In this document: positions 1 through 64,000 of the stretch, in pieces
How positions within the stretch are numbered: position 1 is the first letter of the stretch
How the letters are laid out: every line of letters starts with the position of its first letter
Assembly: GCF_963576615.1 (NCBI RefSeq)
Contig: NC_088712.1
Location: 13,522,541 to 13,586,540 of the forward strand
Origin: Watersipora subatra
Taxonomy: Eukaryota; Bryozoa; Gymnolaemata; Cheilostomatida; Watersiporidae
Direction of reading: 5' to 3'
DNA: 64,000 nt
The notes under the pieces: generated by a model
Databases searched by the model: none
Seen by the model: only the letters and a program-made list of their open reading frames with translations
What the model was told of the DNA's origin: nothing
Position numbers and translations under genes: made by a program

Positions 1-213
1 CGGCATCACTCAGTCTTTTTTTATTGAATTAGTTTAAAAAAGAATTAATACGGCTGGCTAAAAGTTATGGAGAAAGCGAAGCAAAAAGCAACAAGATGGA
101 AACAAATAAGTAATAAAATTAGGAAGACAACTTTTAAGCTAATTTTAATAAAATACATATTAAACCATAGTTTCAATGGTGGGTTTAGTAGGCAAAATTC
201 ATTTAAGTTATAT

Positions 214-1584
214 TCAAAGTTTATGTTGCGTAATGTCACAAAAGTTTAGTGTACCAAATGCATTGCTGTCAAGTTTCTCACACCGCTGTTGGCCACTACG
301 TCTGTCTCAAAGGTAAGGATTCTATTCAGTACTGTACGTAGTAATGTTACATTTTGTTGCAGATCATAACCATTGAATAGGTAACTATAGTTACTAAGGT
401 TACCATAACATTTTTTTTACTAATTTTTAATAAGTACAATACGTATGTACAATTTTGTTATTTTTACCAGGGTCGTTGCATTAAATAATTACTAGAAGTT
501 CCTATGCTGCTCCATACTACATTTTTGCCTTACGACTCCAACACCAGTATGAACTAATATCATATGGTCGAGGCCCGTTGTACACAATCCACAACAAGAT
601 AACAACTCAAGATTACTTTACGATAGTGCACATCTAAAGAGCTAAAGCTAAACTGAACATGGCTTGTCTTAGGTTGAAGCTATAAAGCAGTGACAATTAG
701 TCAATTACTCACTTTTGGTATTTAGAAGACACGTGATTGACTTGCATGGCGTGGATCCGGCTCATTTCTTTAATAGCATGGGCGGAGTAGTTCTCTTGCT
801 CCATGTAAACCTGACAATAAAATATTGTATAAAACATTTATTCGAAATCTATCCTTGTGAGATGTTTTGAGGCATGTAATCCACCTCTACAGGTTATAAC
901 TACAGGCCAGGCTAGCATAAAAGGTTTTCGTTTCAACTCCAGGTGTTACTACTTATTTTGAATTGTTTAAATGGTTTTATAAATATTTTCAGAAAAAGCT
1001 AAAAAATATGGCACACTACGATCAGATAGAGCAAGGTATTATTCTCTCATTGGTCTCATTATTAGTAACACAAACTGCACATGACAACTAAACCTTAAAA
1101 GTAACCAAATTATTGAATTGTAAAAGTTCGCAACCAAACACATTTGGTTATGATTGCGAAGCTTGAATGTGATTGACTAATCATTAACGAATATGATATT
1201 TAAGCTATTATTTTACAAATAATTAATTCAATCGGCATTCAGTATGCGACTATACATAGACAGTAAATAACTGGTTTGAGGCCAAGTTTTGGGTTTTGCT
1301 TAGATCTACACGGTTGCTCTGCTGAGACATCATAGCTCTAGCTGATATGCGCATGCCGCAAGCGTAGGTTTAGTTGCCTTGTGGCCAACCCTTAGTTGGC
1401 AAGATTTGGACTGAAGAAAAGAACCTTCCGTTACTTTGTCGCTCTATCATTACAGCTAAACATTCTTATAAAGATGACTTCTCACTTTTTGATCAAACTT
1501 TCTTGGATTTCTTTTGTGACTGTCTGTAGGGTTCTGAACTTTCTTTGGATTCATGTCAACTTTGATCTTCTTTGATTTCTCCAT
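214..1584 (-). CDS. Small basic protein, three spliced exons, unknown function
   Basis: Coding exons are 1584-1486, 810-713 and 301-214, joined in phases 0 and 2. All boundaries are GT-AG: donors GTGAGA and GTGAGT, acceptors AACAG, TGTCAG and AGACAG. From the ATG at 1584 the joined frame gives 94 aa ending at TGA 214-216. It begins MEKSKKIKVDMNPKK, contains YMEQENYSAHAIKEMSRIHA and ends with FCDITQHKL. The N-terminal third is Lys/Arg-rich. There is no signal peptide or membrane segment. A minus-strand AATAAA lies near position 20-26. The ATG sits directly after an acceptor, so it may be internal and the protein may continue upstream (see 5124-5369 and 6590-6653, both leaving in phase 0). I do not recognise the family. 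The exon chain is seen directly; its reality is inferred from phase agreement. Confidence 0.6.
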
Positions 1585-1939
1585 CTGTTTCAAATTAAAA
1601 TACTTAAAATTAATATTAAAATGAATTAAATTATAACTAAGTATTATTAAATTATATTAAATAAATTAAATTATTAATTAAATTAAATAAATGGTTAAAA
1701 TGCATTCACAAAGACATAAGAAGTTTAAGTATCCATGAATGTTAATGTTATTCTGAAATTACTTTACTGCCCAACAATGAGAGTGCTTGAGTTCGCCACA
1801 ACGTATTATTAGTACTGCCACGACATTATATCATTGAAGCAATAAAATTTATCACGAAATTCTTTCTTAAATCTCTAACATGTGAACCTTCGGTGCCCAG
1901 AATGAAACTTTTAGCATTGCTTGTTTTAGAATTGTTATG

Positions 1940-2192
1940 GCTCTGACAAGTAAAAAGTACTTTTTCAATTCAATGCTATGACTGACATGTGTTAACAAGT
2001 ACTTGTTCCACAAGTGACAGGCTATGATATGCATTAGCAAGTACATGTTCTATAAGTGATATGACTATGACCTGCATTGACAAGTACTTGTTTTGTAATA
2101 GATAAAACTGTGATATGCAGTAACAAGTTTTTGTTCTACCGGTATCATATTAACAAACACTTTTTCTATCCACTTTTTTACCATGACATGCA
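1940..2192. repeat. Degenerate ~60-bp tandem array, left half
   Basis: Four or five diverged units share the cores GCATTGACAAGTACTTGTT and GTGATATGACTATGA. The array is broken by the foldback element at 2193-2992 and resumes at about 2993-3190. It contains no coding sequence. Confidence 0.7.
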
Positions 2193-2992
2193 TTAAACCA
2201 TAACTGCCACGTACAACTTTAATCGTTTTTTATAGGTAAATCAGGCACGCTGATTCCGATTTTGTACTCACAATAAAGATTGGTCCATTAACTATCATCG
2301 TAATAAAGGCTTTTTTACAGCGTTTTAATACCGGTCTCGAAAACAACACGATCGGCACAACAAGCTCCGCCCATAAATATGTGACGTACGCTAGCTTTTT
2401 TGGAACAGAAATTGGGAATGCTTATTCCGATTTAAAAGGATAGAGAAGGGTGTCTTAAAATCCATTATTATCTAAAATCAGCCTTCAAAATAATCTCAGT
2501 CTTTTCTGAAAGGTAGATAAGCTATTTAACATTGCATACTTAAAAATAAGCTCAAAAAACACGACAACAACGCCAGCTTGTGATAAAATCGCGCTTTTTT
2601 GAACTCAATTTTCTCGTTGCTCAGTCTATGAAGCATCCTGTAACAAGCTACGAGCAATTTTAAATAGTTTATCTACCTTTCATAAAAGACAGATTATTTT
2701 AAGGCTGAATTTAGATAATAATAGGGTTTAAGACCCCCATATTTATCCTTCTAAATCGTACTAAACATCCCTGACTTACTTTCCTAAAAAGCTAGGCTAC
2801 GTTGCATATTTATGGGCGGAGCTTGTTAAGAGAATGGTGTTGTTTTCGAGATGGATATTGAAACGCTCTCAAAAAGCCTTCATGGATTTGAAAGTTAGCG
2901 AACCAATCTTTATTTTGAGTACAGAATCGGAATCAGCGTGTCTGATTTACCTAGAAAAAACGATAAAAGCTGTATGTGGAGTTATGGTTTAA
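2193..2992. mobile_element. 800-bp foldback DNA element with ~340-bp inverted arms
   Basis: The left end TTAAACCATAACTGCCACG is answered at the right by GTGGAGTTATGGTTTAA. The arms stay complementary over most of 2193-2540 and 2650-2992, for example around GGTAAATCAGGCACGCTGAT (left) and its complement near 2930-2950. The arms are a few percent to 15 percent diverged. No transposase frame is seen, so it is non-autonomous. It interrupts a tandem array, so it inserted after that array formed. The terminal TTAA is compatible with TTAA-target or TA-target elements, but the superfamily is not proven. Confidence 0.85.
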
Positions 2993-3190
2993 CGAGTTCT
3001 TGCTATATATGTGAGACCAGTATTATATTGTGCTTTAAAAATTGCTTGCTCGATGATGTGCATTGACAAGTACTTGTTTTATTAGAAACACGTAGGACTA
3101 TAATATGCCTTGGCAAAGAGTTGTTGTATAAGCAATGGAGCTATGATAAGTCTTAACAAATGCATGTACAACAGGTGATGCAACTTTAGT
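2993..3190. repeat. Degenerate ~60-bp tandem array, right half
   Basis: This is the continuation of the array at 1940-2192. It again carries GCATTGACAAGTACTTGTTT and related units (CTTAACAAATGCATGTACAA), and lies beyond the inserted foldback element. Confidence 0.6.
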
Positions 3191-3659
3191 GTGTATCATT
3201 GTAGTACCTCTACCAGCAGTTTCAAACAAACTCAAGTTGAAAAAACAACCTTTTCATATTGATTTGAGAAAATTTTAATTTCATACAAATCAATAGAAAA
3301 ATACCATTTTAACATATGCAAATTAAGGAGAAAGCAACCACTTGTTGATATTTATAAAGTAAACATTATCAGTAACTCGGGAGCTAGTTTTAATTTTAGG
3401 TTCTTCTAGTTTTAATCAAATTCATCTCACTGTTTGACTATATGAAACCACATTTAGTAGTTTGGATGCTTGAAAGACATTATCTATATCTATTGTTTTA
3501 AACTTGTTATTATAGCTCAGAAGTCATTAAAACTTGTAACTGCCTGGTAAGAGTCGATAAGCCAAGTTAAACAACTGGTATCTTAGTAGTCTAGCTGTAA
3601 AAGATCGTTCGAAAATGTATATGCACACGCCTATTCTCAAACGCCTGGAGGCGGTTTAT

Positions 3660-3790
3660 TGGTACAGTGCGGTACAGTCTTGGTGTTGGTTCACAAAGCT
3701 CTAATGTCTTGAGTTTGAATTCCATGTAAAACAGTCTTTTACCCCAACTTCCATACCATGGCTACAGACAGCCACGTGGCTTCTTAATTA
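3660..3790 (+). mobile_element. tRNA-derived SINE, degenerate copy
   Basis: A pol III B-box-like GAGTTTGAATTCC is followed by the family tail (CAGTCTTTTACCCCAACTT, then ACAGACAGCCAC). The same order is seen at 35711-35875, 37349-37471 and 46641-46800. The A-box half is poorly preserved. Confidence 0.5.
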
Positions 3791-5123
3791 TTTCGCTACT
3801 AATATAAGTGCTGACAGTAAGCCGATGTATCGGCTTATTAATAGGGTTTCACTTTTCTTTTCATTACGAGGCCCACACAATAGCTAGACTAATAAAATTT
3901 TGTCTCCAACTAAACAACCTTGTTGCCTATCACGTGCAACCAATAGAAAACTTTTCGGCTCAACAATATTTAATTGCTTTAAAAACCGGGAAAACCAGAT
4001 CGTTATCGTCAAGGCAATAAGAAACACATCGCGCTCGTTCAACGAAACGAAAGCGTCAAAAAGTTTGCGAGAGTGGGATTTACTAAACAATTTTATACTT
4101 ATCTTGTAGAGAATTTTGTTCTGAATAAGATGCATTTTACAGTAAAACCATATCTGTTTTGATTCTCAAGATATTGCTTAAATACTAGCAGTACATCGGT
4201 TTGTCGAAAATCTGTTTGAATTAATTTGGGCAGAATAATCGTTCGGTCAGAATTTAATGTGCAGCGAAAGCATTAAGACCAACTGCGTCTATTTGGAGAA
4301 GTTGAGGTACTAGTAATGTCACACCTTTTTGACAGCCTATGCTCTCTAAACAGCCAAGACTGTTTTGGCATCAGTCCGTTTTTTGGAAGCCAACAATTGT
4401 TTGAACCCTAGAACTCTTAGCAGATGACAGTTTTTGAACAGCGTTACCTTTGTTCTAGCAGGTACTTTATGGGCAACGAACAGTCTTTTGGCAGCTGTCA
4501 CATTCACCACTAATACGATTCTGTTCACAGGTCATTCTCAGTATCACTAGCGCATCTGTTCGATGTAACACTAGCAGGCATTATTTATGATCTCGTTGGA
4601 AAAGTTGATTTAATTTATTAAAGTGGAAAAACTACAATGACGAAACGATTTTGTTGTTGGATCTGCAAAATTAACTTTAGATGTCCAATACCTATGATCT
4701 TGGCTTTTTTCAAGCCATGGTTATACCCTTTCATTTTAACATGGCAGGAATTAAGTTGGTGGCATTGCCAAAACTATTGTGTGATACCGCTATTGCTTAG
4801 ATGAGAAATTACTACATTGCCAAAAATACAAAAATGTCTCCAGAACCTGTGTGGGTTCGGAATTTTATCAGCTAGTTTTCTGTTTGGTTTGAACTTTGCC
4901 AGTAGATACAAGAAAAAGCGTGTTGTTCAAAGCTATCCAAGAATATCGAAGATGAAGTAAACATGACATGGCTTATATCTTTTGTTATCAGGCATAACAT
5001 CCTCGCCAAACTCGAATTACAAAACTTAGAATTACATAGTAGCAGTGTGATATATGTGTTTTCATGACCTGTATGATGTTGATTTAGATTTGTACACATG
5101 ATGCGTTACTGTGCGATAAGTAC
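3791..5123. other. No supported gene; unique A+T-rich sequence
   Basis: Short overlapping frames occur on both strands (about 3808-4135, 4346-4528 and 4872-5099), but they lack splice context and recognisable domains. An inverted CCAAT (ATTGG) lies at about 3940. Nothing else is identified. Confidence 0.5.
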
Positions 5124-5369
5124 CTCAATGGACATTCGCATTATGTCGATTAACACTGGCACTTTGTTAAAAAAGTAAGGAATTTTATGCAATAGCTCAA
5201 TAATTAGTGACGCTGTCTCCTCACGCGTAGCAGCATGCGGAACACTAGAGCATTCAAAACTGCTCAAATCGGAATAAATGACTGAAGTGTAAAAATGTTT
5301 AAAATGGAACTGCTTGCGCAGCAATTTCTTGCACATTTTCGACAAGTTCCGTTTCCGTCGTTCACAACC
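5124..5369 (-). CDS. Possible internal exon, 82 codons, unknown protein
   Basis: On the minus strand this block is preceded by a good acceptor (ATGTTTCAG) and followed by GAG|GTACTT. It is exactly 82 codons with no stop, entering and leaving in phase 0. It has a non-repetitive, protein-like composition, including FHFKHFYTSVIYSDLSSFEC and later HKIPYFFNKVPVLIDIM. Its exit phase fits the first exon of the small gene at 1584, so the two could belong together. There is no recognisable domain. It could instead be part of a decayed gene or element, because an ORF without stops follows at 5099-4872 in another frame. Confidence 0.35.
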
Positions 5370-5610
5370 CTGAAACATTCGATTAAGATTTGCTAGTAAC
5401 AAAACTCATTGGACTTGGCGATTTTTGCCATTTCAAGCATGTGGATGGCGATAAACTTGTGCATCATCCGCATCAAGGAAACAGTGATTACAACAATTGT
5501 GTTTCAACTTGGGTCTTTACCAGGCATCAGATCAATCCATCATTTCCAAACCAATACTATGTTACTGCTGTCAGTGTTTAAAGAAATATTCAGAGTAATG
5601 AATTATATGA

Positions 5611-6425
5611 TACAGTGAAACTCGGATAACTCGCACTCGGATAACTCGAAAACACGGTTAACTCAACGTATTTGTTTGGTCAGTTCCTACGCAATGATAA
5701 ATGGCTTTAGATAACTCGACCGAAACTCCGTTAACTCGAACAGTTTTTTGCCAAACGGCTACCGAGACAGTTGTTACTATCGCTTTGGAATATCACTTTA
5801 TTCCAAGCCATAGAGATAAACATCGACTTTTAGTAGTTCTTAGGCCTCGTTATTACCAATATCGGCAAAATATTTTCATTAACGACTTTTCTAAAGGTTT
5901 GCAAAAATCAAATTTTACCAAACATCCACTTAGCGATGGCCCTCCGAAAGCAAGAAAAGCGAGGTAAAATTCAGATAAATTTAAAGTAAAATCGGCAAAA
6001 GTGATAATGGGTTTTTAATAGTAATGCAGTTTTGTAATAACTGACTTACTGCAAAATTGATCTTGGTTAAAACGCTCGGTAGAAAAATACGTATGTATTT
6101 TTTCTGAGCGTTTTAACCGCGATCAAGTTTTGCCAATTTTAATCTGAGAACGTCCTGGCAGTCACATCACCTAAAACAACAAAAAAATCTCAAGTGATGA
6201 AAAAATATCTATACTTTCTGATTAAAAATATTTAAAACTTCACACGAGAGACCCTTTAACTTGCAACAAGCAATCTATGCTTTTGATTTATATATAGTTT
6301 GTATATGTACATGTATCTACTGATAAATACGTGCACTTATGACTGTCCTGATAACTTGAACGCTCTAATAACTCGAACACTTTTGCTCGGTCCCTTGAAG
6401 TTTGAGTTATCCGAGTTTCACTGTA
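5611..6425. mobile_element. TIR element A (TA-flanked, 'ACTCGGATAACTCG' family)
   Basis: The left end TACAGTGAAACTCGGATAAC is mirrored by GTTATCCGAGTTTCACTGTA at the right, with TA at both borders. That is the target pattern of Tc1/mariner/pogo elements. It has internal repeats of GATAACTCGA and no intact transposase. A second copy of the family is at 13589-14720. Both carry at the same internal place a piece of the 'GAGGTGATCTGACT' MITE family (here 6045-6250), so that insertion predates amplification of this element. Confidence 0.85.
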
Positions 6426-6589
6426 TTTTGGAATTGGGTTTGGTACCTGACAGTAACTGGAGTGTAAGCAGATATAGAACAACAAAGCCTACTTGTATGA
6501 ATATAACACACATTAGCTATAATTAGAGGGTTTTAACATAACCAAAATTATTACGCTTGTCCTACTTACCGTTAAATTACTCACCTTAC

Positions 6590-6653
6590 TGCCTGATTAA
6601 TTTCTGAGTTTTCGCCTGAGCCAGTTGAGTTTTCAGTTGATTCTAAGGCCGAG
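6590..6653 (-). CDS. Weak candidate exon, Ser/Glu-rich, upstream of the small minus-strand gene
   Basis: Minus strand: acceptor CTCTAATCAG, then 64 nt reading SALESTENSTGSGENSEINQ and A, then a GCA|GTAAGG donor leaving in phase 0. That phase matches both 5124-5369 and 1486-1584. A competing donor (GTGAGTAA) lies 6 nt further on. The support is only splice motifs and phase, so this could easily be chance. Confidence 0.22.
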
Positions 6654-7115
6654 CTGATTAGAGCATCAGGCCCACCAATGCAGGTACGTAACGATTTACA
6701 TAAGTAGTTTAAACAATTGACAGGCAACTCTGAATAGCTAAATACAATTGCATAATTTATTCACACTGTGTGTGCCTAATGCTTTACTTCTCTGTCAAAT
6801 ATGTGAAAACATTTAGCATTGCGTTGTTCTGGTTTCGCCAATCAGCTGGAAAGAATAACAGTTTGTATCCATTGTTAGACCTATTATGAATATATATCCA
6901 CACGGCTTCAAATTAAACTCAATGTTTTTGTTCACAACTTTGCTTTATGTTATTTTTACATGTGTCAATCCAGTTGAAGTCTGTTAGAGATCTGATGAGG
7001 TCAAGGGGTCATTGCATATATACAAAACATGGGTCTGATGTTAGCAATATTATTGCTGAACTAAAGCACCTGGTGTTAAAATAATTGATTGAAGGCCTGG
7101 CTAGATAGTTGAAGA

Positions 7116-7385
7116 CATTGAAGCTAGCCTTGGCATGGCTCTCTTGAGGGGTGCGGGGAGGGGGAGAGAGAGCCTGAGACCCATAGCAACACCCGGGGAA
7201 GACAACTCTAAAAGTCGACTTCTGCAGTCGCTAATATCACAATTGTGATTTCCGAAGGAGTATCATGTGACGGTCTATCCTGAAGAGGCGTTCTGGGAAA
7301 TGGCGGGAAGTGGCAATAGAACAACATGCCCCTTCTCACCCCCCTCCCCACCCCCAAGAGAGCCATCCATGCCCAGCTACATTGA
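7116..7385. mobile_element. ~270-bp foldback element with G-rich arms
   Basis: The left arm (GGCATGGCTCTCTTGAGGGG, then a G-rich run) is complementary to the right arm (C-rich run, then AGAGAGCCATCCATGCC). The G-rich tracts GGGGAGGGGG occur near the inner ends of the arms. No coding sequence. Confidence 0.75.
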
Positions 7386-8064
7386 TTCTACAAAACGATA
7401 AGTTGGATTGACCAATGTGATTTTGCCTCAGTCGTGTGAGGACTGATGAATTTCCTGGATTGTCCTTATCATTATTGAAGTATCGTAAACAATATGTGAT
7501 AGCAACAGTGTTTATGCAGCTATTTGCATGGACCATGTTTTGCAAAGAAAAAATGATATTTGTTAATGATGAAAGCAGCCAATGGCTCATAACATACATG
7601 TGAATCAAACATCGAGAATAGAGGATTTTAGTAGGTTTTGTGACCTAAATAACCATCTGTGAAATATGATGAAGTTACAATTGGCTATAATATGTAGATG
7701 GCATATAGAAAGTTGCAACGAATACAGAAGTAGCCTATATGTATCCGTTGCAAATGAGAATATCTTTGTCTACATATCAATGCTTGTTTGTATGAAATCC
7801 TGCAGCCATTGTTGTTTGAAATCGAGTTTTGTATGAAACTAGCCTGCATTAGACACGAATACAATGGAATTAAGATTATGTCCTTTGAAATCAACCATTT
7901 CTGCAAATGGCGAATGTGTCAGTTTTTACCTCTACTTTTGTGTACCAACATGTTCGTTTCGATATGATGCATCCACATTGTGCTGAAGATGCAGTGCAGT
8001 TCAATGATGTGTATAGCCAGGTGTTCGACTAGCATTGACAGCTTTAGTTACATTGGCATCTACT

Positions 8065-8545
8065 CCCTTGTTTAATGCTAAACTATCAAAGACCGGTGCG
8101 CCATTTGCGATTTTCCAGTAAAAAAGTTATAATCTTTATTTTCCTCCTGAAGTGCCTATTCATTCATTTCTTTCTAATTCTTTTCTAGACATTCTCATCA
8201 ATCTGAATCAACTTAAATTTCTATCATTCTCTTACTCACTATTACTCTGAAATATACTTACATCTGTCCATAAACACAGGACATAGACACAGGAGTTAAT
8301 ACTGTGGATTATGATGACGAATTTGAGGGCGTTTATGGACAGATGTAAGCATATTTCAGAGTAATAGTAAGAGAATGATAGAACTTTGAGTTGATTCAGA
8401 TTGATGAGAATGTCTAGAAAAGAATTAGAAAGAAATGAATGAACAGGTACTTCAGAAGGAAAATAAAGAATGTAACTTTGCAATGGGCAAATCACAAATG
8501 GTGCACCAGTCTTTGATACTAAACACTCATTGAAGGCTTTTGACA
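8065..8545. mobile_element. ~480-bp foldback element, arms of about 210 bp
   Basis: Left arm 8065-8278 (inner end ACATCTGTCCATAAAC) is complementary to 8331-8545 (GTTTATGGACAGATGT onward). The pairing runs out to the CTATCAAAGACCGGTGCGCC segment and its partner near 8505-8525. The spacer is about 50 bp. The apparent 104-residue minus-strand frame here is a by-product. The element lies downstream of the PRDX5 poly(A) signal. Confidence 0.85.
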
Positions 8546-8793
8546 TGCTTATGATGAATAAATGTCAACTCACTGAATAACCTAATTACACAGTTCTTTA
8601 TAAAAAGTGTATCAATAGAATAATGACCTTCCAACGATTATGCATTTTGGTATAACAAGAATTGCTGAAATGCTATCATTAGCATAAATGCATCTTCCAG
8701 TGTATTGTGTCAGCCGTTGGGCCAACATGAAAGTTTTAATGGTTCAATTCTTTCGGAAGTATCCAAAGGTGAGTGAATGTCAGCAGAGATTAC

Positions 8794-8799
8794 TTTATT
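8794..8799 (-). promoter_or_regulatory. Candidate PRDX5 poly(A) signal
   Basis: AATAAA on the minus strand, about 264 nt past the PRDX5 stop codon, is the first canonical signal downstream. Confidence 0.5.
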
Positions 8800-9062
8800 T
8801 CATATGACACAACTTTGAGTTCAAACTATTATGCGATTCGCTGAAGCATAAAAACGCATCATAAAATTGGCTTCTGATGATTCCACACACATTTGCTCAT
8901 ATAAAAATAAGCAATTAGCTACAACAAAAGATCTTGGAAAAACCGGGTTGCTAATAGACTTGGATTAACATTAGTTGCGAAAAAGTTACAGATGATGGGG
9001 CGAAACACTGCCTTTAAAACTGACATCGAGGTCAGCTACACGATCGTCACTGCTGCAAAACC

Positions 9063-12000
9063 TTAAAGCTTCGAAAGTTGACCGAGAAGGTTGGGGGCAA
9101 GACTGCAGGTGAGGCCTGTACCATCTGGTTCTACATTGAGAAACTTGACTACACCATCATCAATGACCATGGAATACCGGACTGACCGAGTACCACCGAG
9201 GGGTGGAATGTCCTTGGATAGACCGATTGCCTGCAAGCAAGAACTTTGGCTGCTACTTTCACTAGCTATAGTAAGTCATGCTTTCAATAGTCTATTTTTC
9301 CCAGCGAAAGCTAACAAAATCCAGTAAAAACTAATAGTAAAAATACAAATCCTGCAAGATAATCATTTAACACAGAAGCCTGGGCTAGAAATACAGTGGA
9401 ACCTCGCTTCTCAAACAATTCGTTCCAGAAAAATGGTCGAAACACAGGTTGTTTGAGATCCAAAACAATCTTTTCCATTAGAATTTATATATGAAAATTT
9501 TAATCCGTTCCAAGTCGATTTAACAACTTCGGTAAAGTATGTATTAACATTTCAAACCATAAACTATACTGTATGCTGCATACTATAAATAAAAACGGGT
9601 AGATATAGATCGTGTTTAATTTTAGTAAGAGATTTTCGATCAATGATGAAGAAAAAAGAAAACAAAAAGTAAACATTTCGTATGCTTTGCTCTTAAAACA
9701 TCGAAAACATTAAAGGCTACGATACAATACCATTAATCGCAGAAATTGATAATGAAACAGCAAAAAAGGCAACAGATCAGTTACATAAAAAATCGTGTGA
9801 AAAAGAAAATAGAAACAGCAATGGCACGTTTACTTCACATCTTTGAAGAAGAATCCTCCAAAACAATTTAGGGTAACTCGACCGGAGGAGTTGTGTCCCT
9901 AGCAAATCGCTATGATAGACAGTAGAGACGACATCCTCCCAGATGGCTCCTTTTTGTAAAGAATTTATGACGCAAAACTTCTCCTTTTGTTTGAGAATCT
10001 TCCGAAAGTGGCATAACATGCTCATAACAACGTCGTTAAACGTATAAACATGCTGTTTCCGGAACTGTTCCGAACGTTTAATTCCAATGCCCATGTTCAG
10101 GTTTGGTTGAGATCTGAGACGAACCAATATAAAATTTTTTGGTCGAGAACCGAGGTTCCACTGTAATTCGGAAAAATGTTTTCCATCTGATCCTGCGGCT
10201 ATATAAGCTTGGTTTTGATGTATATGGCATATGTTTTTAGTCTAATTCCAACGTTTCACGTTTAATTAGACTATTAGTTTTTGAGGTATCAGTAAAATAC
10301 CGAATACACCAATTGATCGAGCAATGGCAATATGGCTGCCAACAAAACATTAGTTTGTTTTGCACTTCCGTACTTCTGGTTTGCATATGATTACGAAACA
10401 GTTTTGTTGTGGGGAATTGTGGATTGGACTATTCTTGAAATGTTACCAAATACCGAGGGCACTTGCAACTGACCAAGAAATGAAAACTGGCTGCTGTCAG
10501 AACGTTTGTTCCGAATAGCTGACTGGAATTCCTTGTAATAAAGATCAAAGATAAACCAACCTGGAAAGCTTCTCAGCATCATGAGCTTTACACTAGCACC
10601 ATTTGTTTTTTTATTCATTAGAATTATACACACACTCTATCAGACTCGGTGTACATCAACCATTATGTTTCTTTAAATACCTCTAAAATATCGCACCGTT
10701 GAAAGTGTGTAAAGCAAAAACTATTTACTAAATTTGATTTTTACATGCTTGAAGCTTCAAAATGATATTCAGTTCAAAAGGATTTTAAACACCAAGTTCG
10801 AGACCTCTTAAAAGCAATATTTTATCCAAACCGGTAGCCTTGGCTTTGGAAGGATAGATGAGCACATCTCTCAATATAGTGAAAATATATTTCACTTCTA
10901 GATCATTTGAAAGTTTAGACATAAAATATTTTTCCTTGCCACCATAGACCTTGCTTTGGAAGAAAAAATGAGAAAAATCGTATAACTACGGTGATCATAA
11001 ATCCTAAAAAAAGCGTAAGGTATAAGAAGAAGAGGACAGTTGTTGATACAAACTAATAATTTCACAACCACTATACAACCATTAAATCAAGTACAGTGGA
11101 ACCTCGGTTCTTGAACGCTTCGGTCCTTGACCAACTCGGTTTTCGACCAAAGATTTTGAGATTTGTTCGTCTCGGATCTCAACCATAAATTCGATTCTCG
11201 ACCGAACCAGAGCATGCGCAGTTGAACTAAACGTTCGAACCAGCTCCGAAAACAGCATGTCTATACGTTTAACGACGTTGTTCTGAGCCACTTTCGTAAG
11301 GTTCTCAAACAAAGGGAAAAGTTGCACGCCATAAATTCTTTACAAAAAGGAGCCATCTGAAAGGACGCCACCTCTACCGAAGAGATTTTCTAGGGACACA
11401 ACTCCTCCAGTCGAGTTACCCTAAATGGTTTTGGAAGAGGATTCTTCTTCAAAGATGTGAAGTAAACGTGTTATTGCTGAATCTATTTTTTTTCACACGA
11501 TTTTTGATGTAACCGATTTGCTGCATTTCTTTGCTGTTTCATTATTAGTTTCTGCGATTTTTGTTATTGTATCGTAACTAATGTTTTCGATGTTTTAAGA
11601 GCAAAGCATACGAAATGTTTACGCTTTGTTTTCTTTTTTCATCATCATAGATAGTAAATATTTTACTAAAGTTAAACACAATCTATATCTACCCGTTTTT
11701 ATTTATAGTATGCAGTATACAGTACAGCTTATGGTGTAAAATGTTAAAAAACCCTTTACCGAAGTTGTTAAATCGACTTGGAACGGATTAAAACTTACAT
11801 ACATTAATTCTAATGGGAAAACTTGTTTCGGATTTCAAACAACTTTGTTTTTGAACAAAATTCTGGATCGGATTGTGTTTGAGAACCGAGGTTCCACTGT
11901 AGTCGAGTTCAGTTTTTTTCATTTTGTAGGTTAAAATAGGTGAGTTTGGGAAGATGTAGGAATGGATTACACTGTTTCCATGTATTTTACTCTATAAAGT

Positions 12001-15000
12001 TATATCCCTACGATGTAAACATTCTCGGGACAGATTATTTACATTGTAGGGGCGTCTATTGTATATCCCTCATACTGCTCACCTGTAGCTAAAAACACAC
12101 TAGGGCTATTTTCATTGTGTACCACTAAAATTTGATTACTATTTTATTACAACTAGTGAACCCAAAGCATGGAGTTAACAAGCCTTTGAAGTAACAAACT
12201 TACAAAGATTGTTCAATTTTTCAAATGGCATGTTATAGCTAGTTTGGGCCAAAACCTAATAAACACAATTCACCTAACGATGCACAATGTTAACACTGTT
12301 TGCTGTGTCCAAAATGGTAAAGCAACCTCACAATATAGCAAACGCTTAGTTCCCAGTAAATTACAACATTATGCAGTGTAAAACATTAAAGAAAAAAGAT
12401 CAATAGCGTGTATGCAGAGTGTAGTATTACTATTGGGTTAGCACCTAAGCCTTATATATCACTATTCATTCAAACGAGAGCATGAAAGGTTGCTCTCTCC
12501 ATTTTTCCTTAGCGGTGAAATGCCTAACTCAAGTACTTTTGCTTTCCATGCATGAGCGCTTTTTGTCACATGCTCAGCACTACTTTGGCAATAACAAGGC
12601 CGTCACATGATGTACCCACATTAAGAGATGCGTGTCAGTTTATATGGCAAAAAATCTAGTGGTTCATCTATGTAATACCTCTACATTGATATTATTGCTC
12701 TATAATACTATATTGTAGAGCAATAATTATATTATATATATTATCGATTATTATATTATCTGCTTAAGTTGTTTGAGGAAGAGTCAGTCTTATTCAATAG
12801 GAGAGGAAAGCTAGCGGAGCTGCGAAAACATTATAGATAAAAATGAAACAATTGTACTCATTGGATTTGTGTACAAGTAACGCAACGAATCGTTTTGGAG
12901 TAGTTTTAGCGAAGACAGCCTCAACTGCCACCAAGTTAACTCGTTGTGCACAACTTTCTGTTTGGAAACCTTTAATTTAGTCGACAGATTAAACATGTTT
13001 TAACAGGCCAGTAGACTGACATGAAGACAATCCCTGTCAGTATTCCAGTGAGAGGATAAATCTAAATAAAATATAGGCCAGTGTTAAATGACATGACAGA
13101 AGTTGTATATTCGTACCTTGCTAAACTCTGCGTTGGTATCAGCCAGCATCCTGATCTTACCCTCCGTCTGGTTGGCCTTTCCCCATTCAGACATAACAAA
13201 AGCATCATTGACCGAGACACAGGCAATCACACCTGCACCAGCCTTTTTGAACTCATCTGCATTCTCTACATATCCAGGAAGATGTGTCTGTAATGAACAG
13301 GCAGAGTTAAAGTATAAAAACCTTTGAATGTGCGGTGCCAAACTCAAATATGGCTAATAAAAAAAGTGAGCGAAATTTATATAAAAAAAAACAGACAGCT
13401 TTCAAAACACGTTTGAGCCCGTTTTCTGAGTTTCCGGTTGGAAAAACCCAAATATATTAAAAGGTGTGTTAGACAATCACAAACGCAATGAGTATACACA
13501 TAACTTACACATAATGTACGAATTAAACATCAGATGTATGAACTTAGTTTTAGCTTCCTTGTGAAGTTGTGCAACCATACATACAATATACAGTCAAACA
13601 TGGATAACTCGTCCACGGATAGCTCGAACACATGGTTAATTCGAACGGTTTCTTTGGTCCGTTCCCACGTAATGATAAATTGCTATAGATAACTCGAACT
13701 CAACACTGTTAATTCGAACTGTTTTTTGCCCAACGACTACCGAAACGGTTGTTATCGCTTTAGAAAATCACTTTATTCAAAGCCATAGAGGTGAACTTCA
13801 TCTTTTCGTAATTTATAAGCGTCATTATTACCACCATCGGCAAAATATTTTTGTCAACGACTTTTCTAAAGGTTTGGTGAAATTTGATTTATACTGCTAT
13901 ACGATAAATAGCACGGGCTAGCCGGGTCACGCGCGCAAGGATTTTCGCCACGCACGTACAAAACAAAAATCGCATGTTGTTTTTGTTTTGTATGTGCGTG
14001 GCGAAAATCCTTGAGCGCGTGACCCGGCTAGCCCGTGATGAATAGTTTTCCGACGTTGATTCCGTGTTGAATCAACGTCGGAATGTTGAATGTTTAAAAC
14101 GTCTTAAAAATTGTTGTAATTAAACGTATACATTGTCTTAGCTACAAAAAACTATTCATCGTTTGACCTAAACACAGAATACGTGTGTACATTCAATAAG
14201 TATCTATTAAAGAAGCGTGAGTGATATAGAATGTACCGTAAAACCTCGTAAAACTTCTAATTGAAGTGCCTCGGAGTGTTGCTCTTAACGAATCCCAGGT
14301 AAAGTAAGGTAATCTTTGCATAAACTTCAAGAAAAAACGGCAAAATTGATCGTGGGTAAAACCCCAAAAGAAAAAAATGTCTTTTCTTTTGAGCATTTAA
14401 ACAACGATCAAGTTTTGCCAATGTCAATCTGAAAAACGTCCTGGCAATAACATCACCTCAAACAACAAACCAATCTCAAGTGATAGAAAAATCTCTATAC
14501 TTTTTCATAAAAACGTTTTAAACTTTACATTAGAAGCATTTAATTTGAAACAAGCCATTTGTGCTTTTGATTTATATTATAGTTTGTATATGTACATGTA
14601 TCTACTAATAAATAAGTAAATATATGGACTTGTGACAGTGCTCTGATAACTTGAACGCTTTGATAATTCGAACACTTTTGCTCGGTCCCGTGAAGTTCGA
14701 GTTATCCATGTTTGACTGTATATACAATCGTACAGTCAATTGTTATAGGATCAATCGGTATACGCTTGGTCAATTTATGGCGCCTTACAGTGCCTCGCGT
14801 TGCGCGTTCACAACTCGAGTTGCACAACTCGAGTTGTGAACGCGCAACGCGACTTTTTAAAAGTAAGGTGCAATATATTGGTATTACGGCAACATAACCG
14901 TAGATCTGGTTATATTAACAATGGTATATCAATAGGCACCCGTTAGCTAATTGAAATTAAACTGTATGTACTGTAAAACTAGAGCTAATAGCGAATTATA

Positions 15001-18000
15001 CTGCGCCGAGTTTGCAACTTGAGTTGTACAACTCGAGTTATATTTACCAACTCGAGTTGTGTAAATATAACTCGAGTTGTACAACTCGAGTTGTACAACT
15101 CGAGTTACACAACTCGAGGTCATCAAAAATCCAGGCCGAGTTCTTTTAACAGCAACTCGAGTTCAACAACTCGGCTTGAGAACATCTCATCATTTCATTT
15201 TCTCTAGCTATATTTTCTACATATGGAATTTATTTTGGTGCATCATTAAACGCCGTTGAAATAATTTCTATGTTCATTTTCGGTGTTCATTCAGTTTCTT
15301 GTCAGGTTCTAGAGAGATAACTCTTTTTTTATTTGAAAAAGAAGTGGCCTACCTCCCACATAGATTGTTTTTTAGTTTGCTTTTTACATTTTACAATTGT
15401 TTTTTTGTCTCGTTATATTTATAGAAATAAATATGCGCAAATATCGCCAATATAATTATATAATTTAAATGTGTATATATATTTAAATTATTAGTGTTAA
15501 ATTTCTGTAAATGTTCTGTAAATGAGACACACCAATTACTCACTTTGCTTTTTTTACAAACCCGTGTTAGTTTTGCGTATAACACAACTCGAGTTAATCA
15601 TAAACCCAGGCCGAGTTGTACAATTCGACAACTCGAGTTGGACAACACGAGTTGTGAACGCGCAACGCGAGGCACCGTAAGGCGCCATACAATTAGTATA
15701 CGGTCAATCGATATACGATCAAACGTTATACAGTCAATCGGTATACAGTCAATCGGTATACAGTCAATCGGTATACGGTCAATCGGTATACGGTCAATCA
15801 GTATACGGTCAATCAGTATACGGTCAATCAGTATACGGTCGATCGGTAAACAAACCTTGACTTACATTCCCCTCTACACGGAAATTTTCAACACACTATG
15901 TAAAATCTAAACACATATCTGCCTTAACATATGATGTAATCTTCCATATAGGATGGCATTTCTCTCAATATCACAACTTTTTAAGTAAAAATAAAAAGCA
16001 AGTAGCAATTTTTAAAATGTAAGAATTGAAAAATAAATCAGGTTCCCCCATCAACTTTTGAGCAGTGGTGATAGAATGTCACCAATCGGCTTGGGCAAAC
16101 ATCTGGTAGAGTGCGTAGGCAAGACATTTTTCTCTCACACAAATAGGAAATTTATAAAGTTGTCTATAAAATTGGCTGTTCTCGGGAGTCACCTGTTTAA
16201 AACCTGCTGGGCATGATCTGCTTTCATGAAAAAGGATTTCAAACGAACATATTTCAGTTAATCTAGTTCAGAAGACTAGTAATTTTAATATCATTATACA
16301 GCGTTGTAATTGTTGCCAGTTGATATTTTACAAAGATCGCAAATCTTTCAGTTCATTTTCAAAATTCAACTCGTAGAAAGAATTGTTAGTGTCCTATATG
16401 AGATTAATTTGATAATACACTAACACAGTTTTTTCCTTTCATGCGACATGGTGACGCGGAAAAGGAAAAAAACTGTTTTCTATTTCAAATCAAATTTGGT
16501 TAAATGAAGCGGAACGATATCTCTGCTTCTCGGCTCATTTCAGTAAGTAGATAAATATGACATACTGTAATGGCGTAACGATGCTCATCCCATTTCATAA
16601 CAATGGAAACAATATCCTACGGCTCATATGTCATCAAGAGATACATTGACAGATGTAGGTGACAGAGAGGCATTCGAAGCACATACCTAGCATAAGAATT
16701 ATGCCAGCCATTGTAAAAAAAACCTAGGAATTCAGCAAGTTTTAAACATTGTACAACCAAATCTTTCATTTTTTTATGTCATCAATTCATCTGCACATGC
16801 GCTCGTTCGTGGAAACGTCGCGGTATTTGTAGACAAACGAGCATCACTCTCATTCACATTGTGTTTTTGAATAGTATAATTGTTGGTGTTATGTCGAGTT
16901 TTTATCAGAATTCTCTGATAGAAAGTGTTCAGCGTCGCTAAACAAAATTGCGAACAATGGCGTCGTTTGCAAAATTTTTGCAGAAATTTTGTGTTTTCAA
17001 CGGTAAAAGTTGTCTATAAAGATAGTAGACCACTAATAATTCACAGTCTCACACTTACGGAATAGCACCATGAAAAAAACGAAGGATTAGCTGCCGGGTT
17101 TAAGAGGAGAGATGTAACAGTGGTAAGAGATTGAATACATCACACCTTCTAGCTCTCAAAATACATAGCATACGCAAATGGATAATAATGAATTAAAATT
17201 AAGCAAAAGGAAAACAAAGCAGCACACTAGTTGTAAACTATTGATTATAATTGTTGTAAACTAATTGATTTTTACTTCAGTGGAGTTATGTCCCTCATAG
17301 TATCTATTCGATGAAAATGAAAAATATAAAAAGAGTATCATATGATTGGTTTTTGGGAATATGATTGCATTTTTGAGAATAGAACAGATTAAACAATCCA
17401 TCGGTTTTTTTGACGTCATCACGATATTTGCACATGTGCTCGTTCACGAAAAAGCCGCCATATTTGTAGAAAACAATCGTTATTTTTATATTTAATAGCA
17501 CTTCTTGGTGTTGTTTTGAGACTATAATAAAAAAATTGCAAACAAAAGCATCGCTTTCAAAAATTTATTGCAAAACCTTTGCGTTTTTAACGATTAAATT
17601 GTCTATAAAGATGGCCAACAACGATAAAATGACGTCATGAAAAAACGAAGGATTGTATATTATTTTTAATGCGAAAATTCACTTCACGAAATGAGTAAAT
17701 CGATGATTTAAAGCTGTTAAACTGTAATTACTAAAAACTACCTAGGGCCAACAATAACTTAACATATGTGACATGTGGCAGGTTGTTCAGGTGAGTGAAA
17801 AGCTTCATTTTAAAACTGGTTGCGATTCATATGTAAAACTAACAAAGAAAGATACAGAACACATATTTCACAGAGGCTGCACAACAATGTGCTTGAATTT
17901 GTTCAAATTGTTTGACTGCTAAACGTATGTGAAGAGTGACAGTGTGTAGGTTGAATGTGCCGAATATATAACAAACATCAGGTAAGTCAAGCAGTGAGTC

Positions 18001-21000
18001 AAACAGCAAACCAGCAAATTGAAGAAGTAGCTGAATGGCGAGACTTAACATTTCAAAGTGCAATTTTGCACTCATCTCCAAAGAAACTGGGCTCCCAAAA
18101 AAAGTTCATGGGTTCATATAAGCAGAGCTCAAATTTGTTATACAGAAATGCATAGCAAAGCAAAATAGTATAATACAATACAATATAATACAATTTTGTA
18201 TTTTCCAAATATACGAGAAAGGAGAGCGCAGACCTGAGAGCATCCGGGTGTGAAGGCACCAGGTACAGCAAACAGAACACCTTTCTTTCCTTTGAAGAGA
18301 TCAGCGATGTTGACATTGTCACCAGGGTTACTCTCTTGAAGATTTACTGACGGAATCTTGTCACCTACCTAAATAAACTAATACTAATCATACACAGCAA
18401 ATATGCGTATTTGATGTAAAATCAATAAATAACCAGGCTGGTTGGGAAAATGAGCCTCGGTGTACTTGTCAGTTAAAGCAAATGGCTATACCTGAACTTA
18501 GAGGCAACAATGCTGATGGAAATGCAGTGCTAGATGAAAACTGCCAATGTGCCCAATGAAAACTAGGCCTATACGTCAAGTGAAAGTTGCGAATACAGAA
18601 AACAAGCTCATAGCGTTTTATAGAGAATCATGGAATGGCAGTTACATCAGGAGTGCGATTGAAAAACCATCCACGCTTCCTCATTGAACTCAATCAACTT
18701 GCATTACCACCAGTCGATTGCCAATCAGCAAAGCAAAACACCAAGATTTTTGCCTTGATCAAAAAGGATGCTATATTAGAGCAATTACAGTAAAAATTGT
18801 CGGCCATTTTTATCCAATACAAAAATTTGAATTTCCAAGTTTTGTGTGGTCACAAACGTGTATACCATCAAAACATGCAAGACTATAATGTCAAAATGTC
18901 AATTAGCAGTTATTAATTTCCGGCGAAATAGTTCAAAATTGAACACTAAGGCAATTTCATTACAAGTTTAGACATAAACCCAGCTGAAAATATTGCCGAC
19001 GGACAAACATTTCTTGGTCGATAATTGATCATGATGCCTCACACTACCATAAAGAAATGCAAACTTGTATGCCGCTATAGGAATGCCAACAGACTATTGC
19101 TTAGCTGTATGCATCATGCATGACATCACGCTATAGCATTATGTATTGAGTAATGTAAGAATGATAAGTGCCAGATATGGCTGCGACATGAGAAATAGAA
19201 CAGCATTCAACTAGTCCGTGTTTGTCAGCCATGCTCTGAGATTAGAATTAAGCTGAACATTGACAGTTGTTGCATGCGATGGGAATGGTAATGGTGACTA
19301 AAAAAGGATGGCATTACGGAGGCAGCAACAACATTACAAGAATATCAATGACTATCTGTAATAGAGGAGAGGACAACAAAATATCAAGAACAAATTTAAC
19401 AAAAGCTAAGGACAAGACACGCACTCAGAGAACAAGAAATGATCCAGAGAATTAAAGCTTAACAACGGCAGTTGAAAAAAGGAAGAAATATGTTTACCTC
19501 GAAGGATACACATACTAGTTAGTCATTCAATAGAGCAATGTTTTAGAGTACTACAGCCAAGGCAGTACATTATGGAGCGCCACCACTACTTCACAGATGG
19601 CCTCTCGCTTTGAGAACAAATACTTGCGGTCAAGTCTGATAATGCATCAGAAGAAACAAGGTTGTACAGTGAACGGATGATTTTTGAGAACAGGCATGGT
19701 AACGGACCAGCTAATGGTATTGGGAGAACGGTCAAGTGCAAGGTTCTTAGCAGTGTTTATTAGAACCACCAAATTGTACACAGTGCTGAGACATTTTACC
19801 AAACAGACACTGCCCTATTTCCTCCAAAAATAAAGACTATTTGTGTCAAGGACAGACAGCGTCACCCTAAAGAGATGGAGTCTGAAGACCCTTTACCAGG
19901 CATCTCTGAGCCTCTCACTTTATTGCCTTGGACTACAAAGAAGACTACAGCTTAGTGACTACTTGGCATTTCAACAAGATAGCCTTAGCCAATAAAAAAT
20001 TCAGAATGGATCAGGGTACACCTAAAAGATACAAACAAAAACCAACATGCACTTGGTAGTGTAGCTGCAAGGCATATGAAGAACATCTCCGGGCAGAGAG
20101 GCAGATGATGGTAAGTTCTTCAGTGAAATGCAGATGATAGGATTGCCATATGGCTAGTAACAGTAGCATCAACACACCCGCAGAAACTTCATTGTTAGTC
20201 CACTGCCTGATCTAGCCTGTGACACATACATCTACATGTACTCTCAGCGATGTTAAAGTTAATGCTCATAAAGTTGTGGATCTACATCTATCACAACTCA
20301 TGTACTGAATCAGTATTAGTTCCATAGGCAACACATCCTGCAGTTTATCAACGCTTTATTTATCCATGTTGGAATATTTCTTTTGCATACCTACCTTTAT
20401 CAATTCGATATTATACTACAATATATAATTTTGCAGTGTAAGACGAATTGTAGATTTGATAAATCCATAATTTTAGACTCTTAAAAATGGCCTTCCTTCA
20501 TTTTGAAGCAAGAACATTGAACTAAGTTTTCATGTCACAATGTTTCCAAAATTAATCTAATTTTAAAAAATTTGATTTAGCAGATAGTTATCTGTGGCGA
20601 GCCTGATAATAGAAAAAGGCAGAAAGATCTACATTACAAGCAATTGTTGAAAAATTGCAAACTAATTTGCACTAAAATGTTCCGTAGGTAGCAACCGTGA
20701 GGATCTATTTGATGTCTTCATCAACATTAACTATGACGGTATACCAACAATACACACATAGACTTCAGTTCATTTGTTATCTGCACTCCATCGCTTTTTG
20801 TACATGCACTAATCAAAATTCAATCATTTTTTAAATTACTTCACACCTCAAATTTTAAAGGCATAGCGATAGACAGGCCCTGACTATATGACTGAGATAT
20901 GGCCCTGTCAGGGCCATATCTCAGTCATATAGTCAAGGCCTGTCTTTCGTGAGTGAATGAGTGTGAAAATTATTAGACTCACAAACATTGTAGTTTCAGT

Positions 21001-24000
21001 CTTCTGACAATCAATAGTACCTTCAATTTAATATATACCTTGGTCACATTCAAATTTTTCATTTGATGGATGGATATGCAGTCTATTGTTTACTTCGTGA
21101 CTATCATTGTTAGTATTTTTAATTCATTTTGTCTGTAGATATGATCTCATGGACAAAAACAACCAGTTATAGTTTTGTGACTTAACAGTTCACATTCAAT
21201 CTGTTAGAATAAATAGTGTGAATAACTAAGTTATATCAAGTAAGATTTTCTTTGATCTGTACAGAATTACTGTGGGAGTTTCTTGACTGCCAATGCAATT
21301 GAGTATGGAACCGTATTACAGTAGAAACTCTACTTACAAAAAAAATTTTAGCTACAAAATTTCAAGTTGTCTTTTGTAGAAATACCGCTCCGAATAACAA
21401 AAGATGCTACAAGATACGAAACGCATTGCTGGTCGATGAGCATAACATTTCAAAAGTGGCGTCCAGAGCTGCTCTTAAAATGGCTGACACCGCGCAACTT
21501 CTTCCCATCTGAATGGTCGCTATTTTCCGCGGGTACGCAAAAAGCGGCTTATATAGTTTTAGCTAGAAAAATGCAGAGAACATCTAGCCTAGGCCGTTCC
21601 TAGTTTTTGTTCTTCATTTCCCTGTTCTTTGTTCTACCTATGTATACTTTTTTATTTATTATGCAGTAATTAAATTATAACAGGCATCTGCTATAGGTCT
21701 TAACTATTTATAATTTGTACAAATATTTTGTCCAGATTTTTCAATGGTTTAGAACAGATTGGGACATGTATAAGGTAAAATACACTCCTACCTATGAAAT
21801 TTTCTGTTTATGCAATTGCTTCGAAAAAAATTAACTATGCTAGTATAGTTTCTACTGCATCTCATGGTGATACTTGTGATCCTCTCATAGTGATCCAATA
21901 TATGCTGTATTATTCTTCAAGAAGTGTTTTGGCAAGCTGCTGAGAATGAATAGTTATGTTTGAAAGGAGTTAAAAACCTTTCAGCCATCATGTACATGTC
22001 TAATGAGAACAACTAAAAAGGTTAATACCATATGCTCTAGGGTAAATACCGGGGTAAGTGGATCATTTGTTGAGCTTGGATGATTTAATAACCACTTGGA
22101 GAAGTACATCTTACGCTCTCTAATGGTAAGTAAAAATGCTCATTTACTCAAAGGATGAGTAGTTAAATGCCCTAGGTACAACTGGCAAAAGCGTCAGATT
22201 CTTGGAATACAATTACGATTGAGCAGCCAGTCCTCGATACGTTCACAGCTATATAGCTAGCTTTAAAGAAAAAAGTAAAAATGACAAATTTACTAAGATT
22301 TTGGATCCTAAAACTCATTGTTTTGATAAAACAGTCTACAAGCAAACATGCAGGATGATCCATTATGCCCGTAGACATTACATAGATATCTAAAAAAAAG
22401 TTTTTCTTATTCCCTCTCCTCATAATTCTTCGTGCTAAAATGAAACAAGGAATTATTCGCAATTTACTATGACGAAATTTGTGCCAGTCCATCTAACAAA
22501 ACTCCAGTTCGATTATAAAACGGGAATTTGAATTCATCCAAACGAAACTGAAAAGCGACAGTCCTTTTTCGGGTAGAAAACGATTTGTTAAAAAGACAAT
22601 CATTTATACCAATGCCATATTGACCAGATTCAACCTTTTCAATAAATTTTTATCTAACTCATGTCACCGAACCTGTAGTGTATCAATAGAAATTTCTTTC
22701 ATACAGTTGGTGCCACTTTCTGACTATCCTAGTCTGAAAATCTATCTAATAGCAGGTATCTGAATAGTTTCTAGCATATCTATTAAGGACTTGGTAGGTA
22801 TAAGGCGACCACACCTAACAGGCGTATTTAAGAATTGGCCCCAGAACTGCCTTATAAGCGATCAGATTGGTCTTACAGGAAGTGTTATTAAGATTTCTTG
22901 TTAAGCTTAGGGGCTCGTTACCTTTCTCAACCACTTTTGATGCGTCCATACAGTTTGAAATTATTTTCTACAACAATGCCTAAGTATCTTACACTGTTGG
23001 CTTGGGAGATAGGAGTGCTATTTAGCTCTAAAGCAGAACTGGGAAAGTCCTTCCCGACCTCTATATGAGCAAATTTAGTAGAGCTAAAAGTCATGCCTCA
23101 TTGGACTAGTCATACAGTGCTGTTACGTTATCTTTAAAACCAACAGCCCAGCACTCCGTGGTATTTATGCTTAATAGGGTGTCATATGCATAAAGTTGGC
23201 AGAATGTGCTCTTCACAGTCAGAGGCATATCGTTTACCAAAATAAAAAAGGAACCAGGTCCTCCAGATGGGACAGCAAACAATTCCGACATCATGCCATT
23301 AACAAATGAAGTTCGTTTCCTCAACCACATCTACACCCATACCTGCCAACTCTCACGCATTGGGCGTGAGACTCACGCAATCACCCCAAAGAAAAAATGA
23401 AAGGGCGTGAGATTTTTGCCCCAATTTCCGCAATTTTATTTACTATCATTGATGCATCAATTGCCCCAAAACCAAATCTCACGCATTGCCCCACTCTTGG
23501 GTTGGCAGGACTGTCTATACCCACTGCACTATAGAAGCATCTAATCCACAAGTCTTAATTTTACTAATAAGTAGATGATGAGGCATTTTATCAAAGGCCT
23601 TAAAAAAAGTAAGAGGATGAGCTGTTCACTCCACTAAAGCTTGTGTTGCATAGTGAATAACATCAAGAAGTTGAGTTGTGGTGCTAACCGTTTACGGAAA
23701 CCATTTGGGCTACTACTTATCAAGTTGAGACGCTCTAAGTGTAACCAGATAAAACTAACTATAGCATGTTCAATCATTTTAAATATCACACGAGTGAGAC
23801 TAATAAGTCTCACCAAAAAGAACGCCGCAACTCGAAATGCTTCAAAAAAACGGTGCACCTGATTTTGGTGAAACAAATATGTAAATGTCGGAAATAAAGC
23901 GGCAACTGCCTATTAATGAGTACCAGCAACAGCATTTACATGAAACAGATGCAAATACTAAATTTCCAGCGATGCAAACAAAAAGTCGTTGCCGGTAATC

Positions 24001-24178
24001 CCATATTCAGTAAAAACCGCAGCTCGTGAACAACAATAAGCTGGCTAACCTTCAAATCAACTCGAGCTGTACATGAAAATGTCTGAAATCTGTCAAGCCT
24101 AATGTTCTGTGGTAATAAACGCGTAACAAGTGATCTTACAGCAATCATGATGAAAATTTTCAGAAGAAAGTTGTTCAA
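9063..24178 (-). CDS. PRDX5: Peroxiredoxin-5 (atypical 2-Cys), four exons, complete
   Basis: Exons are 24178-24050, 18368-18234, 13287-13117 and 9230-9063, every junction phase 0 and GT-AG. The product is 200 aa, close to the roughly 214-aa mammalian long form. It reduces H2O2, alkyl peroxides and peroxynitrite at thioredoxin's expense. Seen in the sequence: a basic N-terminus (residues 1 to about 40, with a second Met at 11) typical of a mitochondrial presequence; VGDKIP at 44; the active-site loop PGAFTPGCS with the peroxidatic Cys at 86 and Thr at 83; SVNDAFV; Arg in RSVRYSM; and the resolving Cys at 187 in [10 protein letters not shown]. The C-terminus is SKL, a canonical PTS1. Dual mitochondrial/peroxisomal targeting is known for the family, and both signals are present here. 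Introns of 5.7, 4.9 and 3.9 kb are filled with repeats. It is divergent from TTC16 across 415 bp. Confidence 0.96.
9392..10165. mobile_element. TIR element ('CAGTGGAACCTCG' family), copy 1
   Basis: The ends TACAGTGGAACCTCGCTTCT and GAACCGAGGTTCCACTGTA are inverted, with TA borders. The copy is about 770 bp and lies in PRDX5 intron 3. The interior matches the copy at 11092-11901 in reverse orientation (shared TACGAAATGTTTAC / AAACATTTCGTATGC). It has no intact transposase; the 116-codon minus frame at 10127-9777 is not domain-like. Confidence 0.85.
11092..11901. mobile_element. TIR element ('CAGTGGAACCTCG' family), copy 2, inverted
   Basis: The ends TACAGTGGAACCTCGGTTCT and GAGAACCGAGGTTCCACTGT flank about 810 bp. 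The internal sequence is the reverse complement of 9392-10165. The two copies therefore form a large inverted pair within the same PRDX5 intron, about 0.9 kb apart. Confidence 0.85.
11925..12050. repeat. Dispersed repeat block shared with 29360-29450
   Basis: GGTGAGTTTGGGAAGATG and the following CATGTATTTTACT correspond to GGTGAGTTAGGAAAGATC and CATGCATTTTACT in the TTC16 intron. Both are followed by a TCCCTA-type block. This is probably the end of another small DNA element; its borders are unresolved. Confidence 0.4.
13589..14720. mobile_element. TIR element B (same family as 5611-6425), with nested insertions
   Basis: The ends ACAGTCAAACATGGATAACT and AGTTATCCATGTTTGACTGT flank about 1.13 kb, with TA borders. 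The interior follows element A (ATTCGAACGGTTTCTTTGGT, GCTATAGATAACTCGAACTC). It is longer than A because of a 126-bp palindrome (13912-14037), followed by a small hairpin at 14048-14083 (CCGACGTTGATTC / GAATCAACGTCGG). It lies in PRDX5 intron 2. No transposase frame survives. Confidence 0.85.
13912..14037. mobile_element. 126-bp near-perfect palindromic MITE nested in element B
   Basis: Arms of about 57 bp start CACGGGCTAGCCGGGTCACG and end CGTGACCCGGCTAGCCCGTG, around a roughly 10-nt loop. The flanks ATAAATAG and ATGAATAG look like a diverged 8-bp target duplication. The element is absent from the sister copy at 5611-6425. Confidence 0.8.
14777..15688. mobile_element. TIR element packed with CTCGAG palindromes
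   Basis: The left end ATGGCGCCTTACAGTGCCTC continues CGCGTTGCGCGTTCACAACT. The right end is the complement, closing with GGCACCGTAAGGCGCCAT. The interior holds two clusters of ACAACTCGAGTTGT-type palindromes (about 14811-15175 and 15588-15640), separated by A+T-rich sequence. It lies in PRDX5 intron 2, next to element B. The self-complementary clusters could form strong secondary structure. Confidence 0.75.
15693..15852. repeat. 15-bp minisatellite, about 10 copies
   Basis: The unit is GTATACGGTCAATCG with A/G and G/A variants. It runs directly on from the TIR element ending at 15688. Related single units at 14745-14770 on the left flank suggest it expanded from the element's own sub-terminal sequence. 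The period is divisible by three, which gives an artefactual Ile/Arg/Ser repeat frame. Confidence 0.85.
16757..17088. mobile_element. MITE with 'GACGTCAT' ends, copy 1 (diverged)
   Basis: This ~330-bp element parallels 17394-17655. Shared blocks include GCACATGCGCTCGTTC (GCACATGTGCTCGTTC in copy 2), TATTTGTAGA, GTTGTCTATAAAGAT and the end CATGAAAAAAACGAAGGATT. It lies in PRDX5 intron 2. Confidence 0.7.
17394..17655. mobile_element. MITE with 'GACGTCAT' ends, copy 2
   Basis: The ends CAATCCATCGGTTTTTTTGA and its counterpart AAAAAACGAAGGATTG are inverted, each next to a GACGTCA block. The copy is 262 bp with no coding capacity. Two related copies sit about 300 bp apart in the same orientation. 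Confidence 0.75.
18370..20860. other. PRDX5 intron 1, first part: no recognisable gene
   Basis: This is mixed A+T-rich sequence. The section 19260-20110 is less A+T-rich and might be a decayed element, but its frames are short and broken and I cannot assign a family. Confidence 0.4.
20872..20943. repeat. 72-bp loopless palindrome
   Basis: GACAGGCC and a TGACTATATGACTGAGATAT arm meet at GGCCCTGTCAGGGCC and are mirrored exactly apart from one or two bases near the outer end. It is a cruciform-prone site in PRDX5 intron 1. Confidence 0.85.
21317..21859. mobile_element. TIR element ('CAGTAGAAACT' ends)
   Basis: TACAGTAGAAACTCTACTTA at the left is answered by AGTATAGTTTCTACTGCA at the right. It is about 540 bp. 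A 78-codon open frame inside (21367-21603) has no recognised domain. Confidence 0.65.
22740..23890 (-). pseudogene. Decayed non-LTR retrotransposon (LINE) reverse transcriptase fragment
   Basis: Read on the minus strand from 23876, the order matches LINE-type reverse transcriptases. First comes [14 protein letters not shown] and [10 protein letters not shown] followed by GFRK. Next is a block resembling [13 protein letters not shown], then [17 protein letters not shown] and LYAYDTLLS. Last, near 22850, is [12 protein letters not shown] and VWSPY. Frameshifts and stops separate these blocks. The catalytic FADD-type motif reads YAYD, so the first catalytic Asp is lost. A MITE is inserted at 23342-23509. 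It lies in PRDX5 intron 1 on the gene's own strand. Confidence 0.8.
23342..23509. mobile_element. 168-bp MITE nested in the dead LINE
   Basis: The left end CCTGCCAACTCTCACGCATT is mirrored by TTGGGTTGGCAGG at the right, with internal GGGCGTGAGA and CTCACGC motifs. The flanks CTACACCCATA and TCTATACCCACT are similar and suggest an 8-12 bp target duplication in the LINE. Confidence 0.75.
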
Positions 24179-24593
24179 CGGGGTTTGTTCTTTCCGGATG
24201 TGCGGCTGTACTCCTTAATCCGAGGTAATCGGCTACTGAGCAAAAACAACACGCAGGTCGCAACTTAGCCGCGGTTTTTTACTACATCATTCGCTCGTAT
24301 ATCTATGCAAGTTTACGGATATTTTGAATAAAGGAAGTATCAATGGTTTTACTAAATTGCGCATGCGTATTATCCTAACGATTGCTTGACAACATGTTAG
24401 CGAGCAAAGACTATAAACGGCCAGATCGTGCTTTATGAATCCAACTTTGTCGCTAACCGTCATATTTTTGCAGTTTTTTTGTCATCTCACTTAATTATGG
24501 TGTAGCAAACACGTATTTGAATGTATTTAAAATGTTAAATAAGTGGTTAATCAACGTGAAAAAACTATTTAGTCTGTAATTTCACTTAAAAAC
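24179..24593. promoter_or_regulatory. Bidirectional PRDX5 / TTC16 promoter region
   Basis: Only 415 bp separate the two divergent start codons. The interval contains no mobile element, unlike both flanking introns. An NRF-1-like palindrome, TGCGCATGCGTA, lies at 24358-24369. No clear TATA box is placed for either gene. A shared promoter is inferred from geometry; ciliary X-box sites were looked for but none is convincing. Confidence 0.7.
24358..24369. promoter_or_regulatory. NRF-1-like motif in the divergent promoter
   Basis: TGCGCATGCGTA matches the palindromic YGCGCAYGCGCR consensus except at one outer base. NRF-1 sites are common in animal bidirectional and mitochondrial-gene promoters. 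Occupancy here is inference. Confidence 0.55.
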
Positions 24594-27500
24594 ATGGACG
24601 ACTCAAAAAAGTCTATACTTAGCGACTCCGAAGACGTCAAGTCGGACGGTGAAAGAGCTGCTAAAGATGCTGTACAGTTGAGGGCTAAAAGTTCTGGCAG
24701 TAGCACTAAACTGCGTAGTGGAATACTGAAGTCTGCTGGAAGTAGGGGCTCGAGTGGCTCACAGCGAACTAGATTTTCAGCCCCTTCCCCTGATGAAGCT
24801 ACGTCGAGGTATGTTTAAACAAATAACATAAAAATGGGCATTTGATTTGTATGAAGATGTTTCTGTTCATACCAAGTAAATGAAACCAGTTTTTGCAGCA
24901 ATATTAAAATTCACTATCTGTAGACAGAGCGCCGCCGAACGAGCAAAAAGTTTTATCTACACTCCGCCAGTCAAGCCGGTCAATGTACATCAGTTCTATG
25001 CTACTTTGGTCAATGAGTATGAAGTTCAGGTGAGTTCTGTTACGCATAGAACTTGAAGAAGCTAATAGAATTGCTCTATAATTATTTTTGTTAATAAGCT
25101 TTTTGTTCTTTGGATGCTATTAAATTACATATTGCACAGGTAATGCAGCGTAGCTGTAATTAGAACATTGTACGGAAAATTGGAAAAGTTTAGTGAATTA
25201 TCCGCTACCAAAAAATCTCCAGCATTTAATTTCACGTATTAGTTTGAAAGTTGACACGCGTTTCTTCGGTTATGGAAACTAGTCAATGACGCCGTCGATG
25301 TGTTTTATTGATTTTTACGAACAAAAAGCCATTGATGGACATTAAAACACAAATTTTCTATTAGTAGACATTAAAAATAGTTATTAAAATCTGTAACACA
25401 GGCACTTGCAGCATTTCAAGTCGAATATAGGTTCTTTATCAGGTATTTTTATCATTTCATCTGATTGCCTCTAAAGATCCCAAAAGTGCTTTTATTTTTT
25501 TTAGCCAGGCTTGGTATTTTATGATGAAGACACAGAAGATGAAGAAGAAGAAGGCGCAGAAGGAGAAGGACCTGCAGACATCACACCTTTAGCCCAGAAT
25601 CATAGTGCGGTCGAGGAGAGGCCTGAGTCTGTTCTAACGGATGTCACCATTGACGGTTTGGGTGAACAAGACCTCGCTGACATGTCAGGTTGGTAATGGA
25701 ATGCCTTTCAGTCATCTACGAGAAGCAATGATCTCTGTTTGAAAAGAGCAGACAATCCTCAGAATATCGTTTTGTGGCTGCTTCATATTTTACAAAAGAT
25801 TTTACCAATTGGCTCTTTGTGACCAATTGGTAGAGCTGTTGGCAATTTGGCTAAATCAATTTTTATTATCTCCATAGTTACTTTCATGCCTTTGGTTATA
25901 GATAGACATTGCAGATGTTTTTTAAATTCAAAGCTAAACCTTTTTTCACCATATCTACTCCGCTCGACAAAATATATTTTTAATAGCTGAAAATATATCT
26001 TAATTATAGATGGCTTGGGTGTCAAGAGAAGATTTTGAGTTTTGTTGTCATTCTTTTCACACTAAATTATAATACGATTTGTAACTGTCTGCCTTCCTTT
26101 TGTTTGTTGCTTAAAATTGTTTTATTGTGCGATGGGGGAATCTCGCTACCACCTGGATACTGACATTTCTGTTCATTTTGGTGCGCTTGTCAAGCTATAC
26201 ATAATTTTTAACTAAAATAATGCCTCGTTATTCTGATCGTTTATTTCTGAACTCGCTTTAATATCAATAGTAGTTTTTAGTATCAGACTGGTGCATCTTA
26301 GTAATATGCATTTCTTACTACTAGGCCTTCCTGCATTCACATGTCAGTGGCTTTGTCATGGCATTTGACACATCTTGCAGATGTTTAGATGGTATCAGCT
26401 ATAAAGCACAAAGCCATGATTATGTCTCTGAACTCAGTCCATGAACTATCATAACACTGACACATGTTGCAGGTGTTCAAGTGACATAAGCTATAAAAGA
26501 GAAAGCTGTGACTATGCCTCTGAACAATGTACTAGATGAACTATCATAACACTGACACATATTGCAGGTGTGCAGATCATACCTGCGATCAAGCAGAAAA
26601 CTGCAGTTATGTCACTGAGTACGGTGGATGAGAGACAGGCAATGGTAGAAGGTCTTTCTAGAGAAGCAATGTTTAGAGAGGAAAACGAGGTTCGTTATAC
26701 AGCAGCAATCCTACTTATGAATTGAATTAATTCTTGCAGCCGTTTCGTCAGCAGAAGATTTCCTTAGTATGAATAAATTTTGCCTCATAAATGCCTCAAT
26801 CTGTTCCAAGCCTCCACAGAACAATGGTTAAAACTGGTCAGAAATAAAAGCTATGAACAGTATGTCAGGTTACCTTTGGTGTTGACTAGGAAGGAAGTCG
26901 CTGAGCATCAGCCAATGACAGAGCAGCTCAGGCGCCTTACCTTTGAACTGAGCTGCCATCTGCTTAAATGGGCAGCAGCGAGTTTTGTAAATTTTTATTT
27001 TTTTGCTTTTCATCTTTAAAAGCATCTTCTTTAGTTAATCCGAGCTATATTTCTACAAAAAGACATTTTGTAACTTTGGGTTTTTATCGGGATTTCTTAT
27101 TAATAGAGGTTCTATCTAATAGATTTTGGTAAACAAAACTTCATTGTACGTTTGTGGCGTAGCCAAAAATTTTTGGTTTTTAAAACATTTATGCACCCAC
27201 CTTTTGTGATTTAAATCGTTACATTGAGTATTGGGTTATCATTACCATGTTCTATTTGGCAGAATGCCAATAATAACCAAGATATAGAAACTGAAGGGGC
27301 GACAAGCAGATCTCACACTCAGGGCACTATGGGTATAGAGTCTCCAGGGGATGGTATATTCAACACGGCTGTCGACGAATGGACTCTAGATGCTGCTCGA
27401 CAGCGCCACGTTCAAGATGCTGCCACCGACACAAAGTCTGAAATTGACAGGATCATGACTGATAAGCTACGGTCACTGTAAGTCATCCTACTGCTATTGA

Positions 27501-30500
27501 GTTGGAAAATTGCCAATTTTTGGTCGCAGTTTCGCCGCTTTCTCATAAATCACATTTCCATGAGTAAAGATTTATCGGGAGGCGAAAATGGAATGGAGGC
27601 AATGTATCAAATGGTAGACTTAGAGGGTTTTCAACTAAAATGCGTCAGCGAACCATATTTATTAGTGGATCGTCGCAACACTCGACATAGGAAATGATGT
27701 CATAATGTTATTTTCTTGCGGAATAGGCTAAGTTTCCTTGGCAGTCAAACCTATGCTATGTTGACGATTCTTGGTTCGGTTCTCAGTATACCTAGAAATG
27801 AAATGTTATTGTATTGTTTTAAGTAGTATTAAAATACTGCCATGTTGGCATGCCAATGTCATGGATAGTCTGTTTATGTTCGTCGGGGACCTCTATTGAA
27901 TACCTCTATTTTCTCCCACCTAAGATTTTATGATACAAAATAATATTTTAGCTACAACGAGGGTCTGCGGAGCAAATCACAAGAGCAGTACGGAGCAGCG
28001 ATCAGGACCTTTACGAGAATTATTGCTATGAAACCTGAGAGTGTGCTGCCGTACGTGCAAAGGGCCGAGTGTTACCTTATGACCGCTGACTTCAAGTCAG
28101 CAATCCAGAATTACAAGAAGGCCTACTCAATAGATCCACAAACCGAGCTCTATCTCAACAGGTACTGAGGCTCACTTGACCTTTTAACCTTTTATGCTGC
28201 AACTTCCAGCGACTCAGATTGCTGTATGACTTGCATTCTCGGAATATTTTTCAAAAATTTTTCTCTATATTTGCGGTACATACTGTGTTGAGTCAACTAT
28301 CACAGGTACCAACTATTCATGATATTAAAAATTTCATTCTAATAACTATCTTAGTTTTGTAGCGCATTTGCGTATAGTAGGGTAAAAAACAACACATCGA
28401 AAAGCTTGTAGCAAATGTTTTGCGACATATTCTGATCATATTTTAATTTTCGTTTAATTCGGTGTGTTTCAGACTTGCCCTAATATTTTACCTGCAAGGA
28501 CAGAGCTTGTTTGATGCCCAGGACTACACAGGAGCTCTTGAATGCTTTGCCAAGTGCTCAGAAATCAAACCGAGCAATGATGGGTACCACACACGAAGGT
28601 TAGTTGAAATTAGACGTCTGGATTGAACTTATTCATCAACTTTGACAAATTTATTTATAAATACAGTAGAGGCTCCTATAACGTAAATTCCAGATAACTT
28701 AAAAAAAATTATGTAATTTATTTTTAACATCAAGTGTCAAGTAGGGGCAACTTCAAATTCATTTTGAATGGTAACACATCTCGCCGCACATATGAGAGAA
28801 AGAATGACGCATGTATGGCGTTATATCTATTATATATACAACTTCCATGGCATTTTAGTTCATTGTGATAGATCGTCAGATGTGTCGACAAAACAGAGAA
28901 TAGGTAGCTGTGCAATCGTTAATAAATACTTAAAAGCAATTGATTGGTGCAGGTGTTACAGCGTCAGTTTAACAATCTAAATGGCACGAGTTTAGAGTAT
29001 TGCCGAAAGTTATCTTTTATCCTAACCTGGATCCTTGAATACAGATATACGACGAACAGATAGACACCACTCTTTTTGTAGTGAAGTATATTTTTGTTCT
29101 GCTTTATTATGGAGGTATGAAATATTTGTTATTAGTACTTTCCAGAAAAGACTTTGCTGTTTAAAAAAATGAAAAAATCGTTGGAATGGGCGTCGAATGT
29201 GCGCGTTCCCCATCAATGTGTTGTAAAATTACTGCAATCATGGTCTATAAAACCAGTGAAATTGATCAGCAAAGGAGAAAATTGTCGATGCAAATTAATA
29301 ATATAATAGTTACAATACAGCCAACAAATTGAAAAGTTAAGTCTTTTTTGTTTTGTATAGCCAAAGGGGTGAGTTAGGAAAGATCTTAGAACAGATTAGG
29401 CACTTTACATGCATTTTACTGTTCGTATAATACAAAGTCCCTATAACGCAAATGCTACTGGAATGAATTATTTGTATTGTAAAAGCGCCTACTATATTTG
29501 TAAAAGCAATAACCATAGATATGACTAATAATGGTAGTAATATTAGTCCTAATAATCATGATAATAATATTAATAATACCAATCATGATAATAATAGTAA
29601 TACTAATCATGATAATAATAGTAATACTAATAATCATAAAATAATAGTAATACTACTAATCATGATAATAATAGTAATACTAATAATCATGATAATAATA
29701 GTAATACTAATAATCATGATAATAATAGTAATACTAATAATCATGATAATAATAGTAATACTACTAATGATAATAATTATAGTAATACTAATAATCATGA
29801 TAATTATAGTAATACTACTAATCATGATAATAATAGTTATACTACTAATCATGATAGTAATTATAGTAATACTAATAATCATGATGATAATAATAGTAGT
29901 ACTAATAATCATGATAATAATAGTAATAATAATAATAGTAATACTAATAATCATAATAGTAATACTAATACTAAATGAAAAAATTAGTTTGCTGTAGTTT
30001 TCTTTTTAATAAAAGTGTTTTCTGGTAACAATCCTTATAAGTAGAGATGCCCCGGTTCTAATATCACTAGCCGATTCAGATACTGATTCCGATATTAGAA
30101 TCGGGGCAATTCTACTTATAAGTTGTGATCAGTTCAATATGATGCGAATCTCCTAACAAAGTACGTTTTGTGTAATAAGTTAAAACGCACTTGCAAGTAA
30201 TAGGCTGTCGCATTACATACACATATGTTTATATTGGCAGCATAGCATGTCTAGCAGCGCTGCAGAGGCATGGAGAGTGTCTTGCCATTATTAATAAGAG
30301 GCTGGAGGATGAGAGGAACAACACTGACCTCTACGTGATGAGGAGTCGACTCCATCTCATGTTCAAAAATGTAAGTTTTCAAGAGGTCATTGAGTAGCGA
30401 AGTTAACGTTATCTGGAGACATTTTCTTAGAGATTATGCTGCTAGCCAATAAGTGTGTCTTGCGTCTCGCATGCCATACAGAACTAAAGTCTGCATACAT

Positions 30501-33500
30501 TATAAATGGCTCTAGCATTTCTGCTTACTCCTTTTTTGAACAGTTTATCAATTTTTGTTTCAAGAAAGCGAAGTTTCTATGTTGTACCCAGGAAAAATTA
30601 CATAATGATTTTTGATAACATCTATAACCTATTTTTAAGTCAAGGCCACAACTATTTGTGTCATTGGCTTTGCACATTTTTCTTGGAAGCAATGAATTGT
30701 AAACATAATGATGCACATAGTGGGGGTAATCCTCCATCTATGAATAAGCTCTAGGAGGTTGTGAAGGATTTATGGGTAATTTAAAGTCAATTGAGCCGAA
30801 AGGTTTACAAAAGCTATGGCGAAACCTTGACGTAGATGGAATTTTAACCTCAAGTATGGTGGAACGGTGGATTTACACAGTTGCTGTAAATGGTGTCTTA
30901 AGAGGTGGAGGTAGCAGACTCCTTGGGAAAACTTGAAAAATTAACAAAAAACCTGTATGTGTTCATAGCTGCAATAAAAATGTGTTTATTTTTCAATGTT
31001 CCATTTCTTACCAACATTGCTATTGATTGCTTGATGCATGCTTCCATTCATTGCTTGCCTCACATTGGCTAATTAACCTTTTTAATTTCACACTAGCAGT
31101 TAAGTTACCTCAACGCAAATCATAAAAAGTACCAAATATTATATTATAGTAGCAGACCACATATTTAATATAGAGCATAGTATACTTTCATAAAATATGT
31201 AGGTATAAAGGTATCTTTAAGAATAGCCTTTGGCTCTTAATTGTTCATCTAACTAATCTATTTAACATATTTTTCTGCAATAAGATGTATCTGTGAGAGA
31301 GCACGCAACTCCCAAATAGTGTAGAAATGTCTTATACCATTATTTTCTTTAACATCCTAGCCAAATTAAATGTTGCAGATTGCTCTTTGCTACTATGATC
31401 TCAAGGATGCATTAGCTTTGGATCCTGAACACGCTGAAGCTAAGCAAATTATGGCAGAATTCAGAGCTGAAGCGGAGAGTTGTCGTACCTCAGCCGTGCA
31501 GCTTGCACTTCAAAATAGACATAGAGATGCCCTGCAAAAGATTTCGTCTGCTATAGAGTATGACCCAACTCATGCAAACTTTCATATTATCAGGTAAATT
31601 TCTAGTTTATACATATCTGTTGGGTGAGTAATTACACTGTGAGTATGGAGCAACTGCGATAATGAGGAGTTGTGTTTTCTTGCATTTTCTTTTTGTGACT
31701 ATAACTAGCAGTATCTTTTGAACTTGTATCAAGTGAAATCATCGAAGGTCTAGTCCTAGACAGAGTTATAGCTTGATTTGGGGGTCGTGGAAGCCAGACC
31801 GAACTTGCATTGAGTTACGACACAATATAGTAACAGGTTCTCCTTGACCATTTCTCATATATTTGGCTTTGTTTAAACTTTGTCCGAGTCCATTGTTTTT
31901 TACTTTACTTTCAAAATTTACTTTTTGCTATTTCTGCAAATGATGTTTTACAATTTTGTTGGTGTTTTTGCCTTGTCCGCTCATTTGTTATATAAGTTTT
32001 TTTTATTATGTGCCAGATCATTGTCTCCAAATTTGAGTTTTGTTTTTCAATTTTGTTTTTATTGTGACTTTGGGTGAGAGAAAAAATATTGTGAATATTT
32101 TTGCTCATATTGTGCTTCACAACATTCTTAAAACATGCAACCTTTACTGTCTGAAGAAAGTTATTTTCTATAACATTTAGACAAATGATTTAGCAAATGA
32201 TAGAAAAAATATCGATACTTTCTGATGAATTCTACTAAAATTTTTACGCAAGTATATTTCTAGCAAACACTCACAACTGTAAGAATGAATAAGATTAGTC
32301 AGTCACTAGTTGCATCGTTTACTTTTACGAAACAAAATGCCTCTTGACGATATTGTGTTTGAGAATTATCCATTTATGTACACAAACTGAGAAGTTGTAT
32401 TCTCTCTGCAGTTGTTCCTGTTTTGTAGAGGGGCTTTACATAGACATCTGTCAGACTTTAACTCTGCTGTCGATGATTACCTGCTGGCCATGGACAAAAG
32501 CAACCATGATGAGACTTCTTCTGTCTATCAGGATGCTCAACGACAACTTCTACTTACCTACAATGACTTTGCCATCGAGTGCTTCAAGGTGCCCTTTTTG
32601 TTCGGTAACACCAGATTTTTAAGAGGTAGAAAATGATTCTAAATACAGCGTTTAGGTTATTGTAATTATGGGACCGTTTAAAATAACCACATCATTTGTT
32701 AATTCATTTAACTTAAATTATTTGTTATTAAATTTAAAGACTTGTTATTAATTTAATTAATTAATTTTGAAGTATTTGTGAGATGAGTTATGACAATATG
32801 TACTTAAATGAAAGGATGTTCTACACATGGATATTATTAATTATCAAATGATAGCCTAGTTATCAAAGTTAATTATCAAAGTTATTAGCCTAGTTTTGGT
32901 CTAACATAGCTATATCTGCACTTTAGTACAAAAAAATCCAATAAAAATATTCATCCACAATTTTGGCCAAATTTAACAACTTTTGAACATATGTATCCAT
33001 GTTACTATATAAAAACAAATGAGCAGTCTTTGAAGTATTATTAGCATCTCAATATATAATTGGCTAGCCCTTATTGTCTGTCGATTGCAGGATTGGATAA
33101 CATGGGTGCCCAATAAATTAATTATAGTTTTTGAAAATACTCCTGATGACAGACAGAGTGTCTCCAAAACTTGCTTCTCAAATAAGTATAGTATGTATGA
33201 TATGAGTTAAAATAGAAAGTGAGTTTATGCCATGAATACGAAAGAACACAAATTATTATGGCAATTATTAAACTAATTGAAATATTAAAAATTATTATCG
33301 TAATTAAGGTGGTATCACAATCACTATAGTAGGTGACATTGTGGAGTGCCGTTTACATCTCGAATGTTATCCGTACCTACAGATTAGGGCCATTAACCTT
33401 GTTTATAATTGTACAAGGTTGATGTCTGCTGTGGTGTCGGAAGAGATATGTGTATGTATTATTTTGCTCTCACTATGAAAGCGTCTTGCAAATTTTGTCC

Positions 33501-36500
33501 TAGAATATGTCGTTCAGTCTATCAGTTGAAGAAGGCTGTCCAAAGGTACTTTTTCAGCGGTCAGCGAGAAGTAGGTTTTTCTTGATAATATATTCATAAG
33601 CAAGGATCCTTTCATCCTTTGCATTAGATTTGTGTGTAATTACAGAAGAAGTATTTTGAAGAAGCCATCATGCTAATAAACAAGGCTTTGAAGGGTGAAC
33701 AGAGGGAAAAGGGTCTCTATGTCAACAGGGGAGGTAATCACTTTTAGTTTCACTCACAATATTGTTTTATCAGCTTTGTTAAAGAATGCATAAACTGCTT
33801 TTTCCGCTAGAGCATTGTGACAGAATTACATGTCTGGCCTATTTTTAGCATCGGTAGTTTGAGTCAATTTCAAGAGAATATTATGTATATTGTTAGCCTT
33901 TGGTCCTTGACTTGGAGGTTTGATTTGGCAAGACCTACATCAGCCTTTCTGCCATTGCTATTCTTCATTTTAGCTGCATGGTTAAACTTGATTGAGCTTT
34001 CAGCTTCTCATCCTTTTGACCCTATGACCTTTCTTGCACTGTGCCATTAATTGTTTAGATTGTTTCTTCCGATGCAATGACTTCCAGTTTGCCTTAGCTG
34101 ACTACCACCAAGCACTCGAGCTGGATCCAAGTGATGACTCGATTCGCGTAAGAATCTCCGTTATCCACAATGAATACGGCACACAAGAGTATCAGGTTTG
34201 TATTTAGCGTGATCTTTGTGCAGACGATGTCGTGGTTGGAGTTGCGATTTTATAGTTGAAATTCTGAAATCACAATCTGTTTTGGTTGAATTTAATAAAT
34301 GGTTGGCAAGTTTTAATCAAAGCTACTACCTGATATGGGATCGGCTGAATGTGAATGGCTCGTCTGATATTAATGAACTTCTGTATTTATTATTAAATAT
34401 AAAAGTATTATATTATAGTCTACATATAATATATAAATGTATTAGACTTTTTAGACTGTGATATCTTTATATTATAGTCTAAATATATCTTTATACAATA
34501 TCTATATCATATTTAGACTATAATATTCCTGTCTTAAAATTCATTGTTTTATATATTTAGTATATTTTTAGATATTTGCATAAATGTCGGTAAATAGATA
34601 AACATAAAGTTCAGAATATTTTTTTAATTTATTTTTGTCAAAGTTGTTCAGGATGTGTCTGATTTATTTAAACAATTATTAAAAATATAACATTAAGGAA
34701 TAAGTAAAATTTGGATAAAAGATGACCTTACACAAAATTGTAGTAGATTTTGTCAGAAAGTATTGGCATCTTTATATCATTTGCGATTGTTTTTGATGTT
34801 TGAGGTGATCTGACTCCCAGGATATCTCAAGATTAAAATCGACGAGACTTGATCACGGCTTAAGCATTCAGTTACATCATGGCGTGTTTTAACCGCCATT
34901 AAGTTTTGTCGATTTTAATCTTAAAATATCTTGGCAGTCAGATCACCTCAATCAAAAAACAATCACGAATGGCAAAGAAATACCGATACTTTTTGATAAA
35001 ATCTACTTGGCCTACATCTACTAAAGTTTTGTGTAAGTTCACTTTGATGGAAAAAATAATATAATTACAATAATTATTAACTGAAAAAATTTAAAGCCAA
35101 ATTTTTATACGAAGTAAAATACGCAGTAGCACTGCAGATACTCGAGGCGCTGGGCCAACAGAAGTATTGGCTAAACCAGAATTGCTGGGGTTTGGAGCAA
35201 AACGTTTTAGAAGAAATGTTCATTATCTAGCAAATAAGTTTTATTTTCGATTGTAGCAAAAGAATTATAGCGAGGCTGAGTCACGTTTCACCCTTGCTAT
35301 TAAAAATAACCCCAAAATCAGTCATTACTATCTCTTAAGAGCGAGAGCCCGTTACATGCTTGAGGTAAGTAGCTGATGTTTTACTTGCTTGAGGTAAGTA
35401 GCTGCTGTTTTACACTCCTCATAAATCATGAGTAATTTTAATCTATCTACATGTATATACCTATGAAACTCTGATCTTGCGATCTTCCTTGAAACACTCG
35501 AACTCAAGAAATAGTCTAGGTGGTAATTAAAATGCTTCACAAAAGATTGCTTCGTACAGGTCATGAACTCCTGACATTCAGCTTAGGATAACAGCACTCC
35601 ACTAACTGCACAAATATGACCACTTTTTGGATTTGCCAAATAATCTCTACCAGTACTCAGTCTTGTGTGCCGCGAGAGATCATCATGTATGTACACAATT
35701 ATTTGTGATGCATGTAGATGGTTGAGTGGCGGGATAGTAGTACGCATGGACAAGCAGATGAATACCCGGGTTTGATTCCTGTGCAGGACAATCTTTTTTC
35801 CTAGCGCCCTTAGCATGGCTTCAGATGGACAGACACAGCCCTTGTTATAGTAAAGATTGTCATATGAGTAGTATTCCAAGATGTTGAAAAATTCTCACGT
35901 GAGAAATGAGTTATAAGCTCAGTTATCTAGTTATTTGATGAGTAAAAGCAGGTGCCACTTCATGAGCAAGCAACTTCAAGCAATGCCGGGCTCAGTTGGT
36001 AATCTTGACTAAAAACTCAAAAATGTGCCTTCGCGTGCATTTTGTAGCAATTTGCATTAAAATCCAGAGCAACGCTAGGCCTGCAACTGGTATTTTCATG
36101 AACCTTGCTAAACAACTGTTCATTTCTACTACAGCTTTGGAACTATTTTCAGAACCAGGGTGGGGCCCGAACAGATATTCTCACAGCAATGCATCTCAAT
36201 CCAGACCAAGAGAACACAATCTCTCTTACTTCCAGACTCTTCCCAGGTAAATCTATCGACGAGATTATGTCAAGCAAACCTTCACAGGCCATCAAGCAGA
36301 CCCTTCAGCATATTCTTTCTTCACCAAGCGACAGGAAATTGACACCGGTGAACAAGTAAGTCTACCTTATGTAATAGCCATAGACACTCTAGCATTATAC
36401 ATCACTGTTCAGAGTCAGTTTTATAACCTGTTACTTTTTTTTATTACTGTATCTCATGCCAAGTGAGTAACCTGACCTGAACTAGTAAGAGGTTGTTGCT

Positions 36501-39500
36501 AATGCTTTATGTAAGTAGGGATAGTAAAATCAAGTTTCTTTCAAATTTGAATCCGATTATCAAAAGTAATTCTTTTAGTTTACAATTCCTGTAATGGTGA
36601 TGTTAGACGAAGAAAAAATACTATGTTAATTTATACTTTTGTATGTCAGCCATGTCATTAGCAAAAACGGTTTTTGTTACTCAAGTTGTGATTGAGGTGC
36701 TAACGCAATTTCTTTTTATTTTTGTTAAACAATCTATTGAAAGTGTCACACATTTTCCACCTTGATGCACTATCTTCCCAATTGTTTCATAACAAATCTA
36801 TTTTTATTCATTAAGGTACCCTTCCATCTTCTATATTAAATAATTTCTCAGAGTTATCATCTCTATCGTATTAGCACAACTCCGTAATTGGAAAAGGTTT
36901 ATGCCTGTACTAAAGCTTACCTTGAATGCCTGCAGCTGTTTGTTTTTGCTTCTTAGTTCAAAACAAAAAATGAGCAAACGGGAGGGAAAGGCTCGAGCCA
37001 AGTACAAAGCCTGTGTTCAAGAAGAAGAGTTCAACAGAATTCTTGCAAGAGAAAAAATGGTGGTAAGTTTACAAATACTTAGGCGAGTCATCACTTGTCG
37101 GCCTTCTCATCAGCTGTTGACATACTAAACGTGATCTAAACGTAACTTTTGCTCGAAACTGAGGTGGCACGCTATGAGCTTCCATATACAGATAATATTT
37201 TGATAACAATGCCTAAATGCAAAGACACTCTCACCCTCGATAACTAGCACCCTTGAAGATCATGATTGTGTAAGAGTACATGACAATTTGCTATGTACCA
37301 ATTTTTTGTACTCATAACACGTGCAACTATTCCAAGTTGTGGCAAGCTGGCTGCATGGCTTAATAGCAGTACGCTTAACATATCATCTGTGCAACCACAA
37401 AAATACAAGTTCCATTTTATGTGAGGTGCAGTCTTTTTTCCTTACGCTGCTTTCGGACGAACAGACACTGCTAAAAAAATACTCAAACTAATTGGGTAAA
37501 TAAATAAACAACATAATAGTAAATGACAGAAATAAACAAACGCCTTCATTTAAATGCTAGAATGGTAATCTTTTAGTATCCAAACCATTCCTGGCATTAA
37601 CCTAGTAGTTTCATTATGATTCATTTACTTTAATCTTTTAGTATCCAAACCATTCCTGGCATTAACCTAGTAGTTTCATTATGATTCATTTACTTTAATC
37701 TTTTAGTATCCAAACCATTCCTGGCATTAACCTAGTAGTTTCGTTACGATTCATTTACTTTAATCTTTTAGTATCCAAACCATTCCTGGCATTAACCTAG
37801 TAGTTTCGTTATGATTCATTTACTTTAATCTTTTAGTATCCAAACCATTCCTGGCATTAACCTAGTAGTTTCATTATGATTCATTTACTTTAATCTTTTA
37901 GTATCCAAACCATTCCTGGCATTAACCTAGTAGTTTCATTATGATTCATTTACTTTAATCTTTTAGTATCCAAACCATTCCTGGCATTAACCTAGTAGTT
38001 TCATTATGATTCATTTACTTTAATCTTTTAGTATCCAAACCATTCCTGGCATTAACCTAGTAGTTTCATTATGATTCATTTACTTTAATCTTTTAGTATC
38101 CAAACCATTCCTGGCATTAACCTAGTAGTTTCATTATGATTCATTTACTTTAATCTTTTAGTATCCAAACCATTCCTGGCATTAACCTAGTAGTTTCATT
38201 ATGATTCATTTACTTTAATCTTTTAGTATCCAAACCATTCCTGGCATTAACCTAGTAGTTTCATTATGATTCATTTACTTTAATCTTTTAGTATCCAAAC
38301 CATTCCTGGCATTAACCTAGTAGTTTCATTATGATTCATTTACTTTAATCTTTTAGTATCCAAACCATTCCTGGCATTAACCTAGTAGTTTCATTATGAT
38401 TCATTTACTTTAATCTTTTAGTATCCAAACCATTCCTGGCATTAACCTAGTAGTTTCATTATGATTCATTTACTTTAATCTTTTAGTATCCAAACCATTC
38501 CTGGCATTAACCTAGTAGTTTCATTATGATTCATTTACTTTAATCTTTTAGTATCCAAACCATTCCTGGCATTAACCTAGTAGTTTCATTATGATTCATT
38601 TACTTTAATCTTTTAGTATCCAAACCATTCCTGGCATTAACCTAGTAGTTTCATTATGATTCATTTACTTTAATCTTTTAGTATCCAAACCATTCCTGGC
38701 ATTAACCTAGTAGTTTCATTATGATTCATTTACTTTAATCTTTTAGTATCCAAACCATTCCTGGCATTAACCTAGTAGTTTCATTATGATTCATTTACTT
38801 TAATCTTTTAGTATCCAAACCATTCCTGGCATTAACCTAGTAGTTTCATTATGATTCATTTACTTTAATCTTTTAGTATCCAAACCATTCCTGGCATTAA
38901 CCTAGTAGTTTCATTATGATTCATTTACTTTAATCTTTTAGTATCCAAACCATTCCTGGCATTAACCTAGTAGTTTCATTATGATTCATTTACTTTAATC
39001 TTTTAGTATCCAAACCATTCCTGGCATTAACCTAGTAGTTTCATTATGATTCATTTACTTTAATCTTTTAGTATCCAAACCATTCCTGGCATTAACCTAG
39101 TAGTTTCATTATGATTCATTTACTTTAATCTTTTAGTATCCAAACCATTCCTGGCATTAACCTAGTAGTTTCATTATGATTCATTTACTTTAATCTTTTA
39201 GTATCCAAACCATTCCTGGCATTAACCTAGTAGTTTCATTATGATTCATTTACTTTAATCTTTTAGTATCCAAACCATTCCTGGCATTAACCTAGTAGTT
39301 TCATTATGATTCATTTACTTTAATCTTTTAGTATCCAAACCATTCCTGGCATTAACCTAGTAGTTTCATTATGATTCATTTACTTTAATCTTTTAGTATC
39401 CAAACCATTCCTGGCATTAACCTAGTAGTTTCATTATGATTCATTTACTTTAATCTTTTAGTATCCAAACCATTCCTGGCATTAACCTAGTAGTTTCATT

Positions 39501-42500
39501 ATGATTCATTTACTTTAATCTTTTAGTATCCAAACCATTCCTGGCATTAACCTAGTAGTTTCATTATGATTCATTTACTTTAATCTTTTAGTATCCAAAC
39601 CATTCCTGGCATTAACCTAGTAGTTTCATTATGATTCATTTACTTTAATCTTTTAGTATCCAAACCATTCCTGGCATTAACCTAGTAGTTTCATTATGAT
39701 TCATTTACTTTAATCTTTTAGTATCCAAACCATTCCTGGCATTAACCTAGTAGTTTCATTATGATTCATTTACTTTAATCTTTTAGTATCCAAACCATTC
39801 CTGGCATTAACCTAGTAGTTTCATTATGATTCATTTACTTTAATCTTTTAGTATCCAAACCATTCCTGGCATTAACCTAGTAGTTTCATTATGATTCATT
39901 TACTTTAATCTTTTAGTATCCAAACCATTCCTGGCATTAACCTAGTAGTTTCATTATGATTCATTTACTTTAATCTTTTAGTATCCAAACCATTCCTGGC
40001 ATTAACCTAGTAGTTTCATTATGATTCATTTACTTTAATCTTTTAGTATCCAAACCATTCCTGGCATTAACCTAGTAGTTTCATTATGATTCATTTACTT
40101 TAATCTTTTAGTATCCAAACCATTCCTGGCATTAACCTAGTAGTTTCATTATGATTCATTTACTTTAATCTTTTAGTATCCAAACCATTCCTGGCATTAA
40201 CCTAGTAGTTTCATTATGATTCATTTACTTTAATCTTTTAGTATCCAAACCATTCCTGGCATTAACCTAGTAGTTTCATTATGATTCATTTACTTTAATC
40301 TTTTAGTATCCAAACCATTCCTGGCATTAACCTAGTAGTTTCATTATGATTCATTTACTTTAATCTTTTAGTATCCAAACCATTCCTGGCATTAACCTAG
40401 TAGTTTCATTATGATTCATTTACTTTAATCTTTTAGTATCCAAACCATTCCTGGCATTAACCTAGTAGTTTCATTATGATTCATTTACTTTAATCTTTTA
40501 GTATCCAAACCATTCCTGGCATTAACCTAGTAGTTTCATTATGATTCATTTACTTTAATCTTTTAGTATCCAAACCATTCCTGGCATTAACCTAGTAGTT
40601 TCATTATGATTCATTTACTTTAATCTTTTAGTATCCAAACCATTCCTGGCATTAACCTAGTAGTTTCATTATGATTCATTTACTTTAATCTTTTAGTATC
40701 CAAACCATTCCTGGCATTAACCTAGTAGTTTCATTATGATTCATTTACTTTAATCTTTTAGTATCCAAACCATTCCTGGCATTAACCTAGTAGTTTCATT
40801 ATGATTCATTTACTTTAATCTTTTAGTATCCAAACCATTCCTGGCATTAACCTAGTAGTTTCATTATGATTCATTTACTTTAATCTTTTAGTATCCAAAC
40901 CATTCCTGGCATTAACCTAGTAGTTTCATTATGATTCATTTACTTTAATCTTTTAGTATCCAAACCATTCCTGGCATTAACCTAGTAGTTTCATTATGAT
41001 TCATTTACTTTAATCTTTTAGTATCCAAACCATTCCTGGCATTAACCTAGTAGTTTCATTATGATTCATTTACTTTAATCTTTTAGTATCCAAACCATTC
41101 CTGGCATTAACCTAGTAGTTTCATTATGATTCATTTACTTTAATCTTTTAGTATCCAAACCATTCCTGGCATTAACCTAGTAGTTTCATTATGATTCATT
41201 TACTTTAATCTTTTAGTATCCAAACCATTCCTGGCATTAACCTAGTAGTTTCATTATGATTCATTTACTTTAATCTTTTAGTATCCAAACCATTCCTGGC
41301 ATTAACCTAGTAGTTTCATTATGATTCATTTACTTTAATCTTTTAGTATCCAAACCATTCCTGGCATTAACCTAGTAGTTTCATTATGATTCATTTACTT
41401 TAATCTTTTAGTATCCAAACCATTCCTGGCATTAACCTAGTAGTTTCATTATGATTCATTTACTTTAATCTTTTAGTATCCAAACCATTCCTGGCATTAA
41501 CCTAGTAGTTTCATTATGATTCATTTACTTTAATCTTTTAGTATCCAAACCATTCCTGGCATTAACCTAGTAGTTTCATTATGATTCATTTACTTTAATC
41601 TTTTAGTATCCAAACCATTCCTGGCATTAACCTAGTAGTTTCATTATGATTCATTTACTTTAATCTTTTAGTATCCAAACCATTCCTGGCATTAACCTAG
41701 TAGTTTCATTATGATTCATTTACTTTAATCTTTTAGTATCCAAACCATTCCTGGCATTAACCTAGTAGTTTCATTATGATTCATTTACTTTAATCTTTTA
41801 GTATCCAAACCATTCCTGGCATTAACCTAGTAGTTTCATTATGATTCATTTACTTTAATCTTTTAGTATCCAAACCATTCCTGGCATTAACCTAGTAGTT
41901 TCATTATGATTCATTTACTTTAATCTTTTAGTATCCAAACCATTCCTGGCATTAACCTAGTAGTTTCATTATGATTCATTTACTTTAATCTTTTAGTATC
42001 CAAACCATTCCTGGCATTAACCTAGTAGTTTCATTATGATTCATTTACTTTAATCTTTTAGTATCCAAACCATTCCTGGCATTAACCTAGTAGTTTCATT
42101 ATGATTCATTTACTTTAATCTTTTAGTATCCAAACCATTCCTGGCATTAACCTAGTAGTTTCATTATGATTCATTTACTTTAATCTTTTAGTATCCAAAC
42201 CATTCCTGGCATTAACCTAGTAGTTTCATTATGATTCATTTACTTTAATCTTTTAGTATCCAAACCATTCCTGGCATTAACCTAGTAGTTTCATTATGAT
42301 TCATTTACTTTAATCTTTTAGTATCCAAACCATTCCTGGCATTAACCTAGTAGTTTCATTATGATTCATTTACTTTAATCTTTTAGTATCCAAACCATTC
42401 CTGGCATTAACCTAGTAGTTTCATTATGATTCATTTACTTTAATCTTTTAGTATCCAAACCATTCCTGGCATTAACCTAGTAGTTTCATTATGATTCATT

Positions 42501-42922
42501 TACTTTAATGCTATATTTAATTACCTGGGAAGTATTTATCATTCTTTTTAGGCTATGGAATGAATTGAACAAAATAATATGTAATCTTATTGCTCCAACA
42601 AAAGGCAAATTCAACATACGAATCAATTTTATTTGAATATACAAACTTCTAAGAATGCTAATCTATTCATAAGCGTATAGGTGGAATATTCCCATCTGCA
42701 GATGATCTACACATGATAAAGAAAATGTCTATTACTTGTCATATTTTAAAGGTACATGAAAAGGTGAAGATAGCCCTGTCAGACAGACAGAGTCTGAAGC
42801 ACAAAGGTCCAACCGTAGCTAATAGGCTACCTGCGCCACAGTCGGAAATGTCTGGAACCATTCCAAAAACTGGCTGGAGAACTTTTACGCAAGGAATAAG
42901 TGTTCGTGATGGAAGCTCATAG
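24594..42922 (+). CDS. TTC16: Tetratricopeptide repeat protein 16, 16 exons, complete
   Basis: Exons: 24594-24808, 24924-25029, 25505-25688, 26568-26689, 27263-27477, 27952-28161, 28473-28598, 30241-30370, 31379-31593, 32429-32588, 33646-33733, 34059-34195, 35257-35364, 36153-36355, 36957-37062, 42752-42922. All are GT-AG and phase-consistent; the sum is 2496 nt, 831 aa. Residues 1 to about 280 are Ser- and acid-rich (a DEDTEDEEEEGAEGEG tract in exon 3) and low-complexity. From about 281 follow roughly ten TPR-like helical pairs, for example PYVQRAECYLMTADFKSAI. Stretches characteristic of animal TTC16 are AQRQLLLTYNDFA, NKALKGEQREKGLYVNRGDC and FPGKSIDEIM. The C-terminal tail is short and basic. 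Human TTC16 (about 870 aa) instead has a short N-terminus and a long Ser-rich tail. The family is a poorly characterised TPR scaffold, associated with ciliated/testis expression in mammals. Confidence 0.93.
25030..25504. other. TTC16 intron 2: nothing recognised
   Basis: A+T-rich sequence between a GTGAGT donor and a long T tract before TTAG. No repeats or frames of note. Confidence 0.5.
26340..26567 (+). pseudogene. Two decayed tandem copies of the 5' part of TTC16 exon 4
   Basis: Three consecutive units of about 93 bp share a GACACAT-TTGCAG acceptor, a G-T-rich start, an AGCTATAAA/GCGATCAAG block and TTATGTC(T/A)CTGA. Starts after the AG are 26381, 26473 and 26568 (the true exon 4). Read in the exon's phase, copy 1 stops at its third codon (TAG) and copy 2 at about its sixth (TAA). 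They are therefore fossil exon duplicates with surviving acceptor sites. Confidence 0.8.
28664..29460. mobile_element. Probable small DNA element, borders uncertain
   Basis: The sequence begins TACAGTAGAGGCTCCTATAA and contains a second CCCTATAACGCAAATGC block near 29440. Its right part matches the dispersed block at 11925-12050. It lies in TTC16 intron 7. The terminal repeats are not convincingly inverted, so the extent is a guess. Confidence 0.4.
29521..29980. repeat. 27-bp A+T-rich minisatellite
   Basis: Units such as AATCATGATAATAATAGTAA plus TACTAAT repeat about 17 times with small deletions, all in multiples of three. This leaves open frames on both strands (Asn/Asp/Ser-rich one way, Ile/Met-rich the other) that are not genes. 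It lies in TTC16 intron 7. Confidence 0.9.
30025..30128. mobile_element. ~100-bp hairpin MITE
   Basis: CTTATAAGTAGAGATGCCCC followed by GGTTCTAATATC pairs with GATATTAGAATC followed by GGGGCAATTCTACTTATAAG. It has a 25-nt loop and lies in TTC16 intron 7. Confidence 0.75.
30371..34058. other. TTC16 introns 8-11: no repeats or genes identified
   Basis: Introns 30371-31378, 31594-32428, 32589-33645 and 33734-34058 are unique A/T-rich sequence. Intron 9 is T-rich. A false acceptor (TCTCTCTGCAG at 32411) precedes the true exon 10 acceptor (TTTTGTAG) by 17 nt; using the false one shifts the frame. Confidence 0.5.
34743..35006. mobile_element. Foldback MITE, 'GAGGTGATCTGACT' family, best-preserved copy
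   Basis: Arms of about 120 bp start GTAGATTTTGTCAGAAAGTA and end TACTTTTTGATAAAATCTAC. Each carries an inner GAGGTGATCTGACTCCCAGG / CTTGGCAGTCAGATCACCTC block and a GATTAAAATCGAC block. Relatives occur at 49330-49895 and 61086-61478, and as fragments inside elements A and B. It lies in TTC16 intron 12. Confidence 0.85.
35353..35412 (+). repeat. Tandem duplication of the exon-13 splice donor
   Basis: CTTGAGGTAAGTAGCTG followed by (A/C)TGTTTTAC occurs twice, 29 nt apart. The first copy ends exon 13 at 35364 and the second is intronic. Splicing from the second donor would read GAG GTA AGT AGC TGA and terminate, so the first must be used for full-length protein. Confidence 0.85.
35711..35875 (+). 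mobile_element. tRNA-derived SINE
   Basis: An A-box-like region (GGTTGAGTGGCGGGATAGTA) is followed by B box GGGTTTGATTCC at 35768-35779. The shared tail follows (CAATCTTTTTTCCTAGCG, then GGACAGACACAGCCC and TAGTAAAGATTGT). It lies in TTC16 intron 13. Confidence 0.7.
36356..36956. other. TTC16 intron 14: nothing recognised
   Basis: Unique A+T-rich sequence ending in a TTTTTGCTTCTTAG acceptor. Confidence 0.5.
37349..37471 (+). mobile_element. tRNA-derived SINE, diverged
   Basis: GGCTGCATGGCTTAATAGCA resembles a pol III A box. The tail GCAGTCTTTTTTCCTTACGC followed by GGACGAACAGACACTGCT matches the family at 35711 and 46641. The B box is eroded. It lies in TTC16 intron 15. Confidence 0.6.
37566..42509. 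repeat. 65-bp minisatellite, about 76 nearly identical copies (4.9 kb)
   Basis: The period is exactly 65 bp; each unit starts TAATCTTTTAGTATCCAAAC and includes CATTCCTGGCATTAACCTAG. Copies 3 and 4 carry variants (TTCGTTACGATT and TTCGTTATGATT). Reading through the rest I saw no further substitutions. The array fills most of intron 15, between the last two TTC16 exons. Each unit holds two acceptor-like AG sites (TCTTTTAG and TTAACCTAG), the second after a CATTAAC branch-point-like motif. Such homogeneity indicates recent expansion or gene conversion. Confidence 0.97.
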
Positions 42923-43651
42923 TAGCCAAGTCCGGTGTATCAAACAGCCCTTGTGATATTTATGTATTGCTAAAATCTCTTTTTTAGCCTGCTCAAATTT
43001 AATTTTAGAATTATATGATGAAAAATATTTTATTGTTTTCCATATATTTATTCAAAGATGAGTTGGAAGAACCAAATGTCAAACATTAATTGTGATTACA
43101 ACTAACTAATTTAGAGTGCAACTATGACCGTGGAGTGAGTATTCATCTTGGAGTATATCTCAAGGATATGCTAACTTTTCATAGCACTTCCAAGCTTGTT
43201 ACATTTAAATTATATTTGTGATGACAACTGTTTTAAATATGACATGCTAACATAATTCTGTAAGACTATATCGATGAGCAATATAAACTGCTGAAGACAA
43301 CTACAGACATTGGCGGAAGTAGTCCAGCATAATATGAATACATTGGCTATCTTAATCTCAAGGTAATTTCCTATTTACGTTAAAACTCAATAAAATTCGG
43401 AGCATTCCCAAAAAGAGGACAACTCTTGAGTTGAAATAAGCCTATGGATTATTGTACCAATATTTGGTTGAACACAGTATGATGGCCAGCACTGTATCGG
43501 CTGGAGAATTGAAAGTAATTAATAACTTGTGAATGTTGGAAAGGAAATACAAATGAAAAGGCGCTATCCTATAAAAGCGCTACCTATCTAGATGTGGATT
43601 AGCTACCCGGTTCATTTCAGCCAATGCGTGTGCATTCTGTGCACTGATTGC
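42923..43651. other. Convergent intergenic region between TTC16 and the minus-strand gene
   Basis: This is 729 bp of 3' flanking sequence for two tail-to-tail genes. A plus-strand AATAAA at 43389-43394 is the first good TTC16 poly(A) signal. No strong minus-strand AATAAA was seen close to the other gene's stop. Confidence 0.55.
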
Positions 43652-46600
43652 TTAATGCTCAGAAGCCTTGTTAGAATTGGTCAGAGAAGTATTCATATCA
43701 ATTTCACTACTGGAAACTTCAACACCTGTTGCAAGCTCTTTTAAAGAACTGTTATGATCATCCCTAAGTGGAGAAGTTCCATTTGAAGTTGTCTTCTCAC
43801 TGGATATCGGGTGGCCATTATTTAGCACAGGGCTGGTTAAGTCAGATTTCAAATTTAGCTCAACTTCATCTGGATCAACTGGTGATGGTTTGGTCAAAGG
43901 TATGTCTACAAGTATGAAAGAATAAACTGGAAAAAACATGTTATTTTTTAAATACAAGTTGGAAAACGTCTGGGTATCAGGCTTTGGACATGACAAGAAG
44001 CAAATCTTAGCAAAGAAAATTACAATTGGACAGTTCATGAAAATTTGGGATAAGAAATATACATAAAAGACGAAAAGGCGTGATTAAACTGGGGATTTCA
44101 TATTGGAGGGACTCAGCGATACTCGGTGCATACCTCTACATCCAAGATGTATGTTTTTCCTGCAGACAAATGACACCACAGAATAAAATAACTACAGCGA
44201 CAAACACATCTTTGAGCTATGGTTGGACAAGCATACATGAGCATTATTCATAGAACTATTACACATCTATACATATGTCTATGAAATGTGTTAGTCTTTT
44301 GAAAGTACAAGGACGTATGAGAGGAAAAAAGAAAAGATTTTATGCCGAATTTACCGCTTGCAATTCAACACCAGACAACCATTCCCAACTACATTAATAA
44401 TGGTATATACAGAGTCTGTCATGCTAGTCATAAGCCTTCCTTTAGTCACCATGATGTGGTTTGGATCATACCGATCGACCTCAACAATTTGGAAGCTTCA
44501 AATCTATTCTTCACAGTTGAAATAAAAATCAACTAATCTGGTACATTTATGTAAGGCAAAAGTTGAAAGAACATTTGAAAAACGGACTCATTATCTGCTA
44601 CTAGTGTCATCCTTCAGTTGTTGGTATTTCGCCAAAATCAAGTGTTCGTGTAACACTTGATTTTAGATACAACAAGTTCATCATATTCACAGTGACAGCA
44701 AGAGTAAGAGGAGCCCCATCAATCTCTTTACCGGAACCAAACAATGTGCAACAGCACAACTTCATGGAATGCCATGCATTCACCAAACGGATTTTTGATA
44801 TCTTTAAGCGGTGAAAGCTTTTTACAACAAACTTATGAGGGTGGAGGCACCTGACAAGCTGGAATATTTCTCCGCCTAAATAAAAGTGTGCATTTTTGTA
44901 TTTGTGGTTGAGCTACACCAATTTAGTTTTACCAATAACCCAGGTGAGTAAAAGCCACACAACCAAGGAGACCAGGGTTAGTGATGATCAGTTGTTAATA
45001 TGCAGATTAAGAAAGGCAACTATAGCTGCACACCAAAGCCAGACGGACTCTAAAAAATGATTTGTGCACAAATTGATGGATGAGTGCAGTCAAATGTGAG
45101 ACCGGTGCAGCTCTACACTTAGACAATACAGTGCTCTGCAAGACAGGTGCAGCTCTACACATATACAATGTATAGCTTCACAAGACCCATGCAGCCCTAC
45201 CGATAGAGCATGCAGAACTCCACAAGACCAGTGCAGCTCTATACATGGGCTATGCAGCACTCTGTGAGACCGATGGAGCCTTGCACTTAAACCATGCAGT
45301 GCTCCAACAGTGCAGCACGAGTTATTCCATACTGCGCTCCACGAGACCAGTGCAGCTCTGCATATTGACCATGCAGCGCTACGCATATACATTGTACCAT
45401 GCATAGATTCATGAGAATAGTGCAGCTTTACACATAAGCCATGCATAGCTGTACGAGGCCAGTACAGGGCTACACAAGTCATGCAGCACTCCGTGATACT
45501 AGCGCAGCTCTAGCCGTTGGCCACACAGCACTCCGCGAGATCTGTGCAGCTCTAACTATAGGCCACGCAGCACTCCAACAGTGCAGCAAAACACATAGGC
45601 CAACCATAGCTTCACGAGGTCAGTACAGGGCTACACAGGCCATGCAGCACTCTGTGATACCAGCACAGCTCTAGCCATAGGCCAGGCAGCACTCCGTGAG
45701 ACCTGTGCAGCTCTAACCATAGGCCACCCAGCACTCCAACAGTGCAGCAAAACACATATGCCAGCCATAGCTTCACGAGACCAGTGCAGCTCTAACCATA
45801 GGCCATGAAGCATTCCGTGACACCTGTGCAGCTCTAACCATTGGCCACGCAGCACTCCGTGAGACCTGTGCAGCTCTAACCATTGGCCACGCAGCACTCC
45901 GTGAGACCTGTGCAGCTCTAACCATAGCCATACAGCACTCCGACAGTGCAGTAAAACACATGCAAGCCATAGTTTCACGAGACCAGTGCAGCTCTACATA
46001 TAAGCCATGCAGCGCTCTGTGATACCAGCGCAGATCTACACGTGAACTTCACCGCGTCACACAAAGCAAGTGAAGCATATATTAGTTATGAAATAGCCTG
46101 GTGCAGCATTACACAAAACCGTGAACCATTACTCATGACTTGTTAAGCAGCAGATTAGACTAGTGGCGTTCTAAGGAGGACCAATGTAGTCTAAGAAAGC
46201 AAACTATACCTGCAACTAGTGGTTTCAAAGGTCTGTACTCCTGTAAATTCATAGCATAAAAAATAGCACAATGTAGAGCCGCAGAGACATGCTGGAACAA
46301 GCCAATCATATATTGCAACAGCCCATCCAAGAAGTGTATTGGATAGAACCATAACAAATAGAGATGCTCAAGACAAGCAAAAAGGAAGAGAAGCCATGTA
46401 GCACATACCTGTTCTTCCAGCTACAGAATTGACAAATAAGATTTATGCTTTAACATAACCCAACCAAAGAAACTTCAGAGAAACAGCTAAATTAAAATTG
46501 TTTTACATCGAAATGAAACAGTGGTATTGGGTATATGCATAAAGAAACAGAGAAATTTTATACTAAAGTAGACCCAGTATGCCGTGATAGACCTCAGGTT

Positions 46601-49600
46601 TCCTGATAAAACAAGTACTGCACAACTATGCCCAAACACCTAAAGGTGGTCGATTGGTGTCAGTCCGTCTACCAAGCGAAATGTTGTGGGTTTAAATCCC
46701 GTATGAAGCAGTATTTTCCCTACCATCTTACAGCAGTTTCGGACAAACAGACAGACACTGCTCTTTTTATGGTAAATATTGTGGTACTGGCCATATGCAC
46801 AGAGAAACTTTCTGCTGTTGGTGGGTGATGAAAAAAACCACTTCTCAAAAATGGGAGTCGTCCAAAGGTTTTACAAAAAATGATTTTATTGTCTGGTAAC
46901 CAAGTACCATGGGTCGTCCAAATTGTCCTTGTGATAATTACCAACAATCCGGTATTATCAATCAACCAATGGCTGACTACGATTGTTTATCACGACTGGT
47001 TTACAGACATTAGTCTCATTTGAGATTCTACTTATAAAGCAAGACAAATAGAGCCCCGACTACATACATAATAAATTTCAGCACAAATTTGTCGATATAT
47101 ACGACAAAATCTCTGACATTTGACACTAAAAATTCTTAAAACATGAAAATTAAAACGAATAAACTGGCGAAAATTGAAAAATTAAAGTAGAGCAAAATGA
47201 ATAAATTGCATGTATGTCAATTCAAAATACATTGAATATCAATGGAAAGTTAAAGTAAGTTACATAGCATTTTTATACCACTTACTCTACCAACAAACTT
47301 GAGCATAGCTGACATTACACATCTGTTCGTGCGCCACGCCACACTAGTGAAAAAAATAATAAAAACCTCTTTTCTCATATTATTGCTTTTTAACAGACTT
47401 TGTTTGTACATTGAATTATTAACATAATTTCATAAGAATATTTTCTCCAATACATGATTTTGACATATAAAGAGGAATTCGGAATGGATTTACCTTCTAT
47501 AACCAAAGCTTACTGTATATCCTAATTTGCCTTCTATAACCAAAGCTTACTGTATATTCTAATTACCTTTGACTGTTTGGTATCAAATTTTATTCACTAA
47601 CATCTAGCAGTAATGGAATAACAATTATACAAATGAGACACAAATATCTAATTGATTTTATCAACTGAATTGCATCTGTAAATCACTTAGAAATGGCAAT
47701 TAGAATACAGAGGAGGTCAACACACTACTTACCTAAGTTGCCGTACAAAGTAATGAGGCTATACACATAAATGCCAGACATAGCATACTCATGCCATTGC
47801 TGTCAGAGATATCATAAATACCTTACATACCACATATGCCTTAGATATATAATAGACATACTGACATAGACATACATCCATACATACATAGATATACATA
47901 CATAGACATACATGTCATAATTATGTATACCATAGACATACCATACATGCCACAGACAACCATAGACATACCATAGATGCCTTAGATGACATTTAGCCAA
48001 TACTATAGGTTTGCGCTAAATGTCATAGATGTATTCAAAATACCACAGACAAATATAGATATTGTCTGTGGTATTTCAGTGGACAAATATAGATCTACAC
48101 CATAGATATACCATAGACATAATCAGCCACATTGTTATTGTGATAAAAAATTATGAAACATTTCTCTTGAAACATGAAGCACTCCTTAAACAGAGGTAAG
48201 TAAACTCCAAGTAAATTACTTACATCCTCTGAGAGGCTAGCGACAGTCTGAACGCCATGGGCACGGGTCAGTAAGTCACTGCAAGTAAAAGATACTTCCA
48301 TATTAGCAGTGGCAGCGTGATACTTAACACTAATTTGACAACCTGCAGCGAAACTAGATGAACAATTGTACCTGATTACACAACAGAGCCAACAGATAGG
48401 TCAGGAAAGCATGGTAAGTGCAATATAAGACAGTAGAGTACACAGAATCAAAGAGCAGCCTATGAAAGCATGACCATGGTGATAGTGTGATAGTGAAACT
48501 ACAACGATGCCGAACATATATTGGATAGCATAAAGCAAACAACAAAGTCAAAAGGTCATCAGGAAACAGACAAGAAAGCCGTAACAAAAAGAAATAAACT
48601 AAAAGTGAAACTAAAACAAATTTATTAAAAGCGTGTGCAGATCAAAGTGAAACTCCAAAAGTCAAAGTGAAACTCCAAAAGTCAAAGTGAAACTCCAAAA
48701 GTCAAAGTGAAACTCCAAAAGTCAAAGTGAAACTCCAAAAGTCAAAGTGAAAGTGCACAGAAATGAAAGTGAAAGCAAACAAAATAAGGTGAAAATAAAT
48801 GAACTTAATCAAAAGAAAAGGCCATCAACAAAGACACAAGAAAGTCAACAAAAAGGAAAGACAACTCACGTTTCAGCCTCATCTTCTTCGTCCGACTGCG
48901 AAGCACTGAACCTTACTCCTTTCTTGCAGTCTTTATCTGGTATGTCTCTCCTTAACGCTGACTTCATCTCACTCTGCTCACCTAGAAACGCAATTTGCAT
49001 GCTGACTATACATAGAGTGTAAGGGAATGAGAAAGATAGAGAGTGTTCACTTGTTCGATGATACAAGCCATAACAAGCATAAGACTCTGAATCATCATTT
49101 ATACATTGTCTCTTACCTAGAAGAGACGGGGCCGATTTGGATTGGCCTGGATGGGCCCCCACTTCCAGGGTTGTTTTGGAGGCATATTGTTTCGACCTAG
49201 CGCCACCTGAATAAATCAAATGAAGAAAAATAATTACGCGCTAATTCAACTATAAATCATTTTAAATTACCTATTCCATTATTGAGCTAATGAATAGAAT
49301 TATTTCTATTAAATCTTTAAAAAATCAAATTTGAAATTTTTTTTCAAAAATTATTGATACTTTTTTATTATTTGAGATGCAGTTTGTTGTTTGAAGTGAT
49401 CTGACTGGCTTGATGTTTTAAGATTAAAATCTACAAAACTTGACCCCGGTTAAAACGCTCAGAAGAAAAATACTTCCCAAAAAATGACACCAGCAATAGC
49501 ACTCTAGTTGCAGCGAATCTCTATACTCGGACACTTCATTTTGTGTCAGCTTGTGGTTGTTAAAATAAAGCTTCAAATATAACCTTAGATACAATGTTAT

Positions 49601-52600
49601 AAATGTTTCAGATAGGTGCATTAGAATTAGTCCAATTGTTTCCCCCAAAATGCTTTGTAAACATATGAGTACCAGCTACCAGATGCCTATGAGACTGTAT
49701 ATTTATCACTTATAAACAATATGCACAACTATTGACATCATCTTTGGAGAAATCTGGGAACGTATCTTTCTTCAGGGTGTTTTAATTGGGGTGAAGTTTT
49801 ATCGATTGTAATCTTAAAACATGCTCGCCGTCAGATAACTTACAACAAAATCTCAAACAATTAAAAGATTCTAAACTTTTTAATGAAATATTTTATAATG
49901 TGACGTGAGTGACCCTCTAAATGATTAACTTGAAATAAACTGGATCGTTTAACTTTTGCTGATAGTGAAGTTTATGGACTATCGATTTGAACAATAGCTG
50001 CATGGAAAGCATGTGGGCTTCTTAGAGTTGTCTTCACTTGTATCCCATTTGTGCTTCTATGACAGAACTCAATGTTAATTGGTATTTCTAGTGTGAGTTT
50101 TAAATACTCCTAATCACAAGGAATAACTGCAAATGTCCACATACAGCCTTTAATGTATGCCAATCCAGTGAGAGATAAAAAACTCTCTAGCTAGGCTACA
50201 TATAAACTTGCTCAAACGCTCCTTTGAATAATATCAAATCACAACATACAATTTAACTGTGACAGACATATATTGTTTATGCTAAAACCATCACATGCTG
50301 GAGTTGATATTTCTATATGCATATATTTATATATATAATATATTTTTATATATAATATATATTTATATATATTATAATATATATAAGTATATAATATATA
50401 TATATAAAATCAATAAAACAGACTAACTTCAGATAAAACACTTTATTACTATTAGTTTCATGATTGGTAAGAGCAATCTTCAGATAAAATGTTAGCACCA
50501 GTTTTGGTTACTTATATACAGCTGAAACTATTGAAATTACTAAAACTACTGCCCAATTTTAAAACGTAATGCTTCTATGAATCCATAATCTTCCAGCTAT
50601 GAAGTTTTAGTAATTTCCATAGTTCCAGTTGTATATAAGTAACCAAAACTGGTGCCAACACTTTATCTGAAGATTGCTCTTACCAATCATGAAACTAATA
50701 GTAATAAAGTGTTTTATCTGAAGTTAGTCTGTTTTATTGATTATATATATAAATATATATATTATTATATATTTATATGCAATATAATGCATTTAACTTA
50801 TTTTACGACCAAAAACTAAACTCCTAAATCAAATCTAAAGGTAAAAACACATGATATTTAAACAAATGCAGTTGATAAATAAAAAATGTGTATAAAAAAA
50901 TTAAGTAACTATCAAAAAGTGGTTGTTATTGTTATATCCCCTCAGAGACACAAGATATGCAAGTATGAGAGTTATAGGAGATACATTAAACTTGGCTTAT
51001 ATTCTATAATACTGTTCTTATATTTTCTAAGTTTTCATTGTAGCTTTCATCAACCTCCACATTTTCACTTACGAAACTGCTACACTAAAAAGAACTTTGA
51101 ATGCTGAAAATTAATTTGGGTGTAAGGTCAACTATTGGCTTAAATTCTATATCATTGAAAAACTTTACATGTTGAACTAATTATACGTAAAGATTTGATT
51201 GTAATTTGATGTATTGGATTGGCATTAGTCAATTCGACAGCGACAATAATAATAAATAATAATAATAATAATAAATTCGACAGCAACAATATAGATAATT
51301 CAATCGAGCCACTAGTAAAACTTCCTGGCCATGAACAAAATCCTAACATAACAAAAAGAATTGCTTCGCTATAAAACCCTAGACATTTCAAAAGCTGAGA
51401 TAACCAAACTCCTAATGCTTCCAATTAGGGGGCTGAGGCTAGTCACTCAATGAGTGAACCCTTAGCTAACAAGAACATGCAATAGAATGAACTTCGTCGA
51501 TATATTTTGGAGTTGTCTTATACTGTAAAGTGAGGACTACTCAACAACATGCCAATATAAACATGATGAGCCCTAGGACTGCATGAAAATGAGAACAGAT
51601 CAATAATTTTTCACAAGTGTTCATAATACTATTTCTTGTAGCTAGTGTGATTTATACTTAAACTAGCCAAATGTAATAAAATAATTACCCAATGAATTTG
51701 ATTAACTTACCTGTAAGTTACTCGAGCTTGTTTCTAAATATGTACTAGTAGCACTAGTACACATTTCTGTACTAAAATCTGTACTAAAACCAAAGGCTGT
51801 GTTTAAAGCCTGCTTGATAATCATTACGCGTAGCCTTATGATCAACCGCGCTAGATAATAACCAAAGGCACTTCAGAGTGAGTATTTTACCCGATGTAAT
51901 GCATATCATCACAATCAATTACCACTCCAGTCAGTTGGACATCATAGTGGAATGGTTTAGATGGCTGGTTTTCATACCCAGAGGTTTTGAGATCAAGACC
52001 AAAGAAGAAGAGGATTTTTCATCGCTAGACTTGAATCACTATAACTGGACACAAGGAGGATAGACCAACAAACATTGAGACTTATATATGTACAGAGCTT
52101 GCGGGGCATAAGAAGCAATGTTCGCATGTTGAAATGGTCAGAGACAAGTACGCTATTGGTGTAAACCTAAATTCAACATCTACTTCCTAAATACTGAGTG
52201 AAGAGAGTACCTGAATAATCAGTTGTGATAATAGTAGGTGGCTGCTCGCTGTAAGGTGGAAGAGGATCATCATTCTGGGGAGGAAGTTGTTCCCGAATTT
52301 CATTCAATGGCTCCTTAGACTGCGTCTCAGAATATGAGTGCATGACTGTAGACATGGTCGACTTGGATGAATTGAAACCAACAGTAGATGACATCGTCGT
52401 GCCTGACCTAGAAAAGCACGATGATTAGGGGATCGTGTATTCAAAATGGAGAAGACAACTTTTACATTAAAGTCTATTAGATCATCCAGACTTTAAAACT
52501 AGAAATTTCCAGATTACTGCACACTTCTTGTTTTACATTAAAGCAAAGCTGAAGCTGACCTCAGATATAAGTTGACAAGCGATTGTAAGAATACAGTCAA

Positions 52601-55600
52601 GTTGACTACACACATATAGAAAATTATTCTAGCCAAAGGAGTTACGGTAAAACCTCAAATTGAACGCCACCTCTATTTGACCGCCACCTCTATTTGACCG
52701 CCACCTCTATTTGACCGCCACCTCTATTTGACCGCCACCTCTATTTGACCGCCACCTCTATTTGACCGCCACCTCTATTTGACCACCACCTCTATTTGAC
52801 CGCCACCTCTATTTAATTGCCACTATGAGCGAAGGGTTAAAAAATAGAGCGCCACCCTCTAACTCAGGGATAGGGAACCTATGGCTTTCGAGGCATATGT
52901 GGCTCTTTTGATGATTTCATCTGGCTCTTTAATAAAACTCTTTGGAAAAAAAATCCATAATTTTGTTGTTAGTTTAATTACCATAATAATAAAAAATAAT
53001 GCTGAAATTACAATAATAATAAGCAGAATAAAAATAATTTCTACTTAATAAAAATATTTTTTCACATGCAACTATTTGATGTGGCGCGCACCGCAAAGAG
53101 TTTATAGTACTTTCTGTACTCCGCTATACGTTTTGACTATGTTTGGCTCTACATATGCATGCGAGCAGTCATCCTAACACATGAAGAATATTTAAACGAA
53201 CGTGCCATCACATTTAACAGATGGAAGCCTAAATGCCTGCATAAAACTGAGCCTCACCATATATCAACCAAACCACAAAGCTATCAGCAAAAGCATGCAG
53301 CATCAGAAGTCGCATTAATAATAAGAAGTATTTTTCATAATATCTTTGTTATCACGATGCTGTTCAAAATAAATTCAGTGTTCTTATACTCTAAAATTGC
53401 TCAAGCATACTAAATTTGTTGGTCTTCCTTTTCCATTTTATGTTTTCGAGATTCAAAATATACATATGGCTCTCTTAGAATTAAATTTTGAAACAGGTGG
53501 GTTTTGTGGCTTTCCCAGTCAAAAAGGTTCTTGACCTCTGGTCTAATTGAACGCCACCCTATTTGACCGCCACTCTGACCTTCTTTGATCTTTACGAACC
53601 CATAACAGCAAGTGATCAGAAGAAAAGTGTTCACAAATCGTATTAATAATTAATCAATTACATCGATAACAATTAAATTTCTCATTGTCCAAAAAAGTTC
53701 AGCCGTGTAAAAGAAGAGTTGAGGCAAGAAGATATTGTGGAATGCATCAACTAACCAGAATATGTACGTTCTATTGAAAGCAGCGATCAGAACGCAGCTA
53801 TCCGAGCAAATGATGCAAACATTTTTGTTTCAAGAACATTAATTTTGGTTTTGGCATGTACAATAACAATGGTTCGTTTATGTCACTTATTCATGAATAT
53901 ATATTTGAAGCGTTTGATAGATTATTGTTATATAACTTATAAATTTGCGGATGCATAGCATATTATTTGGTAGCATTATTGCGGTTATCTGATCTTACAA
54001 TGAATCGACGTTTGTAACTCCTCTTCTCTTGCACATAAAAAGCTAGTTTCGGCTGCAAATTAGCAAGCATATTAATGAATGCAATGAGCTTTTATGCGAC
54101 ATTGTTAAATATAGATATAAAATAAAAAAATATCTCTTCAAATTGTTATATGTCCTTCCTACAAGGCAGGAAAAACATGACAATTTGTCATTTTACAAAT
54201 TGATATTATAACCTGTGTTCTTCCTGCAAAGCAGCAAGGACACAAGCTATAATATCATCGCAAGTTAATTGCACGCAATAGATAGCAACTGGTAGAGATA
54301 TTTCTTGGCTTCCCAATGCATATGTATTGAGTGATATTTGACAAGTTGGAGCTAAGTTAGCAGATTAAAAAGGGTTAATATCGCTCCACCAGAAAGAGAG
54401 GGCAAAAATAGGTAACACTCGCTTCGTCCGTAAATGAGCTAAATTTGTCTTCCAAAATTCTGATGAGCCATTTGAAACGTACAGCACCAGCTTTTATTTG
54501 AACGCCACCTCTAGTTGACCACCACTTCTATTTGACCACCACTATAGAGGAGTATTGAAAAATATATTGCTATGGCGTTCGATTAGAGGTGTTACGGTAT
54601 CTACCATTAAAACATACATGTACATCTACTACGTTTATTACTAAAATGGCACAAAATAGACCATTTCTTGTGAAGCTATAATCGAAGAGGCAGAGAACAT
54701 TCTAGAAAGACTCAAGTTATAAAAGGCATTAATGCACCCGGAAGTTTGATTTGGCTCATACAGTAATTCCTCACTATTTCATTATCTACTTTTCGTGGCT
54801 TAAGTACTTCACAAAGTACTATTAAAAGGTATTCATTAAAAAATCCAAAATTAAAGAAAATCAATAAAAATAAACGAAAATACGTAAAATAAATAAATCT
54901 TTATTTATTCTATATTTATTTATTCTGCCTCAGTAAGGTTCCTACGCAAGCGTTATTGTGATAACAGTCACCACGGTTCCCCATTTTCCTCCTACATTTT
55001 GTGAAGTGCAAAAGTGCAAAGTGCTTATTCCACCCTTCATCGTGCATGCTTCGACCACCAAAATTGTCTAACGAGATGAATATGATCAAAAAACCTTTAG
55101 TGACTTCTAGTAGACAGTATATTTACTAGTTATATATATATACTAGTTTCTGCTTCACGGATTTTCAAATACATGAGCGCCGGTCTGTAAAAATTAATGA
55201 TTACTATACTAGGATCCTAACCACATCTAAGTTGATAAGAAAAAACATGCAAGCCAAGAGAAATCTGTGTTAATTCGAATGTAACACATTCGGAGTATTA
55301 GAAGCAGGGAGAGGCGTGGCTAAATGCTCACCATTGAGGGTCAAATGTTCTAGAAGACTCACTCAACTGACTGACCCCTTCTTTGGAAGAGGAGAATCGT
55401 GGAATCAGATCAGGCTTGTTTCTATGTAGCAAGGCACCATCTGCATAAAAACATCCCACAAATATTTTGCAATTTACTACAAGCTAAATCTAAATAGTTT
55501 AGAAGTTGTCCGCTCTTGTTAGCAAGGACAGACAACTGCTAATCATCTGCACTTGTATGCTTCGGTGCTACAAGCTGAAGGAGTCATACAGCGTTTAATT

Positions 55601-58600
55601 TATCTTTCCAACTGCTCTGGCTGGCATGTTGGTGCATTCTTATAGTGTGATAAAACTTGCTATAGTATTAAACTAAGAGCTTTTGAAAATCTCATCAAGG
55701 AGAGGCAACACACCATCATTTCTGAAAAGGTCTATCATTATTGCAATAATACTGCTTCACATAGATAAAATCCTATTAAGGTTGTTCACCCTTGAAATCT
55801 ACATCATGAACACTATTATAAATGGTTTAAGATTTTATAATTTTTTGCACTTTGAGTAGCATACATTTGGTAGGGAGGGTTACCAGCAGCAAGGCCGGAC
55901 CAAAAATGGTCAATCCATGGTCTACTACAGTAACTGATCAGCAAATAAGTCCATTCATCTAAGCTCTATGTATACCCTACAGGATGAATTTATTCGCGGA
56001 GTTATATTTCGCGAAAATTGTCTTTTCATACATATTCGCGGATGAATTTATTCGGGGCTGAAAACTGCCACTCTCTAGGAAAAGTTAACTCTATTGCGGC
56101 TAGTAATAGAGTTATTCCTACGCATGCGCACACTGCGTGTTCCGGTTTATATTTAGTTTACAACTGCGAGGCGATCATGCTATTCTACGGTAAACAATAT
56201 TTGCTGTGTCCAGAGGTTTTCACGAATATTCATCGCTTTGGAGGCCTTTGATAAGCCAACAACTTGTGGTAAGTAATGAGTTTTTTTACATTTACTAAAT
56301 TAGTTGAATTTTACTTTGGTTCTTCGGTAAAACGCAATACTAATTTTTTCCATCCCTACTGCTTCATTATTTGTTTTAGTGTGAGAGAGAGATTTTTCAT
56401 CATACGCCGAAGAACAATGATTGCAAGGGTGGTAGATGTCATTCTTAGAAGACCACCAATCATTCAGGGAGGTCTGGAAATTGAGGTAGAAGTGACCGCA
56501 GCTACTTACGAGGAGAATATATCTGTTTTTAAAAAAGGAACAAAAACGCCTTTACGAGCACAAATCTTTGGCCAACCGGCAGAACTTTGCCGGTAAGTAA
56601 TAGTAAGCCACGAGGAGAGTTCTGATGATAACTTCCTTACCAGTCATGTAGTAGCAAAATAATCGCCTTTAACATCTACCCAAGACAGTGACAGCGCTGC
56701 TATTACCAAAATAACTTGTCAGAAAGCACCATTACACGCTAGTATTCACATATCAAGAGTACCAGTTTAATTTTATTGCTAGACAACCGCCATATGGACT
56801 AAACTGTTTTTATTTACTCCATTCATCGTTTGTAAAATTTTATTTGTATTTGAAATATTTTATTTGTACACTCAAGTTTGTAATAAATTATAATATATCT
56901 ATACATGAAATAAAATATATAATTTAATCATGTTTGCTACAGCGATATCAAGGAGTTGTTGTCGATGAAGGGGTTTAGGTTGACTGGTTGCCTATCTGCC
57001 AATATTCCTGCCTTGATGAATATTACTACTTGTCTCTAGTTTTCGTAATCGGAGTAGGTTGTTTCATTCTCAATCTGCAGTAAACACAAAAAAGAAAAAA
57101 TATTAACGAGTGTTGAGGAAGTACAAAAACAATAGCTGAAGTATTTGATGAAAGCGATCAGTTTTAAACAAAAGAATTAACTAATGCAGTTGATTATGGA
57201 AAAACGTATCTGCAGTGCAAATAAAATACATACCATAATGTCCGGATCAGAATCATGATCGTCCTTGACTTCGGTATTAGAGATTGATGGAGTTGGTTCT
57301 AATGTAAAAAGACTAGGAGAGCTTTTTTGCTATGCTGAAGCCATGCCGAATAACTTGTAAAAACCTTGAATAATTTTGTTAAGTTTGACGCAATGGCAAT
57401 AAAGCTCGAAGCCTGGCGATGATTTTAAAGAAGTTTTGGAACTCGGCTACGTTTAGTACTTCTGCCTCGCGGCTATTTTCGCGATGGCGCCATTCTGCAT
57501 ATATTGTGACAACCTCGAATAATTTTGTAAATAAATGTGATGCATTGCCTATGGTGTTAGCTCAAAGCTCAGGCAATGATTTTAAAAAAGTTTTGGAACT
57601 CAATTACGTTTAGTATTTACATTAAAAACTAGGCTAGCGACTAGTTTTCAATTTGATGCAGTAGTTATTCTCTCTTGTGATTAAAAATAGAACTAATTAT
57701 TCACTGAATTTAATAATTCGCGAGATTGACTGTTCGCGAAACCGCGAATTTTTATGACCAACGAATATTTTCATCCTGTAGGGTAGTTGCTGCCCCCTGA
57801 CACAGACTAACATGGCCCCCATGTGACCTTTGACATTCAAACATACCATGACGTTCAGTCTCTCCCTACAAGCCCCTAGGAGCTAAATGGTACCACCAAT
57901 CACCAATCATTGAATACAGAGCACAGGTTGCACCAGCTCCCATAGCTTGTCGCAAGCCAGTAGACCACCTGACCTCAAATAAACTAAGATTAGCAAATAA
58001 AAGTAAAAGAATAAAAATATAATATAAATCAGTCAATTGCTTTTGCGTTACATTTCGGCTACAAACTGTTTTCCACTAAATCTAGCTGACACCATATGGC
58101 AGGTTTTTAAAAATAAGAGACAACTTCACCACAACTTAATGACATGAGAGAGTGATTCAGCAGTAGACGACGTTGCATCAGCATGATGACGATGCTACAT
58201 GGAAAGTGACTAGCAGCCAAGCAAAGACCTACCTGAAGCCGGGCTGACGGGAGAATCTGTTGCTCCAGCAGGATCGGTCACAGACCGCTGCCGACTTGCC
58301 GATTTTTTCTTTGAAGGAGAGCGCATAGCTGTAAACATATCAAAGCATTGAATAGCAAGAAAAACTAACAAGGAGAAAGTCTTGTCCAAATCATAAATGT
58401 TCCACTAAATGGTTGATATAAAATACAATTAAATGATTGGGGCTGCTTACCAATATGAAAAAAGGTCATTCTAGAAACATTTCATTGATAACCATCGTTT
58501 GAGTGACTATGGAGTTAATTTAAACGCGTGACTCATACTGTTACCTGACAGTGAGTCACCACACCGAGCATGCAGTTCAGTCTAGCAGATGCAATGCAGA

Positions 58601-61600
58601 GCGTACTCCATACTGATATATACAACAACGTCTGCAGATAACACTAACCACTACACTGATGTGCTACTGCATGCTACCATTTTTTGACTAACAGATGAAA
58701 GGGCCTCCGCCCTTCGTCACATCCTAAAATTAAACTTTACTCATACGATACTATCTAGAATACATGTAGCTAGAAGAACAACGAATTACTGCAAAGTCTA
58801 AAGACAGTTGAAGTAATTGTCGAGACTTTGATATTAGTTGACAGAGGTGTTTACAATCTACATAAGAGTGCCAAAGAAAGAAAGATTACACATTAAACAC
58901 GATCATTAGGTAATTTATGTAACATCTCTTAAATAGTTAATTGTCTATCCTTCCTAACAAGGATGAACAACTTCTAGATTAAATAGAGCCAATAGGTTTA
59001 ATTCGGAGTTTTTCATGAAAATGTTCGAAAGGCTCAGTTATTAACAACTCCACCGATATTAACAATTAAACTGTTTTGAACTCTATGAAGATAGTCTTCA
59101 ATAACAGTAGTCACCACTGAGAGTTGTTCTCCCTATTCAACATGACGGCGGGAAAGCTACCTCAACAAACATAATTAGAAAGATTAAATACATGTAGATA
59201 TCTTCAGGCGGTGGTATACGCTACTCTGATAAAATGCTTTACAACTTCTATGACTGTTGGTGGTGAATCTCGCAACTGCTTTCACAAATATTCTTTTCAA
59301 GCGTTTTGAATGTTTGGCATCGAGAACGTATTTAGGTAAGATGGACGCTGAGAAACAGTCGCGGTAAATGTGCAAATCATATGCTGCAAAGCATGCTTTT
59401 AGACCAGCAAATTGCACTTTTAAATCAAATAAATTTGGCCAGTGAAATAGTGAAATCACTATCGGAAAATGTGAGAAAAACAGACAAAAACCTCCAAGAT
59501 AAAGATAAATCTAGAAAGTTCTGTAAAGAAATCGAGTGTCCAGCCTTGACCCGGTGCGCCTACACAAATTGATATTTAACACAGGGAAATTTCGCAGTAG
59601 AAATTAGGGTGCAGACAATTACGTGACCAGAATCCATAGAGCAATCCAGAGAGCGATGAATCACCTAAGACATGCTGCTAGACACCTACGCCTGGCACTA
59701 CTCTAGAAATAAGAGTGCTCCCAGCCCGATCTACAGACACACTTACGAATGACATCAATATGACTGGTTGAATAACTCTCTGCGTCATAAGTAAATAGCC
59801 AATCAGATGAAAGATAAACACACAATGGAGGAGAAGGGGGAAATAAATTTTTGTCAGATCAAAATCATACAAATGATCAAATAAAGGAAATACATATGTA
59901 CATACACTTATGTATGTATACATGTATATATGTATATACACGCATATATAAAATATATTTTTACTGTCTAACAACTCCTGCATCCCAATCCTGTACGAGT
60001 AGATGGTTTACCAATCAGTGTCTCCAGTATAAGCATTATATTATCACAAGACGCAACAATTTAGTCTTTGGTTGGATGGTTTACGCACTGCTTGCACATC
60101 ATTGGTCAATTTTGTTTGCACAAAGCACACTCGCACATTTTCAAAATTCATTTTAAAAATGTATTTTCCAACTAAATAAAAAATTACTTCGACTAATTGC
60201 ACAACCTACGCAACATCGAAAATAAGACATGAAGCAATCTAGGGCTATTTGAGCAAACCGGAGATACAACACCACTCATTCAGAGAGTGTATATTACTGT
60301 TTAATCAGCTGTGCCACCTTTTTTCTACTAGTTGGTGACTGTACTGCTGTAACAAGGCACACTGCTCTCGTACACCATTCATGCAAAACATACATGCAAT
60401 GAAATAGTTGGTGAAAGCATGAACGGTGTCGTGAGGTTGTTAGAAAGAAGTCGTAAAATGTTATCATCAAGAGTATAAAAATTAGACTGAAGGAAGGAGA
60501 TGGCAAGCTCGATTTCAACACGAAAATATGAAGTGACATGACTTCACAGAGCGAGAATTATGAAGGGCTGGAAGGAATTGGATTATTCCATGGGGTGACT
60601 TCCTTAAAAAAGTTTAAATGGAGCAGCTATAAAGGCCGAGTTATGCTAATCAAACAGATATTACTTGGATAAACAAAATAATGCGCTAGTGCGTTTAGTA
60701 GTTGCATGCATTCGCCTATCCTGTACAAAATAAAACTATGATTCATATAAATTGTGTGATGTCATTAACCAGTAAAGGTCAAGGTTGGATGTAATTTTGT
60801 CATAAGCAAGGCAGCACCAGTTGAAAATCGGAAAATCTAACTGACTTCCTTAAATTTGAGAAAGTATAAATAAATTGTGAAAGGTAGACAGCTCTCACTC
60901 GTCTCAAAGCAAAGAAATTGTCTCAAAGCTTACTAAAGAGGGACTCGAGTTGAAAAACGGAGAGAACGTGCAAATTACCATCATATGAGGACAAAGGATA
61001 AATTTAAACATTTATTAAAAATGAATTTTCACAAATTTTTATTTAATAATCTATGATTAATAATGAAAATATTCTGATTAAATCTGTAGATTTAATTAGA
61101 ATATTTTGCTATCATTTGCGATTATTCTTTAAGTTTGAGGTGATCTGACTGCCAGGATGCTTCAAGATTAAAGTCAACATAACTTTATTACAGTTAAAAT
61201 GCCCAGATCAAATGAAAGCGCAATTATGCCATCTACAGTTGCAAAGTGACTGACAGAGAAGATGCATAACGCTGGGACTCAGACGCAACATCCGATATAA
61301 ACTACAGCAATAATATCACCTAGCAACGTCATTTTGCACATATTTTTCTTCTGAGCGTTTTTGCTGCGATCTAGTTTGAACAATTTTAATTTTAAAAATT
61401 CTGGGAGTCAAATCACATCAAACAAGAAAAGTAATCGCAAATGATAGAAAAATATTGATATTTTCTGATAAAATCTACTAAAATAATGTGTAAGTCCATT
61501 TTAGTTGTACTGTTAGGTAGAAGCTATAGAAACAGATATTGACACATGTTAGAATAACAGTGGTTCAACACTAGCTTCTAAAAATATAATTGGCGGAGTT

Positions 61601-62533
61601 GTCTACTCGTGTCCTAATGCTGCGTCTATCCTAGGACACTTATGTATTTGCCTCATCTAACTTTCGCGTTGTCGCGGAGTCATCCTCTGGCGAAAATTTC
61701 ATGTGCGAAACTAAACTATCATAACGAACGAGCGAAAATGCGAAATTAAATAGCTTTGCTCATTGACAGTCCAAGAAACAAATGGCAGCAAGCGATCAAA
61801 TTGCATTACCGATCTCACCCACACAATTCTACCTGCGGTTCACCGTTACAAACTAGTCCCAAATTGAATTTTTTTCTTATCGGTGAACTGAACTTGAGGA
61901 ATCTAATGATGTTTGTTCCACTGCATTTATTTTCACATCACTATATTTTCGTACTCATCGGAGCTGCGAAATTAAGTTGCAGCGAAATTTTACTCTGTAC
62001 GCTACTCACGAAACTAAATACTAGCGAAATATAAGTGTCCTAGGGTACATTTATAGCTAACTATGCCAAGCATTTTCAATTCCATAATATAGCTAAATTA
62101 GTTAGCTAAGTATTCAAATTTAATGATTACAAGCTGATTATCAAAAAAGGCTATAGTTGGTTCATGATCTGTGATCATGTTACACAACATGACTGCTAGC
62201 AAGTTTTTCGGTAGAGAGATGTTATAGAGTATTTGTATAATAAAAAACAAAAATATCCTTTCTTACCAATTGCAATGTGTGAAATGCAACGCGTTTTTAG
62301 TATCTAACCATGAAGACAGGAAATGAGGTTGAAAGAGAAAAATCTGAAACCTATCATAAATGGAATCGCAGCAGGCTTGTTGTTAGACCGCTGAAAGCCA
62401 AAACATAGCCTGTGAGCCCGGAAAATTAGTACATCACACAAGCGATACTCCCTTATTACAAGAATTACAATACCTGATGAAGTGTGGCCAGGCTGCAATT
62501 GCTGGAGTGCCGGAGCCTTTTTTATATGATGAA
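43652..62533 (-). CDS. Unrecognised low-complexity protein, ten phase-coherent exons, 5' end missing
   Basis: Minus-strand exons: 62533-62474, 58328-58233, 55440-55363, 52402-52211, 49206-49117, 48981-48870, 48278-48224, 46420-46409 (12 nt), 46240-46210 (31 nt), 43905-43652, ending at TAA. Junction phases are 1,1,1,1,1,2,0,0,1; every exon stays open and uses GT-AG. The chain encodes about 326 residues, hydrophilic and Ser/Thr/Pro-rich. Features seen: basic MRSPSKKKSASRQRS; DDPLPPYSEQPP (proline-rich, LPPY); KKGVRFSASQSDEEDEAE, matching the PP1-docking RVxF pattern next to an acidic patch; and DIPLTKPSPVDPDEVEL. No catalytic or membrane domain lies in these exons. It could be a cytoplasmic tail or a disordered scaffold. 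The first exons are beyond 62533 or unrecognised. Four consecutive 1-1 exons are suited to cassette splicing. Confidence 0.68.
44106..45070. other. Intron between the last two exons of the minus-strand gene: nothing recognised
   Basis: Unique sequence, with a 64-codon plus frame at 44342-44536 that has no splice or domain support. A small inverted pair (AAATCAAGTGTTCGTG / AACACTTGATTTTAG) lies at about 44635-44667. Confidence 0.4.
45075..46060. repeat. 42-bp minisatellite, GC-rich, about 20 diverged copies
   Basis: The best units are 45837-45920: GTGAGACCTGTGCAGCTCTA followed by ACCATTGGCCACGCAGCACT and CC. Since 42 is a multiple of three, both strands show long repeat frames of over 100 codons (minus strand reading VRAAQVSRSAAWPM). 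These are artefacts of the period. It lies in the last intron of the minus-strand gene and has higher GC than its surroundings. Confidence 0.88.
46409..46420 (-). CDS. 12-nt microexon (Leu-Glu-Glu-Gln) of the minus-strand gene
   Basis: The minus strand reads TCAATTCTGTAG|CTGGAAGAACAG|GTATGTGC. It is flanked by a good acceptor and donor, and enters and leaves in phase 0 between LSED and EYRPLK. Skipping it would remove four residues without a frame change. Such microexons are typically tissue-regulated in animals; regulation here is inference. Confidence 0.6.
46641..46800 (+). mobile_element. tRNA-derived SINE
   Basis: GGTGGTCGATTGGTGTCAGT (A-box region), B-box-like GGGTTTAAATCCC, then GCAGTATTTTCCCTACC and a GGACAAACAGACAGACACTG tail ending TGGTAAATATTGTGG. 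It lies in an intron of the minus-strand gene. Confidence 0.68.
47493..47570. repeat. 37-bp tandem duplication
   Basis: CCTTCTATAACCAAAGCTTA followed by CTGTATAT(C/T)CTAATT occurs twice in a row. Confidence 0.8.
47800..48120. repeat. CATAGACATA-type simple repeat with two small hairpins
   Basis: The area is rich in ACATACATAGACATACC. It contains two stem-loops: ATGACATTTAGC / GCTAAATGTCAT around 47985-48030, and AAATACCACAGACAA / TTGTCTGTGGTATTT around 48037-48077. Confidence 0.7.
48641..48752. repeat. 20-bp minisatellite, five copies plus a partial
   Basis: The unit is GTCAAAGTGAAACTCCAAAA. It lies in an intron about 120 nt downstream of the 48870 exon donor (minus strand), in purine-rich surroundings. 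Confidence 0.93.
49330..49895. mobile_element. 'GAGGTGATCTGACT'-family MITE, degenerate copy
   Basis: GAAGTGATCTGACTGGCTTG and GATTAAAATCTACAAAACTT on the left are answered by ATCGATTGTAATCTTAAAAC and CCGTCAGATAACTT on the right. The right flank (GTGACCCTCTAAATGATTAA) resembles that of the copies inside elements A and B. Confidence 0.65.
50408..50742. mobile_element. 335-bp foldback element at a (TA)n tract
   Basis: The ends AATCAATAAAACAGACTAAC and GTTAGTCTGTTTTATTGATT are exact inverses. Pairing continues with few mismatches for about 135 bp on each side, through GATTGGTAAGAGCAATCTTC and CCAGTTTTGGTTACTTATAT. TATA repeats flank both sides, consistent with a TA target. Confidence 0.9.
50743..52210. 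other. Intron of the minus-strand gene: only an (AAT)n microsatellite
   Basis: A short AAT run lies near 51246-51275. Frames of 60-90 codons exist but none has domain or splice support. Confidence 0.45.
52665..52815. repeat. 17-bp minisatellite inside the TIR element
   Basis: About eight copies of GACCGCCACCTCTATTT with one A/G variant. It expanded from the sub-terminal repeat of the host element. Confidence 0.92.
52865..53540. mobile_element. hAT-like non-autonomous element, nested
   Basis: It starts CAGGGATAGGGAACCTATGG and ends AAGGTTCTTGACCTCTG, an imperfect inverse. The 8-bp flanks CTCTAACT and GTCTAATT differ at two places, fitting an aged 8-bp hAT target duplication. TGTGGCTCTTTTGATGAT and ATGGCTCTCTTAGAATT mark the inner ends. 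Confidence 0.72.
56119..56130. promoter_or_regulatory. NRF-1-like motif inside the TIR-bounded segment
   Basis: TACGCATGCGCA is the complement of the NRF-1-like motif in the PRDX5/TTC16 promoter. It lies upstream of the plus-strand frame at 56417 and could be part of its promoter; this is inferred from position only. Confidence 0.4.
56417..57039 (+). CDS. 90-aa protein, two exons, inside the TIR-bounded segment
   Basis: Exon 56380-56592 (acceptor TTTGTTTTAG, donor CG|GTAAGT, ATG at 56417) joins 56943-57039 (acceptor GTTTGCTACAG). The junction keeps the frame, giving 90 aa. It begins MIARVVDVILRRPPIIQGGL, followed by a segment rich in Glu, Val and Thr, and ends at TAG 57037-57039. An untranslated first exon may end at 56268 (TTGTG|GTAAGT). 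AATAAA follows at about 57220. The protein shows alternating hydrophobic and charged residues, suggesting beta structure, and no family I recognise. It may be a transposon-encoded accessory protein or a captured host gene. Confidence 0.5.
57036..57298 (-). CDS. Alternative terminal exon pair (or transposon gene 3' end)
   Basis: Minus-strand exon 57298-57234 (acceptor TTTTTACATTAG, donor ATG|GTATGT) joins 57074-57036 (acceptor TTTACTGCAG). The joined frame reads PTPSISNTEVKDDHDSDPDI and ends ENETTYSDYEN at TAG 57036-57038. Its entry phase (1) equals the exit phase of exon 58328-58233, so splicing VSPAS directly to this pair would give the minus-strand gene a different, acidic, Tyr-containing C-terminus. 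It lies entirely inside the TIR-bounded segment, so it may instead belong to that element. AATAAA signals occur on the minus strand near 56855-56870. Confidence 0.45.
58330..61085. other. Intron of the minus-strand gene: mostly unique sequence
   Basis: Holds a TATATG/ACATACA simple-sequence patch near 59890-59950. Apart from the small frame at 59381, no gene or dispersed element was recognised here. Confidence 0.45.
59381..59572 (+). CDS. Possible small ORF, helical, 63 codons
   Basis: ATG at 59381 opens a frame reading MLQSMLLDQQIALLNQINLA, then a Lys/Asp/Glu-rich stretch and CPALTRCAYTN. Composition suggests an amphipathic helix. A nearby ATG (59341) reads MDAEKQSR and then stops. There is no known family and no splice support, so it may be chance. 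Confidence 0.22.
   Translation: MLQSMLLDQQIALLNQINLASEIVKSLSENVRKTDKNLQDKDKSRKFCKEIECPALTRCAYTN
61086..61478. mobile_element. 'GAGGTGATCTGACT'-family MITE, longer copy
   Basis: The ends GTAGATTTAATTAGAATATT and TGATAAAATCTAC are inverted. Both arms carry TATCATTTGCGATT / AATCGCAAATGATA and GAGGTGATCTGACTGCCAGG / CTGGGAGTCAAATCACATC. The central spacer (about 61200-61340) is larger than in the 34743 copy. Confidence 0.8.
61630..62044. mobile_element. 415-bp MITE with CCTAGGACACTTAT ends
   Basis: CCTAGGACACTTAT and ATAAGTGTCCTAGG are exact 14-bp inverses. The interior has many GCGAAA/TTCGC motifs, recalling the sub-terminal sequence of 55973-57785. No coding capacity. Confidence 0.85.
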
Positions 62534-64000
62534 CTAACAAAATAACAAACACTAATATTACGACAAGTAAAGAAGCGTACCCCACAAAACAGATTCACAA
62601 ATTTAACAGAGATTGACAATATATCAGTCCTCCACCGCTCGCTTGTTTTCCACCCGAAGCAACCATGATTGTGCCAGCACAAATGCTCCAGGTTGTCAGC
62701 TGTTAGAAATCAAAGGTCTAACAAAGCGACCAATCAAGCTCCACCAATGTAATGGAAGTATATAGCCTGGTCTACCTTCCAATCTCAAGTTACCAAACAC
62801 TCGGACCTACCTATGTATTGAGTCATAGCTTTATTTAATCTATTGCTAAGATGAAACTAAGAGTCACGGTGATACCTTCTTATATGCCGACATCTTGCCA
62901 ATTTACATTAAAAACAGCGTTATGCGAAAGGGCTTTTTATTTCAATACACATAATTTACTTTACTATAGTTTGGTTTTGTTTTTGTGTCATGGTCTAGTT
63001 TTCTTTAAACAGCTTTATTTACCGAAGTAAATAAAATTAATACATATTATACAAATATATATTATATATATATTATTACAAAATTATACATCTATCTTGT
63101 GAGCAAAGAAATAGTTTCCAAAGAATTTTATTTATAATTCTATGAAAAGGAATGAAGGTTTTTCTTGCAAACAATTCCAGAGAGTGGTCAAGCGAGTATG
63201 TGTTATACAATAATTTATAATACTAATATAATATATTATAATAGAATATTACTATATGTGGTTTAACTGTATTAAATCAATTCAGTTTCTAAAATTTTGC
63301 AAACTCGCTATTTGCTTGTCAAAATTTCCATAATTTCCTCAAAAGACTGATTCAAATAAAACAATTAATGCGAAATTTAAAAGGAGATTTGTTCACCTAT
63401 AATGGATGCTCTAGAAAGTGTTTGCATTATAAAACACTATAAACTCCAGGGTTGCAGTTTTTGGTAACAATCATCACCCAGTTGATTATGTTTTTGATCA
63501 ATAATATATCAGTTGCTGATTTATGCAACCAAATGATGGAAATAAATATTTCAATCACACCAATTCTTTCATAGTACTGAAAAAAATTTAGAAAAATTTG
63601 AAAAAAGGTCCAAAAATGACAAAATAATTTTTGAGGTAACATGTCATCTTTAGGGACAATTGTGTAGTATAACATGTAATATTTTCATGATTTTGATACA
63701 TTAAACCTTTAGCTGCTAGTTAATCATGTCTTGCAAACCGGGCTCACCAACTGACATGAGCACATGTTGGCGTCTGATGCAACGCATTCTTATCTAAACA
63801 AACCAGATGATGGGAAAAGCTAGCTGACTTTTTGTCAGCAAACATCGGCTCAACAGTGTCATTGACTGTTCTTGAGCGAGAAAGTAGTCAGGAGTACTTC
63901 CAGCGCATCCATGCTAAAGAAAAAGTTCTTATTTTCTACTATATACATACTAGTGGAATGCCCGGCGTTGCACGAGTATTAAAAATCAGCTTATAAACAG
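62534..64000. other. Right edge: no supported gene; element end near 63950
   Basis: A+T-rich sequence with (AT)n around 63045-63080. Near the window end, TGGAATGCCCGGCGTTGCAC resembles the terminal motif of an invertebrate dispersed repeat that would continue past 64000. An open plus-strand stretch at about 63840-63945 (VLERESSQEYFQRIHAKEK) has no clear splice borders. Confidence 0.35.

Follow-up and report, generated by a model that had tools for sequence, protein, structure and literature searches.

The window analysed here, a stretch of 64,000 nucleotides from Watersipora subatra, carries a DNA transposon with a TA duplicated on each flank, and inside it lie pieces of spliced reading frames on both strands (Table 1). 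The initial annotation had described the segment as closed by perfect 16-bp inverted repeats and as holding two convergent two-exon genes whose stop codons overlap in a single CTAG. The perfect repeats are present (55973–55988 and 57770–57785), but their outermost TA belongs to the target-site duplication, leaving a terminal inverted repeat (TIR) proper of 14 perfectly matching bases; with the TA counted in, the likeness extends to 24 nt at 92%. Motifs of the TTCGCG type lie close to both element ends. Pieces of two convergent genes do lie within the element, but neither gene is intact, and the CTAG at 57036–57039 exists without intact genes meeting there. Poly(A) signals occur as described: an AATAAA lies at 57220 and its minus-strand counterpart, TTTATT, at 56839 and 56859, all in AT-rich surroundings; no support was found for mutually antisense mature transcripts.

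Other parts of the window are repetitive as well. A 65-bp unit repeated 76 times, with 99% matches, makes up a satellite at 37566–42509, and a long inverted repeat at 9415–11876, with 298-nt arms 87% complementary and further matching arms inside, is possibly a fold-back transposon. There are also a near-perfect palindrome (13912–14037; 58-nt arms, 97% complementary, 10-nt spacer) and two tandem arrays, of 27 bp (29526–29936) and of 84/161 bp (45419–45942), both nominally containing long open frames.

Table 1. Parts of the transposon, with positions in the window
Feature	Position	Strand	Basis or remark
DNA transposon	55975–57783		TA duplicated on each flank
Left TA target-site duplication	55973–55974	.	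Flanking TA in most complete copies; empty relatives of the L016 site with a single TA
Left TIR, CCCTACAGGATGAA	55975–55988	+	Repeat search and copy alignment
Putative HIRAN-gene exon 1 remnant, reading TIFAVSRGFHEYSSLWRPLISQQLV, no in-frame ATG here, then GTAAGT	56194–56268	+	Alignment
Putative remnant intron, GTAAGT ... TTTTAG	56269–56379	+	Both signals kept in most rows, 18-copy alignment
Putative HIRAN-gene exon 2 remnant	56380–56592	+	Copy alignment; contains the first-described plus exon 1
8-bp insertion CGGTAAGT, private to the window copy, creating the plus donor GTAAGT	56591–56598	+	Alignment and genome search
Putative minus exon 2 remnant, IENETTYSDYEN then stop	57036–57074	-	Acceptor AG kept in 28/28 rows
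Putative minus exon 1 remnant, commonest family reading MASSSQKISPSLFTLKSTPSISNTEVEDDHDSDLDIM	57234–57344	-	Donor GT kept in 27/28 rows
Partial tandem duplication, 57340–57461 / 57489–57618	57340–57618	.	Single in older copies, e.g., L010 and L038
Right TIR	57770–57783	-	Repeat search and copy alignment
Right TA target-site duplication	57784–57785	.	Flank comparison of copies

Family size and target site

The search for further copies bounded by these repeats, which the initial annotation had proposed, brought up very many. At up to 2 mismatches, the family TIR occurs at 2027 forward and 2060 reverse places in the 784-Mb genome (239 contigs), and the same pattern read backwards, used as a control, at 144 and 103. 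A variant TIR, TACCGTACAGGATGAA, has 245 and 240 exact places genome-wide, its control 0. For comparison we took 46 other complete TIR-bounded copies, 47 with that of the window; L-numbers denote the fetched loci, and the one-ended copies L034, L040 and L041 stand outside the counts. Sampling was not random: most copies were taken from exact repeats in the first 36 Mb of one contig, and the remaining ones came via matches to the HIRAN or minus exons. Of the 47, 26 measure 1.77–1.86 kb, 5 measure 0.56–0.72 kb, 9 are of 1.47–1.73 or 1.89–2.05 kb and 7 are longer. The window copy is closest to L009, at 96.6% (33 copies compared). A very young subfamily is formed by L054, L055 and 26 further places: an open frame of 42 aa recurs at 28 of the 150 places listed, with an identical score at 21 of the 28, and L054 and L055 are 97.9% identical, with a TIR of CCGTACAGG or one base different. 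The transposon family may already be named in Repbase or Dfam; a literature search on the TIR letters gave no transposon paper among the titles listed.

A TA stands on both flanks in 42 of the 44 complete copies tested, the window copy included (a count taken without L056–L058), the exceptions being L042 and L051. The clearest view of the target site comes from L016, where the copy interrupts a dispersed repeat; relatives of that repeat without the insertion, in L030 and L041, show one TA at that point. The target-site duplication is therefore 2 bp long, and without it the TIR is CCCTACAGGATGAA. When the flanks of 31 copies were joined, those of 5 (L016, L017, L022, L024 and L048) matched fetched DNA across the junction, L016 being the only clean case: the relative of the L017 site has 11 extra bases at the junction, and L022, L024 and L048 were rejected as empty sites, their matches being mainly to repeats in their own flanks. 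The window itself holds relatives of the dispersed repeats hit elsewhere by the L016 and L017 insertions, at 53713–53990 and 15051–15371, respectively; the former, like a relative in L042, is also uninterrupted, and in both the letters beside the junction differ.

The plus-strand frame and a HIRAN-domain gene

In the window copy, the plus frame can be read as first described, 56417–56592 joined to 56943–57039 giving 90 codons and then a stop. Its donor, however, placed after 56592, sits within an 8-bp insertion that is absent from all 33 aligned relatives (17 of them inspected letter by letter); searched with its context at up to 2 mismatches, the insertion is found at one place genome-wide, the window copy. 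The spliced frame is intact in 0 of the 17 relatives examined, and the 90-aa product, suggested for comparison with structure databases, has no match in the PDB up to E 10. The frame is a shifted reading: where L013 continues as ENISVLKKKQKCLYEHKLFANRQNFAIVSHEES, the window copy, past an altered A-run, continues as FKKGTKTPLRAQIFG.

On the alignment of the copies, the plus-strand remnants of the window are homologous to the two exons of a HIRAN-domain gene that, in relatives, starts near the left end. In most undeleted copies, exon 1 begins ~200 nt inside that end; an in-frame ATG is present in the homologous exon of 7 of the 9 copies examined, and in L030, where additional DNA precedes it, the exon reads MLSYKLLAASRGFHEYSSLWRPLINQELV. 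From exon 2 of the window copy ~95 nt are missing near 56390 and an A-run is shifted near 56530, and no HIRAN domain is recognisable there. The lost ~95 nt are kept in L010, L038, L044, L049/L050, L051 and L052 and partly in L030 and L035; in L049 the undeleted region reads EPNNLHEPLAVKLINADCATVGHLPREISIVSSFF. With its exons joined in silico, L049 barely passes the PF08797 cut-off (24.8 bits against 24.7; E 1.9e-5), L010 stays below it at 23.1 and 20.8 bits, and a composite sequence, not that of any single copy, scores 30.6 bits. The top PDB matches are HLTF HIRAN chains, weak ones whose E of 0.038 would carry little if taken alone.

The whole HIRAN gene is intact in 0 of the 9 copies examined. 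The start is lost in L049 and L050, the frame is shifted at the start of exon 2 in L030, L038, L044, L051 and L052, and the gene is broken by a deletion in L013 and by an A-run shift in L010. Across 9 copies, exon 2 shows 27 synonymous and 96 nonsynonymous changes (ratio relative to expectation, 1.37). The young pair L049 and L050, with exon 2 undeleted, nest inside a clade of deleted 1.8-kb copies lacking the ~95 nt, so the deletions do not form a simple series; their placement points to recombination with a source not carrying the deletion.

The HIRAN domain is familiar chiefly from host repair proteins, and one may ask if the exons, perhaps along with a second host gene, were captured from the host as in a Pack-type element rather than inherited from an autonomous ancestor. 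HLTF being the PDB match would suit such a capture, as would the fact that no transposase lies beside the HIRAN gene in any sampled copy. We nevertheless regard capture as unlikely: the gene starts near the left end with a first exon of its own and an ATG in seven of nine copies, much as a transposon gene would, and no separate source gene was seen among the best-scored candidates, introns being unmodelled; this last argument is weak. The genome search with exon 2 scored the best 150 of 1597 candidates. A generic HIRAN-like query gave 109 genome matches (best E 1.3e-10), of which 107 coincide with exon 2 places, the exceptions being C1:49877335 and C3:73432144. The PF08797 profile gave 0 matches at E 0.001 among 87 candidates scored and missed the present transposon family too, so such searches can miss a host HIRAN gene. 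One phage-like IMG/VR contig, L053, matched over 32 residues at 44%, probably by chance. In the portions of the literature available to our search, no link between the HIRAN domain and a eukaryotic DNA transposon was found.

The minus-strand frame and tests of selection

The minus remnant reads as a short acidic exon beginning near the right end. Counts for this frame refer to the 28 aligned rows holding the region, 6 of the 34 rows being without it. The usual family reading is MASSSQKISPSLFTLKSTPSISNTEVEDDHDSDLDIM-IENETTYSDYEN-stop, or near it, and is intact in 10 of the 28; together with the well-kept splice sites, this could be read as function. In the window copy, the frame is without a usable start: the ATG at 57344–57342 is in frame and a TAG follows at codon 5 (57332–57330). 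The same TAG is common to six copies (the window copy, L009, L014, L018, L021 and L039), which in the tree do not form a clade of their own, L019 and L023, which do not carry the stop, being placed among them. Most simply, the TAG would already have been present in the source of the six.

One of the checks proposed at first was whether both frames are conserved with dN/dS below 1. The ratio of nonsynonymous to synonymous changes, relative to expectation, is 1.17 for the plus and 0.78 for the minus frame (28 rows), both inside the range of 0.56–1.65 spanned by shifted frames and non-coding controls over the same number of rows; these ratios are rough, a change inherited by several copies being counted several times. 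The lowest value, 0.56, came from shifting the plus region by one base relative to the first-described frame. No clear purifying selection is thus seen on either frame.

These results bear on a striking reading of the locus, that of a small transposon moving autonomously, with two working genes placed tail to tail and mature transcripts antisense to one another. The plus frame is readable in the window copy, the minus splice signals are kept in nearly all rows and the CTAG in 23 of 34, all of which would fit such a pair. The private plus donor and the want of an intact spliced plus frame in any of the 17 relatives examined speak against it, as do the stop in the minus frame of the window and five other copies, the selection ratios and the fact that neither frame has a recognised domain. 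We consider a functional pair exceedingly improbable. Copies lacking both frames, named in the initial annotation as evidence against its reading, are what we find for the plus frame, but a minority of rows keep the minus frame intact. Overall, its description stands for the repeats, the copies, the plus reading and the CTAG and is not confirmed for the plus donor, the minus start and the constraint.

Search for a transposase and an autonomous partner

The initial annotation recognised no transposase in this DNA transposon, in agreement with the six-frame Pfam search of the window element, which gave nothing over the cut-off and one sub-threshold match (E 0.058). No transposase gene was seen in the 47 complete copies by Pfam, alignment, length and ORF reading combined, the Pfam part covering the window copy and ten long frames of L013, L026, L027, L029, L030 and L056, with L058 and the insert of L044 outside the scan. 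Among the ten long frames, only retrotransposon domains exceeded the cut-off, in nested inserts of L026, L027 and L029. The longer copies were considered as autonomous elements and rejected: the extra DNA of L026 (6.4 kb) and L027 (6.9 kb) encodes pieces of reverse transcriptase, RNase H and integrase, that of L029 (4.4 kb) the zinc-binding domain of an integrase along with a weak match to an integrase core, the inserts of all three being bounded by 4–5-bp repeats of transposon sequence, and L013, L044 and L056 contain other inserted DNA in which no protein was recognised. L054/L055, tried as a master copy, are 1.79 kb long, and no transposase was seen in them. An autonomous partner was not found among the sampled copies.

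Matches to Tc1-type (PF13358), pogo-type (PF03184) and mariner-type (PF01359) transposases are abundant in the genome. Among the best 150 scored for each, of 488, 718 and 314 candidates, respectively, we found none between family TIRs when comparing them by eye with the HIRAN and TIR places listed. The two nearest, at C6:34052940 by coordinates and in L057 by sequence, lie outside any copy. At L057, a Tc1-like element bounded by different repeats, CAGTGGTGATACAAATTATGGAACC, occupies positions 2317–4123 and is separated from a family copy by 34 nt, and at L049 a frame of a further transposase-like gene (TNP-like_RNaseH_N) lies beside the copy (325–591, minus strand; 22.1 bits, below the cut-off of 24.6).

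Discussion

Non-autonomous derivatives of cut-and-paste transposons are moved by transposase made elsewhere, and the window element is an ordinary non-autonomous copy of an abundant family. It is highly probable that it is a non-autonomous copy of a high-copy, TA-targeting cut-and-paste transposon, worn down from a larger element with two convergent genes, and that a transposase acting in trans moved it. The larger ancestor would have carried a HIRAN-domain gene running from the left end and a convergent second gene, perhaps the transposase, from the right. Internal deletions may then have stripped most of it and brought the remnants of the two gene starts together; the overlapping convergent "genes" would be such gene-start leftovers, joined by deletion and by one private insertion. 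The 1.8-kb form would have spread because it retained its TIRs and, close to each end, motifs of the TTCGCG type, both of which would be recognised by a transposase that a partner supplies in trans. We infer that this transposase is of Tc1/mariner type, from the TA duplication, since none was found between the TIRs. The duplication of TA points to the Tc1/mariner group (PMC7325037).

More tentatively, and with somewhat less than even confidence, we propose a lineage of TA-targeting transposons with two convergent genes, one of them for a stand-alone HIRAN protein, of which the window element would be a young deletion derivative. From work on HLTF, HIRAN reads DNA 3' ends, and a stand-alone HIRAN protein might bind the excised element at its 3' ends or act on the break at the donor site. 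The striking two-gene picture drawn from one copy was gone after a few dozen relatives had been aligned, and what is left of potential interest is the HIRAN remnant alone: if the proposal is true, a HIRAN-carrying DNA transposon would bring a new kind of accessory factor, acting perhaps at the excision ends.

Comparison with known systems

An alternative to the Tc1/mariner type would be some other transposase, whether ISL2EU-like, piggyBac-like or undescribed, whose duplication of TA would be coincidental; we think it rather improbable. The target duplication of piggyBac is TTAA, and although the present TIR begins with CCCTA, reminiscent of piggyBac, the flanks of the family are TA. A layout of two convergent genes is reminiscent of ISL2EU and similar two-ORF groups, and most autonomous ISL2EU candidates have two ORFs; as defined in PMC4482050, however, ISL2EU has an AT duplication, a TIR usually beginning with GG and a THAP transposase with a YqaJ protein, whereas the family of the window duplicates TA and its TIR does not start with GG. 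PIF/Harbinger elements differ as well, with a 3-bp TWA duplication in the same source against one of only 2 bp here. Pack-type elements resemble the window element in being non-autonomous and in containing pieces of spliced genes, but here no host source gene was seen among the best-scored candidates and the remnant lies where a transposon's own gene would start. Compared with HIRAN proteins (PF08797; HLTF), the EPNN...VGHLPRE stretch of L049 aligns to HLTF, but the protein here would be small, stand-alone and situated within a transposon.

The closest likeness is to deletion derivatives of Tc1/mariner (ITm) elements, shared features being short TIRs, a 2-bp TA duplication, AT-rich targets, high copy number, no recognisable transposase and several deletion sizes (0.56–2.05 kb, without the seven longer copies). 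The differences are that no DDE/D transposase of the superfamily was recognised and that the plus remnant is that of a HIRAN-domain gene. Although not filed as a member, the window element works like Tc1/mariner (ITm).
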